Source: Paenibacillus sp. W2I17 (GTDB taxonomy: Bacteria > Bacillota > Bacilli > Paenibacillales > Paenibacillaceae). Taken from it: a DNA stretch of 64,000 bases. Within the stretch, counting starts at the first letter, position 1. Each line of letters starts with the position of its first letter. The position numbers were made by a program, and so were the translations under genes. Below the pieces are notes generated by a model. It had not been told where the DNA came from and searched no databases. It saw nothing but the letters and a program-made list of their open reading frames with translations. The stretch covers positions 4,216,001 to 4,280,000 of the forward strand of contig NZ_JAUSXM010000001.1 of NCBI RefSeq assembly GCF_030815985.1, written 5' to 3'. Below, piece after piece: positions 1 through 64,000 of the stretch.

Positions 1-280
1 GCAGTGCAGGGGATTTAGTAATAATATCGTTTGAAGTAATACCCGCCGCCATCTGAGCTGCGTTATCCTTCTCCATATCGAGCATTTGATTTATCTGCAG
101 ACTAAGCATTTCTGTTTTTGCCTGTGCGGAACGGATAATCTCCATTTTAACCTGGTCAGCAGCTTTTTGATAAGACAACCATCCCACGGTAATGCTCGGT
201 ACTATCAGGAACAGGAGCAATGCAGCAATCAGGCGTTTTTTTACGGTTAAAGTAAACCAATTTCGAATCCTTTTCTTCAT
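1..280 (-). CDS. Methyl-accepting chemotaxis protein, N-terminal part (runs off the window)
   Basis: Only the first 93 codons are inside the window. The product begins with a basic stretch (MKKRIRNWF..KKR), followed by one hydrophobic membrane helix at about residues 18-38 (LIAALLLFLIVPSITVGWL). After it comes a polar, helical segment (KAADQVKMEIIRSAQAKTEM) typical of the start of the extracellular sensor domain of chemotaxis receptors. The ATG at 278-280 follows a GGGGGAT ribosome-binding site. The signalling domain that would prove the family lies outside the window. A sigma-D-like promoter upstream (316-343) supports a chemotaxis role. A membrane sensor histidine kinase with a similar N-terminus is the main alternative. 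Confidence 0.6.
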   Translation of the reverse strand, partial: MKKRIRNWFTLTVKKRLIAALLLFLIVPSITVGWLSYQKAADQVKMEIIRSAQAKTEMLSLQINQMLDMEKDNAAQMAAGITSNDIITKSPAL

Positions 281-315
281 TTAACTATCCCCCATCATAA
301 TCTTCACCCATCCTT

Positions 316-343
316 TTATCGGACAATCGCTGTAAAAATATTA
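316..343 (-). promoter_or_regulatory. Sigma-D-like promoter of the chemotaxis receptor gene
   Basis: On the minus strand TAAT at 340-343 is followed by exactly 15 bases and then GTCCGATAA at 316-324. This is close to the flagellar/chemotaxis sigma-D pattern TAAA-N15-GCCGATAT. It lies 36 bases upstream of the receptor start codon. Seen by eye only. Confidence 0.45.
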
Positions 344-547
344 TGTATAGATACTAAATTAGTACAAATTTAATTTAAATGATCTGATCTGATTATATGG
401 ATTATATCCGCTTATTCGTTTTGACCCTCTACGCGAGATCGTTTACAATGCTCATAAGCTGGCTATTCATGAAACGATTGGAAGGAGAGGATTCAAATCT
501 TACGTAAGTCAAATGAAAGACAACGTATTTCCCCGGTATATTCATCC

Positions 548-1948
548 ATGTTCCGCATTCTGTTAGCGCTCATCCTGTGTGCAGGCCCGATTCTGGGACA
601 AGCTGGTATTATGGCATCCGCAGCGCAGGCGACGCAAGCAGTTCACATTGAAGTGAATGGTGAGCAACAATCCTGGAAGAACGCACCACTTATAATCAAA
701 GGTTCAACGTTTGTTCCACTGCGGGATGTGGTCACATCGGTCAAAGGCACGTTGAAATGGGATAATCGCACCAAGACGGCTACCATTACCGTTGGCAGAG
801 ACAAGCTGATACATCAGGCTGGCAGCAATTCCATTAAAGTAAATAAGGTCGATCTGGCTACAGGTGTGAATTCACGTACCGTTAACGGTACGTTGATGGT
901 ACCTGTCCGGGCAATGGCTAATGCAATCAAGGCAGACATCAAGGTCCAACGCACAGCCACGGGGCAGATGAGTGTAAATATGGTCACTGATCAAGTCAGC
1001 TTGCTGAATAGCGAGGTTGCCAGCGTGGATACATATCTGCGCGAGATCAACTATCCAGGTATGGCTCTGATCGCCCGCGATGGTGAAGTACTTCTAAAGC
1101 AAGGCTACGGACTTGCCGATGAACAGACGCTGAATCGCCCGGATCAGAAGACCCGAATCGCATCGCTGAGCAAATCCTTCACGGCCGCGTCCATTCTGAG
1201 TCTCGTGGAGGATGGTAAGATTAATGTGCAAGATCCAATCTCCAAGTATATCTCTGGTATACCAAAGGGAGATCAGATCACGCTGCATATGCTGTTATCC
1301 CAGACTTCAGGTCTGCCATCCGCATTTGGTCGGGGTGAAGGAACTTCTATGGAAGAGACTGTAGAAGAGATTCGTCACAAAACGCTGAAGTTTGAACCGG
1401 GGAGTGCCTATCTATACAGCAACAGCGGTTATGTTTTGCTTGCATACGTCGTTGAACAGGTATCTGGCATGAGTTATGCCGACTACGTGCAGCAGACGAT
1501 ACTGAAACCACTTGGTATGAAGAATTCGGGAGAGGCCTCCCGTAAAGTGCACACGATTAGTGGTTTTGTTCAAGAAGATAACGCATGGGTAACTGCGCCT
1601 TACTATGTGTCTCAATCCGGATCAGGAACCATCTATTCCACGGTGGACGATATGCTGAAATGGGATCGTGCGTTGTATACAGACAAGATTCTAAGCCAGG
1701 ATACGATTGAACAGATGTATGAGCCTTACTCCGATAAAAACTATGGCTACGCCTGGATTCTCAAAGAAAACGGCATGAATCGTACCGTCTTCCACAACGG
1801 TAGTGGTGGCGGGTTTGCTACAGCCTTTTCACGTAATCTGTCCGATGATATCACGATTATCCTGCTCGGCAACCACGCAGGTATGGACATGACTTCACTT
1901 TTGGATGAAGTTGAGGCACAGACAGCCAAAGCACTGCAATTGCAATAA
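548..1948 (+). CDS. Exported class C beta-lactamase-fold serine hydrolase with copper-amine-oxidase-like domain
   Basis: The start has a hydrophobic signal segment (about residues 3-25). A copper-amine-oxidase-like N domain follows (about 30-146, with FVPLRDV and LMVPVRAMA), a module common on Paenibacillus wall enzymes. A serine beta-lactamase/transpeptidase-like domain runs from about 155 to 460. The catalytic motifs are present: S206-L-S-K209, Y290-S-N292 and H416-N-G. The family contains D,D-peptidases, esterases and the Bacillus subtilis AmiE amidase of the muropeptide-rescue operon, so a wall-peptide substrate is plausible but inferred. The ATG at 548 has no ribosome-binding site. A strong one (AAGGAGAGG, 482-490) instead precedes in-frame ATT/ATC codons at 491/497, which would add about 17-19 mostly basic residues to the signal peptide. 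Convergent with nagZ. Confidence 0.85.
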   Translation: MFRILLALILCAGPILGQAGIMASAAQATQAVHIEVNGEQQSWKNAPLIIKGSTFVPLRDVVTSVKGTLKWDNRTKTATITVGRDKLIHQAGSNSIKVNKVDLATGVNSRTVNGTLMVPVRAMANAIKADIKVQRTATGQMSVNMVTDQVSLLNSEVASVDTYLREINYPGMALIARDGEVLLKQGYGLADEQTLNRPDQKTRIASLSKSFTAASILSLVEDGKINVQDPISKYISGIPKGDQITLHMLLSQTSGLPSAFGRGEGTSMEETVEEIRHKTLKFEPGSAYLYSNSGYVLLAYVVEQVSGMSYADYVQQTILKPLGMKNSGEASRKVHTISGFVQEDNAWVTAPYYVSQSGSGTIYSTVDDMLKWDRALYTDKILSQDTIEQMYEPYSDKNYGYAWILKENGMNRTVFHNGSGGGFATAFSRNLSDDITIILLGNHAGMDMTSLLDEVEAQTAKALQLQ

Positions 1949-1969
1949 TCCATAATCAATCGTTTATAC

Positions 1970-2011
1970 AGAGCAAAGAGACGGTCCTTTAAAGGATCGT
2001 CTCTTTGCTCT
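1970..2011 (+). terminator. Rho-independent terminator after the serine hydrolase
   Basis: Perfect 14-bp inverted repeat (AGAGCAAAGAGACG and its complement) with a short AT-rich loop, followed by a T-rich stretch. It lies 22 bases after the stop codon, between convergent genes. Confidence 0.85.
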
Positions 2012-2116
2012 ATATATGTTTTCATTTTAACGACTGACACTTCCGTTTCGCTGAACCTACAATTCATCTCTTCTCCATCCTGCAAAAGGCAGATTTACTC
2101 ATATTCTTATCACTGC

Positions 2117-3805
2117 CTAGGAGACATCTGCTCTTTCATCATCTGTCTGCTTTAACGTTACAGGAAGTTTCCCCGCAAAAGGAATGCGCCCCATCAGCGC
2201 CTGAGCGACGCTATCCATGGCAAGTGGCCGGCTCTCGTAAGCCGCTACATAGACCTCGGCATCCGGAAGCGCCAGCAGATCATAGGGGCTTCGCAATGCC
2301 ACAACAGCCAGTGGTTTACCCAATTGCTGTATCCAACCAATCAGCCTACACTGTGGATCGCCGGAGGGACTTCCCGCATTGTAGGTTCCCACCACAATCT
2401 GCCGAATGTCATCTGCTTCCGCTGCCTGAAGCAGACGTGCGGAACGAATGGCAACTTCCTCGGGCGTGACCGTCAGATCGACAACATCCAGACCATACAT
2501 GGATAAGGCTGAGCCCAAGGTGAACGTCTGAGTCAACTGTTCGTCGGCAATTGTCGTCACGGACGTGGCAACCGTTATGACCAGCGTGCGTTCCGGCTTC
2601 AAAGGCAGCATATTCAACTGATCGCGCACCAGTGTGATACTGTTCTCGCTAATACGGCGGGCAACCTCTTGGTGTAAAGAACTGTTGCGCTCCGACCAAC
2701 TGGATAGAGCAGGAGCATTTGATACTAAAATATTCACTTCATCAACACCACCCGTTTCACTCTCCAACAAACCACGCTTCGCCTTGTACATCAGCAAGCG
2801 AATCACCGACTCATCAATACGTCTCTCGCTAATCCGCCCACTCCTCACAGCTGCTAACAATGCTTCAAATGCCTCTGCCTGAAGCTTAGCCGTATGGCTA
2901 ATTAACACCAGATCTGCCCCGGCCTCTACCGCCATTACGGCTGCATCGACAGTGCCATAATTCACGGCAATAGCATCCATCTCCATGCAATCTGTCACGA
3001 TCATGCCCTGATAACCCAGTTCCTGGCGAAGCAGACCGCTTAATACGGTTTGCGATAGCGTTACGGGCAGACGCTCTGGCTCCAGTGCAGGGAAATAAAT
3101 ATGCGCCGACATCATGGCATCGACACCTTCGGCGATAGCGGCTCGGAATGGAATCAACTCCAGGCGCTCTACCCGTTCACGATCATGAGTGATGATCGGG
3201 AGGTCCAGATGGGAATCGGTATCCGTATCCCCATGCCCCGGGAAATGCTTGGCTGTCGCTGCAATCCCAGCATCCTGTATTCCCGCAATGGTTCTGGCCC
3301 CATATTCTGCAACGGATTGTGGAGATTCGCCGAATGATCGTACACCGATGACCGGATTGGCCGCGTTATTGTTCACATCCAATACCGGAGCAAAGTTCAT
3401 GTTAATGCCCATGGACTTCAGCTCCAACCCACTGATATATGCCGCCTGATACGCATCGTCAATGGAACCGGCAGCGGCAATGGCCATTGGTCCGGGCATC
3501 AAGGTTATCCCTTCGGTAATTCGAGCAACCATGCCGCCCTCCTGATCAATGGATATCCAGAGCGGCACATTACCGCTGCTTTTGGCAATCTGCTGTAGCC
3601 CTGACGATAACTGCTCTACCTGCTCTGGCGACTCAACGTTGCGCGCAAAATAGATCACGCCACCGATGGGATACTTTCGGAGAAAGGGTTCCACATCGCC
3701 AGCAGCTTCGGTGCCATGAAAACCACAAAGCAGCATTTGCCCGATTTTCTCACGCAAGGTCATCTGTTTCAGCTTCGACTGGTATAACTCTTTTGGCCCA
3801 CTCAT
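2117..3805 (-). CDS. nagZ: Beta-N-acetylglucosaminidase NagZ (glycoside hydrolase family 3), predicted cytoplasmic
   Basis: Removes non-reducing-end GlcNAc from peptidoglycan fragments. The 562-residue protein has the GH3 TIM barrel at about 10-350. It carries the NagZ signature KHFPGHGDTDTDSH (186-199), whose Asp-X-His dyad supplies the acid/base, and the nucleophile Asp272 in IVTDCMEMDAI. A C-terminal GH3 sandwich domain follows (about 390-555), as in Bacillus NagZ. Unlike the exported B. subtilis enzyme, the N-terminus (MSGPKELYQSKLKQMTLREK) has no signal peptide or lipobox, pointing to action in the cytosol on imported saccharides. The ATG follows GGAGGTAAGAA. Last gene of the ABC transporter/namZ operon, 31 bases after namZ. 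Confidence 0.95.
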   Translation of the reverse strand: MSGPKELYQSKLKQMTLREKIGQMLLCGFHGTEAAGDVEPFLRKYPIGGVIYFARNVESPEQVEQLSSGLQQIAKSSGNVPLWISIDQEGGMVARITEGITLMPGPMAIAAAGSIDDAYQAAYISGLELKSMGINMNFAPVLDVNNNAANPVIGVRSFGESPQSVAEYGARTIAGIQDAGIAATAKHFPGHGDTDTDSHLDLPIITHDRERVERLELIPFRAAIAEGVDAMMSAHIYFPALEPERLPVTLSQTVLSGLLRQELGYQGMIVTDCMEMDAIAVNYGTVDAAVMAVEAGADLVLISHTAKLQAEAFEALLAAVRSGRISERRIDESVIRLLMYKAKRGLLESETGGVDEVNILVSNAPALSSWSERNSSLHQEVARRISENSITLVRDQLNMLPLKPERTLVITVATSVTTIADEQLTQTFTLGSALSMYGLDVVDLTVTPEEVAIRSARLLQAAEADDIRQIVVGTYNAGSPSGDPQCRLIGWIQQLGKPLAVVALRSPYDLLALPDAEVYVAAYESRPLAMDSVAQALMGRIPFAGKLPVTLKQTDDERADVS

Positions 3806-3836
3806 TTCTTACCTCCCTCCGATAACAAACATCCGT

Positions 3837-5036
3837 TCATTCATATAACAAAAACGGCTTTCGCCGCTCCTTCCATTCCGCTGCCTGTACATTCCACGCT
3901 TCGATTAAACGAACGAAGCCCGCGCGGTCATGAATGGTTTCCCTGACTACCTTCCCCCCTGCCAGCAGGTCGATAAAGTACCTTGAACCTGGCTCTGGCG
4001 GCTCCAGCCAGCAGAATTGCTCCGGATAAAGTGAAACCAGTTCATGCAAAAGCACTAACCCTGTCTCTACCGCCCGAAATTTCCTGCTGTCCGTTACAAA
4101 AATCCTTACACCACCACACAGTTCACCTGCATGTTTGGAGAATGTTGGCGACATGTACACTGGATGCACATGCACACCTTCCAGCTTGTATTCCCGAAAT
4201 CGTTCCGCCAAACGCTCACCCTCAACCCAGGGTGCCCCAATCCACTCGAATGGGCGGGTCGTGCCCCTGCCCTCCGATACATTAGTGCCTTCGAACAGGC
4301 ACGTACCCGCATATACCCGCACACTGTCCAGCGTGGGCATATTGGGAGAGGGTAACATCCAGGGAAGACCACAATCCGCAAACTCCATGGAGCGCTGCCA
4401 TCCTTCCATGGTAACCACGTCCAATTCGCAAGGTACATCCATCTCGCTGTTGACCATCAGGGCGAGTTCACCTATCGTCAATCCGGTACGTACAGGTACA
4501 CGCCAAGCGCCAACGAGTGATTCATACCCCGCGTTCAGCACACCGCCTTCCACAACGTTTCCACCCAGCGGATTGGGACGGTCCAGAATCAACATGCGTT
4601 TGCCTGCTCCAGCACAGGCATCCATCATATGGAACAAGGTTGAGGCATACGTGTAATAACGGATGCCCACATCCTGAATGTCGAACAGCACCGTATCCAC
4701 TCCAGCCAGCATTGCAGGCGTAGGTTTCTTGTAATCTCCATACAGGCTGAACACCGGAATGTCCAGACGTGGATGAAGCATGTCTCCGAATCTGACACCC
4801 GCCTGAAGCTCTCCACACAGTCCGTGCTCACAGGCATAAAGCGCTGTAAGCATGGCATTAGCCAGTCTGGCGCACACATCTATTGTCGATACAAAGTCCG
4901 GTGTAATACCAGTCGGGTTTGTAATTAGACCGATTCGATTACCCGTTATCCATGGATGCGATAACCCTCTGGACAGAAGGTCAACTCCCGTTTTTACAGC
5001 CGGGATCTGCTCGGTCCCATTCAACTGACCCATCAC
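3837..5036 (-). CDS. namZ: Exo-beta-N-acetylmuramidase NamZ (DUF1343, GH171), predicted cytoplasmic
   Basis: Belongs to the DUF1343/YbbC family, whose B. subtilis member removes MurNAc from the non-reducing end of glycan fragments and works with NagZ. Conserved family blocks are visible: ITNPTG near residue 40, FSLYGDYKKPTPAML, VLFDIQDVGIRYYTY, LDRPNPLGG and EGTNVSEGRGTTRPFEW. Length (about 399 residues) is normal. No signal peptide is seen, unlike the exported Bacillus homologue. The start is either GTG 5036 or ATG 5033. Both overlap the stop of the upstream membrane-protein gene (TGATG), so translation is coupled. Alternative: DUF1343 proteins of other specificity, but adjacency to nagZ, murQ and anmK argues for NamZ. 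Confidence 0.92.
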   Translation of the reverse strand: MMGQLNGTEQIPAVKTGVDLLSRGLSHPWITGNRIGLITNPTGITPDFVSTIDVCARLANAMLTALYACEHGLCGELQAGVRFGDMLHPRLDIPVFSLYGDYKKPTPAMLAGVDTVLFDIQDVGIRYYTYASTLFHMMDACAGAGKRMLILDRPNPLGGNVVEGGVLNAGYESLVGAWRVPVRTGLTIGELALMVNSEMDVPCELDVVTMEGWQRSMEFADCGLPWMLPSPNMPTLDSVRVYAGTCLFEGTNVSEGRGTTRPFEWIGAPWVEGERLAERFREYKLEGVHVHPVYMSPTFSKHAGELCGGVRIFVTDSRKFRAVETGLVLLHELVSLYPEQFCWLEPPEPGSRYFIDLLAGGKVVRETIHDRAGFVRLIEAWNVQAAEWKERRKPFLLYE

Positions 5037-5743
5037 ACATTCCCCTGGCTGATCCAGCCTGTATGCTGGTGATCATTACCGCCTGTTACGACAGGCTCTT
5101 CTTCAGGCTCCAGCACATTAAGAGCAACCTTATGCTGATAGATGGCAAACATACCTCCAAACAGCGCTCCGAAACCAACGACAGTCAGCATTAGCAAAGC
5201 AGTTAAGCACATGGCCTGAAAACAAGCGCCCATCGTGTACCCCGGGTGACGGAAGAACAGCTTTACACTTTCCCCCATCGCCTGAACGATCCCCATGTTT
5301 TTTTGTAAAACAAGCTGCCAAGTATAGAACTGTGACATCAGCGCCATGAGAACAAAGAAAGTCTGGAATACACCCACTGCTGTACCTGTAATTCCACCCT
5401 GTCCACCGTAATACCACCAGGTTGACAATAGAATGAAGCCAAGCACCGCGAAAAGCACACCCACCGATCCTCCCGGGACTATTCCCTTCAACGTTCCGAT
5501 CCAAATATCCTTAAGTCCATTGCGCCGTTCCTTACGTTCCAATCTGTGATGCACGGCATAACAAACACCGAACAGGATGGGCATATATATCAAGGCCAGT
5601 AGCAGCACCGCGATCGGCAGCGGAGCAAACATCAGAATGGGAACCAATACGATGGAGCTAACGACACTGTACAAGGCCACCGGAATAATATCCCGATAGA
5701 TTTCCGCGCCCGACTTAATCAATACTTCACTCAGCTTACGCAT
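5033..5743 (-). CDS. Polytopic membrane protein, DUF624/YesL-like, in the muropeptide ABC operon
   Basis: About 236 residues with roughly five to six hydrophobic helices (for example SVVSSIVLVPILMF, IAVLLLALIYMPILFGV, VGVLFAVLGFILLSTWWYY). A motif LFFRHPGYTMGACF recalls DUF624 (YesL-like) proteins, which often accompany sugar ABC transporters and have no settled function. I chose the ATG at 5743 (MRKLSEVL) because AAAGGGG precedes it at good spacing. An upstream in-frame ATG at 5785 has only a weak site. The stop overlaps the namZ start. Family assignment is tentative. Confidence 0.7.
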   Translation of the reverse strand: MRKLSEVLIKSGAEIYRDIIPVALYSVVSSIVLVPILMFAPLPIAVLLLALIYMPILFGVCYAVHHRLERKERRNGLKDIWIGTLKGIVPGGSVGVLFAVLGFILLSTWWYYGGQGGITGTAVGVFQTFFVLMALMSQFYTWQLVLQKNMGIVQAMGESVKLFFRHPGYTMGACFQAMCLTALLMLTVVGFGALFGGMFAIYQHKVALNVLEPEEEPVVTGGNDHQHTGWISQGNV

Positions 5744-5791
5744 TTTTATTTTCCCCTTTCTCACCGTTCCTTCTTCACCAGGCATCGTCTC

Positions 5792-6901
5792 TTACTCACG
5801 TCCAATCGCAAGCTCCGTCTCTGGATCGAAAAAGTGCGCCTTACGCAGGTCCAGCACAAAATTTTTCTCCATACCTACATAAGCATGTGTTTCCGGATGA
5901 ACCTTGGCCGTAACAGTACGGGCACCGGAATGGAAATACACCAAATTCTCGGAGCCCAGATGTTCTACAACCTGAACTCGCGCCTGCAGCATATGGTCTG
6001 TCGGGATATTCGGAGCGACATCATCACCAAAAATATGCTCTGGACGCAGACCCATAATCACCGGCTTGCCTTGATGACTCTGAAGACGAGCGAGTACACC
6101 CTCTGACAAGGTGAATGATGCACCGTCCACGACAACCTGCGTGCCTTCAATCCGGGCATCAATGAAGTTCATCGCCGGGGAACCGATAAATCCGGCAACA
6201 AACATATTCCGCGGACTCGCATACAGTTCCTTCGGTGAAGCCACCTGCTGAATATCTCCATGATTCATGACCACGATGCGTTCCCCAAGTGTCATGGCCT
6301 CTACCTGATCATGCGTCACGTACACAATCGTGGCACCGAGACGTTTATGCAGCTCACCCAACTCCACCCGCATCTGTACCCGCAACTTGGCATCCAGATT
6401 GGACAGTGGTTCGTCGAATAAAAACACCTGCGGATCCCGGACGATCGCCCGTCCTACCGCAACACGCTGGCGCTGACCACCAGACAGCTCGCGTGGTTTG
6501 CGCTCCAGCATCGCTTCCAGTCCCAGAATGGAGGCCGCATTCTGCACCTGTTCATCAATATAGGACTTTGGCTTTTTCAGATTTTTCAGGCCAAAGGAAA
6601 GATTCTCACGGATGGTCATATGCGGATAGAGTGCATAATCCTGAAACACCATCGCGATATCGCGATCCTTCGGATGCAGATCGTTAACAAGCCGGTCACC
6701 GATCACAATATCACCGCTTGTTTGCTTTTCAAGTCCGGCAATCATCCGAAGTGACGTTGTCTTGCCACAGCCCGAAGGACCCACAAACACTACGAATTCC
6801 TTATCTTCTATAACAAAGTCCGAGCCGGCCACAGCCGTGAACGTTCCTTTATGATCGTCTTTGAATTCTTTGCGCACTTGGCGAAACTCCACGCGTGCCA
6901 T
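5792..6901 (-). CDS. Sugar ABC transporter ATP-binding protein (MsmX/UgpC type)
   Basis: 369-residue ATPase that powers carbohydrate import. It has Walker A GPSGCGKTT (about 42-50), the Q-loop MVFQDYALYPHMT, the signature LSGGQRQR, Walker B VFLFDEPLSNLDAKLR and H-loop VTHDQVEAMT. A C-terminal TOBE/regulatory domain follows (about 240-365), as in MsmX, MalK and UgpC. It sits inside the operon between the permease genes and the DUF624-like gene. Members of this family often serve several transporters, so this ATPase may not be exclusive to the muropeptide system. The ATG is preceded by AAGGGGGATC. Confidence 0.95.
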   Translation of the reverse strand: MARVEFRQVRKEFKDDHKGTFTAVAGSDFVIEDKEFVVFVGPSGCGKTTSLRMIAGLEKQTSGDIVIGDRLVNDLHPKDRDIAMVFQDYALYPHMTIRENLSFGLKNLKKPKSYIDEQVQNAASILGLEAMLERKPRELSGGQRQRVAVGRAIVRDPQVFLFDEPLSNLDAKLRVQMRVELGELHKRLGATIVYVTHDQVEAMTLGERIVVMNHGDIQQVASPKELYASPRNMFVAGFIGSPAMNFIDARIEGTQVVVDGASFTLSEGVLARLQSHQGKPVIMGLRPEHIFGDDVAPNIPTDHMLQARVQVVEHLGSENLVYFHSGARTVTAKVHPETHAYVGMEKNFVLDLRKAHFFDPETELAIGRE

Positions 6902-6944
6902 AGGTAGATCCCCCTTTACGTTGTCGCTTGTCCTGAACTAACAG

Positions 6945-7787
6945 CTAACCTTTTACTGCACCTATCGTAATGCCTTGTAGGAAATAACGTTGCAGTGAGA
7001 AAAACAGAATGATCATGGGTAGCGCACCTATTGTAGCCCCGGCCATCATTGCGCCGAAATCCGTTGATTCGGCAAATACGAACGAAGCCAGCCCTACCTG
7101 GATGGTACGCATCTCGTTGGAATTGGTAATCAGAAACGGCCAGAAAAATTCATTCCACGAAGCTACAAACGTGAAAATTGCCAGCACCGCGATTCCCGGC
7201 TTTGCCATCGGCAGAATGACTTTCCAGAAGATACCGAACTCACTGCATGCATCTATACGTGCCGCATGTATCAGCGATGTGGGCAGCGTAGACATAAACT
7301 GTTTCATCAAGAAAATGTTGCCCACACTAACGGCAGCAGGCAGAATAATGGCCGTATACGTATCCCCTAGGTCAAACACGTTGACCATCAGAATGTACAA
7401 GGGAATCAGCGTCACCTGTGCCGGAATCATCATTGTCCCAAGCAAAGTCCAGAATACCGCCTGACTACCCGGAAACTTTAGTTTGGCAAATGCATATCCC
7501 GCCAGGGAGGCGAAGAATACATTTGTTACGGTCAGAATGATCGAGATGAGCAGCGAATTGTATAACCAGCGCCAGGCATCGGTTTTGGCAAAAAAGCGCT
7601 CATATGGTGATAACGACAATTGCTCCGGAATCATCTGTGGTTTAAACGAAGCCGACATCGCACTATCCTGCACCGAACCAACGAGCATCCAATACATCGG
7701 AATGACCGTCACCAGCGCCCAGACCACCAGCAGAATGGATGCAACAACGAGCAGTATCTTTTTCTGTGTTGATTTCATGGATTTCAT
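6945..7787 (-). CDS. Sugar ABC transporter permease (MalG-type)
   Basis: 280-residue inner-membrane permease with six predicted helices, starting with VASILLVVWALVTVIPMYWML. It has the cytoplasmic EAA-type coupling loop ARIDACSEFGIFWKVILPMAKP (about 176-197) that contacts the ATPase. The sequence pattern is that of the second permease (MalG/SugB) of carbohydrate importers. GGGGGTG precedes the start; ATG 7787 and ATG 7778 are both possible. Probable substrate from context: GlcNAc/MurNAc-containing saccharides. Confidence 0.93.
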   Translation of the reverse strand: MKSMKSTQKKILLVVASILLVVWALVTVIPMYWMLVGSVQDSAMSASFKPQMIPEQLSLSPYERFFAKTDAWRWLYNSLLISIILTVTNVFFASLAGYAFAKLKFPGSQAVFWTLLGTMMIPAQVTLIPLYILMVNVFDLGDTYTAIILPAAVSVGNIFLMKQFMSTLPTSLIHAARIDACSEFGIFWKVILPMAKPGIAVLAIFTFVASWNEFFWPFLITNSNEMRTIQVGLASFVFAESTDFGAMMAGATIGALPMIILFFSLQRYFLQGITIGAVKG

Positions 7788-7842
7788 TCACCCCCGGATG
7801 CTTAATGCAACGTGCTCTAATAGTGCGTGTTTTGAAATACCT

Positions 7843-8766
7843 CTAATACTCAATATCGCTGGAGAAATATTTGAACTGAATGACGGAGATGACAATGATG
7901 ATAATCGCCAGTACAAACGACTGAGCCGAAGCCAATCCGAACTCATAGAACTTAAATGCCGTCTCGTAGATCAGATAAGCGATTGTTGTTGTCGCAAAGT
8001 TTGGTCCACCCTGTGTCATCAGATATACCGAGATGAACACCTGGAAGGATGTAATAACACCTGTGACGAGCAGATACAGCGTCGTTGGTTTGAGGAGTGG
8101 CCATGTAATCTTGCTGAACTGGGTCCAGCCGCTGGCATGATCAATATCCGCCGCTTCGTATAGTGATTTCGGAATACCACCCATGGCTGCCAGATACAGA
8201 ATAATGCCCGCTCCGTGCGATCCAAGCCAGTTCATCAGAATGAGGGAAAAGAGTGCCGTTCCCGACTGGCCCAGCCAGATTACTGGGTCAAGGCCGAACA
8301 AGCCGAGAAAACGGTTGAGCAGCCCCGAATCCGTCGGATCAAAGATCGCCAGCCATACAATGGATATGGTCACCCCGGAGGCTACCGCAGGCAGATACAT
8401 GGTAGCTTTGAAAAATGTCTGCCATTTGCTTTTCATTTGATAGATGAAATAGGACAGTACAAATGTAATGAGAATATTGACCGGGACTGTGCCTACGGTG
8501 AAGATGACTGTATTTTTAATCGACTTCCAGAACGTCTCATCCTTCACCAGTCGCTCGTAGTTATCCAATCCAACCCACGTCGAGTTCATAATATTGTATT
8601 TCTGGAAGCTCATCACAAGAGCCGTCAGAACAGGATACAGTGTGAAAATGAGAAACAGCAGGACAGGCGCCAAAATAAACAAATACGCCCACCCGTAGTC
8701 TCGCCAAAACCGGGCAACCCGGGAAGTCCGGGGCACGGACGGTTTTGGCGCAAGGGCGGTCTGCAT
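7843..8766 (-). CDS. Sugar ABC transporter permease (MalF-type)
   Basis: 307-residue permease with six or more helices. It has a proline-rich cytoplasmic N-terminus and the first helix YLFILAPVLLFLIFTLYPVL, typical of the MalF/UgpA family. The EAA loop is YEAADIDHASGWTQFSKITWP (about 205-225). A strong ribosome-binding site (AGGAGAGGAGG) precedes ATG 8766. Together with the next permease it forms the channel of the importer in this operon. Confidence 0.93.
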   Translation of the reverse strand: MQTALAPKPSVPRTSRVARFWRDYGWAYLFILAPVLLFLIFTLYPVLTALVMSFQKYNIMNSTWVGLDNYERLVKDETFWKSIKNTVIFTVGTVPVNILITFVLSYFIYQMKSKWQTFFKATMYLPAVASGVTISIVWLAIFDPTDSGLLNRFLGLFGLDPVIWLGQSGTALFSLILMNWLGSHGAGIILYLAAMGGIPKSLYEAADIDHASGWTQFSKITWPLLKPTTLYLLVTGVITSFQVFISVYLMTQGGPNFATTTIAYLIYETAFKFYEFGLASAQSFVLAIIIIVISVIQFKYFSSDIEY

Positions 8767-8821
8767 GGCGAATCCTCCTCTCCTAATCAGTGTGGTTTTA
8801 CGTTATGTTTGATTGTCCGAG

Positions 8822-10174
8822 TTATTGTCCAAACATCTGCTGGCCCTTGCTCTTGAAGTCTTCTGCGATCTGCTCTGGTGATTTTTCACCCGAAAACAGC
8901 GCCTGAATATTAGGCTTCACAACCTGTTCCTTGAATTGTTTTTGCTGGGAAGCTTTGTCGATATCCAGTTCCAGTACAACCGGCATCGCGATACTCTCTG
9001 CCATGACTTTTGCAGCAGCCAGATTATCCGGCTGACCAAGCTCTTTTCCTTTAAACAGTTCCACTTGGGACTGTCTTACGAATGGAAGCGCAAGTTCATT
9101 GGCCGAGTTCCCTGCTTTGGCACCACTAAGCGCCTCCATCACCAGGAACGTATTTTTGGCATGCTGTTCGCCTTTGTCCTTCTTCTGTTTGAAGGCTACA
9201 TACCCTTCGCCGCCCATCGTTGTGGCCGCAGGTTGATCATCATTATGTGGTACAGGCAACAAGACAAAATCAATCTTCTCTCCTTGCACTTTGCCATCAT
9301 CGATGTCCTTGTTGCGGTTCTGAATCATCACATCATAATAAGGAATCGCTTTGGAGATAATCGCCGTTTCCCCCGCGTAGAACATATCCGTCCGTTTCGC
9401 TGGAGCGAGAGCCGCCGTTTCCTTCGGCATATACCCTTGATCCATCAGGTTTTTGATAAAAGAGAGGGTATCCAGAATGCGACCATCATTCCATTGGAAC
9501 GTGCCGTCTTTATCAAGAACATCGATCATCCCGTTGTTACGAGACAGCATTTCAATGAAGTCAAGCGAGGTTCCGTCGGTAACCAGTGCATATTGCTTGG
9601 TCCCGCCATCCAGCGTTTTGGTCAGCTTGGCAGCAGCATCGTTGAATTCGGACCAGGTCCAGCCATTTTGCTGAATGGACTTCCAATCAATGCCTGCTTC
9701 CTCCAGAGTGCGTTTGTTCCCACCCCAAGCCCATTGGAATTGATACAACGGCAGTCCATACTGTTTCCCCTGAATCTGGCCTAAATCAAGCGTACCCGGC
9801 AGGTAGTCGTCCTTGATCTCAGGTGTCAGGTAGCTGTCCAGCTCAAGTGCCAATCCCGTATTCACATATGTGCCGTCTACACTATGAAAGTAAAGATCCG
9901 GCGGGTTGCCCGCGTTCAGAGCGACATCGAATTTTTTGGGCCCTTCCGCCCAGGAGAGCATTTCCGTCTTCACGGTAATGTTCGGGTGTTCTTTATTGAA
10001 ATCAGAGATTAGATCCTTCAGTTCATCTTCATATGTGCCATGTACAGGATAGGTCCATACCGTTACCGTATCGTCAGCATTTGGGTCATCTGAAGCAGCA
10101 CCCCCGCTATTCCCACAGGCAGTAACCAAGACCATCATCAACAACATCGTCCATACCAGACCCTTCTTTTTCAT
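8822..10174 (-). CDS. Extracellular sugar-binding lipoprotein of the ABC importer
   Basis: First gene of the operon. The product begins MKKKGLVWTMLLMMVLVTAC, a lipoprotein signal peptide whose lipobox (LVTAC) places a lipid-modified Cys at position 20. The mature part is an SBP_bac_1-type (cluster D carbohydrate) binding protein with TVWTYPVHGTYEDELKDL and FYAGETAIISKAIPYY. I chose ATG 10174, behind AAAGGAGATG, over an upstream ATG pair at 10201. The substrate is inferred from the downstream namZ and nagZ: probably a MurNAc/GlcNAc disaccharide or related fragments. The binding protein alone does not prove this. Confidence 0.92.
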   Translation of the reverse strand: MKKKGLVWTMLLMMVLVTACGNSGGAASDDPNADDTVTVWTYPVHGTYEDELKDLISDFNKEHPNITVKTEMLSWAEGPKKFDVALNAGNPPDLYFHSVDGTYVNTGLALELDSYLTPEIKDDYLPGTLDLGQIQGKQYGLPLYQFQWAWGGNKRTLEEAGIDWKSIQQNGWTWSEFNDAAAKLTKTLDGGTKQYALVTDGTSLDFIEMLSRNNGMIDVLDKDGTFQWNDGRILDTLSFIKNLMDQGYMPKETAALAPAKRTDMFYAGETAIISKAIPYYDVMIQNRNKDIDDGKVQGEKIDFVLLPVPHNDDQPAATTMGGEGYVAFKQKKDKGEQHAKNTFLVMEALSGAKAGNSANELALPFVRQSQVELFKGKELGQPDNLAAAKVMAESIAMPVVLELDIDKASQQKQFKEQVVKPNIQALFSGEKSPEQIAEDFKSKGQQMFGQ

Positions 10175-10346
10175 CCCTTCATCTCCTTTGCATGTCATCA
10201 TCCGATTCTTTCATTGCCTACCATGCTACCCCTTTTGTGATCGTTCAGCCTTCAAACGCCATCCACCTATACACGCGGCAGTAAGGAAAAGCACCTCCCC
10301 TGTAGATTGGGCCTGCCAGTCGCAGGCTAAATCTCTTAAATGCAAT

Positions 10347-10373
10347 GTTAACGTCAACTTAATTGACATTAAC
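10347..10373. promoter_or_regulatory. Operator-like inverted repeat between promoter and binding-protein gene
   Basis: GTTAACGTCAA and TTGACATTAAC form an inverted repeat (10 of 11 pairs) around CTTAA. It lies about 30-55 bases inside the predicted transcript of the ABC operon, where a bound repressor could act as a roadblock. Part of it also resembles a catabolite-response element with about two mismatches. Candidate only. Confidence 0.4.
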
Positions 10374-10408
10374 AGTATTAATTCCTTCCAAAATTGTAGA
10401 TTGAATTC

Positions 10409-10437
10409 ATTATATGAGTTGTAAAATAAAAATTCAA
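10409..10437 (-). promoter_or_regulatory. Sigma-A promoter of the muropeptide ABC/namZ/nagZ operon
   Basis: Minus strand: -35 TTGAAT (10432-10437), 17-base spacer, perfect -10 TATAAT (10409-10414). The predicted start near 10402 gives a leader of about 230 bases to the ATG at 10174. Confidence 0.7.
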
Positions 10438-10450
10438 CATTATTTTTTAT

Positions 10451-10492
10451 TATAAAATTTAATTTTACTTTTTCTTTTCATGCAACTATACT
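10451..10492 (+). promoter_or_regulatory. Candidate promoter and MurR half-site before the kinase gene
   Basis: A -10 like TATACT (10487-10492) lies 17 bases after TTTACT (10464-10469). Overlapping its upstream edge, TATAAAATTTAATT (10451-10464) matches 13 of 14 bases of a half-site in the anmK upstream inverted repeat (14856-14869). This suggests one shared regulator. Confidence 0.4.
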
Positions 10493-10530
10493 ATGTAAAA
10501 AGAAAACCCAAGCAAGCGAGGTGAGCCACT

Positions 10531-11493
10531 TTGCGAGTGTATGTAGGCGTAGATGGAGGCGGTACCAACACTGATGCAGCAATCATTTCTGAATCTGGTG
10601 AAATTCTCGCCCGACTCAGCGGCGGTCCCACGAATCCTCACAGCGTATCCACTGAACAGGCCATTTCCGAACTGCAACGAGTGCTGGAACAGCTATTTAA
10701 TCTAATAAGTGATTTATCGACAAATTGTGAGGGTATATGCCTCGGTATGTCAGGTGTAGATACGATCCAAGAACGGCAACTTATAGCCGAAGCAGTAAAT
10801 AACTATATGAAGAGTCTTAATCGACAGGCATCAGAAGGTTGTCAAGTCTGGGTTGTATCCGAAGGAGAGATTGCTCTGATGGCCTCTCTCGGACATACGC
10901 ACGGTGTATTGTGTATCTCTGGAACAGGGTCCATCGTGTACGGATTTACGCTGGAAGGAGAGCGATACCGTGCAGGAGGCTGGGGTCATCTGCTTGGAGA
11001 TGAGGGGAGCGGCTATCGTATTGGGCAGCGTGCACTCCAAGTGGTTATGCAGAGTTATGACGGTGTTCTTCATCCAACCCGCTTAACCCCTCTTCTTCTA
11101 AAGAATCTGAACCTTCGGGATATATCAGAGCTAAAGACGCGGGTGTATCAGACGGATTGGGGCAAAACCGAGACCGCATCCATCGCCCGTTTAGCTATAG
11201 AAGCAGCTGAACTCGGAGATGAGGCCGCCCGGGCACTGATCATCGACGAAGCCTCACAATTGGCGGATACCGCCAAGGCGCTGGTTGCCCGTCATCCCGA
11301 ATTTGTATCCACTCCGGTTGTCCTGTCCGGATCAATGTTTCGATACGCTGCACTTTTCCGAAATACATTTATTCAGAAGTTATCAGGATATTATGGAGAG
11401 TTGGACTTTGTATATCGTGAAGATGCCCCCGCTCCAGCGGTTGGCGCAGCACAACTGGCAAGAAAACGCCGTTCCCTGAATGAATCATTTTAA
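10531..11493 (+). CDS. BadF/BadG-type N-acetylmuramate/N-acetylglucosamine kinase (MurK-like)
   Basis: 320-residue ASKHA-fold sugar kinase. It has the phosphate-1 loop VDGGGTNTDAAI (6-17), ISGTGSIVYGF (about 129-139) and GGWGHLLGDEGSGYRIG (about 149-165) of the BcrA/BadF/BadG ATPase family. Characterised relatives phosphorylate GlcNAc or, in Clostridium MurK, both MurNAc and GlcNAc at C6. Here it would convert free sugars released by NamZ and NagZ inside the cell to MurNAc-6-P and GlcNAc-6-P for MurQ. A PTS importer would have delivered them already phosphorylated. TTG start at 10531 behind GAGGTGAG; murQ begins 22 bases downstream. Specificity is inferred from context. Confidence 0.85.
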   Translation: MRVYVGVDGGGTNTDAAIISESGEILARLSGGPTNPHSVSTEQAISELQRVLEQLFNLISDLSTNCEGICLGMSGVDTIQERQLIAEAVNNYMKSLNRQASEGCQVWVVSEGEIALMASLGHTHGVLCISGTGSIVYGFTLEGERYRAGGWGHLLGDEGSGYRIGQRALQVVMQSYDGVLHPTRLTPLLLKNLNLRDISELKTRVYQTDWGKTETASIARLAIEAAELGDEAARALIIDEASQLADTAKALVARHPEFVSTPVVLSGSMFRYAALFRNTFIQKLSGYYGELDFVYREDAPAPAVGAAQLARKRRSLNESF

Positions 11494-11515
11494 AAGAGAG
11501 AAGGAGGCCATACGA

Positions 11516-12421
11516 ATGAATCACATGCTGAATTCACTAATAACAGAACAACCCAATCCACTAACGGATCATATAGATGAATTGCCTTCGGCAGAAATTA
11601 TGGAGCTAATTAATAAGGAAGATCAACGCATTGCGGAGCTCATTCAGCTCCTGATTCCGGTCATTGCTCAGGCTGCGGATCGGATCTTGGAGGCATTTCA
11701 GTCTGGCGGCAGGCTTTTTTATGTAGGCGCAGGTACCAGTGGAAGATTAGGAATACTTGACGCCTCGGAATGCCCGCCTACCTACGGAACCCCGCCCTCC
11801 ATGGTGCAGGGTATTATTGCAGGGGGATTCCGGGCAGTAAAGGACCCGGTTGAAGGTGCTGAAGATAGTGAGGAGTTGGGAGCTGCGGACCTTGATGAAC
11901 ATGGCTTAGACAAAAACGATGTTGTGGTTGGCATTGCAGCCAGTGGACGAACGCCGTATGTGCTGGGTGCGATGAGACATGCCAAGGAGATTGGGGCTAC
12001 GGTGATCAGCCTGAGTAATAATGCAGGCACGCCGATGACCCTGTTGGCTGATGTGAGCATTGAGGCTGTTGTCGGCCCAGAGGTTGTCATGGGTTCAACA
12101 CGTATGAAGGCAGGCAGCGCCCAGAAAATGATTCTGAACATGCTCACGACTACCGCCATGATTCGTCTGGGCAAGGTTTACCGTAATTTCATGGTTGATC
12201 TGAACCCTTCGAACGAGAAGCTTGTCCATCGGGCCAAACGCATGATACATCTGGCAACCGGAGCGAATGAAGCCGATATTGAAGAGGCTTTTACCGGTGC
12301 AGACGGTCATGTAAAAACGGCAATCGTCATGCTGATGGCAGGCGTGGACGCAACGGAAGCCCAGCACAGGCTTCATCTGGCTGACGGATTTGTCCGTAGC
12401 GCCATTGCGGGGCCTTCCTGA
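11516..12421 (+). CDS. murQ: N-acetylmuramic acid 6-phosphate etherase MurQ
   Basis: Cleaves the lactyl ether of MurNAc-6-P to GlcNAc-6-P and D-lactate, the key step of muropeptide recycling. The 301-residue SIS-domain protein shows the signature FYVGAGTSGRLGILDASECPPTYG region (about 67-90). VVGIAASGRTPYVLGAM and GSTRMKAGSAQKMILNM are also present. I chose ATG 11516 because AAGGAGG (11501-11507) is 8 bases upstream; a longer reading would overlap the kinase gene. It forms a two-gene unit with the kinase and ends in a terminator. Confidence 0.97.
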   Translation: MNHMLNSLITEQPNPLTDHIDELPSAEIMELINKEDQRIAELIQLLIPVIAQAADRILEAFQSGGRLFYVGAGTSGRLGILDASECPPTYGTPPSMVQGIIAGGFRAVKDPVEGAEDSEELGAADLDEHGLDKNDVVVGIAASGRTPYVLGAMRHAKEIGATVISLSNNAGTPMTLLADVSIEAVVGPEVVMGSTRMKAGSAQKMILNMLTTTAMIRLGKVYRNFMVDLNPSNEKLVHRAKRMIHLATGANEADIEEAFTGADGHVKTAIVMLMAGVDATEAQHRLHLADGFVRSAIAGPS

Positions 12422-12456
12422 GCCGTACAGGGGTATCATTAGAGGTGGTAAGAGAG

Positions 12457-12488
12457 GAGCCCAACATTAGTCTGGGCTCTTTTTTTTA
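12457..12488 (+). terminator. Terminator after murQ
   Basis: Stem GAGCCCA/TGGGCTC with a 9-base loop followed by eight or more T residues, 35 bases after the murQ stop. Confidence 0.9.
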
Positions 12489-12568
12489 TTTTTTTATTGT
12501 AAAAGCGGATATAATCCGTCAAAAAATCCCCTCCTGCATAAACAGAAAGGGATTCATATGGTTTTACT

Positions 12569-13417
12569 TCACTTGTGCTCCAGAATAGCCTGTCGGCTCT
12601 TCTCCAAATACTCCACCGACTGGTTGTAATCCCGACTGGCAATCGCTAGATACAAAATATCGATCACGTTCAGCTGTGCAATCCGTGACGAAGTTGCTCC
12701 GCTCCGAATATCGCTTTCGGTGGAAGTAATCATCAGGGGTACATCCGCCATACTACTGAGTGTATTACTGCCCCACTTGGTAATGCTGATTGTCGCTGCA
12801 CCGCCATCATGAGCATGCTTGAGACAGGAGATTACGTTCGAAGTCTCCCCTGAATACGAGATACATACCACCGCATCATCTTCACGAAGCGTCGTTGCGG
12901 ACGAAATCTGCATATGCGGATCGGCGAACGAAAAGCTTGTGCGATTGATTCGCATGAACTTGTAATGTGCATCCAGCGCAATCAGGTTGGAGGCCCCTAC
13001 TCCATAGAAAAAGATCCGGTTCGCCTGATGAAGCACGTCCACGGCTTTTTCTACCAGACGTGGGTCCAGAATATGAACCGTATCCTTCACCGACTGAATA
13101 TTGTTTGTGGACACATGTTGAATAATGCTCTCCATGGAGTCCTGGGGACGAATCTCTGTATATTGATATGGCTCACTCGTCTGCAAATCTCCGGCAATCT
13201 TCAGCTTCAGCTCCTGAAAACCCGTTACACCCAGTGATTTGCAGAGACGGATAATGGCAGCTGGGCTGCCTCCACTCCGTTCAGACAACTGGGCCACCGA
13301 GGATTGAACAGTTTCTTGCGGGTGATCGAGAATATAAGCTCCGATCTTCCGTTCGGACGGGGTCAAGTCATCCATTAATGCACGTAAACGTACAAGTCCA
13401 CCTTTCATGCCTTCCAT
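12569..13417 (-). CDS. murR: RpiR-family transcriptional regulator MurR
   Basis: 282-residue regulator. An N-terminal RpiR helix-turn-helix (about 5-78, LTPSERKIGAYILDHPQ, SVAQLSERSGGSPAAIIRLCKSLG) is followed by a sugar-phosphate-binding SIS domain (about 115-250, FFYGVGASNLIALDAHYK, VCISYSGETSNVI). Known MurR proteins sense MurNAc-6-P and repress murQ and nearby genes. The ATG at 13417 has AAAGGAGGAGCGA directly upstream; an ATG at 13441 does not. It lies 116 bases after anmK on the same strand and is convergent with murQ. A weak TTAGAC/TAAAAT pair in the gap may give it its own promoter. Confidence 0.9.
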   Translation of the reverse strand: MEGMKGGLVRLRALMDDLTPSERKIGAYILDHPQETVQSSVAQLSERSGGSPAAIIRLCKSLGVTGFQELKLKIAGDLQTSEPYQYTEIRPQDSMESIIQHVSTNNIQSVKDTVHILDPRLVEKAVDVLHQANRIFFYGVGASNLIALDAHYKFMRINRTSFSFADPHMQISSATTLREDDAVVCISYSGETSNVISCLKHAHDGGAATISITKWGSNTLSSMADVPLMITSTESDIRSGATSSRIAQLNVIDILYLAIASRDYNQSVEYLEKSRQAILEHK

Positions 13418-13533
13418 TCGCTCCTCCTTTCCGTACTTCATTCATGTACAAGCATTTTATCTTATAATTCCACTCGCGTCTAATCGAATTCCTCGCCCTT
13501 CCATAACTGAACTCCAATTAAAGTCAGGCCTCA

Positions 13534-14763
13534 CTAGAGTGTGAGATCGCCTGAGATTACGGCGTGTTTCGCGCCGGTTACGGCCGGGAGTGTATTAGTT
13601 CTTCCCATAAGTGCCTCATGGCCAAGTAAAGCAAATCCAATGGCTTCCCGAGCATCATCGGGTATACCATAATCTGTTGTTCGTTCCAAACGGATATCCT
13701 CAGGTAGTCTCTGACGGATCATCTCCATTAACGTGGCATTGGAAGTGCCACCACCGCACGCGAGCATGGCCGATATTTGCACCTTGGTCAGAATAAAATC
13801 CTTCACTCCACGCACGATGGTCTCCGCGGTCAGACAGGTGGCAGTAGCCAGCGTGTCTTCCAGCGTTAAGGAACGTGATGCGGCCATCTCCATCAGTCTC
13901 ACTGCATACGCTGTTCCATATACTTCTCGCCCGGTACTTTTCGGTGGAAGTCTTTTGAAATACTCATCCTCCAAACACAGGTCTACCAGACCCTGATCGA
14001 CCTTCCCCTGTGCGGCAATACTTCCATTCGGATCATAATGCTGCCGCCCATCCGTTGCCTGCCGCACAATGGCGTCCATCACCATATTCCCTGGTCCCGT
14101 ATCAAATGCCGAAATACCTTCGCTAGAAGACTCGGAGGGAAGCACCGTCACATTTCCAATGCCGCCGATATTCTGCACCAGCCGTCCTTCCGTCGGGCTG
14201 CGGAACATCAGAGCATCCGCATAAGGCGTAAGCGGGGCACCTTCCCCACCAGCCGCCATATCCCTTGCCCGCAGGTTGCCAATCACTGGCAGTCCAGTCC
14301 GTTCTCGAACAACAGCACATTCACCGATCTGCAATGTCGATACCACATCAATACTTGCTCCCGTTGGCCCTGGAAATGCAGATGCTACAGGAGCATGCCA
14401 TACTGTCTGTCCATGCATGCTGATCACATCCACCTGCTGCGTTGAAATACCGGCAGACTGCATCAGTTCCGTAACACTATGCGCATACCACTCCGATACA
14501 CCAAAATGCGCGGCCGTCAGCTCGTCGACACGCGCCGTCTCCGGTGAACATAACCGGATCAGTACGTCTCTCAATCCATTCGAATACGGCACACAGACGA
14601 AATCAACCAGCTCGATCTGCTGTAATGCCCCGCTCATATCGGTTTGAATACGCACCAATGCCGCGTCAGTTCCATCAAGTGACGTTCCTGACATTAGTCC
14701 GATGACCAGATGCTCCTGCTTCAAACGATACTTCTCCCACATCGGATAGCTGCCTGTATCCAT
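13534..14763 (-). CDS. anmK: Anhydro-N-acetylmuramic acid kinase AnmK
   Basis: Hydrolyses the 1,6-anhydro ring of anhMurNAc and phosphorylates it to MurNAc-6-P, feeding MurQ. The 409-residue protein has the family N-terminal motif GLMSGTSLDGTDAALV (about 22-37). SMHGQTVWH, the GGIGNVT block, FDTGPGNMVMDAIV and ACGGGTSNATLM near the C-terminus are also visible. Start ATG 14763 is behind GGAGGTTGGAAG. AnmK is typical of Gram-negative recycling, where lytic transglycosylases make anhydro sugars, and is less usual in a Gram-positive. It is separated from the ABC operon but lies beside murR. Confidence 0.95.
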   Translation of the reverse strand: MDTGSYPMWEKYRLKQEHLVIGLMSGTSLDGTDAALVRIQTDMSGALQQIELVDFVCVPYSNGLRDVLIRLCSPETARVDELTAAHFGVSEWYAHSVTELMQSAGISTQQVDVISMHGQTVWHAPVASAFPGPTGASIDVVSTLQIGECAVVRERTGLPVIGNLRARDMAAGGEGAPLTPYADALMFRSPTEGRLVQNIGGIGNVTVLPSESSSEGISAFDTGPGNMVMDAIVRQATDGRQHYDPNGSIAAQGKVDQGLVDLCLEDEYFKRLPPKSTGREVYGTAYAVRLMEMAASRSLTLEDTLATATCLTAETIVRGVKDFILTKVQISAMLACGGGTSNATLMEMIRQRLPEDIRLERTTDYGIPDDAREAIGFALLGHEALMGRTNTLPAVTGAKHAVISGDLTL

Positions 14764-14830
14764 CCACTTCCAACCTCCTGCAAGACCCGATGAACACGTC
14801 ATCCTGCCATAATTTCACCCAGTATATGAT

Positions 14831-14868
14831 ATTAAATTTCACAAGTCAAACATTATATGAAATTTAAT
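14831..14868. promoter_or_regulatory. Perfect inverted repeat upstream of anmK, candidate MurR operator
   Basis: ATTAAATTTCA (14831-14841) and TGAAATTTAAT (14858-14868) are exact inverted copies 16 bases apart, upstream of anmK. RpiR regulators bind such AT-rich repeats. A related half-site occurs at 10451-10464 before the kinase gene. Confidence 0.5.
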
Positions 14869-15045
14869 TACATCATTGAAAATAAAAAGAGAGATATTCA
14901 TCCCATTTGCGATCACACATCATGTTTTCTTCCATCAATTGATAATTAGATATCAGAAGAGAAACATTTTTACATTTTTACCGTTTATATTATGTAGGGA
15001 TATTTTGGAATCAAGAAAATGATCTAATATTAGTCGAGGTGTATA

Positions 15046-16458
15046 ATGAAGAAAACCATTTTACTACTGTTTTTGAGTCTGTTCTTACTCTTTTTGCTCC
15101 CTAATCAGGGAAATGCCGCTGCAAGCACGTCGAAAATCTTTATGGATGGAGAGGAATTAGTCCTCCCAAGTGATGTACAGGTGACGATCATCAATAAAAA
15201 CGTGATGATCCCGATTCGTGTCGTTGCCGAAAATTTGAAATTCAAAGTCGATTGGAACCAACAAGCACGCACTGTAAAAATTCAGCAAGATCAACAGACG
15301 ATTTCCCTAACCGTGGATCAAAAGCAAGCCATGGTTACTGACAAACAAGTCACTTTGAACACAGCCCCGCAAATTTTGAACAAAACGCTGGTGGTGCCCA
15401 TTCGATTTGTCAGTGAACAAATGGGGCTTAAGGTAAGATGGAACAATCAAGACAAGATCGTATACTTAACAAACACCAGTAAGGGACCTGCTATCGACCC
15501 AGGCAACAGTTCTGGAAAAGGGGATTCAACGTCTAACGCCCAGGTTACCGATATCCAATTTGCCAATAATCAGCTCGTGTTATCCACGGATGGGGCCGTT
15601 CAGCCGGTAGTAACGACCCTCAAGTACCCTGATCGTTTGGTTGTGGACTTGCCCGGAGCCACATTTGGTGATATCTCCCAACCGCTGGATCAAGGATTCA
15701 ATGGCAAGCTGGATGTGAGCGGTTATCCCAATGTGACGGAAGTGAGATATTCGCTGTTCAAACGAGATCCGGCGCAAGTTCGCATTGTCGTAGAATTGAA
15801 TAATGTCAAGGATGTCCAGTACATCCAGAATGTGATTGCCGATAAACTGATTATTGATCTGAATGTAGCGGGAGACAATGTCACACCTGCTCCAGTCACT
15901 CCAGTAGGCGATTCAGGACGCAAGGTCGTGGTCATCGATCCAGGACACGGTGGCAGTGATCCAGGGACGATCAGCATCACGAATAAACCCGAAAAGGAAT
16001 ACAATCTGGCATTGGCTCACAAAGTACAAGCCCTGCTGCTCAATGAACCCAATATCGAATTGGTGATGACTCGTGAAGGTGATACCTATCCGACCCGCCC
16101 TGAGCGTGTTCAACTCGCCAATCAATTAAATGCAGATGTATTTGTATCTATCCATGGCAATAGTGTGAAGTCCGCCCCCCAAGCGACAGGTACGGAGACA
16201 TATTATTATCAACGCAGTAACAGCAAGGAATTAGCCAATATCATTCATCAACGTTTGGTGAAAGCCATGGGTCTCAGAGATCGTGGTGTGAAAAATGGCA
16301 ACTTGGAAGTAATCCGAGACACGACCATGCCTGCAGTACTTTTGGAAGTGGGATTCTTGAGTAATGTACTCGATGAAGAACTGATGTCGTCCGAAGTTGT
16401 TCAGATGAAAGCCGCTCAAGCGATAGCCGATGGAATCAAGGAGTATTTGGGCCTATAA
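15046..16458 (+). CDS. Exported N-acetylmuramoyl-L-alanine amidase (CuAO-like + AMIN + Amidase_3)
   Basis: 470-residue wall hydrolase that cuts the MurNAc-L-alanine bond. A signal peptide (1-25, ending GNAAA) precedes a copper-amine-oxidase-like N domain (about 30-142, VMIPIRVVAE, LVVPIRFVSE). An AMIN domain (about 165-272) targets peptidoglycan, and a zinc Amidase_3 domain (about 294-468) follows. The zinc ligands are visible as H301 (VIDPGHGG), E316 (EKEYNL) and H370 (VSIHGN), with catalytic E434 (LLEVGFLSN). ATG 15046 follows GAGGTG. It is divergent from anmK and may supply fragments to the rescue pathway, but it could equally serve ordinary wall turnover. Confidence 0.95.
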   Translation: MKKTILLLFLSLFLLFLLPNQGNAAASTSKIFMDGEELVLPSDVQVTIINKNVMIPIRVVAENLKFKVDWNQQARTVKIQQDQQTISLTVDQKQAMVTDKQVTLNTAPQILNKTLVVPIRFVSEQMGLKVRWNNQDKIVYLTNTSKGPAIDPGNSSGKGDSTSNAQVTDIQFANNQLVLSTDGAVQPVVTTLKYPDRLVVDLPGATFGDISQPLDQGFNGKLDVSGYPNVTEVRYSLFKRDPAQVRIVVELNNVKDVQYIQNVIADKLIIDLNVAGDNVTPAPVTPVGDSGRKVVVIDPGHGGSDPGTISITNKPEKEYNLALAHKVQALLLNEPNIELVMTREGDTYPTRPERVQLANQLNADVFVSIHGNSVKSAPQATGTETYYYQRSNSKELANIIHQRLVKAMGLRDRGVKNGNLEVIRDTTMPAVLLEVGFLSNVLDEELMSSEVVQMKAAQAIADGIKEYLGL

Positions 16459-16492
16459 ATCATCAAATAAATCAGATGAAGGAAGTGATTCT

Positions 16493-17053
16493 TTGAATAA
16501 GAAGCTAGGTTGTGCACTTATATTATCATGCTTGATCCTTATCGGAGTTGGATGCGCTCAGAAGCCAGTGAGCCAATCCGGTTCGAATGAACCTGCTGTT
16601 CAGGGAGGACAGGTGCAGGCACCAAACCCATCTGAAACGGAGGTGGATCTGGGCACAATGAATACACAAGTCGTCGATGTATATTTGGCAGATTCTCAGG
16701 TATTGGATCTGGAGAAAACAGAGCAGGAAATTGAATACAAGGATGATTCCGAAAAATATGAAAAAACATTTGCAGCGTTGCAAACGAACACTGATTCGGA
16801 GCTTGTTTCCCTCTGGGAGCAGGTGGAATTGCTCTCTGTCCAATATGCTGAGGGTACGGTGACTTTGGATGTTCATATACCCGCTGAAGCCAATCTTGGT
16901 ACCAGTGGAGAACTGCTCGCATTGGAAGCTTTAACAACAACGATGTTTCAATTTGATGAAGTGAACAGCCTGGATATACTGGTGGATGGTGAAGCCGTTG
17001 ATAGTTTGATGGGTCATGCCGAACTGGAGCACCCCATTCATCGCGAACCCTAA
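16493..17053 (+). CDS. GerMN-domain lipoprotein
   Basis: 186-residue lipoprotein. The signal peptide NKKLGCALILSCLILIGVGC has its lipobox at LIGVGC. The mature part is a GerMN (sporulation/germination) domain of about 110 residues, with VTLDVHIPAEANLGTSGE, ALTTTMFQFDEVNSLDILVDG and EAVDSLMGH. In GerM this domain is found in a wall-associated protein of the spore; in other proteins it often accompanies amidases. The start is TTG 16493 behind GAAGGAAGTG; no in-frame ATG fits. It lies 34 bases after the amidase gene, so the two are probably co-transcribed. Confidence 0.82.
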   Translation: MNKKLGCALILSCLILIGVGCAQKPVSQSGSNEPAVQGGQVQAPNPSETEVDLGTMNTQVVDVYLADSQVLDLEKTEQEIEYKDDSEKYEKTFAALQTNTDSELVSLWEQVELLSVQYAEGTVTLDVHIPAEANLGTSGELLALEALTTTMFQFDEVNSLDILVDGEAVDSLMGHAELEHPIHREP

Positions 17054-17070
17054 AGATCACACAACAATGG

Positions 17071-17096
17071 AAAAAGAACGTCCCCAGGGACGTTCC
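17071..17096 (-). terminator. Terminator of the ABC/metallo-beta-lactamase operon
   Basis: GAACGTCC and GGACGTTC pair around a 4-base loop (17076-17095) and run into TTTTT on the minus strand. It lies 33 bases after the metallo-beta-lactamase gene and may also stop readthrough from the GerMN gene. Confidence 0.75.
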
Positions 17097-17128
17097 AATC
17101 TGACGCATCAATTCGATTCATGCACAAT

Positions 17129-18718
17129 TCACACATATAGCTCGTCACCAGCAGACAGTGAATGTATAACTGTTCCCGGTGACGGGCTATTTCTGAGCAA
17201 ACCTTCTTTTAATCTGTCCGTCTCTGCCCGGTCAGCATGCACAAGGACCGTATGCCTTGCTGGAACCTGATGCAGCATCCGTTCAACATCCTTCCAGCCC
17301 TGATGCACTTTATAACGTATTTTCCGCACATCACACACTCCATACTTGTCAGGAACCCGTAGCAACTTATCAGCAAATGTACCATGAGCAACATGCCCGG
17401 TAAGCAGAATCAGATTCTCCTCCCTGTCCGATAATTGACTATAATACCAACGGGCAAGCGAGGACTGCATCATGCCGTCCGGAATAAACCATAGCGAAGC
17501 AGCATGATGTTCCAACAGTTGTTCCCGCTCTTGGGTGGTCGTAGGCAGATACCATCCTCGTCCGGTCAGAAAGCCATCAATTTCGTCTTTCAACGAACCT
17601 CCGATGACATGCTCTCCCTTCTCCCTCAACCAATACGGAACATGCATAAGCTGCTTCATGCCGTCTACAAGTCCTTGTTCCGCTACGATTGGAATAGCCG
17701 GAAATTGTTGCTGTGCCCACAGTATGATCTCCTGTCCACGCCCTACGACAGGCATGGGTAAGAGCACCTTTCCACCTTGAGCAATCGTGTGGCGAATGGC
17801 TTGTTCCAGCTGTTCCAGTTTGTCAGCCTGTGTATCTTGGTCCGTACCGTAGGCAGCATCAACGATCGCCAGATCCACCAACCCGACGGAAGATATTGCT
17901 GCTACGTCTGCTATGTTTGCTCTGTTTGCTCTGCCTGCTCCATCTGCTCCGTTCGATATGAAATTTCCCTGCTTCATAGGTATCTCCATGGATACGAGTG
18001 TGCTTGACGATGTCTCTGATGCAACAGATGTCTGATCTTGTGACGTTATGAATTCTCCAGCCTTTTGCCCACTGTTTATAGCGATTAGTTCCTCCATACC
18101 CCACCGCTCGCTGCTCGGAGCATCGGACACAGGATTCTCACGAAGCATGCTTTTCTGCCAGAACGACTCCGCTGGACAATCCTCCTGTAAAAGCATTGAT
18201 TCGGACGTGTAGTCCCCGGAATAGAAAATCCGCTTGCCTTCCATTTCAACCCCAAACCATACCGATCCAGCCAGATGTCCACTCCGGCCCCACATCACTT
18301 TTACTTCGGGAATGGGTTCGAACCAGTTTTGGGATACGACCTCATCTTCCAGATACCGATAACGAATAGCTTGCTCATCTGCTTCATCGTAAGGGAGTTT
18401 CTCTCCGACACGTTCTGCAAACCTTCGCCAGTTGGCAAAATACGTACGCAGCTGCGCCCTCGTCTCTCTCGTCGTCCACACTTCACCCTGGTAGCCCATC
18501 TTATACAGCAAAGGGATGGCGACCGAATGATCCTCATGGGCGTGGGACAACAGGACCGCGTCCAGTTGCGGGACAATCTCCGGTTCAATCAGCGGATACT
18601 CGCCCGTACCTTCTTTTTTCACACCACAATCCAGCAAAAGCCGAAACTGGCTCCCGCTCAGGAGATAGGCGGAACGTCCATGTTCCCCTGCACCGCCCCA
18701 TATGTTCAGTTTGATCAT
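17129..18718 (-). CDS. Large metallo-beta-lactamase-fold hydrolase (RNase J/beta-CASP-like layout)
   Basis: 529-residue protein. The metal motif SHAHEDH lies near residues 60-66 (HxHxDH), with FYSGDYTSE (the Asp ligand region) further on. A C-terminal segment KVHQGWKDVERMLHQVP followed by VLVHADRAETDRL recalls the RMMBL end of beta-CASP enzymes. Between about residues 190 and 290 is a low-complexity insert including GRANRAN, encoded by short GCTCTG-type repeats around 17885-17950. Its ATG overlaps the permease stop (ATGA), so it is the last, coupled gene of an ABC importer operon. Substrate unknown: nucleic acid, phosphodiester or phosphonate derivatives are possible. GTG 18730 is an alternative start. 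Confidence 0.8.
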   Translation of the reverse strand: MIKLNIWGGAGEHGRSAYLLSGSQFRLLLDCGVKKEGTGEYPLIEPEIVPQLDAVLLSHAHEDHSVAIPLLYKMGYQGEVWTTRETRAQLRTYFANWRRFAERVGEKLPYDEADEQAIRYRYLEDEVVSQNWFEPIPEVKVMWGRSGHLAGSVWFGVEMEGKRIFYSGDYTSESMLLQEDCPAESFWQKSMLRENPVSDAPSSERWGMEELIAINSGQKAGEFITSQDQTSVASETSSSTLVSMEIPMKQGNFISNGADGAGRANRANIADVAAISSVGLVDLAIVDAAYGTDQDTQADKLEQLEQAIRHTIAQGGKVLLPMPVVGRGQEIILWAQQQFPAIPIVAEQGLVDGMKQLMHVPYWLREKGEHVIGGSLKDEIDGFLTGRGWYLPTTTQEREQLLEHHAASLWFIPDGMMQSSLARWYYSQLSDREENLILLTGHVAHGTFADKLLRVPDKYGVCDVRKIRYKVHQGWKDVERMLHQVPARHTVLVHADRAETDRLKEGLLRNSPSPGTVIHSLSAGDELYV

Positions 18719-20400
18719 GATGCATTCCACTTTCTCTTTGAATTCAGCAGTTCGATTCCAAGCAGCATCAGCACCGTCATACCTACAGTTACAACGGCCA
18801 TCGCCATGCCAAGTGATACCTGACCTTGTTCAAACTGGGCAAAAATATACGTAGCCGACGTCTGCATCGACGGCGGAAGAATCAACAACGAACCTACCAG
18901 CTCCCGGGTAGCAATCGTAAAGGTCATCATCCAGCCGGCCAACATGCCGGGCAGGATCAGCGGGATCAGGATTCGCCGCAGAATATACAGCGGCTTCCCG
19001 CCAAACACTTGCCCAGCCTGGAACAACGTTCCGTCAATCTGGGTAAAGCTCGATTTTACATACTGCACGGTGTAAGGCAAGAAGAGCACAACGTACGTGA
19101 GCACAACCATGCCGTAGGTGTTATACAACGTGACTGGCATCCAGGGTGAGTTCCAGAAAAGAATCAGACCTACGACCATCACGATACCCGGCACCGTATT
19201 AGGCAACAGACTGAACAAGTCAATCACACGCTGCATGAATGAAGATGATCTGCCGATCGCGAGCGCAAATCCAGTTCCGATAATAACAGCGACCGTTGAA
19301 GCCGCGAGGGATAATCCCAGACTGTTCCCGATGGCCTTCATACTCACCGATCCCCAAGATAACAGCTCTTTGTAATGATCCAAGGTCAGATTATCAAAAG
19401 CAATTCCCGATCCCCGTAACTTCATGGTCGAAGCGGCGATGATGGAGAAATACGGAATACCTATCGACAGGATCAACAGGATGGCAAGATACACCCCGCA
19501 CAACCATCCTGCTCCGCCACGAAGAGAATATCGCTTTGAACGTTGCCCTTTGCCACCGACCAGACGATACGTGAACTTTCTACTCATCGCAGACTGCATA
19601 TACCACATCACCAGACAGACGGACAGCAGCACCGATGCCAGCGAAGTCGCCTTACCGAAGTCAATCGGCCAACTGGAGATGTACTTATGGATTTCGGAGG
19701 TCATGACATAATAGCCAATCTTGCGCCCGAAGGTTGCCGGTGTTCCGAATTCCGCAATCGTTTTGACAAAGACCAGCATGATCCCCATGCCGTAAGACGA
19801 CAACAATAAGGGTAAAATAATACGTCTAAAACGGTACCCTGCACGTGCACCGTGCACAGCTCCCGCTTCTTCCAGATTGCCACCGATGCGGATCAATGCA
19901 TCTCGAAGCAGCAGATACAGGAACGGGAACAGGTGCAAGCTCATAATGAGCACCATGCCCCAGAAGCTGAAGAACAGCTCACTCCAGCCTGCAGATGAGG
20001 GCACCCATTGCTGGAGATATCCCCCTTTTTGCATAAACAGAATCCAGCCCATCGAGCCGATATACGGCGGAGTCATGAACGGGATCATCAGGATTACATC
20101 GACCCAGCGATGCTCGCCCATCCGAGTCTTCGCCATCATCCAGGCTAGCGGCAGCGCCAGCAGCGTGGTTACTGCTACAACGCAGATACCAAGCCAGACG
20201 GAATTCAGCAATACACCTGATAGATGATGACCTGTAATCGTGCGAATTGGAGCCATCCAATCCCACTGCCCGTCCGGATATACACTTTGCCAGAAGATCA
20301 GCAAGAGCGGCACGCCAATGCTTATGGTCAGCAGAAAGAGGGCCAGAATCACGCCCACTCTCCGAAAAATTCGGTTGTTGTCCATTCCAACAGGTTTCAC
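18715..20400 (-). CDS. Two-domain ABC transporter permease (ferric/2-aminoethylphosphonate type)
   Basis: About 561 residues with twelve predicted helices: two fused binding-protein-dependent permease domains, each with an EAA loop (LEEAGAVHGARAGYRFRRIILP and LFQAGQVFGGKPLYILRRILIP). This FbpB/PhnV/ThiP-like fusion is typical of importers for iron(III), thiamine or 2-aminoethylphosphonate. GTG 20400 has GAGGTGA six bases upstream; GTG 20409 and ATG 20385 are alternatives. Its stop overlaps the metallo-beta-lactamase start. Confidence 0.9.
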   Translation of the reverse strand: MKPVGMDNNRIFRRVGVILALFLLTISIGVPLLLIFWQSVYPDGQWDWMAPIRTITGHHLSGVLLNSVWLGICVVAVTTLLALPLAWMMAKTRMGEHRWVDVILMIPFMTPPYIGSMGWILFMQKGGYLQQWVPSSAGWSELFFSFWGMVLIMSLHLFPFLYLLLRDALIRIGGNLEEAGAVHGARAGYRFRRIILPLLLSSYGMGIMLVFVKTIAEFGTPATFGRKIGYYVMTSEIHKYISSWPIDFGKATSLASVLLSVCLVMWYMQSAMSRKFTYRLVGGKGQRSKRYSLRGGAGWLCGVYLAILLILSIGIPYFSIIAASTMKLRGSGIAFDNLTLDHYKELLSWGSVSMKAIGNSLGLSLAASTVAVIIGTGFALAIGRSSSFMQRVIDLFSLLPNTVPGIVMVVGLILFWNSPWMPVTLYNTYGMVVLTYVVLFLPYTVQYVKSSFTQIDGTLFQAGQVFGGKPLYILRRILIPLILPGMLAGWMMTFTIATRELVGSLLILPPSMQTSATYIFAQFEQGQVSLGMAMAVVTVGMTVLMLLGIELLNSKRKWNAS

Positions 20401-20473
20401 TACGTTCACCTCACATGACTTTCCACAGACAGCAGGTATTCCTTTTGCCTAATTGTCTTTTTCGTACTATGTC

Positions 20474-21547
20474 TTATTTAAAAGTCTCGGAGAAACGAGC
20501 CGCAGTCTCTTCGCCATGCTCACTCATCCAGTTCCAATCCACTTTAAGTTGTGGAATATCCTTCACATTGGCACGGTTAGTCGCTTCAATGTCTTCGCGG
20601 CCCGGAATCAGATAGGCATCTGCAACGAGCTTCTGAGCTTCATCGGACAACAAGTAGTCAATGAACGCTTTGGCATTCTCTACATTCGGACTGGATTTCA
20701 GTATCGCTGCCGGTCTTGGGCTGATTACTGTGCCTTCCTCAGGATATACGATATCCAGTGGTTCACCTTTTGCTTTGGAGGAATACGCCATGTAATCCAC
20801 ACCTGCCGCTACGATGCTTTTGGCACCTGTAATGACCGGATCAAGTGCTTCCTGATTGGCGCCTGCCATCGCTACACCATTGGCTTTATAGGCACTCAGC
20901 AGATCCCAACCTTTTTCACCGTTCGCGCTCAGGTATCCTGTGATGAAGTCGAGTGCTGAACCTGATAATGTAGGGTCTGGAATGTTCACTGCATCTTTCC
21001 ACGCAGGCGTTGCCAGCTCGGCCCAACTTGTTGGTGGTGTAGATACCAGTTTGGTGTTATACACAATACCCAGTGCGGAAGCACTGCTGCTGAAATAGTT
21101 GCCCTCTGCATCCGACCAATCCTTGTTCAGCTTGTCTGCATTGGCTGCGTCCGGGTAAGGCATAGTCAGTCCATCGGCTTTCAGAGCCTGTGCTGAAGGT
21201 AAAGAGGCCAGGATCACAACGTCTGCAACCGGATTGGATTTCTCAGCTTCCATACGAGCCAGAATTTTGCCTGTTGTTCCCTGGAACATCTCGACTTCGA
21301 TACCTGTTTTGTCCGTAAATCCGCTCACGATGTTATCTGCCAACTTCTGTGGGCCAGCACTGTACAATACCAACTTGCCGCCAGCCGGTTTCGTTGTTTC
21401 CGCCGCCGCTGCAGTGTTTCCTTCACCCGCGGGTTGTGCCGCATTGCCTGTGGTTGTGTTCCCTGTACTACATCCGAACAAACTGATACTCATTACCGCA
21501 GTTAATAACAGCATTGCGCTCTTTTTCCGTGTGTTCATCCCTAACAT
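20474..21547 (-). CDS. Binding lipoprotein of the ferric/phosphonate-type ABC importer
   Basis: 357 residues. The signal peptide with lipobox SLFGC is followed by an Ala/Thr-rich linker and a cluster-D-type (FbpA/PhnS-like) binding fold beginning KLVLYSAGPQKLADNIVSGF. GTTGKILARMEAE, NIPDPTLSGSA and EEGTVISPRPAAIL are also seen. The paired Tyr residues that define iron-binding FbpA proteins cannot be confirmed by eye, so the ligand is open. Start ATG 21547 behind AAGGGAGATG. It lies between the ATPase and permease genes. Confidence 0.88.
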   Translation of the reverse strand: MLGMNTRKKSAMLLLTAVMSISLFGCSTGNTTTGNAAQPAGEGNTAAAAETTKPAGGKLVLYSAGPQKLADNIVSGFTDKTGIEVEMFQGTTGKILARMEAEKSNPVADVVILASLPSAQALKADGLTMPYPDAANADKLNKDWSDAEGNYFSSSASALGIVYNTKLVSTPPTSWAELATPAWKDAVNIPDPTLSGSALDFITGYLSANGEKGWDLLSAYKANGVAMAGANQEALDPVITGAKSIVAAGVDYMAYSSKAKGEPLDIVYPEEGTVISPRPAAILKSSPNVENAKAFIDYLLSDEAQKLVADAYLIPGREDIEATNRANVKDIPQLKVDWNWMSEHGEETAARFSETFK

Positions 21548-21588
21548 ATCATTCCATCTCCCTTGATTTCTGTTTGATTTTCACTACT

Positions 21589-22605
21589 TTAATTGGCCGC
21601 TGCTACAACTTCTCTGTGCTTCACACTCGGGTGGTCATAACCGTCCATTCGGCATATCCGCTCAGGGGTTACATAGAGCTGCACCCGCTCCCCTACGCGC
21701 AATCTTTGGTTCATATAGGCTGTCCATACGCCCAGCCCTTCCATCTGCACTCGTACTTCATAACGCTCACCTACATAGCTGACACTAAGTACCATCCCTG
21801 GATAACACAGATCATCATGACCTGTTTTGTTCCAGGTGACATGCTCTGGTCGCACCATCGATTGATTAGGCGTGAGCCAGTTGGACTTTCCGATAAACGA
21901 AGCGACATACGGATCACTTGGCGCCGAGTAGATCGTTTCCGGGTTTCCCTTTTGCAATATCCGTCCCTTCTGCATCACCACTATCTCATCCGACATCGAC
22001 ATCGCTTCAATCTGATCATGTGTGACGTACAGCGCAGTCAGTCCCATGTCCCGAACCAGCGACATCATCTCAATCCGCATCTCTTCCCGGAGTACAGCAT
22101 CCAGTGCACTCAGTGGCTCATCGAACAGGATCACACCAGGTCTGACAGCTACCGCTCTGGCAAAAGCAACCCGTTGCTGCTGTCCACCAGACAGCTGATG
22201 AGGATATCGATCTTCCATGCCTTGCAGGCGAACCATGCCAAGCGCTTCGTTCACCTTTTGCCGCAGATCGGATTTCTGTTTTCCAGCCATCAGGCCAAAC
22301 GCTACATTTTCGTATACGGTCATATGCGGCCATAATGCAAAATCCTGAAACACCATGCCCAGATTACGCTTGTGTGTTGGTATATCAATCCGCTTCGCCG
22401 CAGAGTAGATACACTGACCATCTGCACGAATCTCCCCCGCGTCCGGCTGTTCCAGCCCGGCCAACATGCGGAGCAGTGTTGTTTTGCCACAGCCCGATGG
22501 GCCGAGCAGGGTCGTGAACTTTCCATGTTCAAGCGTTAGATCTGTCGGCAGCAGTGCGGGTGTTTGATTAAATGATTTTTGAATTCCTGTCATCTCTAAT
22601 TTCAT
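21589..22605 (-). CDS. ABC transporter ATP-binding protein (FbpC/PotA type)
   Basis: About 338 residues. Walker A GPSGCGKTT (about 36-44), Q-loop MVFQDFALWPHMT, signature LSGGQQQR, Walker B VILFDEPLSALDA and H-loop VTHDQIEAMS are followed by a TOBE domain (about 240-325). It is the first gene of the operon ATPase-binding protein-permease-metallo-beta-lactamase. ATG 22605 fits the AGGG upstream better than ATG 22611. Confidence 0.92.
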   Translation of the reverse strand: MKLEMTGIQKSFNQTPALLPTDLTLEHGKFTTLLGPSGCGKTTLLRMLAGLEQPDAGEIRADGQCIYSAAKRIDIPTHKRNLGMVFQDFALWPHMTVYENVAFGLMAGKQKSDLRQKVNEALGMVRLQGMEDRYPHQLSGGQQQRVAFARAVAVRPGVILFDEPLSALDAVLREEMRIEMMSLVRDMGLTALYVTHDQIEAMSMSDEIVVMQKGRILQKGNPETIYSAPSDPYVASFIGKSNWLTPNQSMVRPEHVTWNKTGHDDLCYPGMVLSVSYVGERYEVRVQMEGLGVWTAYMNQRLRVGERVQLYVTPERICRMDGYDHPSVKHREVVAAAN

Positions 22606-22733
22606 AAGCATCCCTGCCTGTCTTCTGTTACTTGATCTCTTGCACTGTTCTCAGTCTAACGTCCGCTTTCGCGAGTTGTATGTCTTGTATGTAAAATTGG
22701 AATTAACTTTTTAGATGAATTCTGTTGATGTTC

Positions 22734-22748
22734 ATAGATTAAATCTAT
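22734..22748. promoter_or_regulatory. 15-bp palindrome in the LysR/ABC divergent region
   Basis: ATAGATT-A-AATCTAT is a perfect inverted repeat between the divergent ATPase and LysR genes. LysR regulators usually bind such sites in their divergent promoter region, so this is the best operator candidate here. Confidence 0.45.
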
Positions 22749-22802
22749 AGTAGGTGAACTAAATTAATTTTCATGTTGTCGCTTCGATTACAGCACCATC
22801 TT

Positions 22803-22876
22803 CCGATCGCTGTTATCCCCAGATTTCTTATATTCCCTTTATGAAGGGAGAAATCCGGGGATAAAGGCGAACGCTT
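22803..22876. repeat. Long imperfect hairpin element
   Basis: The arms ATCCCC-A-GATTTCT and AGAAATC-C-GGGGAT (22815-22862), with an inner CCCTT/AAGGG stem, extend outward through TCGCTGTT/AAAGGCGA-type pairing. It is followed by CGCTTCTTCAG, also present in a hairpin at the right end of the window. The form suggests a dispersed intergenic repeat; it has no T-tract and is not an obvious terminator. The rest of the 22606-22973 gap shows only the palindrome and promoter DNA. Confidence 0.45.
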
Positions 22877-22973
22877 CGCTTCTTCAGATTGGTTCTGTAC
22901 TCTCCGTCTTTATGAAAAACATTAGATCATCTTATATATTGGGGCTAGTAGAAGTGAGAGGAGTGTTAGGGTA

Positions 22974-23882
22974 TTGAATCTGATCAAATTACAAATTGTT
23001 GAGCTGATCGACAAGCATCATCACATGACAAGCGTGGCCGAGTTACTGGGGATCAAACAACCTACCGTTACATTTCATATGAAGTCATTAGAGGAAGAGA
23101 TGGGCGTTCGATTATTTGAATCGCGCAGTGGGAAGACCTTTCTAACCGAGGCAGGACAAGCTCTGCTCCATTATTCCGTCAAAATCAATGCCTTGACCCA
23201 AGAGGCAAGGCGGGTAGTGAAAGAATATGACAGCCTCTATCGGGGCACCCTGCACATTGGGGCAAGCTATGTACCAGCTACATATCTGCTGCCCGCCATG
23301 CTCAACACCTTTTCTCAGGAATTTCCGGGCATTCGAATCGTCTTATCCGTCAAACCATCACCTGTTATTCGCGAGATGTTAATTCGACATCAGATTGATC
23401 TAGGAGTGATCTCTTCCGAGCCATTTGTTGGACCCGCCCTGCAAGCTGAGACGCTGTGTGAAGACGACTTAGTATTGATCTGTTCTCCACAACATGGGTT
23501 GGCCCAGAAGGATGCATTAACACCTGATCATATCGCGCAAATTCCTTTTGCCTTACATGGCAATGAATCCAGTACTCGTCGGTTAACCAATCAATGGCTT
23601 GCGCAACATGATATTCGTTTGCAGAGTACGGTGGAGATGGATTCTCTAGAAGCGATCAAACAGCTGGTGTTAATCGGGGGGCATGTCTCATTCATGTCTC
23701 GGATGGCGGTACAGTGGGAGGAACAGCACGGGCTCATTCAAGTTCTTCCCATTCCGGGAGAGCAGGCACCGCGCCATATCTATACGGTACATAACAAGGA
23801 TCGCCACCCTTCCGTTCAGGTAAACCGCTTCAAAGAAGTGCTACGAGAGGTGAGTCACGGCTTCCCCATTTTCCATGGCTGA
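22974..23882 (+). CDS. LysR-family transcriptional regulator
   Basis: 302 residues: an N-terminal winged helix-turn-helix (about 4-62, TSVAELLGIKQPTVTFHMKSLEEEMGVRLFE) and a periplasmic-binding-like effector domain (about 88-290, LHIGASYVPATYLLPAML). Divergent from the ABC/metallo-beta-lactamase operon, which it probably controls. The start is TTG 22974 behind GAGGAG. The protein resembles CysB/CbbR-like LysR members without a distinctive effector signature, so it does not reveal the transporter's substrate. Confidence 0.9.
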   Translation: MNLIKLQIVELIDKHHHMTSVAELLGIKQPTVTFHMKSLEEEMGVRLFESRSGKTFLTEAGQALLHYSVKINALTQEARRVVKEYDSLYRGTLHIGASYVPATYLLPAMLNTFSQEFPGIRIVLSVKPSPVIREMLIRHQIDLGVISSEPFVGPALQAETLCEDDLVLICSPQHGLAQKDALTPDHIAQIPFALHGNESSTRRLTNQWLAQHDIRLQSTVEMDSLEAIKQLVLIGGHVSFMSRMAVQWEEQHGLIQVLPIPGEQAPRHIYTVHNKDRHPSVQVNRFKEVLREVSHGFPIFHG

Positions 23883-24028
23883 TTGCCCTGATCCGCTATA
23901 AACTATCGTTTGCCATTCATCAAATCTATGCAGGGTTAACGCAATGTGCACTTCCCTTTAATCGCTTTCATATATTCGGGCGATAAAGTGAGTCTGTACG
24001 TTAATCCAGATTAGGAGAGTGATTGGTT

Positions 24029-24889
24029 TTGAAAAAGTGGAAAAAGGTAACCGCCTCATTGATGCTGAGCATCGTAACATTGGGAAGTGGAATGACATTT
24101 CTGGGAGCACCCCAGGCTTCAGCTGCTGCCAATGCCGTTCCTGCATATGAAGTAAAGTTTCTGGCCAAGCCGGAACTTGTATTGAATACAGATGGGACAC
24201 CACGCAGTGAAGTGATTCAGACACTCGGCCTGAATTCCACGCCAAGAAACATTAACGCAGAGTACTTCGATACGAATTCTCTCGGACTGGATCAACAAGG
24301 ATGGAACGTCCGTTTTCGTAAAAAAGATGACAAAAACAATTACGAGTTGACCTACAAAAAGCGTTACCCTGTGATCAATGGCGACATCAATGCAGCACTA
24401 ACTTTGGCTAATCAAGAAGGTTTTGATCAATCGGATGATAATTACGAGGCTGAGATTGATTGGGGATATGGCAAACAAACCCTGAGCTTCTCCAACACCA
24501 AAAAAGTCGATACCAATACAACAGGTGTCCAACTTCCTTCGCAGCAAGAAGCCTTGAACATGTTACTGGACAAGCTTCCGGGCAAATTGAAAAACTGGTC
24601 TGCCTCCAACTGGGGCAAGCAGCAATTGACTCAATCCCGTGCATATGGTCCAATCACATTCCAACGTTATGAAGGTACATGGAATGGTCAAGAGCTTACA
24701 CTCGAAGTATGGCCGATCCGTGACGCGGCAGGTACAGGTATTGAGAATATCGTAGAGGTTTCTTTCAAAACCGATGATACTGTAGCCGTATCTGGACTGC
24801 GTACCCAACTGCTGCAGTTGTTGGAGAACAACGACTGGCTGATTCCTGCCGATGGCTTGAAAACACAGACGATTCTGGAAAGATATTAA
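24029..24889 (+). CDS. Secreted CYTH-like domain protein
   Basis: 286 residues. A signal peptide (KKWKKVTASLMLSIVTLGSG, cleavage near ASAAANA) precedes a domain with EVKFLAKPE, AEYFDTNSLGLDQQGWNVRFRKK and YELTYKKRYP. This is the charged beta-strand pattern of CYTH/triphosphate-tunnel proteins. CYTH enzymes act on triphosphates or adenylate precursors in the cytosol; an exported version has no known role. TTG 24029 is chosen because AGGAGAG lies nine bases upstream; TTG 24023 is too close. Followed by a strong terminator. Confidence is high in the gene, moderate in the fold. Confidence 0.75.
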   Translation: MKKWKKVTASLMLSIVTLGSGMTFLGAPQASAAANAVPAYEVKFLAKPELVLNTDGTPRSEVIQTLGLNSTPRNINAEYFDTNSLGLDQQGWNVRFRKKDDKNNYELTYKKRYPVINGDINAALTLANQEGFDQSDDNYEAEIDWGYGKQTLSFSNTKKVDTNTTGVQLPSQQEALNMLLDKLPGKLKNWSASNWGKQQLTQSRAYGPITFQRYEGTWNGQELTLEVWPIRDAAGTGIENIVEVSFKTDDTVAVSGLRTQLLQLLENNDWLIPADGLKTQTILERY

Positions 24890-24909
24890 TCGCAAGCTCT
24901 AATTAAAAA

Positions 24910-24962
24910 GACAAGTTCCTCTTCCTGCGTTCATCGTAGGAGAGGAGCTTGTCCTTTTTTTT
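24910..24962 (+). terminator. Terminator after the CYTH-like gene
   Basis: Long stem starting GACAAG..TCCTCT and ending AGGAGAGGAGCTTGTC, followed by CC and a run of eight T residues. Confidence 0.9.
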
Positions 24963-25139
24963 GCGTAGTGACTTAAATGATCTGTTATTTAAGTAATTCT
25001 ACGATTAACATCGGTTGAGATTTTACTGGTTATTCGCTCAACAGTTTGGATGATGGGAAATATGTATTATTTTCCAAATCGACAACCTATATCAATTCAA
25101 TTTATAGTGGAGAATTACGCGGTTAAATGATTAGAATTT

Positions 25140-25565
25140 CTACAGTCTTATAATTCCATCACTTGAGTTTCGCGTGAATAGATGACCCTCGATTTCCCAT
25201 AGAAATGCTTTAGCGTGCGCAGGCTTCATAAATCTTAATACTATCGGACGTACCCTACCATTCATCTCGTAGTGTATTACGAGATAATTTCTCGAATTTG
25301 AGCTGCCTGTTCTTTTTGGATATCCTGCACTCCCGATTTTTCTTAATAAGAGTTCAAACGTTTGCTGACCACTTTGAATATATAAGTTCCCATTACCTAT
25401 CAGCACATCCACCCGCCTGCCTTCCGCAACTTGTGGAAGCCCTGACTGATGAATCCCTACTGCATGTAACCTTGATCCGAACTGCTGTTTTAGTTTATTG
25501 GATCGACTCGTCGTTCGAATACCAAATATCGAAACTAAGATAATAAAACCAAGTATAAACCACAT
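25140..25565 (-). CDS. Hypothetical membrane-anchored protein
   Basis: 141 residues. One N-terminal hydrophobic helix (WFILGFIILVSIFGI) precedes a basic, beta-rich soluble part (VDVLIGNGNLYIQSG, NYLVIHYEMNGRVRPIVLRF) that could be a small PH-like or barrel domain. ATG 25565 is behind AGGGGGTACAT. I do not recognise a family. It stands alone, divergent from the iron-regulated AraC gene. Confidence 0.65.
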   Translation of the reverse strand: MWFILGFIILVSIFGIRTTSRSNKLKQQFGSRLHAVGIHQSGLPQVAEGRRVDVLIGNGNLYIQSGQQTFELLLRKIGSAGYPKRTGSSNSRNYLVIHYEMNGRVRPIVLRFMKPAHAKAFLWEIEGHLFTRNSSDGIIRL

Positions 25566-25650
25566 TCTATGTACCCCCTTCGCTTTCTCTTCTGTATATC
25601 ATTTCATATTATCATATGGATTTCTTATTTGTATGACAATATGCGATAAT

Positions 25651-25665
25651 TGATAATTATTCTCA
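25651..25665. promoter_or_regulatory. Fur-box-like operator before the AraC/binding-protein gene
   Basis: TGATAATTATTCTCA matches the Bacillus Fur box TGATAATNATTATCA at all but one position. It lies 48 bases before the GTG start at 25713 and overlaps a TTGATA -35-like hexamer. Confidence 0.7.
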
Positions 25666-25712
25666 AATACATCATATGTAATGTTACTATCGTAAGTTAA
25701 GGAGGGATTCTG

Positions 25713-27395
25713 GTGACTTTACAAGTATTTCCACTGATATCTAACGGTGATCATACCCGTGACCTATATGCAAGATTCAAGACATCCGAAGTTCTCGATC
25801 AAGCGTCTTTTTTTTCCCCATTCGTATTAACAGACTCACATCTTCTGCTCATCTGTACTGGCGGTGAAGCCGATATCCGTATTGGGCATAGGCAAATCAT
25901 GCCACAATCGGCAAGATGTATCTGATCCTGCCAGGAACAGCGATAGAATATACCGCCGGATGAGGTACATCCTTTACAGGGCATCGCGATATATTTTGAT
26001 ATGTTGAAGCCTCTCTCAGAAATCAACAAAACCACTTCCGGATCTACTGTAATGGAGGTATACCAAAAAGGGTTACTTCATTCGTCTTATGCTGATGAGT
26101 TACCGCATGAACTTTTTCAGGAATGTACCAAAATTGCCTCGCAGCTCCATGAATGCATCTCTGTACCTCAAGAAAATCGTCCATTTCGTATTCAGACTTT
26201 GATGCATGAGTTGTTAACCCAGGTGTATGCCCCGCCCAAAGAGAGTACATTAGGGGATTCGGAGCATATCTCTGCTTTGGATCAAACGCTTGAACTTATT
26301 GAGCTTGGATATGCGGAGTATCTTTCTCGTGAAGTTCTTGCCGGAGTGGCAGGCATGAGTGTATGGCACTATTCGCGGGTATTCAAAAACCGCACTGGCA
26401 TCAGTCCCATGGAATACGTGAATAGCATCCGCATGGACCGGGCCAAAGAGATGCTGCTCGTCCCCGGCCAAACCATCAAACATATCGCCTCACAGGTTGG
26501 TTTTCAGGACGAGTTTTACTTTAGTCGCAAATTCAAAAAATATGTTGGCGTGTCTCCCTCTACCTATCAACGGCAGAAACGCAGTAAAATTGCTGCTCTC
26601 TCCTTCGGAACCACTGGCCATCTGCTGGCATTACAGATCATCCCCCATGCGGCATTGATCGATAACCGACGTGATCAACACAGGAATCTGTTTTTCTCGA
26701 ATATCCCTTATCATCTGGGACGTAGCAAACGCATGAATCCTCATATCTGGCAAACCAACGTTGAGTTGTTGATGCAAGCGAGCCCGGACCTCATACTCTG
26801 TAATGAGTACGAAGCCTATACGTTAAAAAGAACACTGCAGCGAATTGCTCCTACCATCGTTATCCCATGGAAAGGATTGAGCTGGCGGGAACACTTCGTA
26901 CAAGTTGCCTCCATTGTGGGACAGCAACAAGATGCTCAGCTGTGGTTGGAGCAGTATGATGACAAAGTAGCCCATGCCAAAGAGCAGCTTAGTCATCTAA
27001 TGGGTAAGGATACGGTCTCCATCATTCATATCATGATGGGTCATCTGTTAATCTACGGGCGACGCAATGGGGGCGCTGTTCTATATAACGACCTGGGCTT
27101 GTCCCCTTCACACGATTTGCTTCCAGGGCAAGTCTATCGTGCATTGGATGAACAGGAGTTGCCTCAAATGGTTGGAGATCGCATGTTACTGATTGTGGAC
27201 CAGGACTCAGAATCCCAGCAACGTTGGCATAAACTACAACATACTCAGCTATGGCAACAATTGATGCCCGTGCAGAACAAGCATGTATATCTGCTAGATG
27301 AAATGCCTTGGTTGGATTATTCACCATATGCTCATGATCAAATTATTGATGAAACCATCAAACTTTTTCGTGGCACTCAGCACATTAATCCATGA
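25713..27395 (+). pseudogene. AraC regulator fused to a siderophore-binding-like domain, interrupted by two compensating frameshifts
   Basis: The reading frame starts at GTG 25713 behind AAGGAGGG and codes for a cupin-like AraC sensor. It stops at TGA 25923. The +1-related frame between about 25910 and 25960 continues the protein (GKMYLILPGTAIEYT). The original frame resumes at 25953 (PPDEVHPLQGIAIYFDM) and stays open to 27395. The downstream part has an AraC double helix-turn-helix (26270-26580, VLAGVAGMSVWHYSRVFKN, IKHIASQVGFQDEFYFSRKF). A FeuA/FhuD-like binding domain follows (26600-27390), the layout of B. subtilis Btr-like iron regulators. Either a recent mutation, an assembly error, or a shortened product from ATG 26001. 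A Fur box lies upstream. Confidence 0.75.
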
Positions 27396-27455
27396 CTGGA
27401 TAGCACAGAAGGCTATGTCTCCCCCAACATGAGACCGCTACAATATAAAGTGTAC

Positions 27456-27470
27456 TGAGAATCAATATCA
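27456..27470. promoter_or_regulatory. Fur-box-like operator before the siderophore-binding gene
   Basis: TGAGAATCAATATCA matches TGATAATNATTATCA at all but two constrained positions and lies 22 bases before the ATG at 27493. Confidence 0.6.
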
Positions 27471-27492
27471 TTAGAAACACAGGGGGATTATG

Positions 27493-28539
27493 ATGTACAA
27501 ACAGCATTATGTCAAAATAACGGGGATCCTGTTCATACTCGCCATGTTACTTGTTGCGTGTGGGCAGACACCTGCAAGCACTTCGCAGCAATCTGCAGAT
27601 GGCGTAAAATCAGCTGCGGGGACAGATGGGGACTCATCCACTGAATCAGCTACTAAGACCGTGGAGAGCGCCAATGGCAGCAAAGAAATCCCGGCACATC
27701 CCGAACGGATTGTGTCCATTAATATGGAGGACATTCTCCTCTCCTTGGAGGTACCACTGGTACTTGCTACACCTATTGGCCGGCAAGATTACCTGAATGA
27801 GCAACTTGAAGCCCAAGGCGTGGGTGTCGAACCCATTAATGAAAGTGTCAATTTTGAAGCTGTAGTCAGCGCCAATCCGGACCTTATTATTGCCAATGCC
27901 AGTTTGGATGCCAAAATTCTCGAACAACTCGAGAAAATCGCGCCTACGATCACTTATGATCGCCGTAATTGGCAGGAATCTATCGTACAGGTAGCTACTG
28001 CACTGGATATTGAAGAGCGGGCTGAACAGCTTTTACAAAAAAATAAAGATCAGGTAACTGAAGCTCAGAAGCTCGCAGCCGATATCACCAAGACCAAACC
28101 TACAGCTGCATTCCTGCGCCTGGAAGAGAAAGATATGCGTTTGTTCTTCTCGTCCATTCCATCCACGCCATTCCCAGCTTCTAGTTATGTAGGAGCGGGT
28201 TATGAAATTGGATTCACTCCCGATGCTCTCGTTACCAAACTCGAGGCGGAGAATCCGGATCGGATGAATGCCAGTATCTCGGTTGAGCTTTTGCCTGAAA
28301 TCAAAGCAGACTATCTGTTTATCGTGTCTATTAGTTCAGATGGGTCAGCTGAAGCGTTGCAAAAAACAAAAGATGAACTCAACGAAATCCAGCAACTCCA
28401 AGTATGGAAAGGCCTACCCGCTGTCCAGAATGGTCATGTCTATGTCCTCAATGCTAAGAAATGGCTCATTGATGGCCCCATTGCCGAATCGCTCAAACGT
28501 AATGAAATACTCGAAGTTCTTGGAGTATCTGCTCCATAA
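27493..28539 (+). CDS. Iron-siderophore-binding lipoprotein (FeuA/YfiY-like)
   Basis: 348 residues. The signal peptide ends in lipobox LLVAC, followed by a Ser/Thr-rich linker and a helical-backbone cluster A binding protein (KEIPAHPERIVSINMEDILLSL near residue 63, NPDLIIANASLDAKI, ATALDIEERAEQLL). Such proteins capture ferric hydroxamate or catecholate siderophores for FecCD-type importers. No permease or ATPase gene is adjacent, so it must share a transporter encoded elsewhere. ATG 27493 fits AGGGGG better than ATG 27490. The Fur-box-like site and the preceding AraC/binding-protein gene support iron control. Confidence 0.88.
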   Translation: MYKQHYVKITGILFILAMLLVACGQTPASTSQQSADGVKSAAGTDGDSSTESATKTVESANGSKEIPAHPERIVSINMEDILLSLEVPLVLATPIGRQDYLNEQLEAQGVGVEPINESVNFEAVVSANPDLIIANASLDAKILEQLEKIAPTITYDRRNWQESIVQVATALDIEERAEQLLQKNKDQVTEAQKLAADITKTKPTAAFLRLEEKDMRLFFSSIPSTPFPASSYVGAGYEIGFTPDALVTKLEAENPDRMNASISVELLPEIKADYLFIVSISSDGSAEALQKTKDELNEIQQLQVWKGLPAVQNGHVYVLNAKKWLIDGPIAESLKRNEILEVLGVSAP

Positions 28540-28575
28540 TAGTAAACATACCTTCTGTTTCATCCACAACAAACA

Positions 28576-28611
28576 AAAGGAGATTCACCAAATTTTCGGT
28601 GGATCTCCTTT
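28576..28611 (+). terminator. Terminator-like hairpin after the siderophore-binding gene
   Basis: AAAGGAGAT..CACC pairs with GGTG..ATCTCCTTT (13 of 14 pairs) around AAATTTTC, 37 bases after the stop. The following T-tract is weak. Confidence 0.65.
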
Positions 28612-28681
28612 ATATTTAATATTCCATATGGTCTCATTCAGCACTTCTTCATTCCAGTAATTCTTCATTCACATCAGGCTT

Positions 28682-29287
28682 CTAATATATTTTAAAGTTT
28701 TGGGCTGTTTCGATCCCAAGCGCACTCTGGATAAACGTATTAGCCACTTTCTCTACAGGTACAGGATTAAATCCAATAAAGAAATCCTTATATTTTTCCG
28801 CCGACTCTACAAACAGATTAGGACTAACCGAATTCAAACGAATGCCTCTTGGCAACTCATACGCTGCCGCTTTGGCAAACGAATCAATAGCCCCATTGAC
28901 CATAGCGCTTGATGCGCCTTTCTCAATAGGGTGGTCTTGTATAATGCCACTGACCAGCGTGAAACTCCCCTTGTCGTTAATATAATGCTGACCAATCAAT
29001 ACGATATTAACCTGCCCAAGCAGTTTTCCCTGCACGCTAATCATATTGCTCTCAGGTGTAAGTTCTTCGAGTTTCGCATAATGGGTCTGGCCGGCCGACA
29101 CAATGACGTAATCAATATTTCTCACCGTTTCAAAGAGAGTAGTAATACTCTCTGTCGAAGTCATATCCACCTGAACATCCCCGGATTGTCTACCTGCTGT
29201 AATAACCTCAACGGAATAATCTCTCAGTTTCGCAACAACAGCTTTACCTAACGTTCCGTTTCCGCCAATGACCAGAGCTCTTTTCAT
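28682..29287 (-). CDS. Short-chain dehydrogenase/reductase-like protein lacking the usual active site
   Basis: 201 residues. The Rossmann nucleotide motif GGNGTLG (8-14), VDMTS and YVIVSAGQ mark the SDR fold, and PRGIRLNSVSPN is the usual C-terminal block. At the catalytic position, where YxxxK is expected, the sequence is SSAMVNGAIDSFAKA, so the Tyr-Lys pair is missing although a Ser remains in LVSG. It may be a catalytically altered reductase or an NAD(P)-binding sensor. ATG 29287 is behind AAGGAGG. Stands alone after the iron locus. Confidence 0.85.
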   Translation of the reverse strand: MKRALVIGGNGTLGKAVVAKLRDYSVEVITAGRQSGDVQVDMTSTESITTLFETVRNIDYVIVSAGQTHYAKLEELTPESNMISVQGKLLGQVNIVLIGQHYINDKGSFTLVSGIIQDHPIEKGASSAMVNGAIDSFAKAAAYELPRGIRLNSVSPNLFVESAEKYKDFFIGFNPVPVEKVANTFIQSALGIETAQNFKIY

Positions 29288-29422
29288 TACTGTTTGTCCT
29301 CCTTTATAAATAAATGCCGTTAATCAGATACGAATTGTTCTATTTATTAAAACAAAGATTTCATCCTTAATCAAATGACAATTGACCCTATTTTAAATAG
29401 ATTACACTTATTCTTTTTAACA

Positions 29423-29453
29423 CAAAAAAAAGCCCTTGCTATAAGCAAAGACT
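29423..29453 (-). terminator. Terminator of the rRNA-tRNA operon
   Basis: Minus-strand stem AGTCTTTGC/GCAAGGGCT (with G-U pairs) followed by eight T residues, 20 bases after the last tRNA. Confidence 0.85.
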
Positions 29454-29472
29454 CTTCTATATGTTACTAGGA

Positions 29473-29543
29473 AGCGGGTGATGGGAATCGAACCCACGCT
29501 ATTAGCTTGGAAGGCTAAAGTTCTACCATTGAACTACACCCGC
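29473..29543 (-). tRNA. tRNA-Gly (anticodon TCC)
   Basis: Cloverleaf with acceptor GCGGGTG/CACCCGC, anticodon loop CTTCCAA and T-loop GGTTCGATTCC. CCA is not encoded. Last gene of the tRNA array. Confidence 0.95.
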
Positions 29544-29554
29544 AAATAAAAAAA

Positions 29555-29628
29555 TCGGGATGACACGATTTGAACATGCGACCCCCTGGTCCCAAACCAG
29601 GTGCTCTACCAAGCTGAGCTACATCCCG
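29555..29628 (-). tRNA. tRNA-Pro (anticodon TGG)
   Basis: Acceptor CGGGATG/CATCCCG, anticodon loop TTTGGGA, T-loop TTCAAATC. CCA not encoded. Confidence 0.95.
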
Positions 29629-29644
29629 ATATATATGAAAATAA

Positions 29645-29721
29645 TGGCGCGCCCTGAGAGATTCGAACTCCCGGCCTTTTGATTCGTAGTCAAACGCTCT
29701 ATCCAGCTGAGCTAAGGGCGC
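29645..29721 (-). tRNA. tRNA-Arg (anticodon ACG)
   Basis: Acceptor GCGCCCT/AGGGCGC, anticodon loop CTACGAA; discriminator G and CCA encoded. The A34 is normally deaminated to inosine to read CGN codons. Confidence 0.95.
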
Positions 29722-29727
29722 AAATAT

Positions 29728-29802
29728 TGGAGCGGAAGACGGGAATCGAACCCGCGACCCTCGCCTTGGCAAGGCGATGCTCTACCGCTGAGCCACTTCC
29801 GC
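29728..29802 (-). tRNA. tRNA-Gly (anticodon GCC)
   Basis: Acceptor GCGGAAG/CTTCCGC, anticodon loop TTGCCAA, CCA encoded. Second glycine tRNA of the array. Confidence 0.95.
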
Positions 29803-29810
29803 AAAACATA

Positions 29811-29898
<88 letters not shown>

Positions 29899-29907
29899 AA
29901 AATATAA

Positions 29908-29983
29908 TGGTGAGTCATGAAGGGCTCGAACCTTCGACACCCTGATTAAAAGTCAGGTGCTCTACCAACTGAGCTAATGACTC
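29908..29983 (-). tRNA. tRNA-Lys (anticodon TTT)
   Basis: Acceptor GAGTCAT/ATGACTC, anticodon loop CTTTTAA, CCA encoded. Confidence 0.95.
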
Positions 29984-29992
29984 GTAATGAAA

Positions 29993-30067
29993 TGGCTGGG
30001 GATATAGGATTTGAACCTATGCATGACGGAGTCAAAGTCCGTTGCCTTACCGCTTGGCTAATCCCCA
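29993..30067 (-). tRNA. tRNA-Gln (anticodon TTG)
   Basis: Acceptor TGGGGAT/ATCCCCA, anticodon loop CTTTGAC, discriminator G and CCA encoded. Confidence 0.95.
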
Positions 30068-30078
30068 TTAAAAAATCA

Positions 30079-30155
30079 TGGGGCGATCGAGGGGAATTGA
30101 ACCCCCGAATGCCGGATCCACAAACCGGTGCGTTAACCACTTCGCCACGATCGCC
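30079..30155 (-). tRNA. tRNA-His (anticodon GTG)
   Basis: Acceptor GCGATCG/CGATCGC with the extra 5' G(-1) opposite discriminator C that marks histidine tRNA. Anticodon loop TTGTGGA, CCA encoded. Confidence 0.95.
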
Positions 30156-30199
30156 ATAGAGTAAGCCATTCATCCACTAAGAGAATCTTAGTATTAACA

Positions 30200-30229
30200 A
30201 TTTTACTTGTAATATACATTCTATCACAA
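30200..30229 (-). promoter_or_regulatory. Possible internal promoter for the last eight tRNAs
   Basis: In the only long gap of the array (30156-30251), the minus strand has TTGTGA (30224-30229), an 18-base spacer and TAAAAT (30200-30205) before tRNA-His. A small hairpin (30176-30192) lies between it and the tRNA. Confidence 0.35.
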
Positions 30230-30251
30230 ATTCAGATGTAAATACTAAAAA

Positions 30252-30327
<76 letters not shown>

Positions 30328-30350
30328 ACGGTGTATATTTAATTAAAAAA

Positions 30351-30428
30351 TGGCGGAACCGACGGGATTCGAACCCGCGATCTCCTGCGTGACAGGCAGG
30401 CATGTTAGGCCAACTACACCACGGTTCC
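30351..30428 (-). tRNA. tRNA-Asp (anticodon GTC)
   Basis: Acceptor GGAACCG/CGGTTCC, anticodon loop CTGTCAC, discriminator G and CCA encoded. Confidence 0.95.
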
Positions 30429-30455
30429 AGATCACTTTCTCAAAGGAAAGTATAA

Positions 30456-30529
<74 letters not shown>

Positions 30530-30546
30530 TCGTTATAAAGTTTATA

Positions 30547-30622
30547 TGGTGGAGGCTGAGGGGATCGAACCCCCGACCCTCTGCTTGTAAGGCAGATGCT
30601 CTCCCAGCTGAGCTAAGCCTCC
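30547..30622 (-). tRNA. tRNA-Val (anticodon TAC)
   Basis: Acceptor GGAGGCT/AGCCTCC, anticodon loop CTTACAA, CCA encoded. Confidence 0.95.
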
Positions 30623-30628
30623 ATATTA

Positions 30629-30700
30629 TGACCCGTAGGGGATTCGAACCCCTGTTACCTCCGTGAAAGGGAGGTGTCTTAACCCCTTGACCAACGGGCC
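30629..30700 (-). tRNA. tRNA-Glu (anticodon TTC)
   Basis: Acceptor GGCCCGT/ACGGGTC with one G-U pair, anticodon loop CTTTCAC. CCA not encoded. Confidence 0.95.
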
Positions 30701-30716
30701 TTGCTAAAAAATTATC

Positions 30717-30808
30717 TGGCGGAGAGAGAGGGATTCGAACCCTCGAGACGCTTGTGACGCCTACACGATTTCCAATCGTGCTCCTTCGGCCAGCTCGGAC
30801 ACCTCTCC
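30717..30808 (-). tRNA. tRNA-Ser (anticodon GGA)
   Basis: Class II tRNA with a long variable arm, acceptor GGAGAGG/TCTCTCC, anticodon loop TTGGAAA, discriminator G and CCA encoded. Confidence 0.95.
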
Positions 30809-30811
30809 ATA

Positions 30812-30887
30812 TGGCTCCCCGAACAGGGCTCGAACCTGTGACAACTCGATTAACAGTCGAGTGCTCTACCAACTGAGCTATCAGGGA
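30812..30887 (-). tRNA. tRNA-Asn (anticodon GTT)
   Basis: Acceptor TCCCTGA/TCGGGGA, anticodon loop CTGTTAA, discriminator G and CCA encoded. Confidence 0.95.
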
Positions 30888-30888
30888 A

Positions 30889-30964
30889 TGGTGGAGCCAA
30901 GCGGGATCGAACCGCTGACCTCCTGCTTGCAAGGCAGGCGCTCTCCCAGCTGAGCTATGGCCCC
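30889..30964 (-). tRNA. tRNA-Ala (anticodon TGC)
   Basis: Acceptor GGGGCCA/TGGCTCC with the G3-U70 identity pair, anticodon loop CTTGCAA, CCA encoded. It lies after 5S rather than in the 16S-23S spacer. Confidence 0.95.
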
Positions 30965-30997
30965 ATACACTGTGTATTTCTTGTTGTGGTCTTGCTA

Positions 30998-31071
30998 TGG
31001 GCCCTGGTGGACTCGAACCACCGGCCTCACCCTTATCAGAGGTGCGCTCTAACCAACTGAGCTAAGGGCCC
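30998..31071 (-). tRNA. tRNA-Ile (anticodon GAT)
   Basis: Acceptor GGGCCCT/AGGGCCC, anticodon loop CTGATAA. First tRNA after 5S; CCA not encoded. Confidence 0.95.
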
Positions 31072-31130
31072 TAATATATATCCCTTATTCCTTGGCAAGG
31101 GGGGCAAAAAAAATACCCCAAAGGGAAATC

Positions 31131-31247
31131 GCTTGGCGGCATCCTACTCTCCCAGGACCCTGCGGTCCAAGTACCATCGGCGCTAGAGGGCTTAACGGTC
31201 GTGTTCGGGATGGGTACGTGTGGAACCCCTCCGCCATCGCCACCAAA
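31131..31247 (-). rRNA. rrf: 5S ribosomal RNA
   Basis: About 117 bases on the minus strand from TTTGGTGGCGAT to GATGCCGCCAAGC. It includes CCCATCCCGAACACG and the terminal helix formed by its two ends. It lies between 23S and tRNA-Ile. Confidence 0.95.
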
Positions 31248-31323
31248 CGCATAGCTTACATTTCAGAGATCGTTCTCTGAAAACTAGATTCGAAACGAAA
31301 CATGCGAATTATCACTTGCTATT

Positions 31324-36109
<4,786 letters not shown>

Positions 36110-36233
36110 AGTATTGAAAAGAGCGATAAGCTCATTTTGAATCTGACGAGATTAAAAATCTCATTTGTGCTCCAGCCGATTCAAGCCAAGGCTTGTCTCC
36201 AACTTTCGCGTTCATTCTGCAAGCAGAATGTTT

Positions 36234-36248
36234 ACTCACTCGTTGTTC
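36234..36248 (-). repeat. 16S precursor processing-stem arm
   Basis: ACTCACTCGTTGTTC here is the exact reverse complement of 34484-34498 on the other side of 16S. The two arms would pair in the transcript as the RNase III-type processing stem. A GATCTTTGAAAACTGA antiterminator-like box adjoins it. Confidence 0.7.
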
Positions 36249-36307
36249 AGTTTTCAAAGATCAAACTTGTTTTGTTACCGAATGTTGTTCTCTTCAGCAA
36301 CTCTTAT

Positions 36308-36336
36308 ATAATATCATGTCCGAACCAACTTTGCAA
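36308..36336 (-). promoter_or_regulatory. rrn promoter P2
   Basis: Minus strand: TTGCAA (36331-36336), 17-base spacer, TATTAT (36308-36313). It lies about 200 bases before 16S. Confidence 0.75.
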
Positions 36337-36418
36337 GCTCTTTTTTTTAAGTTTCTTTCGAAGCTTATTTCATTTGCTTGCCGCACCGTGTAAACCGTGT
36401 TTTCTTGGCCGGAATTAG

Positions 36419-36447
36419 AATATATCATGTACAGATTTCAATTGCAA
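36419..36447 (-). promoter_or_regulatory. rrn promoter P1
   Basis: Minus strand: TTGCAA (36442-36447), 17-base spacer, TATATT (36419-36424). It shares the ACATGATAT stretch around the -10 with P2, 111 bases away. The remainder of the gap to the arginase gene (36448-36724) shows no gene or clear terminator. Confidence 0.75.
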
Positions 36448-36724
36448 GTCTTTTTTTTAAAATGATAATCACCCCACATCATCAGCACGATATGTAATCT
36501 GACGCTCCTGTACTATAGAAATAACTCTCAGCATCCTCATTACGGCACTTCTAATATACTTATCCATTAAACATAACCAGGGAAGCCACTTCCACTACGA
36601 TTGCAGTGAACAATTGATTGTGTACTAGCCCCGGTTTTCAGAGATCACATTTTTCTTTCCTTCTATAATAAATAAAGTACACTTCTCAGGCACAGCTTAC
36701 ACACTCCGCTTCACTTCTCAGTGC

Positions 36725-37690
36725 TTACAATATGCGCTTACCAAGTAACGAAGCAATCAGTTCCACACCAAGTCGTGCCGTGTGTCTATTGCGATCCAAC
36801 AACGGATTCACCTCAACCAGTTCCATGGACGTAACTTGATTTGTGGAAGCAAGCATCTCCAATGCATAATGTGCTTCTCGGTAATTCAAACCACCCGGTA
36901 CTGGTGTGCCTACACCTGGAGCTTCACGTGGATCCAGACAATCCAGGTCAAAGCTGACATGAATACCATCTGTCCCTTTTCCAGCTATAGCTATTGCCTG
37001 CTCAATAACTTGCTGTATTCCCATCCGGTCAATATCATGCATCGTAAATGCTCGGATTCCCAGTCCCTTAATCTGCTCTCTCTCATACTCATCCAGATCA
37101 CGCAGACCAATATAGACCAAGTTGGACGGATCAATAAACGCGCCTGCTCCAGCAATGTGTGACAGATTGAATGCAGTATGCCCCAAGGATGCAGCCACAC
37201 TCATCCCATGCATATTACCGGTCAAGCTGCGTTCTTCCGTATTCAAGTCTGCATGCGCATCAAACCAGATCACACCCAAATTCGAATAGTGCGCTGTTAG
37301 CCCGGCAAAAGTACCAATTGCTACACTATGATCTCCCCCAAGTACAAGTGGAAAAGCTCCCTCCTCTACTGCACATGATACTTCACTACACACCTTCTCA
37401 CTGACCTGACGTACCTCATTTAAGTGTTTTACACGATTTCGCTCAATAGGGGCAGCGGGTTCAGAAGGACAATCTACCCGCACTTCTTTGGAAAGCACTA
37501 GCCCAAGACTCGCAATCTCCCGCTTCAGTCCAGCTGTAATCAATTCATCCGGCCCCAACTCTGCTCCACCTCTTGCTCCACCGAGTCCAAAAGGAACCTT
37601 AATGATAGCAATATTACGTCGCACAGATGTTTGACTTGTATCAATAGAAGTATCTTTTATTCCACCATGGACATCATCATCATTTTTCAT
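36725..37690 (-). CDS. rocF: Arginase
   Basis: Converts arginine to ornithine and urea. The 321-residue ureohydrolase has the manganese-binding motifs [19 protein letters not shown] and SFDLDCLDP. The arginase-type block [13 protein letters not shown] distinguishes it from agmatinase. ATG 37690 (MKNDDD) follows GAGGGAG; ATG 37708 has no such site. The start overlaps the end of rocD by 11 bases, so the two are translated together. Its product ornithine is the substrate of RocD. Confidence 0.93.
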
Positions 37691-38900
37691 GTAGGTCAGC
37701 TCCCTCATTGTTGATCAATACCTGCTCAATTCTCTCCAGTGCCCAATCAATCTCGGACTCTTTAATCGTCAGTGGTGGAGCAAATCGAATGGTTGTCTCA
37801 TGGGTTTCTTTACACAGCAGTCCAGTAGACATCAACCGCTCACAATAAGGACGGGCTGGCTCATGCAATTCAACACCTATAAATAAGCCTTTCCCCCGAA
37901 TATCCCGTATGGCTGAACTACGAATATCTCGAAGTCTTTTCATAAAATAGTTCCCCAGACGCTCCGATCGCTCGGCAAGCTTCTCATCTTCAAGAACTTT
38001 CAGAGCTGCTATAGCCACGGCGCAAGCGAGTGGGTTACCCCCAAACGTAGAACCATGAGACCCCGGCTCAAACAAATCAAGTATCTCCGCATCAGCAGCG
38101 ATAGCCGAGATGGGCATGACTCCTCCCCCCAGCGCTTTGCCCATAATCCAGATGTCTGGTTCAACACCTTCCCAGTCGGAGGCAAAACGGCGACCTGTTC
38201 TTCCAAATCCGGTCTGGATCTCATCAGATACAGTCAAAACCTGCTGGCTCTTACACAGAGCAAAAGCTTCAGCCAAATATCCAGCAGGCGGGATAACGAT
38301 TCCAGCTTCGCCCTGAATAGGCTCTACAAGAAAACCAGCCGTATTTGGCGTAATGGCCTTTTTCAGCGCTTCTATATCTCCATAGGGAATAATCCGGAAT
38401 CCAGGTGTGAACGGTCCAAAATCTTTTTTATACTCCGCTGAAGAAGAAAAGGATGTAACCGTCAGAGTTCTTCCGTGAAAGTTACCAGAGCATACGATGA
38501 TTTCGGCTTGATTCTCCGGTACACCTTTGCAACGATAGGCCCATCTACGTACCGCCTTCACCGCAGTCTCTACCGCTTCCGCTCCTGTATTCATGGCGAG
38601 AATCTTCGATTTCCCCGTGAATTGTGAGAGTTTCTGATAAAAAAGAGAAGCTGAGCTGCTGTGGAATGCCCGAGATGTCAGCGTAACCTGATCTGCCTGA
38701 TCCTTGAGCGCTTGTATGATCACAGGATGTCTGTGACCATGATTCAATGCAGAGTATGCACTTAACATATCCATATAACGGCAGCCTTCAGGGTCTTCCA
38801 CCCATACCCCTTCCGCCTGTTCAATAACAATAGGGAGTGGATGATAATTAGGTGCAGCATAACGCTCCGACCAATCAATTAACATTTTGGAATCTGACAT
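37680..38900 (-). CDS. rocD: Ornithine aminotransferase
   Basis: PLP enzyme turning ornithine and 2-oxoglutarate into glutamate semialdehyde and glutamate. 406 residues of class III aminotransferase: [59 protein letters not shown] and the PLP lysine in [11 protein letters not shown] 38900 (MSDSKML) is preceded by AAAGGTG. A putative GntR operator lies 26 bases upstream. Confidence 0.95.
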
Positions 38901-38925
38901 ACACACCCAACACCTTTCCAAAATA

Positions 38926-38941
38926 TTGTATACAAAATACA
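38926..38941. promoter_or_regulatory. Putative GntR operator before rocD
   Basis: TTGTATACAAAATACA contains the palindrome TTGTATACAA. An almost identical copy precedes the binding-protein gene at 40587-40602, in the same orientation, so one regulator probably controls both. Confidence 0.6.
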
Positions 38942-39041
38942 ATAACAATGTATGCGATGCCATCCCCATTTACGACTACATCTCTCTTTTTCCACTCCAG
39001 CCTACTCCAAGCCTTTCTCGAATCCAATCCTTTATCAATAG

Positions 39042-39698
39042 TTAGCGAGAAGTAGACAGTCTACGTTCCAACCACGAGAGTAAATTAGCCAGTGTAAATG
39101 TGATTATAAAATAGAGGCCGGCGGCAACAAGCAGCGGAGCAAGCGGCTGGAACGTAACACCCTGAATCGTTCTGGCCGTGTATATAATCTCGGCTATGCC
39201 GATCATGGAGACAAGCGAAGAATCTTTAATGATAATAATGAATTCATTGCCGATAGCTGGAAGCATGTTACGAAAAGCCTGCGGCAGTATAATATAGCGA
39301 AGTGTCATACCATGTGTCATACCAAGGGAGCGCGAAGCCTCGGTCTGTCCTTTATCAATCGCCTGAATCCCGGCCCTGAACACCTCTGCCATATAAGCCG
39401 AGCTATTCATCGTCAGAGCTACCACCCCCGACATAAATGCCGGCAAGTTCACACCTACAACCGTCAGACCATAATGAATAATAAGAATCTGTACCAGCAT
39501 TGGTGTTCCTCGAATGAGTTCAATATACGCCGAAGCCACAAATTTAAATGGCCATATTCGGGATATTCGCATTAATGCCATGATCACACCAAGTAACGTA
39601 CCAAACAATACACCGAAGAAGGAAAGTTCAAGCGTGACCCACGCACTTCGTGCATAATCCTGCCAATGTTCTAATAGAAAGGAAAAATCTAAATTCAC
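39042..39698 (-). CDS. Polar amino-acid ABC transporter permease (HisM/GlnP type)
   Basis: 218 residues with about five helices. It carries the family block IELIRGTPMLVQILIIHYGL and the coupling loop EASRSLGMTHGMTLRYIILPQAFR. GTG 39698 is behind GAGGGAT, 23 bases after the binding-protein gene. Probable substrate arginine or ornithine, from the neighbouring catabolic genes. No ATPase gene is in the unit. Confidence 0.93.
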   Translation of the reverse strand: MNLDFSFLLEHWQDYARSAWVTLELSFFGVLFGTLLGVIMALMRISRIWPFKFVASAYIELIRGTPMLVQILIIHYGLTVVGVNLPAFMSGVVALTMNSSAYMAEVFRAGIQAIDKGQTEASRSLGMTHGMTLRYIILPQAFRNMLPAIGNEFIIIIKDSSLVSMIGIAEIIYTARTIQGVTFQPLAPLLVAAGLYFIITFTLANLLSWLERRLSTSR

Positions 39699-39721
39699 GG
39701 CATATCCCTCACTCGTCCGGT

Positions 39722-40543
39722 TTATTCGCCGAGCATCTCATTCGCTTCAACGACGAACCGTTCAATATCTCCGTTTGTTTTGAGCTTTTCCAATGTAGTG
39801 TTGATCTGATCCAGCAGCTTCTGATTGCCTTTCTTCACCGCGATGGCCGAACCACCCTCGTCTTCAGCCTGTTCAATCTCCACACCTGCAACAACAATCC
39901 CCTCTTGGTTCTTCACATACTGTTCAGCCACCGGCTTCTCCAGGATGAGTGCGTCTACACGCCCCGTCTGCAATTCCAGAATCAGTTCAGGTATTTTGGC
40001 CAGAGAAGTGAGCTTTGCTCCCTCTATTTCCTGAGCAATCCCTTCCTGAATGGAACTCTTTTGTACACCAACCTGCTTGCCTGATAGATCATCTATGGAC
40101 TTCAATGCCGCATCTTCACCTTCTCTAACAAGTACAGCCTGCTCTGCATAATAGTAGATATCCGTAAAATCAACATTCTTCTTTCGTTCTTCGGTAGGGG
40201 TTAAGCCTGATATTACAAAATCAACCTTATCTGTACCGAGGGCCATAAGAAGGCCATCAAAGTCCATGTCCTCAATCTTCAGCTCGGCTCCCAGATCAGC
40301 CGCAATTGCTTTGGCAATCTCGATGTCAAAACCTACAATGGTATCTTTACCATCGATTTTCTTATGAAATTCATAGGGTGCATAGTCTGCACTGGTTCCA
40401 AGTACAATTACTTCCTTTTCTGTCGAGCTCTTTCCCGAGGATGAATCTGGCTCCGATCCGGTTCCTGTCGTTTTTTCCTGCCCGCAAGCGGACATGATCA
40501 CAACCACTAACAACAGCATCATTGGCAACAGCACTTTTTTCAC
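39722..40543 (-). CDS. Amino-acid-binding lipoprotein of an ABC importer
   Basis: 273 residues. The signal peptide has lipobox IMSAC, followed by an SBP_bac_3 domain: VLGTSADYAPYEF, IVGFDIEIAKAIAADLG, DFVISGLTPTEERKKNVDFT. GTG start at 40543 behind AGGGG. First gene of the transport unit, with an operator-like TTGTATACAA 44 bases upstream. Arginine/ornithine specificity is inferred from context. Confidence 0.93.
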   Translation of the reverse strand: MKKVLLPMMLLLVVVIMSACGQEKTTGTGSEPDSSSGKSSTEKEVIVLGTSADYAPYEFHKKIDGKDTIVGFDIEIAKAIAADLGAELKIEDMDFDGLLMALGTDKVDFVISGLTPTEERKKNVDFTDIYYYAEQAVLVREGEDAALKSIDDLSGKQVGVQKSSIQEGIAQEIEGAKLTSLAKIPELILELQTGRVDALILEKPVAEQYVKNQEGIVVAGVEIEQAEDEGGSAIAVKKGNQKLLDQINTTLEKLKTNGDIERFVVEANEMLGE

Positions 40544-40586
40544 ACATCATACCCCTATTCTTTTTTTGAATGAGAAACATAATGAT

Positions 40587-40602
40587 TTGTATACAATATA
40601 CA
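40587..40602. promoter_or_regulatory. Putative GntR operator before the amino-acid transporter
   Basis: TTGTATACAATATACA, 15 of 16 identical to the site before rocD. It lies in the region shared with the divergent GntR gene. Confidence 0.6.
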
Positions 40603-40865
40603 TAAGACAATATATGGACTTATATGTAAGTTATACTAACAAACAATCCGGTTTATCACAATGATTATTTAAACATTTATACGCTTTAATTCCATAAAAT
40701 GTACTATATATGACACAGCATTTACATCGCCTGAAACATGAAGTTTGCTTGCCCAACTTCCCCCTCGGTGTTAAGATGATAAAAACTTGAAACTCCTGAA
40801 CGGCGCGTACAGTACGGCCTCACACCCATCTATTTATTCACTATACATAGAAAGGAGGATTCGGT

Positions 40866-41510
40866 ATGGAGGTACCCAAATACCGGTCCTTGAAAGATCA
40901 CGTATACGATTACATTGCCCAAAAGATTCAGGACGGGACGTTACTTCCCAACCAGAAGATCAACGAGGCCGAAATATGCAAAAAGCTGGACATCAGTCGC
41001 ACACCTACCCGGGAGGCACTTTTTCAGCTGGCTTCGGACAATCTGCTGCAATACATCCCACGCAGGGGATTTATTGTCACTCCTTTTGATGCAGGCAAAA
41101 AACTGGAGTTCTCCCAAGCGATCGGTGTGCTGGAGGCACTTGCTGCCACACTTGCAGCAGATCATCTCAGACCATCTGAACTTATGGAGATGGAAACTCT
41201 GGTTGTCCGAATGGACGAAGATATCAGCCAACTTGATCTTACTGCCTACAACAAAAACCAATATCAGTTCCATAATCTGTACATTCAGCGATGTGGTAAC
41301 GCCACAGTCATTGAGATGTTAAACACATTGAAGAACAGTTTCATCCGGCAGTCGTATGTTAGTGATAATAAACCAAAGCTATCTGAGGTACTGCTCGAAG
41401 TTAATGAAGAGCACCGGCAAATTTTAAGTGCTTTTCGAGCCAAAGATAAGAACCAACTGGAAGCCTTGCTCAAACACCACTGGCGGATTATCGACAACGA
41501 TATGTTGTAG
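40866..41510 (+). CDS. GntR-family (FCD/FadR subfamily) transcriptional regulator
   Basis: 214 residues: a winged helix-turn-helix (about 6-74, INEAEICKKLDISRTPTREALFQLASDNLLQYIPRRG region) and an all-helical FCD effector domain (about 84-205). ATG 40866 has AAAGGAGG seven bases upstream. Divergent from the amino-acid transporter/arginase unit. It probably binds the TTGTATACAA sites and responds to an amino acid such as arginine or ornithine. Confidence 0.9.
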   Translation: MEVPKYRSLKDHVYDYIAQKIQDGTLLPNQKINEAEICKKLDISRTPTREALFQLASDNLLQYIPRRGFIVTPFDAGKKLEFSQAIGVLEALAATLAADHLRPSELMEMETLVVRMDEDISQLDLTAYNKNQYQFHNLYIQRCGNATVIEMLNTLKNSFIRQSYVSDNKPKLSEVLLEVNEEHRQILSAFRAKDKNQLEALLKHHWRIIDNDML

Positions 41511-41534
41511 TACGTTCTGTCAAAACAAACTAAA

Positions 41535-41567
41535 GGCAACCCACACGATTGTGTGAGTTGTCTTTTT
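41535..41567 (+). terminator. Terminator after the GntR gene
   Basis: GGCAAC-C-CACAC pairs with GTGTG-A-GTTGTC around GATT and runs into TTTTT. It abuts the stop of the convergent methyltransferase gene. Confidence 0.85.
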
Positions 41568-41568
41568 C

Positions 41569-42303
41569 CTATTTTTCCTTTTTGACCTCCAACGGTGCCC
41601 TAGCCGCAAAAACAGCATATCCCAACTTTTTGCCGTATTTCGCGAGCAAACGATCATTGGTTTGACTCATTCGCTGCATACGTTCATCCTCAAACCAATT
41701 CATATCGATCTCGCGATGCGGATCATGATCAACGCCCCACTTTCCCATGGATCGCGAATGTTCTTTGACATCTACCTTGGTGAAACCACACTGTTTGAGG
41801 CGTTTTCTCCATGCTGTGGCCGTTACCAGGGTTCGTATACCGTAAAATTGCTTTAACCTGCGACACATCAATTCGGTCTTCTGGCCTGATAGAACCATCT
41901 CCCGATCCACCAAAAGTCCACCGGGCTTCAACACCCTTCTATACTGAGCAAGTGCACTCCGCCATGGAGTGAAGATCGTGACCGACTCCACGAATACCAC
42001 ATCAAAATGATTTTCCGGAAAAGGTAACGATGCTACATCAGCCTGAACAAATCGAACATCCACCCGCTCTCGTCTCGCTCTCCGAACTGCCTTATCCAGC
42101 ATATTGCGATGAAGATCAATCGCCGTTACTTGATATCCATTTTTAGCTAGATAACATGCAGTCCTCCCAGTGCCGCACCCTATCTCAAGAATATGACTAC
42201 CCACAGGCAGAGATAAGTTATCCAGCAACTTCAGTGTTGCCAAAAATCCTCCAGGATGGGCACTTCCCTCCCCTAACCGAGCCAGCATGTCATGATAATC
42301 CAC
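41569..42303 (-). CDS. Class I SAM-dependent methyltransferase
   Basis: 244 residues. SAM motif I ILEIGCGTGRTACYL, the acidic loop AIDLHRNML, and FPENHFDVVFVESV with VLKPGGLLVDREMV define a Methyltransf_11-type enzyme. The start is GTG 42303, because GAGGAGGGG lies at the right distance; a longer TTG start at 42348 would read through that site. Substrate unknown. It is convergent with the GntR gene and divergent from the Sm-like gene. Confidence 0.85.
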   Translation of the reverse strand: MDYHDMLARLGEGSAHPGGFLATLKLLDNLSLPVGSHILEIGCGTGRTACYLAKNGYQVTAIDLHRNMLDKAVRRARRERVDVRFVQADVASLPFPENHFDVVFVESVTIFTPWRSALAQYRRVLKPGGLLVDREMVLSGQKTELMCRRLKQFYGIRTLVTATAWRKRLKQCGFTKVDVKEHSRSMGKWGVDHDPHREIDMNWFEDERMQRMSQTNDRLLAKYGKKLGYAVFAARAPLEVKKEK

Positions 42304-42468
42304 GCGACATCCCCTCCTCACTCCTCCCAGTGTATGGAGCAGATTCAAAAACGGCTCCTCCCTATTCGATTTTCCGGGTACTCGTCCATACCAATTGCTC
42401 TTCTTTTTACTATGATATACAAACCGTTGAATTCAAGCGGCAACCGCATCTAATGAGGAGGATTTTGC

Positions 42469-42816
42469 ATGTACAGAATTAATCCGGTATGTGAAGAAAC
42501 GGTTTCTCCGCACGTTGGACGTTCCGTTTGTCTCGTTATGAACGACGGTAAGCATATGTATGGTACGCTTAGTCAATGTCGTGATGGCAAAGTTTATTTG
42601 AACGGATGTTTCGAGGGACCACGGTTGTGTTCAGTCAAATCCAAACAGCAACTGGTAAGAAGCAGCAAGAAAAACGCTGTTGCAAAAAAGAAAGTTAAAT
42701 CTTCGGCCTATGGTCCATATGGTTACGGAGGATACGGTGGGGGTTACGGCTATGGAGCGGGAATCGATCTGGCTCTGGTAGCAACATTGTTTCTGCTGCC
42801 ATTCCTGTTCATCTAA
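42469..42816 (+). CDS. Sm/Hfq-like small protein with Gly/Tyr-rich linker and hydrophobic tail
   Basis: 115 residues in three parts: an N-terminal Sm-like beta fold (about 15-60, VGRSVCLVMNDGKHMYGTLSQC), a basic stretch (KKNAVAKKKVK) and a GYGGYGGGYGYG segment before a C-terminal hydrophobic helix (LALVATLFLLPFLFI). The layout suggests a membrane- or spore-surface-associated protein; no function is known to me. GAGGAGG seven bases before ATG 42469, and a strong terminator after it. Confidence 0.75.
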   Translation: MYRINPVCEETVSPHVGRSVCLVMNDGKHMYGTLSQCRDGKVYLNGCFEGPRLCSVKSKQQLVRSSKKNAVAKKKVKSSAYGPYGYGGYGGGYGYGAGIDLALVATLFLLPFLFI

Positions 42817-42851
42817 ATTCCAATCTGATCGTGGTAAAATTGTAGTCATAA

Positions 42852-42896
42852 TAAAGACCCTTTTTGCTTACAGCAAAAGGGGTCTTTATCTTTTTC
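42852..42896 (+). terminator. Terminator after the Sm-like gene
   Basis: AAAGACCC..TTTTGC pairs with GCAAAA..GGGTCTTT around TTACA, followed by ATCTTTTTC. Confidence 0.9.
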
Positions 42897-42944
42897 ATAC
42901 GATTTCACGTCAATCACACTATATTTTCTGTTAAAAAATGATAC

Positions 42945-42973
42945 AAAAAAAGGCATTCGCTAAAACGAATGCC
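42945..42973 (-). terminator. Second terminator downstream of the YdjO-like gene
   Basis: Stem GGCATTCG/CGAATGCC followed by TTTTTTT on the minus strand. Confidence 0.75.
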
Positions 42974-43026
42974 GGGAACTTCATATTTAATACCCTTACC
43001 TTCGCACAGGGTGTCTATTTGATCTT

Positions 43027-43051
43027 AAAAAAAAACACCTCGTTAGAGGCG
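43027..43051 (-). terminator. Terminator of the YdjO-like gene
   Basis: Minus strand CGCCTC-TAAC-GAGGTG followed by nine T residues, 12 bases after the stop codon. Confidence 0.8.
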
Positions 43052-43062
43052 GGTAAGCTATG

Positions 43063-43290
43063 TTAAATCCGATTTCCTTTAGGCATCGTTTTAAGATTAC
43101 TATTCGAATTCTCAAGCAATGGTAGCATCCTAGTCGTGCTGACCATCTCAGAAGCACATATCGGACAAGTAGGTACGTTATCAAACGCAAAATTGTCCCG
43201 CATCCATCCTTTGCACGTATCACTCGTACATTCCCAGATTGCCGCATCAGCTTGTGGAATCTCTTCCAACGGTTTTTTGCGATTATACAT
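43063..43290 (-). CDS. YdjO-family cold-inducible zinc-ribbon-like protein
   Basis: 75 residues. WECTSDTCKGWMRDNFAF followed by PTCPICASEM gives four cysteines that could bind zinc, the pattern of the small YdjO proteins linked to cold shock in bacilli. ATG 43290 is behind AGGGGGTAG; the longer open frame upstream lacks a start signal. It follows the cold-shock protein gene on the same strand, though a terminator lies between them. Confidence 0.82.
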   Translation of the reverse strand: MYNRKKPLEEIPQADAAIWECTSDTCKGWMRDNFAFDNVPTCPICASEMVSTTRMLPLLENSNSNLKTMPKGNRI

Positions 43291-43422
43291 GACTTCTACC
43301 CCCTTTGTTATGGAAAAACATCTAACCGACGTTATTTCACAGAAGCCTACACTTAGCGGAAGTTTCACGTCCCACCGAACTCCTGCCTCGACAACTAATG
43401 GGCCGACTTTTATATAACTGAT

Positions 43423-43469
43423 CAAAAAAAAGAAGCTGCCTTTACCATTATAACATGTTAAAGGCAGCT
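43423..43469 (-). terminator. Terminator of the cold-shock gene
   Basis: Stem AGCTGCCTTTA/TAAAGGCAGCT with a 14-base loop, followed on the minus strand by TTCTTTTTTTT. Confidence 0.9.
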
Positions 43470-43478
43470 ATGCTTTAA

Positions 43479-43679
43479 TTACAGTTTTACAACTTCTTCT
43501 GCTTGAGGACCACGGTTTCCTTGTACAATTTTAAATTGCACGCGTTGACCTTCGTCCAGCGTTTTGAAGCCTTCGCCTGTAATAGCGCTGAAGTGTACGA
43601 ATACATCTTCTCCGCCTTCAACTTCGATGAAACCGAAGCCTTTATCAGCGTTGAACCATTTTACTGTTCCGTTTTGCAT
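43479..43679 (-). CDS. Cold-shock protein (CspA/CspB family)
   Basis: 66-residue single cold-shock domain that binds single-stranded RNA/DNA and acts as an RNA chaperone. RNP1 KGFGFIEV (14-21) and RNP2 VFVHFSAI (26-33) are intact. ATG 43679 follows GGAGGTG. The transcript appears to have a long leader, as usual for cold-shock genes (see 43838-43866). Confidence 0.97.
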
Positions 43680-43837
43680 GTGAATTACACCTCCAAATAA
43701 AGATTAACATGTTCCTTTGTTCTTTGCAGCAAGCAAATAAAAATTCACACATTGAAAAAGGTACCAGTCATAAACCTATAAGTGATCGCCCTTTACAATA
43801 TATGAATTAGGTTTTCCACTCTCTACAACTTGTTTTT

Positions 43838-43866
43838 ATTATAACTCCATTTCAGCCAAAAAGCAA
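43838..43866 (-). promoter_or_regulatory. Promoter and long leader of the cold-shock gene
   Basis: Perfect -10 TATAAT (43838-43843 on the minus strand) with a weak -35 TTGCTT 17 bases upstream. The resulting leader of about 150 bases to 43679 fits cold-shock mRNAs. The rest of the gap to 44074 shows no gene. Confidence 0.5.
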
Positions 43867-44074
43867 ATCTTTGTATTTTCTTTTCAAACAGCTTTGGAAA
43901 TACATGTTATTAACACGCGTGGGGCCAGGGTTTATCAAGCTTATGTGACTGATCACTTGTGTACGGTCTTATGAAAGGATATGCAGATCTAATCCATCTT
44001 ATACATTTTTTATATAATATTCTGACATGCATATCCAACACAACCAATGAATCATCTTACTCCAGTATAACACA

Positions 44075-44311
44075 CTATGTCCATGCCCACATAAATGCAT
44101 CCCGATCCCAGGCGATCTGCCCACGATGAAGCTTTCGGAAAGCCTTCTTCACTTCCTTGGACAATGATGTATTGCCGTTTTCGTTCACAAAAACAAACTC
44201 TTCACCAAAATGGGTCTTCACATATTCTATGGCAGCTTCCTGATGAAGTGTTCCTGTGAATTTAATCTCCTGTACCATCCATTCTGCTACACCTTGTGCT
44301 GTCTTCTCCAC
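44075..44311 (-). CDS. Small conserved protein, DUF6953-like
   Basis: 78 residues, MEKTAQGVAEWMVQEIKF at the start, then LHQEAAIEYVKTHFGEEFVFVNENGN and a C-terminal WDRDAFMWAW. This resembles a small helix-turn-helix-like family of bacilli (DUF6953). GTG start at 44311 behind AGGTGAT. Function unknown. Confidence 0.7.
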   Translation of the reverse strand: MEKTAQGVAEWMVQEIKFTGTLHQEAAIEYVKTHFGEEFVFVNENGNTSLSKEVKKAFRKLHRGQIAWDRDAFMWAWT

Positions 44312-44451
44312 TATATCACCTACTGTCTAAACCTAATGTACGGATAGGCAGACCTCGTATCATGAACATATCTGTCTTCCCGCCAGACTGAAGTATACCA
44401 TGATCCAACTGCTGACGGGAAACTGTATGATAACTACTTCCAAGAATACCC

Positions 44452-45240
44452 TTAATGAACAACCGTATTGGCTTGCTCACTCCCTTTGGATGGAATGGAC
44501 GAATTTGTTCGAATGCTCCACACTAACCATGCACAGTAAGCAATCAGTATTGCCAGTATAAACAGATCATAAGGAAGTGTACCTGTGTCCTCCAGATCAT
44601 TCCCTAGAAATTGAATCAGATTATGTATGAAATGAAACAATATAAGCGGTACGATATTTCCGTTCTTCAGCATCAAAAACGCCAGTACAACTCCCAGGAG
44701 CAGCGCATAGATCAATTGTATGATCGTATCCGTCATATCCTGACCAGACAATGCGTTCAGCAGATGTGTAATCGAAAACAAGATGCTGGAGGTCACAACT
44801 GCGGCCACTGCACTTTTTTGAAGCAAGGTCTTGAAAATAAGCCCACGATAGATCGTTTCCTCAACAAAAGCTACGAGCAAGGTAAAAAAGATGAAAAAGG
44901 CTGTCCGTGACAAGCTCAACTCCCCAAATCCTTTCAGGGCAATTGTACCCAGTACAAGGAGTAGTGGAATATAATACTTTGCGTGGCCAGCTGGGATACT
45001 TCGCAAAGATCGGAATCCAGTCTCTCCCCACTTGCCCCTTAACGTCAGATAGATCATCAGAACAATGGCGATGGGTGTAAAGGAAATGAGTACAGGGGAA
45101 GTGTAGTCAAATTGCTTTATCGTTGCAATGGCCCCTGCAGCAAATACGGCTAACAGGAGAAGCAGCTCAATAATCACAACGGTGAGCACAGGTTTGCGCT
45201 CGGAAAAGGAATGTTTTGGCTTGGATTGCGAATTAATCAT
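44452..45240 (-). CDS. CPBP-family intramembrane glutamic protease (CAAX/Abi type)
   Basis: 262 residues with about seven or eight helices. It has the conserved protease motifs EETIYRG (EExxxRxG), SSILFSITHLLNA and LFHFIHNLIQF. Family members process peptides or exported proteins in the membrane and are often linked to bacteriocin self-immunity, but no such genes are near. ATG 45240 follows GAGGTGA; GTG 45252 is part of that site. The 45241-45545 gap upstream shows nothing definite. Confidence 0.88.
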   Translation of the reverse strand: MINSQSKPKHSFSERKPVLTVVIIELLLLLAVFAAGAIATIKQFDYTSPVLISFTPIAIVLMIYLTLRGKWGETGFRSLRSIPAGHAKYYIPLLLVLGTIALKGFGELSLSRTAFFIFFTLLVAFVEETIYRGLIFKTLLQKSAVAAVVTSSILFSITHLLNALSGQDMTDTIIQLIYALLLGVVLAFLMLKNGNIVPLILFHFIHNLIQFLGNDLEDTGTLPYDLFILAILIAYCAWLVWSIRTNSSIPSKGSEQANTVVH

Positions 45241-45545
45241 ACATTTGCTCACCTCGTTTCATTTATGTTTTCCGTTGTCATAAGAACTTATATACCAATA
45301 TAGTTGTATCACATCATCCGTCTATTGAATATTCCTATTATGGATAAAACTATAAAAGTAACAAAAAAGAGACTTATCCTGACTTCTTTTCCCCTAAAAT
45401 CAGGTATGGCTTATACCTTTATCTGTCCATTATAGTATTACAAGAGTTCAAAGCTGCAGGGGTGTCACGACTCTTCAGCGTCATATATCTATGAAGTACC
45501 CATTAACGATAGTTTCACAATGCATAATGAAATCAGGGGGATACT

Positions 45546-46217
45546 ATGAAAGCATTCTTTCAGCGCTGGGGGCATTTACTGGCTATTCTGTGCATACCGC
45601 TCCAAGGCTCCATTTACGTATTTCTAGGCAGCAACACCGGAAGTGATGTATTCTACAATTATGCTTGGATTGACACACAGATTCCTTTTCTCAAAGAATT
45701 TATTTATCCGTACATTAGCTGGATGCCCATTCTGTATCTTGGATTTCTCTATTTGGGTCTGACGAACAAGTCGCTATTCTGGCGTACGTTGATTACCTAT
45801 AATGTTGGTGTCATGGCTGCCAATGTCTGTTTTGCGGTGTTCCCTACCCATGTCCCGCGCCCGGAGATCGGCGGAACTGATCTGAGCAGCGTGTTAGTAC
45901 AGTTTATCTATACAAATGATGCGCCATTCAACTGTTTCCCAAGTGTTCACGTTCTGACCAGCTACTTGCTGTTTATTGTGATCAACAGACACTTGAACTT
46001 TAAGCCTTTGGCAAGGATTTCTTGGTCGGTATGGCTGTGGTTGATTATTGCTTCAACGGTGTTTGTAAAACAGCACTCCTTGCTGGACATCGCCGGAGGC
46101 ATTTTGTTTGCTGAGGCCGCGTATTGGACTGTACATGTCTTTGCTCTTCGTCTTGGGCAGGCACGAAAAAAAGGCAAGCAGCCACTCACAGCTTCTAACC
46201 CAAGCAGTCATGTATAA
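45546..46217 (+). CDS. PAP2-family membrane phosphatase
   Basis: 223 residues, six helices. The PAP2 motif 2 CFPSVHVLTS and motif 3 STVFVKQHSLLDIAGG carry the two catalytic histidines; motif 1 is only partly kept (FPTHVPRP). This is the inositolphosphotransferase/Aur1-like branch, acting on lipid phosphates at the outer membrane face. GGGGG six bases before ATG 45546. Stands alone with its own terminator. Confidence 0.88.
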   Translation: MKAFFQRWGHLLAILCIPLQGSIYVFLGSNTGSDVFYNYAWIDTQIPFLKEFIYPYISWMPILYLGFLYLGLTNKSLFWRTLITYNVGVMAANVCFAVFPTHVPRPEIGGTDLSSVLVQFIYTNDAPFNCFPSVHVLTSYLLFIVINRHLNFKPLARISWSVWLWLIIASTVFVKQHSLLDIAGGILFAEAAYWTVHVFALRLGQARKKGKQPLTASNPSSHV

Positions 46218-46269
46218 CGACATTTATAGATGTAACAGGCGGGATGATGATCCTGCTATACAGCAAAAA

Positions 46270-46293
46270 AGAGGGCATAGGCCCTCTTTTTTT
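46270..46293. terminator. Bidirectional terminator between PAP2 and AraC genes
   Basis: AGAGGGC-ATAG-GCCCTCT with TTTTTT on both strands outside the stem, between convergent genes. Confidence 0.9.
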
Positions 46294-46353
46294 GTACTCA
46301 TTTAATTAAACCTACTTATATAGAAGAACTTTATTTGGGTTGGAATACGCGTT

Positions 46354-47133
46354 TCATACTATAGGTGGACGTTCATGAAGAAGGTCAGACGGTGGACTTC
46401 CGGTTATACGTTTGAATATGCGGTAAAAATAAGACAGATCCCGGTAGCCGAGAAATTCGGCAATTTCCTGGATGGAGAGTTGTGACTCGGTGAGCAGATA
46501 TATGGCTCGTTTCATCCGTTGATCATGGACATATTGACTGATGGTCTGATTTGTCATGCTTTTGAATAATGCGGCAGCATAATTGGGAGTTTTATTAATC
46601 TCGTCCCCGAGTTCTTCCTTCGTCACTTTCTCCCGATAATGCCGCTCAATATATCGCTTCATCCGTTCAACATGATTATGCCTCTCCGGCGGGATAACTC
46701 CACGATCAAGCTCCCTGTTCATATAAATCAACACTTCCATCAATAAGGCTTGGCTCATCATGACATAATAAGACGGACGCTCCTGCCATTGTTGATAAAT
46801 AGCGCTCATGCGTTGATGGATCAGCTCATAACATCCAGGTTTATGCCGCAAAGCCTCATACCGTTCCAGTGCAGGCAGAGTTTCCGTATGGTCGCGTTGC
46901 AGTTGAATTACAATCTGTGTGTGCGTTACTGTAGGAATACTCTTGCCGTAATATGGGGTACCACCTGGAATGAGGAGCAATTCCCCCTTTTCCATGATCT
47001 GTTTATCACCGTTCACCCAATATACACATTTTCCATAAGTAACCAAGCTAAGCCGCCAAGTTTCTTGAGATTGCACAGCTTCTTCGTACCAACCGACACC
47101 ATTAATATGTCGTACTTCAAGTGGAGTGACCAT
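46354..47133 (-). CDS. AraC-family transcriptional regulator
   Basis: 259 residues. A cupin-type sensor (about 10-90, KGELLLIPGGTPYYG) is followed by a double helix-turn-helix (about 160-255, TKEELGDEINKTPNYAAALFK and SIQEIAEFLGYRDLSYFYRIFKR). ATG 47133 is behind GAGGTG; ATG 47145 is not. Divergent from pyruvate kinase; the target is unknown. Confidence 0.92.
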   Translation of the reverse strand: MVTPLEVRHINGVGWYEEAVQSQETWRLSLVTYGKCVYWVNGDKQIMEKGELLLIPGGTPYYGKSIPTVTHTQIVIQLQRDHTETLPALERYEALRHKPGCYELIHQRMSAIYQQWQERPSYYVMMSQALLMEVLIYMNRELDRGVIPPERHNHVERMKRYIERHYREKVTKEELGDEINKTPNYAAALFKSMTNQTISQYVHDQRMKRAIYLLTESQLSIQEIAEFLGYRDLSYFYRIFKRITGSPPSDLLHERPPIV

Positions 47134-47245
47134 AACACACCTCATTATCGGACTATACTCTAATCATTGTACTATAGTTCATACCCTGATTCGACAGAAA
47201 ACGCTACAATACACATATAAGCTTAAATATGAGGAGGAAATTAGC

Positions 47246-48661
47246 ATGTTAAAAACAAAAATTATTTGTACCATGGGACCTGCTTGTGACTCAATCGAAT
47301 TGTTAAAAGTAATGATTCAGGAAGGTATGACCGTTGCCCGTCTGAACATGGCTCATGGCGAACTGGAAGATCACGTTACACGGATTAACAATATCCGCAA
47401 AGCAGCTTCCGAACTGAACACCTATATACCGATCATGATGGACATCAAAGGGCCGGAAGTACGTATCGGTAAACTGAAAGAAGCATCATGCCATCTGCAA
47501 GCTGGTAAAGAGCTGATCCTGACTACTGAAGAAATTCTCGGTGACGCTGAGCGTATCTCGGTAAACTATCCAGAACTGAACCTCGTTGTGAAACCTGGCG
47601 ATCGTATCCTCATCGATGATGGCCTTGTGGATCTGACTGTACTGTCTGTGGAAGGATCCGATATCCATTGTAAAATCATCAGTGGCGGCATTCTGAAACC
47701 ACGCAAAGGGGTTAACTTGCCAGGAATCAAAACGACATTGCCAGGTGTAACCGAGCGTGACGTTATGCACATCGGATTTGGGATCGAAAACGATATCGAA
47801 ATTATCGCAGCATCCTTTGTTCGTAAAGGCGATGACATCCGTGAAATCCGCAGCATTTTGAAAGAACGCGGTGTAGACCACGTTCAGATTATCTCCAAAA
47901 TCGAAAACCAGGAAGGTATGACCAACCTGGACGATATTATTGAAGCATCTGACGGCATCATGGTAGCTCGTGGAGATCTCGGTGTTGAGGTGCCAATCGA
48001 AGACGTACCAATGATGCAAAAAGAAATGATCGATAAATGTAACCGCGCGGGTAAACCAGTTATCGTAGCTACACACATGCTGGAGTCCATGCAAGTGAAC
48101 CCACGCCCTACTCGTTCCGAAGTTAGTGACGTGGCCAATGCTGTACTTCAAGGTGCTGACGTTGTGATGTTGTCCGGTGAATCAGCTGCTGGTAAATATC
48201 CGGTACAATCCGTGCGCACGATGGCTGCTGTTGCTCGCCGTGCCGAAACAATGATCGATTACAAAGAGCAATTCGCACAAAAATCGGCTCAACAGATCGC
48301 TGATATTACTGAAGTTATCAGTCAGGGCGCTGTAAGTTCTTCCCTCGTACTGAATGCAAAAGCAATCATCACTTCGACTGAGAGTGGATTCACAGCACGT
48401 ATGATCTCCAAGTATCGTCCAAAAGCACCAATCATCGCAGTTACACAACATGAAGAAGTATTGGCGAAAATCTGCCTGCTCTCAGGTGTCATTCCGGTTA
48501 TGGGCGACAAAGTAACAACAACGGATGAAATGTTCGAATCGGCTACGCGTAACGCAATCAAAACAGGTTACATTGAAAAAGGTGACATCATTGTGTTGTC
48601 CGCTGGTGTTCCAATCGGTCAATCCGGTAATACAAACCTGATCAAAGTTCAACAAGTCTAA
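47246..48661 (+). CDS. pyk: Pyruvate kinase, short form without PEP-utiliser domain
   Basis: Last step of glycolysis. 471 residues: MLKTKIICTMGPACDS start, metal/active-site blocks MMDIKGPEVRIG, VQIISKIENQEGM (catalytic Lys) and ASDGIMVARGDLGVE, and the C-terminal allosteric domain. The extra C-terminal domain of about 110 residues found in Bacillus PykA is absent, so this may be a second isozyme. ATG 47246 follows GAGGAGG; a longer open frame upstream has no start signal. Codon use looks optimised for high expression. Confidence 0.97.
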   Translation: MLKTKIICTMGPACDSIELLKVMIQEGMTVARLNMAHGELEDHVTRINNIRKAASELNTYIPIMMDIKGPEVRIGKLKEASCHLQAGKELILTTEEILGDAERISVNYPELNLVVKPGDRILIDDGLVDLTVLSVEGSDIHCKIISGGILKPRKGVNLPGIKTTLPGVTERDVMHIGFGIENDIEIIAASFVRKGDDIREIRSILKERGVDHVQIISKIENQEGMTNLDDIIEASDGIMVARGDLGVEVPIEDVPMMQKEMIDKCNRAGKPVIVATHMLESMQVNPRPTRSEVSDVANAVLQGADVVMLSGESAAGKYPVQSVRTMAAVARRAETMIDYKEQFAQKSAQQIADITEVISQGAVSSSLVLNAKAIITSTESGFTARMISKYRPKAPIIAVTQHEEVLAKICLLSGVIPVMGDKVTTTDEMFESATRNAIKTGYIEKGDIIVLSAGVPIGQSGNTNLIKVQQV

Positions 48662-48713
48662 TTCAATAGCTGAAACTGAAGCTATACATCTTAGCTGTAT
48701 ATCAAAATACAAA

Positions 48714-48753
48714 AAATCCACCGAGAGCAGAAATGCATCCCGGTGGATTTTTT
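48714..48753 (+). terminator. Terminator after pyk
   Basis: AAATCCACCG pairs with CGGTGGATTT, followed by TTTTTTG. Confidence 0.9.
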
Positions 48754-48803
48754 GTTGATGATGTGTGCTAATGATTCTGATGTTACAACAAATGAATTAC
48801 AAA

Positions 48804-50333
48804 TTATAGATTCCGCGAGTAATCAACCAGATCCTGTGACATGGTGTTGATCTCATCCATTGAAGCATTTACCTGCTGTGTCAGGGCAGCCTGATTTTGC
48901 GTTAACGTGGACATATTACCAATGTGCTCAAGAATCTGATCAATTAATGTTTTCATCTTCTGCATGCTATCTTCGATATTTACTGTGGCCTCCGAACTGT
49001 GATCAGCCAATTTCCGCACTTCACCTGCAACGACGCCAAATCCCAGTCCCAGCTCTCCCGCTCGTGCAGCTTCAATTGCTGCATTCAACCCCAGCAGATT
49101 GGTCTGACTGGCTATCTCTCGAATAAACACGGTGATATTCTTCGTATCATCTGCACTGCTTTTCACTTGAATAGCTGCATCGGCAGATAACTCCTGAGCA
49201 GTAACCAGATCCTGTGCCTGATCTGTAATCGAGTTGATTCCACGTACCATCTCGCCAATGGACTCCGACAATTGTTTTGTTTTGAGATTCATGGCTTCCA
49301 CGATCTGTTCCTTATTCTTCTCATGGGTGACATCTCGAATGGTTCCAGCTACACGGAGTGGTACTCCATCCTGATCCCTAATGGTCTCCCCACCCGCGTG
49401 ATACCACCGATACTCCCCGTCTTTGCGCTGCAAACGATAATCCAGATCGTACGGTGTACGACCACTGTAATCGTTCATATGTCTGGCAAATTCGTTGATC
49501 GTCCGATCATGGTCTTCCGGATGAAGTCGGCTGCTCCAGCTGCTGAACACATTCGGGAAATCCTGCTCGTCTTTAAACCCTAATTCTTTACGGAACTGGG
49601 GTGACCACCAAAATTCGTTATTTGGATTAACCACATCTCCAGCCACAACGGTCATATCCCACGGTGCCTCCACCAAGGCGCGGTTAACCAGATCATATCG
49701 GGTGACGAGTGCTTCTAACTCATCAGACTTGCTCTTCTCCTCATGAATATCAAACATGATGCCCAGAAGTTTGACTGGAACTCCAGCCTGATTTCGGATG
49801 ACTTGTCCAAGGCATCGGAACCAGCGAATTTCTCCACTTTTTGTAATCATACGGCTGATGACGTTATAGGCAGTTGTTGCTTTTGTGTCATTCACATGTT
49901 TCATAATCTCCTGCACCAGGTGGGGTCTGTCATCCGGATATATCGATTTCGCCCAGCTTGCAAATGAATCGGGATAATCCTTGGCATTATGGAATCCTAA
50001 CATTTGGCGGAATTCATTCGAAAATGCGACGATATTATTGTTATCCAGTGGATCACCAGCAACAATTTCAGATTCCCATAATCCCACATTCATCGCCTGA
50101 TTCAGCATTCTAAGGCGCATTTCCACGGCTTCGTTTTGTGCTTTCATCATATGTACTGCTTTTTTGATATTACTAGCTATTTCATCGGTATCCTGAAACT
50201 CAATGCCATCTTCGATCCATGCGTCATAGTCGCCCTTTTCTGCGTTTGCTACCAGTTTACGACTATACTCCAGTAAATTCTGATGCGCATCTATACGAAG
50301 GTGTTTGGTCGAGTCAGTACGTTTACGAAACAT
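48804..50333 (-). CDS. Soluble methyl-accepting-type receptor with two PAS domains
   Basis: 509 residues, no membrane helix. Two PAS_3-type domains occupy about 80-205 and 215-345; both start with similar NVGLWESEIVAGD / EAPWDMTVVAGD blocks and end DIHEEK / DVTHEK. A short MCP signalling hairpin follows (about 350-500) with the tip IREIASQTNLLGLNAAIEAARAGELG. This is the layout of cytosolic energy/redox sensors related to Aer-like receptors. ATG 50333 is eight bases after AGGAGAA. Stand-alone. Confidence 0.92.
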   Translation of the reverse strand: MFRKRTDSTKHLRIDAHQNLLEYSRKLVANAEKGDYDAWIEDGIEFQDTDEIASNIKKAVHMMKAQNEAVEMRLRMLNQAMNVGLWESEIVAGDPLDNNNIVAFSNEFRQMLGFHNAKDYPDSFASWAKSIYPDDRPHLVQEIMKHVNDTKATTAYNVISRMITKSGEIRWFRCLGQVIRNQAGVPVKLLGIMFDIHEEKSKSDELEALVTRYDLVNRALVEAPWDMTVVAGDVVNPNNEFWWSPQFRKELGFKDEQDFPNVFSSWSSRLHPEDHDRTINEFARHMNDYSGRTPYDLDYRLQRKDGEYRWYHAGGETIRDQDGVPLRVAGTIRDVTHEKNKEQIVEAMNLKTKQLSESIGEMVRGINSITDQAQDLVTAQELSADAAIQVKSSADDTKNITVFIREIASQTNLLGLNAAIEAARAGELGLGFGVVAGEVRKLADHSSEATVNIEDSMQKMKTLIDQILEHIGNMSTLTQNQAALTQQVNASMDEINTMSQDLVDYSRNL

Positions 50334-50415
50334 GCTCATTTCTCCTCTTAGCTCATATGATATATATTTCGACATTATCAGACATTAAGTGTAGAGCAAT
50401 GGTCTTAATTTTGTA

Positions 50416-50454
50416 TAAAAACAAGAACCAGCGCTGAATCAGCACTGGTTCTTA
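50416..50454 (-). terminator. Terminator of the SRPBCC gene
   Basis: AAGAACCAG..CTGGTTCTT stem (inner CAGC/GCTG) with TTGTTTTTAT downstream on the minus strand. Confidence 0.75.
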
Positions 50455-50509
50455 TATTAATTGCCTTTATTTTTATGGAAATAAATCTTAAATGACTGCC
50501 TCTTACCAG

Positions 50510-50959
50510 CTACCAGCCAAAATTCAGTGTTTTCCCCGTCTCCACCCAAGTTTTGATGCTGCTTAGAATCATCCACCAGCTACTCTGTGCATTCGCAATG
50601 GAAGGATGGTTATCTGTAAATTGATCATTGATCAGCGTCAGCTTCGTACACTCACCTACAGTTTCCAACTGGAAGACCACTCTGGATTGAAGCTCGGCAT
50701 GATTCGCATGGTACGACGGTCCAGGATGCTCCTGATAACTAAGTCTGGATAACGGTTCAAATTCTAATATATCTCCATACACATGGACAGTCTCTGCACC
50801 ATCATTACCTGGCCCTACATAAGCAAACGGCTGGCCTGGTTGGAAATTGGTACGAAGTTCGCTGCCGAAAAAGCTGTTCCGTGTGCCGTCTGGTGATATT
50901 AGAGCATTCCATACCTCCTCCAGTCCTGCATTGATATAGAATTCATATTTCAGTTCCAT
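50510..50959 (-). CDS. SRPBCC-fold protein (AHSA1-like)
   Basis: 149 residues: LKYEFYINAGLEEVWNALISPDGTRNSFFG at the start, ending with a long C-terminal helix (SSWWMILSSIKTWVETG), typical of the AHSA1/START-like domain. Such proteins bind hydrophobic ligands; the function of this one is unknown. ATG 50959 behind AAGGGAGTGAG; the longer open frame upstream lacks a start signal. Confidence 0.85.
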   Translation of the reverse strand: MELKYEFYINAGLEEVWNALISPDGTRNSFFGSELRTNFQPGQPFAYVGPGNDGAETVHVYGDILEFEPLSRLSYQEHPGPSYHANHAELQSRVVFQLETVGECTKLTLINDQFTDNHPSIANAQSSWWMILSSIKTWVETGKTLNFGW

Positions 50960-51216
50960 GGACTCACTCCCTTTATGTATTGGATACGCGATCTGCCAAG
51001 CTCGCACTCCTATCCTATCGTTATACCCCAAAGGCCGTATTGTAAAAACGCGACAACAGGTAAAATATAAGCTCTTTATGTTTTCGGGAATGTTATACCA
51101 TGATCCAAACGGATTGCGCCCATATAGTGCTTTCCCAGAAGATCAGATATACTAAACTGGAATGAAATAACAGGACTGTTCAAGGTAATGCGACTAATTT
51201 AGAAAGGAAATGAGAT

Positions 51217-51954
51217 ATGAGCCAATCAACAAATATTATGGGTATCCCTTTTCCCAATGTAACGATGAATCAAACGGTTGCAATCCTTGGTGAAGTTGTA
51301 GATCAGGAAAGCAATGAACTGTTCCATGTCATTACAGGTAACCCCGAGATTGTTATGTCCTGTCAAAAGAATGCCTCTCTTCGCAAAGTCGTCGATCAAG
51401 CCGGGTTGGTCACGGCTGACGGTGCTGGCATTGTGATGGTATCCCGTTTTCGGGGCGGACAATTAACTGAACGGGTAACGGGTTGTGATCTGCTGTTTCG
51501 TTTATTAGAGGAAGGCGATCAAAAACACTGGTCATTCTACATGCTGGGAGCAGAGGAAATCGTAAGTGAACAGGCCGTGAAAGTTATTGCGCAACGTTAT
51601 CCGGGAGTTGTTGTAAAAGGCAGACACCATGGTTATTTCCAGGTAGATGAGGAACAACAGATTGTGGAAAAAATTTGTACTGCTCAACCAGACTTTCTTA
51701 TCGTGGCTCTTGGCGCACCCCATGCGGAACACTGGATTAACAAGTATCGTCACCAGTTGAACGCTCGTGTAGCCATAGGTGTTGGAGGCAGTCTCGATAT
51801 CGTGGCTGGCAAAACCAAACGTGCCCCTGCGATATGGCAGAAGCTTAACCTGGAATGGCTCTATCGCCTCCTCAGTCAACCTTCGAGATGGCGCAGGCAA
51901 CTCATTTTACCCCGTTTTGCTGTGCGGGCATTGTTGTTCAGAGAACCTAAATAA
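51217..51954 (+). CDS. WecG/TagA/CpsF-family glycosyltransferase
   Basis: 245 residues of the family that transfers N-acetylmannosamine(uronic acid) to lipid-linked GlcNAc for wall teichoic acid or capsule. FHVITGNPEIV, the catalytic-Asp block TADGAGIVMVS and the C-terminal GVGGSLDIVAGKTKRAP with LEWLYRLLSQP are all present. No other teichoic-acid genes are adjacent. ATG 51217 behind AAAGGAAATGAG. The next gene starts 28 bases later, so they may be co-transcribed. Confidence 0.92.
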   Translation: MSQSTNIMGIPFPNVTMNQTVAILGEVVDQESNELFHVITGNPEIVMSCQKNASLRKVVDQAGLVTADGAGIVMVSRFRGGQLTERVTGCDLLFRLLEEGDQKHWSFYMLGAEEIVSEQAVKVIAQRYPGVVVKGRHHGYFQVDEEQQIVEKICTAQPDFLIVALGAPHAEHWINKYRHQLNARVAIGVGGSLDIVAGKTKRAPAIWQKLNLEWLYRLLSQPSRWRRQLILPRFAVRALLFREPK

Positions 51955-51982
51955 TGTGAGATGAGCAGGAGGGATGATTCGG

Positions 51983-52822
51983 ATGAAACAGGTAGAACAA
52001 GGAGACAGACCAAGTATGGGCCTGTTGAATCTGAATGAAGGTGACCATAAATATCAACTGACACGCCATGCTCCTTCCGAAGCACTTCGGCCTTTTGTTA
52101 AACATTACTGGATCGTATCGTGGGATCTGACTGGACTTGAACCGTATCCCCAACATGTCGTGCCTAACCCTTGTGTCAATCTGATTGTGGAACGGAACAA
52201 TACGTTTTTCTTCGGACCATCGGGACGTAAATTCTCCTATCTTGTGAGCGGGAAAGGTCGTGTATTTGGCGTGAAGTTCAACCCAGGAGGGTTTTATCCC
52301 TTCCTTCGGGTTCCTGTCTCTTCATTGTACGGACAACCGATGAATGTATCCAATATTCTTGACGTCACAGCGGAGTCCTTGGAAGATCGGCTTCTTGGGG
52401 CGGGGGATGATGCGGATAAAACCAGTTACATCGACCAGCTATTGTGTGCACACCTTCCTGCTGAAGATGCTCAAGCGAGAATGGTTAATGATATTGTGCA
52501 ACAGATTGAACAGAACCGAGAGATGCTGAGAGTGGATGATCTGTCTTCTTATTGGAATATGCATACCCGAAAGCTTCAACGCCTGTTCAATCAGTATGTG
52601 GGCATCGGACCCAAGACGGTAATCAAGTTGTATCGTCTGCAAAATGCTGCAGAATGGATGGACCGCGGTCTTCACTGTGACCTGATTAAGCTATCTCAGG
52701 AGCTTGGATATCATGATCAATCCCATTTCATCCGAGATTTCAAGTCCATTATTGGCAGTACACCAGAGGAGTACTTACACTCTAGACATCCGCATGGTGA
52801 GCGCCGAGGGCTGATCAATTAG
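51983..52822 (+). CDS. AraC-family regulator with N-terminal DUF6597-like sensor
   Basis: 279 residues. The N-terminal half (RHAPSEALRPFVKHYWIVSWDL, VVPNPCVNLIVE, FGVKFNPGGFYPFL) is the sensor domain of a subgroup of AraC proteins. The C-terminal HTH_18 lies at about 185-270 (WNMHTRKLQRLFNQYVGIGPK, LSQELGYHDQSHFIRDFK). ATG 51983 has GGAGG ten bases upstream; ATG 51974 directly abuts it. Target unknown. Confidence 0.9.
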   Translation: MKQVEQGDRPSMGLLNLNEGDHKYQLTRHAPSEALRPFVKHYWIVSWDLTGLEPYPQHVVPNPCVNLIVERNNTFFFGPSGRKFSYLVSGKGRVFGVKFNPGGFYPFLRVPVSSLYGQPMNVSNILDVTAESLEDRLLGAGDDADKTSYIDQLLCAHLPAEDAQARMVNDIVQQIEQNREMLRVDDLSSYWNMHTRKLQRLFNQYVGIGPKTVIKLYRLQNAAEWMDRGLHCDLIKLSQELGYHDQSHFIRDFKSIIGSTPEEYLHSRHPHGERRGLIN

Positions 52823-52824
52823 AA

Positions 52825-52849
52825 ACCTGTCCTGAAAATCAGGACAGGT
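52825..52849. terminator. Hairpin between convergent AraC and MOSC genes
   Basis: Perfect 10-bp stem ACCTGTCCTG/CAGGACAGGT around a short loop, in the 16-base gap and MOSC 3' end. T-tracts are short, so terminator strength is uncertain. Confidence 0.55.
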
Positions 52850-53372
52850 GAATGACTTCTATGGTATCCCCCGTATGGATTACACCCTCCCGTTCAACCG
52901 AGCACACAATCCCACGTTTTTTGCGCGCCGCAGGCACGAATTTTTTGCGCAAACCGTCCTGTTCGTAGAATTGCTCAATCATTTTCCCCGGATGTACACA
53001 GGGAAGGTTCTCCCCTTCGCATATTAACCCTGTCCCGTTTGGAAATAGGAGCCGCGTTCCAGCAGGCAGTTCCGTCAATCGATCAATGCCACGGACCAGT
53101 ATATTGGCACCAAGCCACTCTGGACGCACTTCAGGAATGTTCATTTTCTCAGCAATAAGAGTACATTCTTCCTCAGAAACAATACTGATCTGGCGGCGAT
53201 TCGCAATCGGTGTGCCACGCTTGTAGATTTTCTGACGTGAGTCCGCCGGACGAAGCAGACCATAATGACGGTCACCCGGAATTCCTGCAAGCTCAATGTC
53301 GATAAAAGGTACAACTCGGGTCACAAATGTGGATGGATCATCAGCCATCATGACGAATTGAACTGTTCCCAT
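52839..53372 (-). CDS. MOSC-domain protein
   Basis: 177 residues. GIPGDRHYGLLRPADSR, RRQISIVSEEE, LGANILVRGIDRL and a conserved Cys in KKRGIVCSVEREG fit the MOSC domain, which handles molybdenum cofactor-bound sulfur, as in YiiM and MOCS C-terminal proteins. ATG 53372 is behind GGGAGGAG. Substrate unknown. Confidence 0.9.
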   Translation of the reverse strand: MGTVQFVMMADDPSTFVTRVVPFIDIELAGIPGDRHYGLLRPADSRQKIYKRGTPIANRRQISIVSEEECTLIAEKMNIPEVRPEWLGANILVRGIDRLTELPAGTRLLFPNGTGLICEGENLPCVHPGKMIEQFYEQDGLRKKFVPAARKKRGIVCSVEREGVIHTGDTIEVIHLS

Positions 53373-53638
53373 AATAATCTCCTCCCTTTCCTGAGCAATA
53401 TTACTTCTTTATTGTTCATTATTACCCAATGAATGGATTGTCGACAATCGGCGTATGCTTACCTTTGTATCCATTTTTTAAGTTCAACATCATAACTCAA
53501 CTGGAAAACGATAAATAATTTTAATAATACGCAATTAAATTGTTACAAATTAAATTTGCTCTTTCCGTTCTTGTTGCAAACATTTATACTAGGATGGACA
53601 AGTAAATAAATTACATATCAGAAAGCAAGGTGTTTCCT

Positions 53639-53995
53639 TTGATTAGTATCATTTTTGTAGCTCTTGTAGCTGTCGAACACTTCTATATCATGGTGATGGA
53701 GATGTTTATGTGGACTCGTCCACGCACAATGAAAACCTTTAATCTCACGCCGGAATTCGCCAAATCCACCAAATCTCTCGCGGCCAATCAAGGTCTTTAC
53801 AATGGATTCCTTGCGGCAGGTCTGATCTGGGGACTCGTATATCCGGATGCTGCCGTTGGACAGCATATTCAGATTTTCTTCCTGGCGTGTGTGATTATTG
53901 CGGCTCTTTATGGAGGAGCAACTTCTTCACGGTCGATCATTATCAAACAAGGTTTGCCTGCGATCATTGCGTTGTTGCTAGTTCTGTTCCTGTAA
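53639..53995 (+). CDS. DUF1304 membrane protein
   Basis: 118 residues with four helices; ALVAVEHFYIMVMEMFMW at the start and NQGLYNGFLAAGLIWG are the DUF1304 hallmarks. TTG 53639 follows AAGGTG at good spacing and matches the family start; GTG 53630 is less likely. Function unknown. The upstream gap (53373-53638) is AT-rich with nothing else seen. Confidence 0.88.
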   Translation: MISIIFVALVAVEHFYIMVMEMFMWTRPRTMKTFNLTPEFAKSTKSLAANQGLYNGFLAAGLIWGLVYPDAAVGQHIQIFFLACVIIAALYGGATSSRSIIIKQGLPAIIALLLVLFL

Positions 53996-54109
53996 TTTCT
54001 GTCGAATGGTGCATGCTTCGATTCATGTTAACTCCTTTATGGTAAGGTAGTGAATAGATAGCAGTGTACAATGACCAGAATCGTTCTGGAATTGGAAGGA
54101 GAACATGTC

Positions 54110-54910
54110 ATGGGATTGTTTGACAAGCTTCGGCGGCGCAAAAAGGAGAAAGTACCTGCAGGTGGTGCTGTCGAATCGACGAATTACAGTGAAACCATCG
54201 TGGGTTTTGTCCTGCTGGAGCGTGACGATTGTGATTTTGACCTCTTCATCAGGAACATGAAGAACGAATGGGATATCGAGAATGAAGAACGCCCGGAGGA
54301 GGGCAATCTCTTTTTCGAAGTGAATGGAATGCAGGTGGTATGTGCCCACATTGCCGCGCCTGTACCCGACCGTGAAGTTGAGGAGAATGCCAAACTCAAC
54401 ATCCTTTGGCGAGAAGCGGAGCAAGTTACCTCACGGCACCAGTCTCAGATTATTGTCTCTGTTCTGAACGCAACAAATGCTATTGATGGACATGTTCTGT
54501 TCACTCAAACAGCAAGTGCCTTATTACAGTTGGATCACGCGCTGGCCATATACATGGCTCCGCTTGTCGTTGAAGCCAGTCAATATCTCGAAACCAGCCG
54601 TGGGATCAAACATGATGAGTTGCCAGTCTCGCTCTGGATTTTCATCGGACTATTCCAAAATGCCGAAGGCGCTTCAGCTTACACTTACGGACTACGTAAC
54701 TTTGGTAAAGAAGAGATGGAGATTATGCAATCGTCTGAATCCTTAAGCGATGTATTTGAGATGATGTTCATGACTACAACGTATGTGGTTGAAAACGACG
54801 TCACACTGCATGATGGGGAAACACTTGGTTTCTCGGCAGAACAAAAGCTGAGCATTTCCCTTTCCAAAGGTGTAGCAACGGAAGGTAACAGTTTGAAGAT
54901 TGGCTTCTAA
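54110..54910 (+). CDS. DUF4261 protein
   Basis: 266 residues. A short basic start MGLFDKLRRRKKEK precedes the DUF4261 pattern: GFVLLERDDCD, EVNGMQVVCAHIAAPVPDREVEENA and SRHQSQIIVSVL. ATG 54110 has GGAAGGAG nine bases upstream. DUF4261 proteins occur near type VI/toxin immunity sets in other bacteria, but no such genes are near here. Function unknown. Confidence 0.85.
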   Translation: MGLFDKLRRRKKEKVPAGGAVESTNYSETIVGFVLLERDDCDFDLFIRNMKNEWDIENEERPEEGNLFFEVNGMQVVCAHIAAPVPDREVEENAKLNILWREAEQVTSRHQSQIIVSVLNATNAIDGHVLFTQTASALLQLDHALAIYMAPLVVEASQYLETSRGIKHDELPVSLWIFIGLFQNAEGASAYTYGLRNFGKEEMEIMQSSESLSDVFEMMFMTTTYVVENDVTLHDGETLGFSAEQKLSISLSKGVATEGNSLKIGF

Positions 54911-54950
54911 CTTACGTAGGATTTTTACTTTATCGTGTCACCGTTGTAGA

Positions 54951-54985
54951 AGCCGTCTGGAGTTCATACTCTGGGCGGCTTTTAG
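54951..54985 (+). terminator. Probable terminator after the DUF4261 gene
   Basis: AAGCCG..C and G..CGGCTT form an imperfect stem with TTTTAG after it, about 40 bases beyond the stop. Confidence 0.5.
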
Positions 54986-55170
54986 CTATTTAACCTTCCT
55001 CCCAATGACGATATGATAACAATCCCTGAATTTAACTCCCCTAGGAAAAAGTAGTCCATAAGAACCACTATATTGTGAATTCAGTTTTCATTCTCGCTAT
55101 AAAAAGGTATAATTAATAGGCTTATAGTCTCATATATTACATATTATTTTATTATCGAGGAGTTGCCTAC

Positions 55171-55530
55171 ATGTCTGTTAGACGTTTGGATTCAACTAAA
55201 CCTATTATTGAAATTATCTGGGAAGGTATTGTTTCTCCTGAACATGTCGAACAAACGAATACAGAAATCCAGAGAATAGCTGAACAATTGGGAAATTCGT
55301 TTGATGTGCTAGTAGATATGCGGAACATGAAGGCTTTCCCTCAGGACACCAAAGAAAAAATTGTGGAACACCAGAAACTACTGACACAGTGGGGGATGAA
55401 GCGAGCTAGTGTAGCCGTAGGTGGTGCGATCGCCAAAATGCAATTGAATCGGATCTCCAAAGAATCGGCGCACCAGACTGAATTCCAATGGGAAACGTAT
55501 GATGAGGCTTTGGCATTTTTGTTGAAATAA
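55171..55530 (+). CDS. SpoIIAA-like (STAS/SEC14-type) small protein
   Basis: 119 residues: IIEIIWEGIVSPEHVEQTNTEI, FDVLVDMRNMKAFP and a C-terminal FQWETYDEALAFLL match the SpoIIAA-like fold (PF11964 type). These are small soluble proteins of unknown partner. GAGGAG nine bases before ATG 55171. Confidence 0.78.
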   Translation: MSVRRLDSTKPIIEIIWEGIVSPEHVEQTNTEIQRIAEQLGNSFDVLVDMRNMKAFPQDTKEKIVEHQKLLTQWGMKRASVAVGGAIAKMQLNRISKESAHQTEFQWETYDEALAFLLK

Positions 55531-55588
55531 AATTGAAGTGATACGGAGTAAGTATAAGAGAGCTACCTATGCTGTACCTTGCACGCAG

Positions 55589-55624
55589 AAAGAGGCGTTC
55601 CCCATGAGGAAGCGCCTTTTCTTT
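55589..55624 (+). terminator. Terminator after the SpoIIAA-like gene
   Basis: AGAGGCG-TTCC pairs with GGAA-GCGCCT (one bulge), followed by TTTTCTTTT. Confidence 0.7.
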
Positions 55625-55676
55625 TGCAGTTCCACTTTGCTTACTCAGTTTTGCCAGTGATCCGACCGCTCATCAT

Positions 55677-56186
55677 TTAAGATTCAAGTTTACTTACACG
55701 CACCATCGTTACCGATGTACCATTTAGGCACTCCTCCACAAATCCTAACCGCCTATATAAGCGAATCGCTTGGTTATCCGGGTCAACACTGAGCGAGACT
55801 GCTTCAATTCCCCGCCGTTCAACCTCATCTAATGCGGTCTGAAGCAGTAAAGTACCTACTCCTTTTCCACGTGCATCTTCCGTTACAGCCATCCCCATCT
55901 CTGGCGTAGCTGCATTCACATAACCGTATCCCGCATTCTGATCCGTATAGAATCTTAATGTTATTGAACCTAATCTCTTGCCTTGCTGGTCAACTGCAAC
56001 ATACCCGAAGTCCCCTTCTCTTCCCCAATCTTCAACGTATTTGGACAGTCCGGGAGTATGAATACTTTCGATTGGAAAAGGTTCATCGCCTTCTCTTCTA
56101 TGCAGGGATGCGTATAACATCTCCCACAGGAAAGGAATATCCTGTTCTTCAATAGGGCGTACATAATAGTTGGATATTATGGTCAT
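55677..56186 (-). CDS. GNAT-family N-acetyltransferase
   Basis: 169 residues. The acetyl-CoA loop ARGKGVGTLLLQTAL (about 104-118) and AIRLYRRLGFVEE are the GNAT motifs A and B. Its ATG overlaps the stop of the upstream gene (ATGA), so the two are coupled. Substrate unknown. Confidence 0.93.
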   Translation of the reverse strand: MTIISNYYVRPIEEQDIPFLWEMLYASLHRREGDEPFPIESIHTPGLSKYVEDWGREGDFGYVAVDQQGKRLGSITLRFYTDQNAGYGYVNAATPEMGMAVTEDARGKGVGTLLLQTALDEVERRGIEAVSLSVDPDNQAIRLYRRLGFVEECLNGTSVTMVRVSKLES

Positions 56187-56710
56187 GTTTGCTCCTCCTT
56201 CAGCTTTTCAAAAAGGCGGTCCATCTCATTCAGATTAAACTCATTGGTAATCTCGTAGTCTTCAAGTTCGTCTCTCGTTTTCGCCTCATTGTAGATGGAG
56301 ATGGACTTTTCATTATAAAACGTCAGTCCAAATCCATCGGTAAAGCGACCTTCTTTATTAATAGTAAGTCGCCACTCATAGTAATGCGGATTCCTTTCAG
56401 AAACGTCGAATTCCCGTACTCTTTTGAGATCAACATCCTTTAATAACTTCAGCATGTCTCTAATCTCTTTGGGATCTGTAATCGTTATTTCATCATCTTC
56501 ATTATACGGTTCATTGTCGGAAATTTTCCTAATCGTCAGTCGATCCAATGTATCCAGCATCGTCATATGATCGGTAACCTCTGCTCGAAACGTCGTATGT
56601 TTGCTGGGGATATACATAGTATATTGACCAGAGGTATACATACGCACTGCAATAGCTAAAAAAACAATAATCATGGCGATACCCATAATCATCTTGATTC
56701 GTTTAATCAT
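56183..56710 (-). CDS. Hypothetical membrane-anchored protein
   Basis: 175 residues. One N-terminal helix (KMIMGIAMIIVFLAIAVRM) precedes an extracellular-looking acidic domain (RLTIRKISDNEPYNEDDEITITD, YYEWRLTINKEGRFTDGFGLTFY). ATG 56710 is behind GAGAGGGGATT. No family recognised. Coupled to the downstream acetyltransferase. Confidence 0.7.
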   Translation of the reverse strand: MIKRIKMIMGIAMIIVFLAIAVRMYTSGQYTMYIPSKHTTFRAEVTDHMTMLDTLDRLTIRKISDNEPYNEDDEITITDPKEIRDMLKLLKDVDLKRVREFDVSERNPHYYEWRLTINKEGRFTDGFGLTFYNEKSISIYNEAKTRDELEDYEITNEFNLNEMDRLFEKLKEEQT

Positions 56711-56863
56711 CCCAATCCCCTCTCTATATCTACATAAAACATATAAATTGGTAATTATTGATATATTCCAGTATAACATCTCACTCCTTCTGTTCCAATG
56801 TCATTTCTTATCTCTGGTCTCTCAATTACGATGACGTTTTGGGCTACACTAAATTAAAGATTT

Positions 56864-56912
56864 AAACAAACAAGCCGCGTTCTCCCATAGGGTGAGCGCG
56901 GCTTGTTTGTTT
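56864..56912. terminator. Strong terminator after the inositol operon
   Basis: 16-base perfect inverted repeat (AAACAAACAAGCCGCG and complement) around a 17-base loop. It lies 127 bases after the LacI gene on the minus strand, with TTTAAATC following. The rest of the 56711-57038 gap shows no gene. Confidence 0.75.
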
Positions 56913-57038
56913 ACTTTGTTATATTGTTTTATTAGCTATTCAGAACGTGGTAAGACACTAACCCTTATCCCGAGCATGAATATACACACGTAGACTTGGC
57001 CTCACGTCTGTTCAGCGTACGCCGAAAACTATTTGTTT

Positions 57039-58046
57039 TCAGCCCAATACACGGCCTGCTGATTCTCGGATAACCAGCTCGGGCTTCAGGACAATCTTCT
57101 GCGGTTCTTTTCGCTTATCCTTTAACTCTTCAATCAACAGATCTACAGCACGATGTCCCAGTTCTTCAATTGGCTGGGCAACGGTCGTAAGCGGTGGACT
57201 GGTCACCGAAGCCAGAATGGTGTTATCAAACCCTATGATGGACACATCCTCTGGAACGCGTAGCCCCAGCTCCTTGGCTGCCTGAAGAGCACCGATGGCC
57301 TGAATGTCATTACAACAGAACAAACCTGTCGGGTGATCCTTCTCACCGAGCAGCAGTAAGGCCTCTTTTTTGGCCGAGCTCAGATCAGCTGCCGATTCTC
57401 GGATCTGATTCGGTTCCAGCGTATGACCTGCCTTAATCAGTGTTTCACGGAATCCACGTACACGTTCCTGACTGCTGCTGACTTTGGACGGTTCCGACAG
57501 AACCGCTACACGGGTGTGCCCAAGTTCAAGCAGATGATCTGCTGCGAGTGCTCCGCCAAGTATGTCGTCAATAGTGACCGTATGTACCGACAGGGATGGC
57601 ATATGACGGGCAATCAGAGCAACAGGGATGGACTGCTGCAAGAGGGGTGACAAAATTTCGGCATTATCGATCCCGGTTCCGATCATCATGCCATCTACCC
57701 TTTTTTGCTGGAGCAAATTCAGGTAACGCTCTACCCGCTCGTCCTTATTATCCGTACTGCAGATGACCACGCTATAACCCAATTGACGGCTACGATCCTC
57801 GACAGCTCTGGCGAGTTCTGCGAAATACGGGTTTGAGATGTCCGGTACGAGCAGCCCCAATGTATACGTCTGCTTCCCTGTAAGTGCAGCTGCGATCGCA
57901 CTGGGTTGATAATGAAGGCGTTCCATGATCTCCATAATCTCAGCGCGCCGCTTCTCGCTGATCTTGCCTTTGCCATTAATGACCTGCGAGACGGTTGCAA
58001 TGGATACACCCGCCTCGCGTGCTATATCGTATATGGTTGCTTTCAT
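57039..58046 (-). CDS. LacI-family regulator of the inositol operon
   Basis: 335 residues. A LacI helix-turn-helix (ATIYDIAREAGVSIATVSQVINGKGKIS, about 2-30) and hinge precede a ribose-binding-like effector domain (about 60-330, TLGLLVPDISNPYF, VSIIGFDNT, LTTVAQPIEELG). ATG 58046 is chosen for GGGGA nine bases upstream. It is the last gene of the iol cluster and presumably senses an inositol catabolite; B. subtilis uses a DeoR-type IolR instead. Confidence 0.9.
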   Translation of the reverse strand: MKATIYDIAREAGVSIATVSQVINGKGKISEKRRAEIMEIMERLHYQPSAIAAALTGKQTYTLGLLVPDISNPYFAELARAVEDRSRQLGYSVVICSTDNKDERVERYLNLLQQKRVDGMMIGTGIDNAEILSPLLQQSIPVALIARHMPSLSVHTVTIDDILGGALAADHLLELGHTRVAVLSEPSKVSSSQERVRGFRETLIKAGHTLEPNQIRESAADLSSAKKEALLLLGEKDHPTGLFCCNDIQAIGALQAAKELGLRVPEDVSIIGFDNTILASVTSPPLTTVAQPIEELGHRAVDLLIEELKDKRKEPQKIVLKPELVIRESAGRVLG

Positions 58047-58177
58047 TGTTTTTTTCCCCATTTGTGCTATATATAAATTTCGTTATACATAGATAATTGT
58101 TCTCTTCTTCTCATTATGCAGGGGGAAGTCTGCATACGCAACTTGAAGCCAACACAATGTGCGTAGCATGAACTGTT

Positions 58178-58996
58178 TTACTTTTTCATTAACCACTCAT
58201 GGTCAGGATCGTTATGGAATTTCCAAGTCCGAGTAGGCCCGGCCATCACGTTCAGATAGTAGACCTCATACCCCGGAGGAGCGCCTACCGGATGATATCC
58301 GTCCGGAACAAGCACCACTTCACCGTTTTTCACTGCTAGCGTCTCGTCCACAGAACGATCATCCGAGTATATGCGCTGAATGGCAAATCCCTGCTCAGGC
58401 TGCACACGGAAATAATACGTTTCTTCCAGCAAAGATTCATCCGGGAGTGCGTCCCGATCATGCTTATGTGGCGGGTAACTGGACCAATGCCCATCTGGTG
58501 TGAATACCTCAACAACGAGCAAACTGTCCGCTTCCTTTTGTTCCGGCAAAATGTTGTGAATCTGGCGTTCCAGATTACCATACCCTCGCGCCTCTACCCC
58601 TACATCTTCGGGTGTAATGAGACGAGCCGGGTACGTGCCTTTACCGGGTGCAACACATATAGCGATTTCCAGTTCGGTACGTGCTGTGATCTGTACTTGA
58701 TCGGAAGTTGAGACGTAGACCGAATACGGCGGAATTTTCTCGAACACACTCATTCTTTTTCCGATATTATCCCATGTGTGCTCCCGGGTACTTACATTGG
58801 CGAAACCACTGAGAAGCACCACACAGAGTTCCTGATCACCGCTCTCACGGGTTAGCGTCTCCCCCTCCGCCAGCTTCGCTACCTGAAAGCCAACATATTC
58901 CCACCCTGCCGACTCCGGTGTTACGTTTATAAGTGTACCGTCTCCCTCCGGGTTGACCACGGGTTTCACAATACGTTCTGACATCTTGCCATCCAC
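58178..58996 (-). CDS. iolB: 5-deoxy-glucuronate isomerase
   Basis: Isomerises 5-deoxy-glucuronate to 5-dehydro-2-deoxygluconate. 272 residues, the usual length, with a double cupin: SGFANVSTREHTW, then HWSSYPPHKHDRDALPDESLLEETYYFR and VLVPDGYHPVGAPPGY, which hold the metal-binding His/Glu residues. AAAGGAG precedes the start closely. Confidence 0.96.
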   Translation of the reverse strand: MDGKMSERIVKPVVNPEGDGTLINVTPESAGWEYVGFQVAKLAEGETLTRESGDQELCVVLLSGFANVSTREHTWDNIGKRMSVFEKIPPYSVYVSTSDQVQITARTELEIAICVAPGKGTYPARLITPEDVGVEARGYGNLERQIHNILPEQKEADSLLVVEVFTPDGHWSSYPPHKHDRDALPDESLLEETYYFRVQPEQGFAIQRIYSDDRSVDETLAVKNGEVVLVPDGYHPVGAPPGYEVYYLNVMAGPTRTWKFHNDPDHEWLMKK

Positions 58997-59093
58997 TCCT
59001 TTCTGTAGTCGTCCACAACAACCTGATACTTATAAAAACAAAAACCTGGACTATTCATGCCCTCTATTAGAAAAAAGTGACTTTAGTCATCCA

Positions 59094-60146
59094 CTATGGC
59101 GTTGCCGTTTGCGATTCCAGTGACATCCCAGGAACTTCACTCAGCTTCACAGGTCTTCCCCGCTCCATGGACAGTTTTGCTGCCAGCGCAATTCGTTCTG
59201 CCTGTACTGCATCGTGGCCATCTACGATAACCGGTGTATCATGGATGATTGCATCGATAAAGAGGACTGTCTCCTGTACATATGCTTCATTGTAGCGTTC
59301 CAGGAAAAAGTGTAACGGTTTGTCGCGCATGAGCCCGGCCGCTGTACTGATCTCAGCCGTATTCGGATGATCATTCGCCGCTGCGGCGCTGCCCATTGAG
59401 CCAAATACTTCAACACGCTGGTCATACCCGTATACAGCCTGACGGCTGTTATCAATAACACCAATCGCCCCGTTGGCAAACGTCATCGTTACAATCGCTG
59501 TATCCACGTCGCCATGTTCCGCAAAGACCGGATTGATCAGCACGTTGCCCTGAGCGTACACTTCTTCCACTTCACTCCCGGAGAGATACCGGGCCATGTC
59601 AAAATCGTGGATCATCATGTCCATGAAAATCCCGCCAGACACCCGGATATACTCCGCAGGCGGTGGACTCGGGTCGCGAGAAGTAATTTTGATAATATGC
59701 GGATCACCAATCGTACCATCCTGCACATGCGCACGTATCCGTCTGAAGTTGTGATCGAAGCGGCGGTTAAATCCGATTTGCAGCTTCACGCCAGCCTTCT
59801 GAACTGCCGCTACAGCTGCTTGAGTCTGTGCCAGATCCATGCTGACCGGCTTCTCGCAGAAGATATGTTTGCCCGCCTGAGCGGCCTGTTCGATCAGCGG
59901 CACATGTGTATCGGTTGAAGAACAGATCAGCACCGCGTCTACATTAGGCATCGAGATCAACTGGCTGCTATCCGTTGTTACAACAGGGATGCCACGACTG
60001 GAGGCCCAAGCCTCCAATTCAGGACCTGCAAACAAGTCACTGATTCCCACAATCTCGGCATGCGGGTTGCGCAGGAGATTGTCTGCATGAATTTTGCCGA
60101 TCCGTCCAGCACCGATGATGCCAATTCTCACTTTGTCCTTGCCCAT
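59094..60146 (-). CDS. iolG: Inositol 2-dehydrogenase (Gfo/Idh/MocA family)
   Basis: NAD-dependent oxidation of myo-inositol to 2-keto-myo-inositol. 350 residues: Rossmann motif GIIGAGRIGKIHADNL (about 9-24), the CEKPVSMD lysine and GGIFMDMMIHDFDMARYL with the catalytic Asp/His. ATG 60146 follows GGGAGGATAACG. Confidence 0.93.
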   Translation of the reverse strand: MGKDKVRIGIIGAGRIGKIHADNLLRNPHAEIVGISDLFAGPELEAWASSRGIPVVTTDSSQLISMPNVDAVLICSSTDTHVPLIEQAAQAGKHIFCEKPVSMDLAQTQAAVAAVQKAGVKLQIGFNRRFDHNFRRIRAHVQDGTIGDPHIIKITSRDPSPPPAEYIRVSGGIFMDMMIHDFDMARYLSGSEVEEVYAQGNVLINPVFAEHGDVDTAIVTMTFANGAIGVIDNSRQAVYGYDQRVEVFGSMGSAAAANDHPNTAEISTAAGLMRDKPLHFFLERYNEAYVQETVLFIDAIIHDTPVIVDGHDAVQAERIALAAKLSMERGRPVKLSEVPGMSLESQTATP

Positions 60147-60214
60147 TCCGTTATCCTCCCTATGTGCGTCCATATGGGCTAGGCGTTCCCTTAGCCCGAG
60201 TGATGCTCTGGTTG

Positions 60215-61690
60215 TTACCAGCGCGCCGTTACCATCTTCTTGCGAGTGTAGAATTCAACACCATCCGTGCCATTAGCGTGCAGATCACCATAGAAGGACT
60301 TTTTCCAACCGGAAAACGGGAAAAATGCCATTGGTGCAGGTACGCCCAGGTTAATACCCAACATGCCCGCATCAATCGTTTCACGGAATTGACGCATACT
60401 CGCTCCGCTGCGGGTGAACAGACACGCCCCGTTGGCAAAGTCGGAACGGTTCGCCAGCTCAACAGCTTCCTCCAGCGTAGACACTCTTGCCACCGAGAGT
60501 ACTGGAGCAAAGATCTCATCCTGCCAAATTTTCATATTGCTATCAACTTGGTCAAATACCGTAGGCCCTACAAAATAACCGGATTCACCTGTCGCCTGAT
60601 CCTTACGCCCATCCCGAATCAATGCCGCGCCTTCCTGCTCTCCGGCTTCAATGTAACTAAGTGTACGCTCTTTATGTGGTCCACGGATGACAGGACCGAG
60701 GAACACGCCCTCATCCATACCGTTACCAATGGTAATGCGGTCTGCCGCTTCCACCAGCTTTTGTACCAGTTCGTCAGCCACATCACCCACAGCCACAACA
60801 ACCGCACATGCCATGCAACGCTCCCCTGCTGAACCAAAAGCTGCACTGGTAATCTCTTTCACGGTTAGATCCAGATCGGCGTCCGGCATAACGATGGAGT
60901 GGTTTTTGGCACCAGCCAGTGCCTGTACCCGTTTGCCATGCTTGGATGCAGTGGTGTAGACGTATTCAGCTACAGGTTGTGATCCGACAAAGGAGATCGC
61001 TTGAACATCCTTATGTTCCAGCAACCCGTTCACGACATCATGCGCACCGTGAACGATGTTGAGCACGCCGTCCGGAAGCCCTGCTTCCTTGAACAGCTCT
61101 GCCAGGCGGCCTGCCAGTAGCGGTGTGCGCTCGGACGGCTTCAGGACAAAGGTGTTACCGCACGCAATAGCCAGCGGGAACATCCAGCACGGTACCATCA
61201 TCGGGAAATTGAATGGGGTAATTCCCCCAATAACACCGATCGGGTAGCGGTACATGCCCGACTCCAGTCCTGTCGCGATGTCAGGCAGTTGTTTGCCCAT
61301 CATCAAATTCGGGGCACCTGCCGCGAACTCGACGCATTCAATGCCACGCAATACCTCGCCGTACGCTTCGGCATAACTTTTACCGTTCTCCAGCGTCACC
61401 AGGCGAGCCAGCTCTTCCCAATGTTCAACCAGCAGTTGCTGGTAGCGGAACAGAATACGTGCACGGCGCGGAACCGGTGTGCTGCTCCAGGATTTGAACG
61501 CTTCTCGTGCTGTCTGAACCGCCAGATCCACGTCCGCTTGTTCAGACAGTGGCACATGTGCAATAACTTCTTCCGTGGCCGGATTCACAACCGGCTCCGT
61601 ACGAGTTGACGCCGGGGTTACCCAGGCACCTCCGATCCAGTTTTGTACCATTGTCGCTGTTGCAGACGCTTCAGAAATTCCTTTTCCCAT
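60215..61690 (-). CDS. iolA: Methylmalonate-semialdehyde dehydrogenase (CoA-acylating)
   Basis: Converts malonate semialdehyde (or methylmalonate semialdehyde) to acetyl-CoA or propionyl-CoA and CO2. 491 residues of the aldehyde dehydrogenase family: [42 protein letters not shown] and the catalytic Cys in [11 protein letters not shown]. The MmsA-type sequence [14 protein letters not shown] near the end supports the assignment. Last step of the inositol pathway. Confidence 0.95.
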
Positions 61691-61788
61691 AGCCCTGTCT
61701 CCCTTCGCTTATGTGTGAACCCTTATGTTCAACATGTTCATTGTTATAGATCTGTATGAGTACGTTGTTCAAAGTATTGCAACGTGCT

Positions 61789-62799
61789 TCAGGACACGGT
61801 GATCTCGCCCCGATTGCAACGTTCGATGTAATCATTCACCTGTTCCACCGTTGGCATCGCATTCGAACAGCTGTGGCTTGAAATGACGATACTTGCTGCG
61901 CCACTGCCATATGCCATGCTGCGCTCAATCGTCCAACCCTGCATCAATCCATACAGGAACCCGGCTGCGTAGGAGTCGCCTGCCCCGAACGTTTTGACCA
62001 CTTTTGCCGGATAGCTGTCAGCACGGTGAGAAAGCCCTTCACGCGTATAAGCAATGGACCCTTCCTTGCCGTGTTTGATTACTACAATATTCGCTGAGAA
62101 ATCAAACCATTTCTGTGCAGTTACCTGATCGCTATGATCCGGATTGTGGTCGAATGTCTCCATCATGTCGAACTCTTCACGTGTGCCGAGGATGATATCG
62201 CATTTCTCGGCTGCGAGGTTATAATAGACCGCTGTCTCTTCGTTCGATGTCCATGTGTATGGGCGATAGTCCAGATCAAACACAATAACTGTGCCATGTT
62301 TTTTCGCATACGTTAGTGCCTGTAATACGGCTTCACGGGATGGGCTCTGCGCGAGGGCTGTGCCTGAGATTAGCAGCACTTTGGAGTCAGCAATCAACTG
62401 CTCCTGCACCTCTTGCGCTTGTAATAACAGATCAGCCACATTGTCCCGGTACATCAGGATACTGCAATTGGTTGGGCTTTTGATTTCGGTAAAAGCAAGC
62501 CCTGTCACTGCTCCGGTGTCATCTGTAACTACATTTGATGTGTCGATGCCGTTCTTCTCCAAATAACTCTGGATGAATCTGCCCATCTGGTCACCCGCGA
62601 TTTTACCGATAAAAGCCGTCTCCATACCCAGTCTGGACATGCCAATCGTAATATTGGCCGGAGAGCCGCCAACATACTTCGTAAACGTCATCGTCTCTTC
62701 CATCGGGCGATTGATCTCATTGGCGTTCAAGTCGATGCACAAGCGGCCAATCGCGGTGAAATCCTTCTTCCTGGATACCGGAAAGGATACGTAAGTCAT
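61789..62799 (-). CDS. iolC: 5-dehydro-2-deoxygluconokinase
   Basis: PfkB-family kinase that phosphorylates 5-dehydro-2-deoxygluconate. 336 residues: DFTAIGRLCIDLNANEI, YVGGSPANITIGMSRLG and the catalytic Asp in TFGAGDSYAAGFLYG. ATG 62799 (MTYVSFPVSRK) is behind AAAGGGG. Confidence 0.95.
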   Translation of the reverse strand: MTYVSFPVSRKKDFTAIGRLCIDLNANEINRPMEETMTFTKYVGGSPANITIGMSRLGMETAFIGKIAGDQMGRFIQSYLEKNGIDTSNVVTDDTGAVTGLAFTEIKSPTNCSILMYRDNVADLLLQAQEVQEQLIADSKVLLISGTALAQSPSREAVLQALTYAKKHGTVIVFDLDYRPYTWTSNEETAVYYNLAAEKCDIILGTREEFDMMETFDHNPDHSDQVTAQKWFDFSANIVVIKHGKEGSIAYTREGLSHRADSYPAKVVKTFGAGDSYAAGFLYGLMQGWTIERSMAYGSGAASIVISSHSCSNAMPTVEQVNDYIERCNRGEITVS

Positions 62800-62941
62800 T
62801 GCATGTGAGCCCCTTTCTGTAGTGGGATTTTCCATGTTGTATATCGATATCTAGACTAGTTACTCATTCCATCGTGAGGACTCGTAAACGGCTAGAGTAG
62901 GTCAATTTTATTTTCCAATCGTAATTGCAATGCTGAACGAT

Positions 62942-63844
62942 TCAGCTATGTTGGTATAACGACTCCATATAGTTCAAAGATCGCTTCGCATACTCATACG
63001 GGTTATGAATTGCTGGGTCCTGTTCTCCTTCAAGCATCGCCCAACCATCGTACCCTCGTGTAATCAGTTCCTGAAGAATGGGAGCAAAATCAATGCATCC
63101 ATCTCCTGGTACGGTGAACACTCCTCTACGAATACAGCCGACAAAATCAGACTGCTCCGCGCGTGCTTCATCCAGCACATGCGGGCGGATATCTTTCAGA
63201 TGAATATAGGCGATCCGATCATAATGTTTGCGCAGCAGTTCAAGCGGATCGGCTCCGCCATAGTAGGCATGACCTGTGTCATAGAGCAGATACACGAGAG
63301 AAGGGTCCGTCAACTCCATCAGTCGATCAATCTCATCCGGTTGCTCTACCACTGTGCCTCCATGATGATGGTACGTAAGCTTCAACCCATGTTCGCGGGC
63401 AATAGCTCCTGCTTCGTTCAACCCTTCAGCGAGGATATGCCATTCAGATTGGTTGAGTCTGAGCACTTCTTTTTCATTCGGTGTCCGTCTTGGATCAAAA
63501 TGAAGTGACCCACCTACCTCCGCCGTACTGATCACCTTACTGCCCATGGATTGCAGAAATTCCGCATGTCTCCGATAACTGTCCAGCTCCGACTGACGAT
63601 ACGCCGGATCAGAGAACAGTACCGATTTCCACTGGGAGACCAGATTGATATTTCTCTTACTCAGTTCTTCACGCAATATAGCAGGGTCGGTCGGATATTT
63701 ACGTCCCATCTCTGTACCTGTCAGCCCAAGACGCTGAATGTCATCCAGAATCTGTGCACACGTTGTCGCATCACCATGCTCCTTCACATCTTCACCGACC
63801 CAATTGATCGGATGAATCCCAAGCTGGAATGGCAGCTTGCTCAT
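62942..63844 (-). CDS. iolE: Myo-inosose-2 dehydratase
   Basis: Dehydrates 2-keto-myo-inositol to a trihydroxy-cyclohexane-dione. 300 residues of TIM-barrel xylose-isomerase-like fold: GIHPINWVGEDVKEHG, GLTGTEMGRKYP, LTYHHHGGTVVE and LLYDTGHAYYGGAD hold the metal ligands. ATG 63844 is behind AAAGGAGACG. First iol gene in the window; iolD would be expected next to it and is not here. Confidence 0.94.
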   Translation of the reverse strand: MSKLPFQLGIHPINWVGEDVKEHGDATTCAQILDDIQRLGLTGTEMGRKYPTDPAILREELSKRNINLVSQWKSVLFSDPAYRQSELDSYRRHAEFLQSMGSKVISTAEVGGSLHFDPRRTPNEKEVLRLNQSEWHILAEGLNEAGAIAREHGLKLTYHHHGGTVVEQPDEIDRLMELTDPSLVYLLYDTGHAYYGGADPLELLRKHYDRIAYIHLKDIRPHVLDEARAEQSDFVGCIRRGVFTVPGDGCIDFAPILQELITRGYDGWAMLEGEQDPAIHNPYEYAKRSLNYMESLYQHS

Positions 63845-63916
63845 TGCTCCACGTCTCCTTTGTCGTTCAACATTATGGTTCACTATATTTACACTGCACA
63901 ATCCGATGACAGAACA

Positions 63917-63996
63917 ACCTTCCGATACAGCTTCCTTTCAGAAAGCTTTTAGCTCCGCTTCTTCAGGCTCCTTTTTTAGAAGGAATATCGGATTAA
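63917..63996. repeat. Imperfect hairpin at the right edge
   Basis: Outer arms CCGATA/TATCGG with TTCCTT/AAGGAA-type pairing inside. It contains CGCTTCTTCAG (63956-63966), which also follows the hairpin at 22815-22862. Lies upstream of iolE and runs near the window edge. Confidence 0.35.
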
Positions 63997-64000
63997 AAAG

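Follow-up and report, generated by a model that had tools for sequence, protein, structure and literature searches.

Several described systems resemble the locus considered here, as far as the available portions of the cited sources set them out. The murQ-murR-murP-amiE-nagZ-namZ genes (ybbI-ybbC) of Bacillus subtilis form a muropeptide rescue operon whose NagZ and AmiE act outside the cell (PMC5061867). In Staphylococcus aureus, intact MurNAc-GlcNAc is imported and split in the cytosol by means of mupG-murQ-murP-murR (PMC6262408), where import by the PTS yields a phosphorylated sugar and thereby makes the 6-phospho-muramidase MupG necessary. The MurK of Clostridium acetobutylicum and the MurK/MurQ pair of Tannerella forsythia (PMC10465942) represent a further solution in which a kinase makes MurNAc-6-P for MurQ. 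Agrobacterium imports wall fragments through YejBEF-YepA, a peptide-type ABC importer for anhydromuropeptides, with NagZ and AmpD in the cytosol (PMC9790009), and the available part of that account does not mention NamZ. According to the accessible text of a review, Gram-positive NagZ may be outside or cytoplasmic and uptake is mainly of the ABC type, as with the peptide transporter DppBCDF-YkfD; the same text places NagZ/NamZ hydrolysis outside and describes no sugar ABC importer beside NamZ (PMC13204101). Finally, Paenibacillus FPU-7 takes up chitobiose through NagB1/NagB2 and has the cytosolic GH3 enzyme PsNagA, and no NamZ, MurQ, MurK or AnmK is mentioned in the available portion of that source (PMC8233162).

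The locus lies in a window of 64,000 nucleotides, the whole stretch of DNA analysed, from the 7.0 Mb genome of Paenibacillus sp. W2I17, a soil-dwelling member of the Paenibacillus group. A single minus-strand operon encodes a sugar-binding lipoprotein (8822-10201), two permeases (permease 1, 7843-8766; permease 2, 6945-7787), an ATPase (5792-6901), an orphan multi-helix membrane protein of 250 aa, memP (5033-5785), NamZ (3837-5036, 399 aa) and NagZ (2117-3805, 562 aa), with spacing that ranges from a 4-bp overlap, that of the memP and NamZ frames, up to gaps of 55 bp. Diverging from it on the plus strand are the genes for a BadF-type kinase (10531-11493) and MurQ (11480-12421), beyond which a MurR/RpiR-family regulator (12569-13441) and AnmK (13534-14802) lie on the minus strand. 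Gene order and spacing bear out the original prediction that an ABC importer shares the operon of NagZ and NamZ, as does the kinase adjoining MurQ, and the genes that it named are intact and where it had put them, as judged by Pfam and NCBIfam matches and by checking the frames. Its right edge, 14763, coincides with a Met inside the AnmK frame. AnmK, the dedicated ATPase, memP and the palindrome described below went unused in its text.

Common to this locus and the B. subtilis rescue operon are the NagZ, NamZ, MurQ and MurR families and the metabolic end point. B. subtilis takes up free MurNAc through the MurP PTS and relies on exported enzymes and AmiE, whereas the genes here point to ABC-type uptake and phosphorylation by a kinase, with AnmK added, no signal peptides on NagZ or NamZ, and no AmiE orthologue found in the cluster by sequence comparison with the AmiE of L104. 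L104, L106 and L109 carry the genes of the B. subtilis type; their AmiE proteins and E. coli YfeW are 52-62% identical. The gene at 548-1948 was considered as the missing AmiE and rejected; its product has a PF00144 match and a signal peptide, yet shares 24% identity over 245 aa with the L104 AmiE. The likeness to S. aureus lies in the uptake of intact disaccharide and its cleavage in the cytosol, here proposed from the genes, and in place of the PTS product an unphosphorylated disaccharide would need NamZ and a kinase. The Agrobacterium importer is of the peptide type, as far as its available description goes, whereas the present one is of the sugar type and has no AmpD or AmiE in its cluster. 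The FPU-7 system, from the same genus, is similar in its lipoprotein binders, sugar-type permeases and cytosolic GH3 enzyme and differs in its chitin substrate, according to the accessible text.

The likeliest reading of the locus, and one that we consider probable, is a salvage operon for the ABC import of intact MurNAc/GlcNAc saccharides and their cytosolic breakdown with no MurNAc phosphotransferase, for which we infer the substrate, the direction of transport and the regulation. Outside the membrane, the lipoprotein would capture MurNAc/GlcNAc disaccharides or short oligosaccharides that carry no peptide, among them probably MurNAc-GlcNAc, GlcNAc-MurNAc and the corresponding 1,6-anhydro saccharides. 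Both permeases, together with the ATPase that the operon encodes, would import them unphosphorylated. In the cytosol, NamZ would take off non-reducing MurNAc and NagZ non-reducing GlcNAc, the BadF kinase would convert MurNAc to MurNAc-6-P and perhaps also produce GlcNAc-6-P, AnmK would convert anhydro-MurNAc to MurNAc-6-P, and MurQ would turn MurNAc-6-P into GlcNAc-6-P for NagA. AnmK would widen the range of substrates beyond that originally envisaged. A MurR/RpiR repressor, probably bound at the palindrome that lies between the two divergent promoters, would couple the importer to the kinase and etherase.

The NagZ-type GH3 beta-N-acetylglucosaminidase, predicted to be cytosolic, has the GH3 N-domain (PF00933, 316 bits, 3.7e-94), scores 222.3 bits with NF003740 against a cut-off of 207, agrees with an alignment of 70 NagZ at all 71 columns conserved to 97% or more, and contains the segment KHFPGHGDT..DSH, which we take to be the catalytic His/Asp segment of NagZ. 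NamZ, likewise predicted to be cytosolic, is the sole PF07075 match in the genome and carries both NamZ_N (PF07075, 255.8 bits, cut-off 26.9, 2.9e-76) and NamZ_C (PF20732, 179.1 bits, cut-off 25, 1.2e-52), with no departures at 41 equally conserved columns of 141 aligned NamZ, the window's own included. It is thereby assigned to the GH171 exo-beta-N-acetylmuramidase family, with release of MurNAc from the non-reducing end as the predicted activity. Both NagZ and NamZ are non-reducing-end exo-enzymes and would act in turn on one end, rather than trim saccharides from two alternating ends as earlier suggested.

The ABC importer spans 5792-10201. Its ATPase is of the UgpC/MalK type (NF008653, 470.6 bits against a cut-off of 432), permease 2 is MalG/UgpE-like (PF00528, 2.3e-18), permease 1 is UgpA/MalF-like (PF00528, 1.1e-08; NF007852, 3e-37, below cut-off), and the solute-binding lipoprotein matches PF01547 (3.7e-27) and has the lipobox VTAC. 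The AF2 model of the lipoprotein (pLDDT 88.3) has di- and oligosaccharide binders as its Foldseek neighbours and is about equally near cello- and chito-oligosaccharide binders as anything else. The operon appears to encode a CUT1 sugar ABC importer, for which the neighbourhood and the fold class of the binding protein suggest putative binding of MurNAc saccharides. The memP protein matches nothing in Pfam or NCBIfam at 1e-3 and has a poor AF2 model (pLDDT 59.7); its assignment to DUF624/YesL was rejected, as no family emerged consistently when 23 homologues were scanned with Pfam and the genome's one DUF624 match lies elsewhere.

Of 40 genus regions (the NamZ-positive G054 being left out), 38 have the nagZ-namZ-memP-atp-perm2-perm1 genes on the same strand with no gap reaching 400 bp, and an insert of about 6 kb separates namZ from memP in the remaining two. 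This order is not chance. In the survey of the wider family, 105 genomes outside the genus were NamZ-positive; the 40 regions covered, picked for NamZ, come from 39 of these and from 14 genera. In all 40, NamZ lies near ABC permeases; murQ is present in 37, murK in 38, murR in 38, AnmK in 27 and nagZ in 15, and MurP in none. Genus regions contain murR in 35 and AnmK in 37 of 40 cases, and memP in all 40, as do nine of the other-family regions, those with a type-A permease.

An unlikely alternative is that the importer carries some other oligosaccharide such as chitobiose, with NagZ acting as a PsNagA-like cytosolic chitobiase and the MurNAc enzymes as mere neighbours. The best solved relative of NagZ is 6k5j (491.5 bits), presumably PsNagA of Paenibacillus FPU-7, probably a cytosolic GH3 chitobiase. 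The solute-binding protein matches chitin and cello-oligosaccharide binders, and FPU-7 has lipoprotein binders of chitin oligosaccharides, as described in the available part of PMC8233162. However, neither NamZ nor MurQ nor AnmK is required for chitobiose use, the conservation of gene order in the operon and the promoter region shared by the divergent genes argue for one function, and nagZ is much rarer than murQ, murK or murR in the family clusters, these having been picked for NamZ.

As originally predicted, NagZ and NamZ of the window have no signal peptide, even when in-frame upstream sequence is included, as judged by a hydropathy rule rather than SignalP. The same rule finds none on NamZ (0/41) or NagZ (0/41) in the genus, comprising the window and 40 fetched relatives, and its controls gave 51/52 for the solute-binding protein, 32/32 for the amidase, 0/51 for MurQ and 0/42 for MurK. 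All 40 NamZ of the other-family regions were counted by hand as lacking a signal peptide, none having one from its expected start; L232 reached 2.05 when read from a start codon further upstream, L207 scored 1.92 and L228 1.83. The class survey, a count of presence, found NamZ in 109 of 299 genomes. A separate search gave 88 NamZ places, 86 of which are outside the genus, and the 60 fetched regions hold 62 of them. Outside the family, ABC-linked enzymes (those no more than 7 kb from a match resembling perm1 or perm2) have a signal peptide in 4 of 14 NamZ (L101, L102, L103 and a fusion protein in L107) and in none of five NagZ; in L113 and L115 the permeases beside NamZ are on the other strand. 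These four NamZ and these two loci count against the salvage reading. The MurP-linked enzymes have one in all six NamZ and five of six NagZ, these coming from only two lineages, which leaves a paired test of signal peptide against transporter type without power. The survey strengthens the link of ABC transport with enzymes predicted to be cytosolic, and the link to NamZ topology rests on the two MurP lineages.

Breakdown may be less than wholly cytosolic, contrary to what was first proposed: two exported NagZ relatives occur elsewhere in the genome. Among the eight examined of its 13 GH3 proteins, these are L002, which has a signal peptide, an SLH-like N-terminus by eye and 39% identity to Bacillus-type NagZ, and L004, a lipoprotein. 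Together with the secreted Amidase_3 at 15046-16458, which adjoins AnmK, they speak for a scheme in which exported GH3s and amidases trim outside, the importer takes up free MurNAc or anhydro-MurNAc for phosphorylation by MurK and AnmK, and cytosolic NagZ and NamZ only deal with whatever fragments still get in. We consider this quite improbable, since the genome's only NamZ has no signal peptide, so that no free MurNAc would be made outside from MurNAc-GlcNAc by NamZ, and since the solute-binding protein resembles oligosaccharide binders. It is very improbable that lysis or non-classical export brings NagZ and NamZ out of the cell to act there while the ABC genes serve something else: the simple hydropathy rule behind the signal-peptide call did separate its controls, and, although sequence is blind to non-classical export, all 41 NagZ and 41 NamZ of the genus lack the signal peptide that MurP-linked relatives retain.

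Under the salvage reading, MurNAc freed in the cytosol would pass to the kinase. This protein matches PF01869 (120 bits, 1.6e-34), and its best solved relative is 8zo3 (131 bits), named a MurNAc/GlcNAc kinase. The catalytic Asp of T. forsythia MurK, D95, is called strictly conserved in the accessible part of PMC10465942; the window kinase has Glu111 at that position and is for this reason named MurK-like. The 83 aligned rows divide into 45 Glu and 38 Asp, and the kinases compared outside this Paenibacillaceae branch keep the Asp, whereas the branch has Glu. The salvage reading supposes that the Glu form is active, and the missing Asp counts against it. MurQ, the MurNAc-6-phosphate etherase (TIGR00274, 378.9 bits against a cut-off of 302), agrees with an alignment of 85 MurQ at all 57 columns conserved to 97% or more, as does the anhydro-MurNAc kinase AnmK (PF03702, 320.6 bits, 1.8e-95) with one of 55 AnmK at all 68 such columns. 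The genome has nagA over cut-off at two places.

The absence of MurP that was originally noted stands for this genome, in which none was detected, and does not extend to the whole family. There is no murP in or near the cluster and no MurP-like protein among the genome's 19 PF00367 EIIB proteins as judged against MurP controls; the best of these scores 161 bits against E. coli MurP, compared with 236-278 bits for six cluster-linked MurPs, and 218 bits against the L104 MurP, compared with 253 bits for E. coli MurP. Nor has the genome an NF007152 match at 1e-70, four cluster-linked MurPs scoring 291-334 bits. Across the family, at least 33 of 245 Paenibacillaceae genomes have a protein that scores like MurP, a lower bound with at most six candidates scored per genome. 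The cut-off of the MurP model is passed by none of the 245 and by one of three matching control genomes (E. coli, B. subtilis and L. lactis); as cluster-linked MurPs score in the range given and controls fall mostly under the cut-off, MurP is probably present in the 33 genomes, whose matches reach 307-371 bits. In L247 the MurP-like gene has murQ and murR beside it, and that genome is not among the NamZ-positive ones.

The architecture had been held to differ from both the Bacillus and the E. coli routes. The combination looks new, but its single parts have precedents in the pairing of a kinase with MurQ, in ABC import of muropeptides, and in ABC import with cytosolic GH3 cleavage of chitobiose. 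The available portions of the open-licence literature searched contain no description of NamZ linked to a sugar ABC importer. Also new are the Glu in place of the catalytic Asp in this MurK branch and a genome-unique palindrome between divergent promoters. The permeases beside NamZ in the other-family regions form three divergence classes, indicating that one enzyme core has come to stand beside different importers. We tentatively put forward, as a possible extension, a family-wide third Gram-positive route for wall sugars, in which unphosphorylated (and anhydro-) MurNAc/GlcNAc saccharides would enter whole via at least three divergent types of sugar ABC importer, apparently exchanged around a fixed NamZ-MurK-MurQ-MurR core, and in which one kinase branch would have swapped Asp for Glu once and kept it, perhaps for a changed substrate such as the intact disaccharide. 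If the salvage reading is right, it would identify the transporter that a large bacterial family has so far lacked, explain the absence of an export signal on some NamZ proteins, and provide a binding protein of potential use in sensing MurNAc disaccharides. With its Glu for Asp, the kinase offers a natural experiment at an active site that has been called strictly conserved.

Regulation may centre on the gap between sbp and murK. A sigma-A-like promoter into sbp (10409-10437, minus strand, TTGAAT-17-TATAAT) agrees with 10 of 12 consensus positions, and shuffles contain such sites at least as often as the region does. The regulator (HTH_6, PF01418, 4.4e-20; SIS, PF01380, 3.4e-24) has no departures at columns at least 97% conserved in aligned MurR and scores below the NCBIfam cut-offs of every regulator listed; that it acts at the palindrome is a guess. 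The 29-bp palindrome itself (10346-10374), a predicted operator, has no second exact copy anywhere in the 7.0 Mb genome, and none of its kind arose in 100 shuffles of the window. At least 23 of its 29 positions are kept in 28 of 33 sbp-murK gaps of the genus and in none of 17 gaps of other layouts.

The genome is a single contig of 7,008,369 bases, of which the window covers bases 4216001-4280000. The window NamZ shares 96% identity with its counterpart in Paenibacillus xylanexedens DSM 21292, which places the strain near this species. The importer and glycosidase genes lie on the minus strand from 10201 down to 2117 in the order solute-binding lipoprotein (sbp), two permeases (perm1 and perm2), UgpC/MalK-type ATPase, membrane protein (memP), NamZ and NagZ; neighbouring genes overlap by 4 bp at the closest and are 55 bp apart at the widest. 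Divergent from this operon, the BadF-type kinase and MurQ occupy overlapping plus-strand frames at 10531-12421, and MurR/RpiR (12569-13441) and AnmK (13534-14802) follow on the minus strand. The genes and the island are confirmed. The original prediction took AnmK into its coordinates but left it unused in the argument; AnmK can let the island also convert 1,6-anhydro-MurNAc to MurNAc-6-P. The 250-residue MemP (5033-5785, minus strand) has no Pfam family and contains an invariant WWYYG segment. At 548-1948 (plus strand), convergent with nagZ, lies a secreted serine hydrolase (PF00144) that also has a copper-amine-oxidase-N domain; 30 of the 40 genus regions retain it next to nagZ. It is not an AmiE orthologue, being only 24% identical over 245 residues to the AmiE of L104, a region with the Bacillus gene set. 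A secreted Amidase_3 protein with AMIN and copper-amine-oxidase-N domains (15046-16458, plus strand) adjoins AnmK and could be an outside source of peptide-free glycan. Further along, 17 tRNA genes cluster on the minus strand (29473-31071).

Within the genus, NamZ is encoded in 42 of 75 genomes. Of the 41 NamZ-encoding genomes other than the window's, 40 were examined over neighbourhoods of 18-20 kb, all of which contain nagZ, namZ, memP, ATPase, perm1 and perm2 genes, with sbp in 38, murQ, kinase and anmK in 37 each (anmK in 36 under a stricter filter) and murR in 35. The proposed survey of Paenibacillus gene order bears the arrangement out, with the genes from nagZ through perm1 forming an uninterrupted same-strand run in 38 of the 40. 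In the exceptions, L060 and L064, namZ and memP are separated by a reading frame of about 1,965 codons, and no sbp gene was found in the fetched stretch of either; these frames (L060:3793-9687, plus strand; L064:10469-16360, minus strand) start like an exported protein. The gap between sbp and the kinase gene murK contains a 29-bp palindrome, TGTTAACGTCAACTTAATTGACATTAACA, at 10346-10374, a pattern with a single occurrence in the genome. Upstream of it is a −35/−10 pair directed into sbp, with 10 of 12 positions matching, such sites being no commoner here than chance. Of 33 sbp-murK gaps in the genus, 28 retain at least 23 of the 29 palindrome positions; one weaker gap (L062) keeps 20 and four (L063, L066, L074 and L078) fewer than 20, and none of 17 gaps from other cluster layouts reaches 20. 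MurR would be the natural candidate for a protein acting at this palindrome.

Signal peptides were called from an 11-residue run lacking D, E, K and R, with a mean hydropathy of at least 2.0 and following a positive charge, across all possible starts. Under this rule 51 of 52 binding proteins and all 32 Amidase_3 proteins were positive, and none of 51 MurQ or 42 kinase proteins. No hydrophobic N-terminal stretch was found on the window NagZ and NamZ, whose in-frame upstream sequence soon reaches stops, and none of 41 NamZ and 41 NagZ proteins of the genus was called; for the window and own-genus proteins, the claim that both enzymes lack a signal peptide is upheld at all possible starts by the hydropathy rule. 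The NagZ proteins of 15 family-wide regions from other genera also all score below 2.0. The claim of complete cytosolic breakdown fits enzymes without signal peptides, but "complete" is too broad, since the genome encodes apparently exported GH3 relatives of NagZ that make outside trimming possible. Among the eight of 13 GH3 proteins examined, two NagZ relatives look exported, namely L002, which has an SLH-like N-terminus (by eye) and resembles Bacillus-type NagZ more closely than cluster NagZ does, and the lipoprotein L004. A third, L001, is a cytosolic paralogue 46% identical to cluster NagZ, and nagA exceeds the cut-off at two places in the genome.

The PF00367 EIIB domain occurs in 19 proteins of the genome, none of which matches the MurP model NF007152 at E <=1e-70; on this model E. 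coli MurP reaches 944 bits, and four MurPs encoded in murP-namZ clusters reach 291-334. With E. coli MurP as the BLAST reference, the genome's own proteins reach at most 161 bits and six cluster-linked MurPs 236-278, and the shortfall is narrower against the MurP of L104, a Bacillus-type murP-namZ region (own best 218, E. coli MurP 253, the other five cluster-linked 372-694). In line with the predicted absence, no MurP was detected in this genome, but extending this to the family is too broad, as a protein of at least 307 bits on NF007152, the level of Bacillus-type MurPs, is encoded in at least 33 of 245 family genomes, 11 of which also encode NamZ. Genomes with NamZ encode MurP-like proteins somewhat less often (11/126) than genomes without it (22/119; Fisher p 0.038, kinship ignored and counts being lower bounds), and L247, a Paenibacillaceae genome without NamZ, carries a murQ-murP-murR cluster as an alternative PTS route. 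Two alternative routes thus seem to be in use within the family.

NamZ was found in 126 of the 245 sampled family genomes and in 15 of 19 genera. Among 40 regions from 14 other genera, picked by NamZ so that its own constancy is no evidence, all have genes resembling perm1 and perm2 no more than 10.5 kb from NamZ, and none has MurP there; murQ is present in 37, kinase and murR in 38 each, anmK in 27 and nagZ in only 15. Identity to the window permeases is at least 65% in nine regions, 45-65% in 19 and below 45% in 12. memP accompanies the window-type importer, occurring in 40/40 genus regions and in 9/40 from other genera, there only with the first permease class. As permease classes vary while murQ, kinase and murR persist, the enzyme core stays and the importer varies, a pattern hard to explain if the importer's cargo were an unrelated sugar. 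An AmiE/YfeW-like gene in eight of these regions (L214, L221, L223-L226, L230 and L231), with no signal peptide on the two proteins scored (L214 and L223), hints that some importers may take peptide-bearing fragments.

The binding protein was modelled well by AF2, at a mean pLDDT of 88.3, and among its top 50 Foldseek neighbours every ligand-naming title gives a di- or oligosaccharide or acarbose, including cello-, chitin-, manno- and beta-1,2-gluco-oligosaccharides, maltose, trehalose, sucrose and similar. The modelled fold supports a di- or oligosaccharide as cargo, though not MurNAc in particular. The nearest solved relative of cluster NagZ is PDB structure 6k5j, which we take to be PsNagA of Paenibacillus FPU-7. 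PsNagA is reported to be a chitobiase of the cytosol, from a strain with two lipoproteins that bind chitin oligosaccharides (PMC8233162). The PsNagA system is the strongest precedent for the overall plan and also the strongest rival where NagZ is considered by itself. A review has Gram-positive wall fragments taken up mainly by ABC transporters such as Dpp and allows for a cytoplasmic NagZ (PMC13204101); ABC uptake as a general idea is therefore already in print. ABC import with cytosolic breakdown, the main line of the prediction, is upheld as the likeliest reading, but the prediction is incomplete in parts and too broad on family MurP and on completeness.

The kinase (10531-11493, plus strand) carries Glu at residue 111 in place of the catalytic Asp of the other BadF sugar kinases compared, its VVSEGEIAL aligning without gaps to VVNDAEIAL of 8zo3, a PDB structure named MurNAc/GlcNAc kinase. 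The catalytic Asp of MurK is called strictly conserved in PMC10465942. In 83 aligned rows (one a PDB chain), this column holds 45 Glu, all from Paenibacillaceae, and 38 Asp. On a quick tree of 58 kinase rows with long branches, Glu needs one change (SH-aLRT 95), and its retention even in kinases 42-43% identical to the window kinase suggests that selection may hold Glu in this branch.

Across the phylum, which we infer to be Bacillota, NamZ occurs in 70 of 348 genomes, the 348 including two of the own genus, and the 60 regions fetched cover 62 of the 86 NamZ places outside the genus. MurP is linked in six of the 62, ABC permeases lie within 7 kb in 14 (on the opposite strand in L113 and L115) and neither is present in 42; L104, L106 and L109 have the Bacillus set namZ-nagZ-amiE-murP-murR-murQ. 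Signal peptides are found on 6/6 NamZ and 5/6 NagZ (the sixth scoring 1.88) with MurP, on 4/14 NamZ and 0/5 NagZ (one scoring 1.76) in ABC-linked places outside the family, and on 29/42 NamZ and 1/4 NagZ with neither transporter. The six MurP cases represent only two lineages of the NamZ tree, leaving a paired test of signal peptide against transporter powerless, and L101-L103, with exported NamZ together with an ABC importer, are counter-cases to a link between topology and transporter. In 21 of the 60 regions (L112, L117, L119, L124 and 17 more), NamZ and an Amidase_3-like stretch are joined in a single frame of about 490-550 codons, which may encode a bifunctional wall hydrolase. NamZ homologues about 40-44% identical to the window NamZ are also carried on plasmids of Halorussus and Haladaptatus, which are haloarchaea and to our knowledge have no peptidoglycan.
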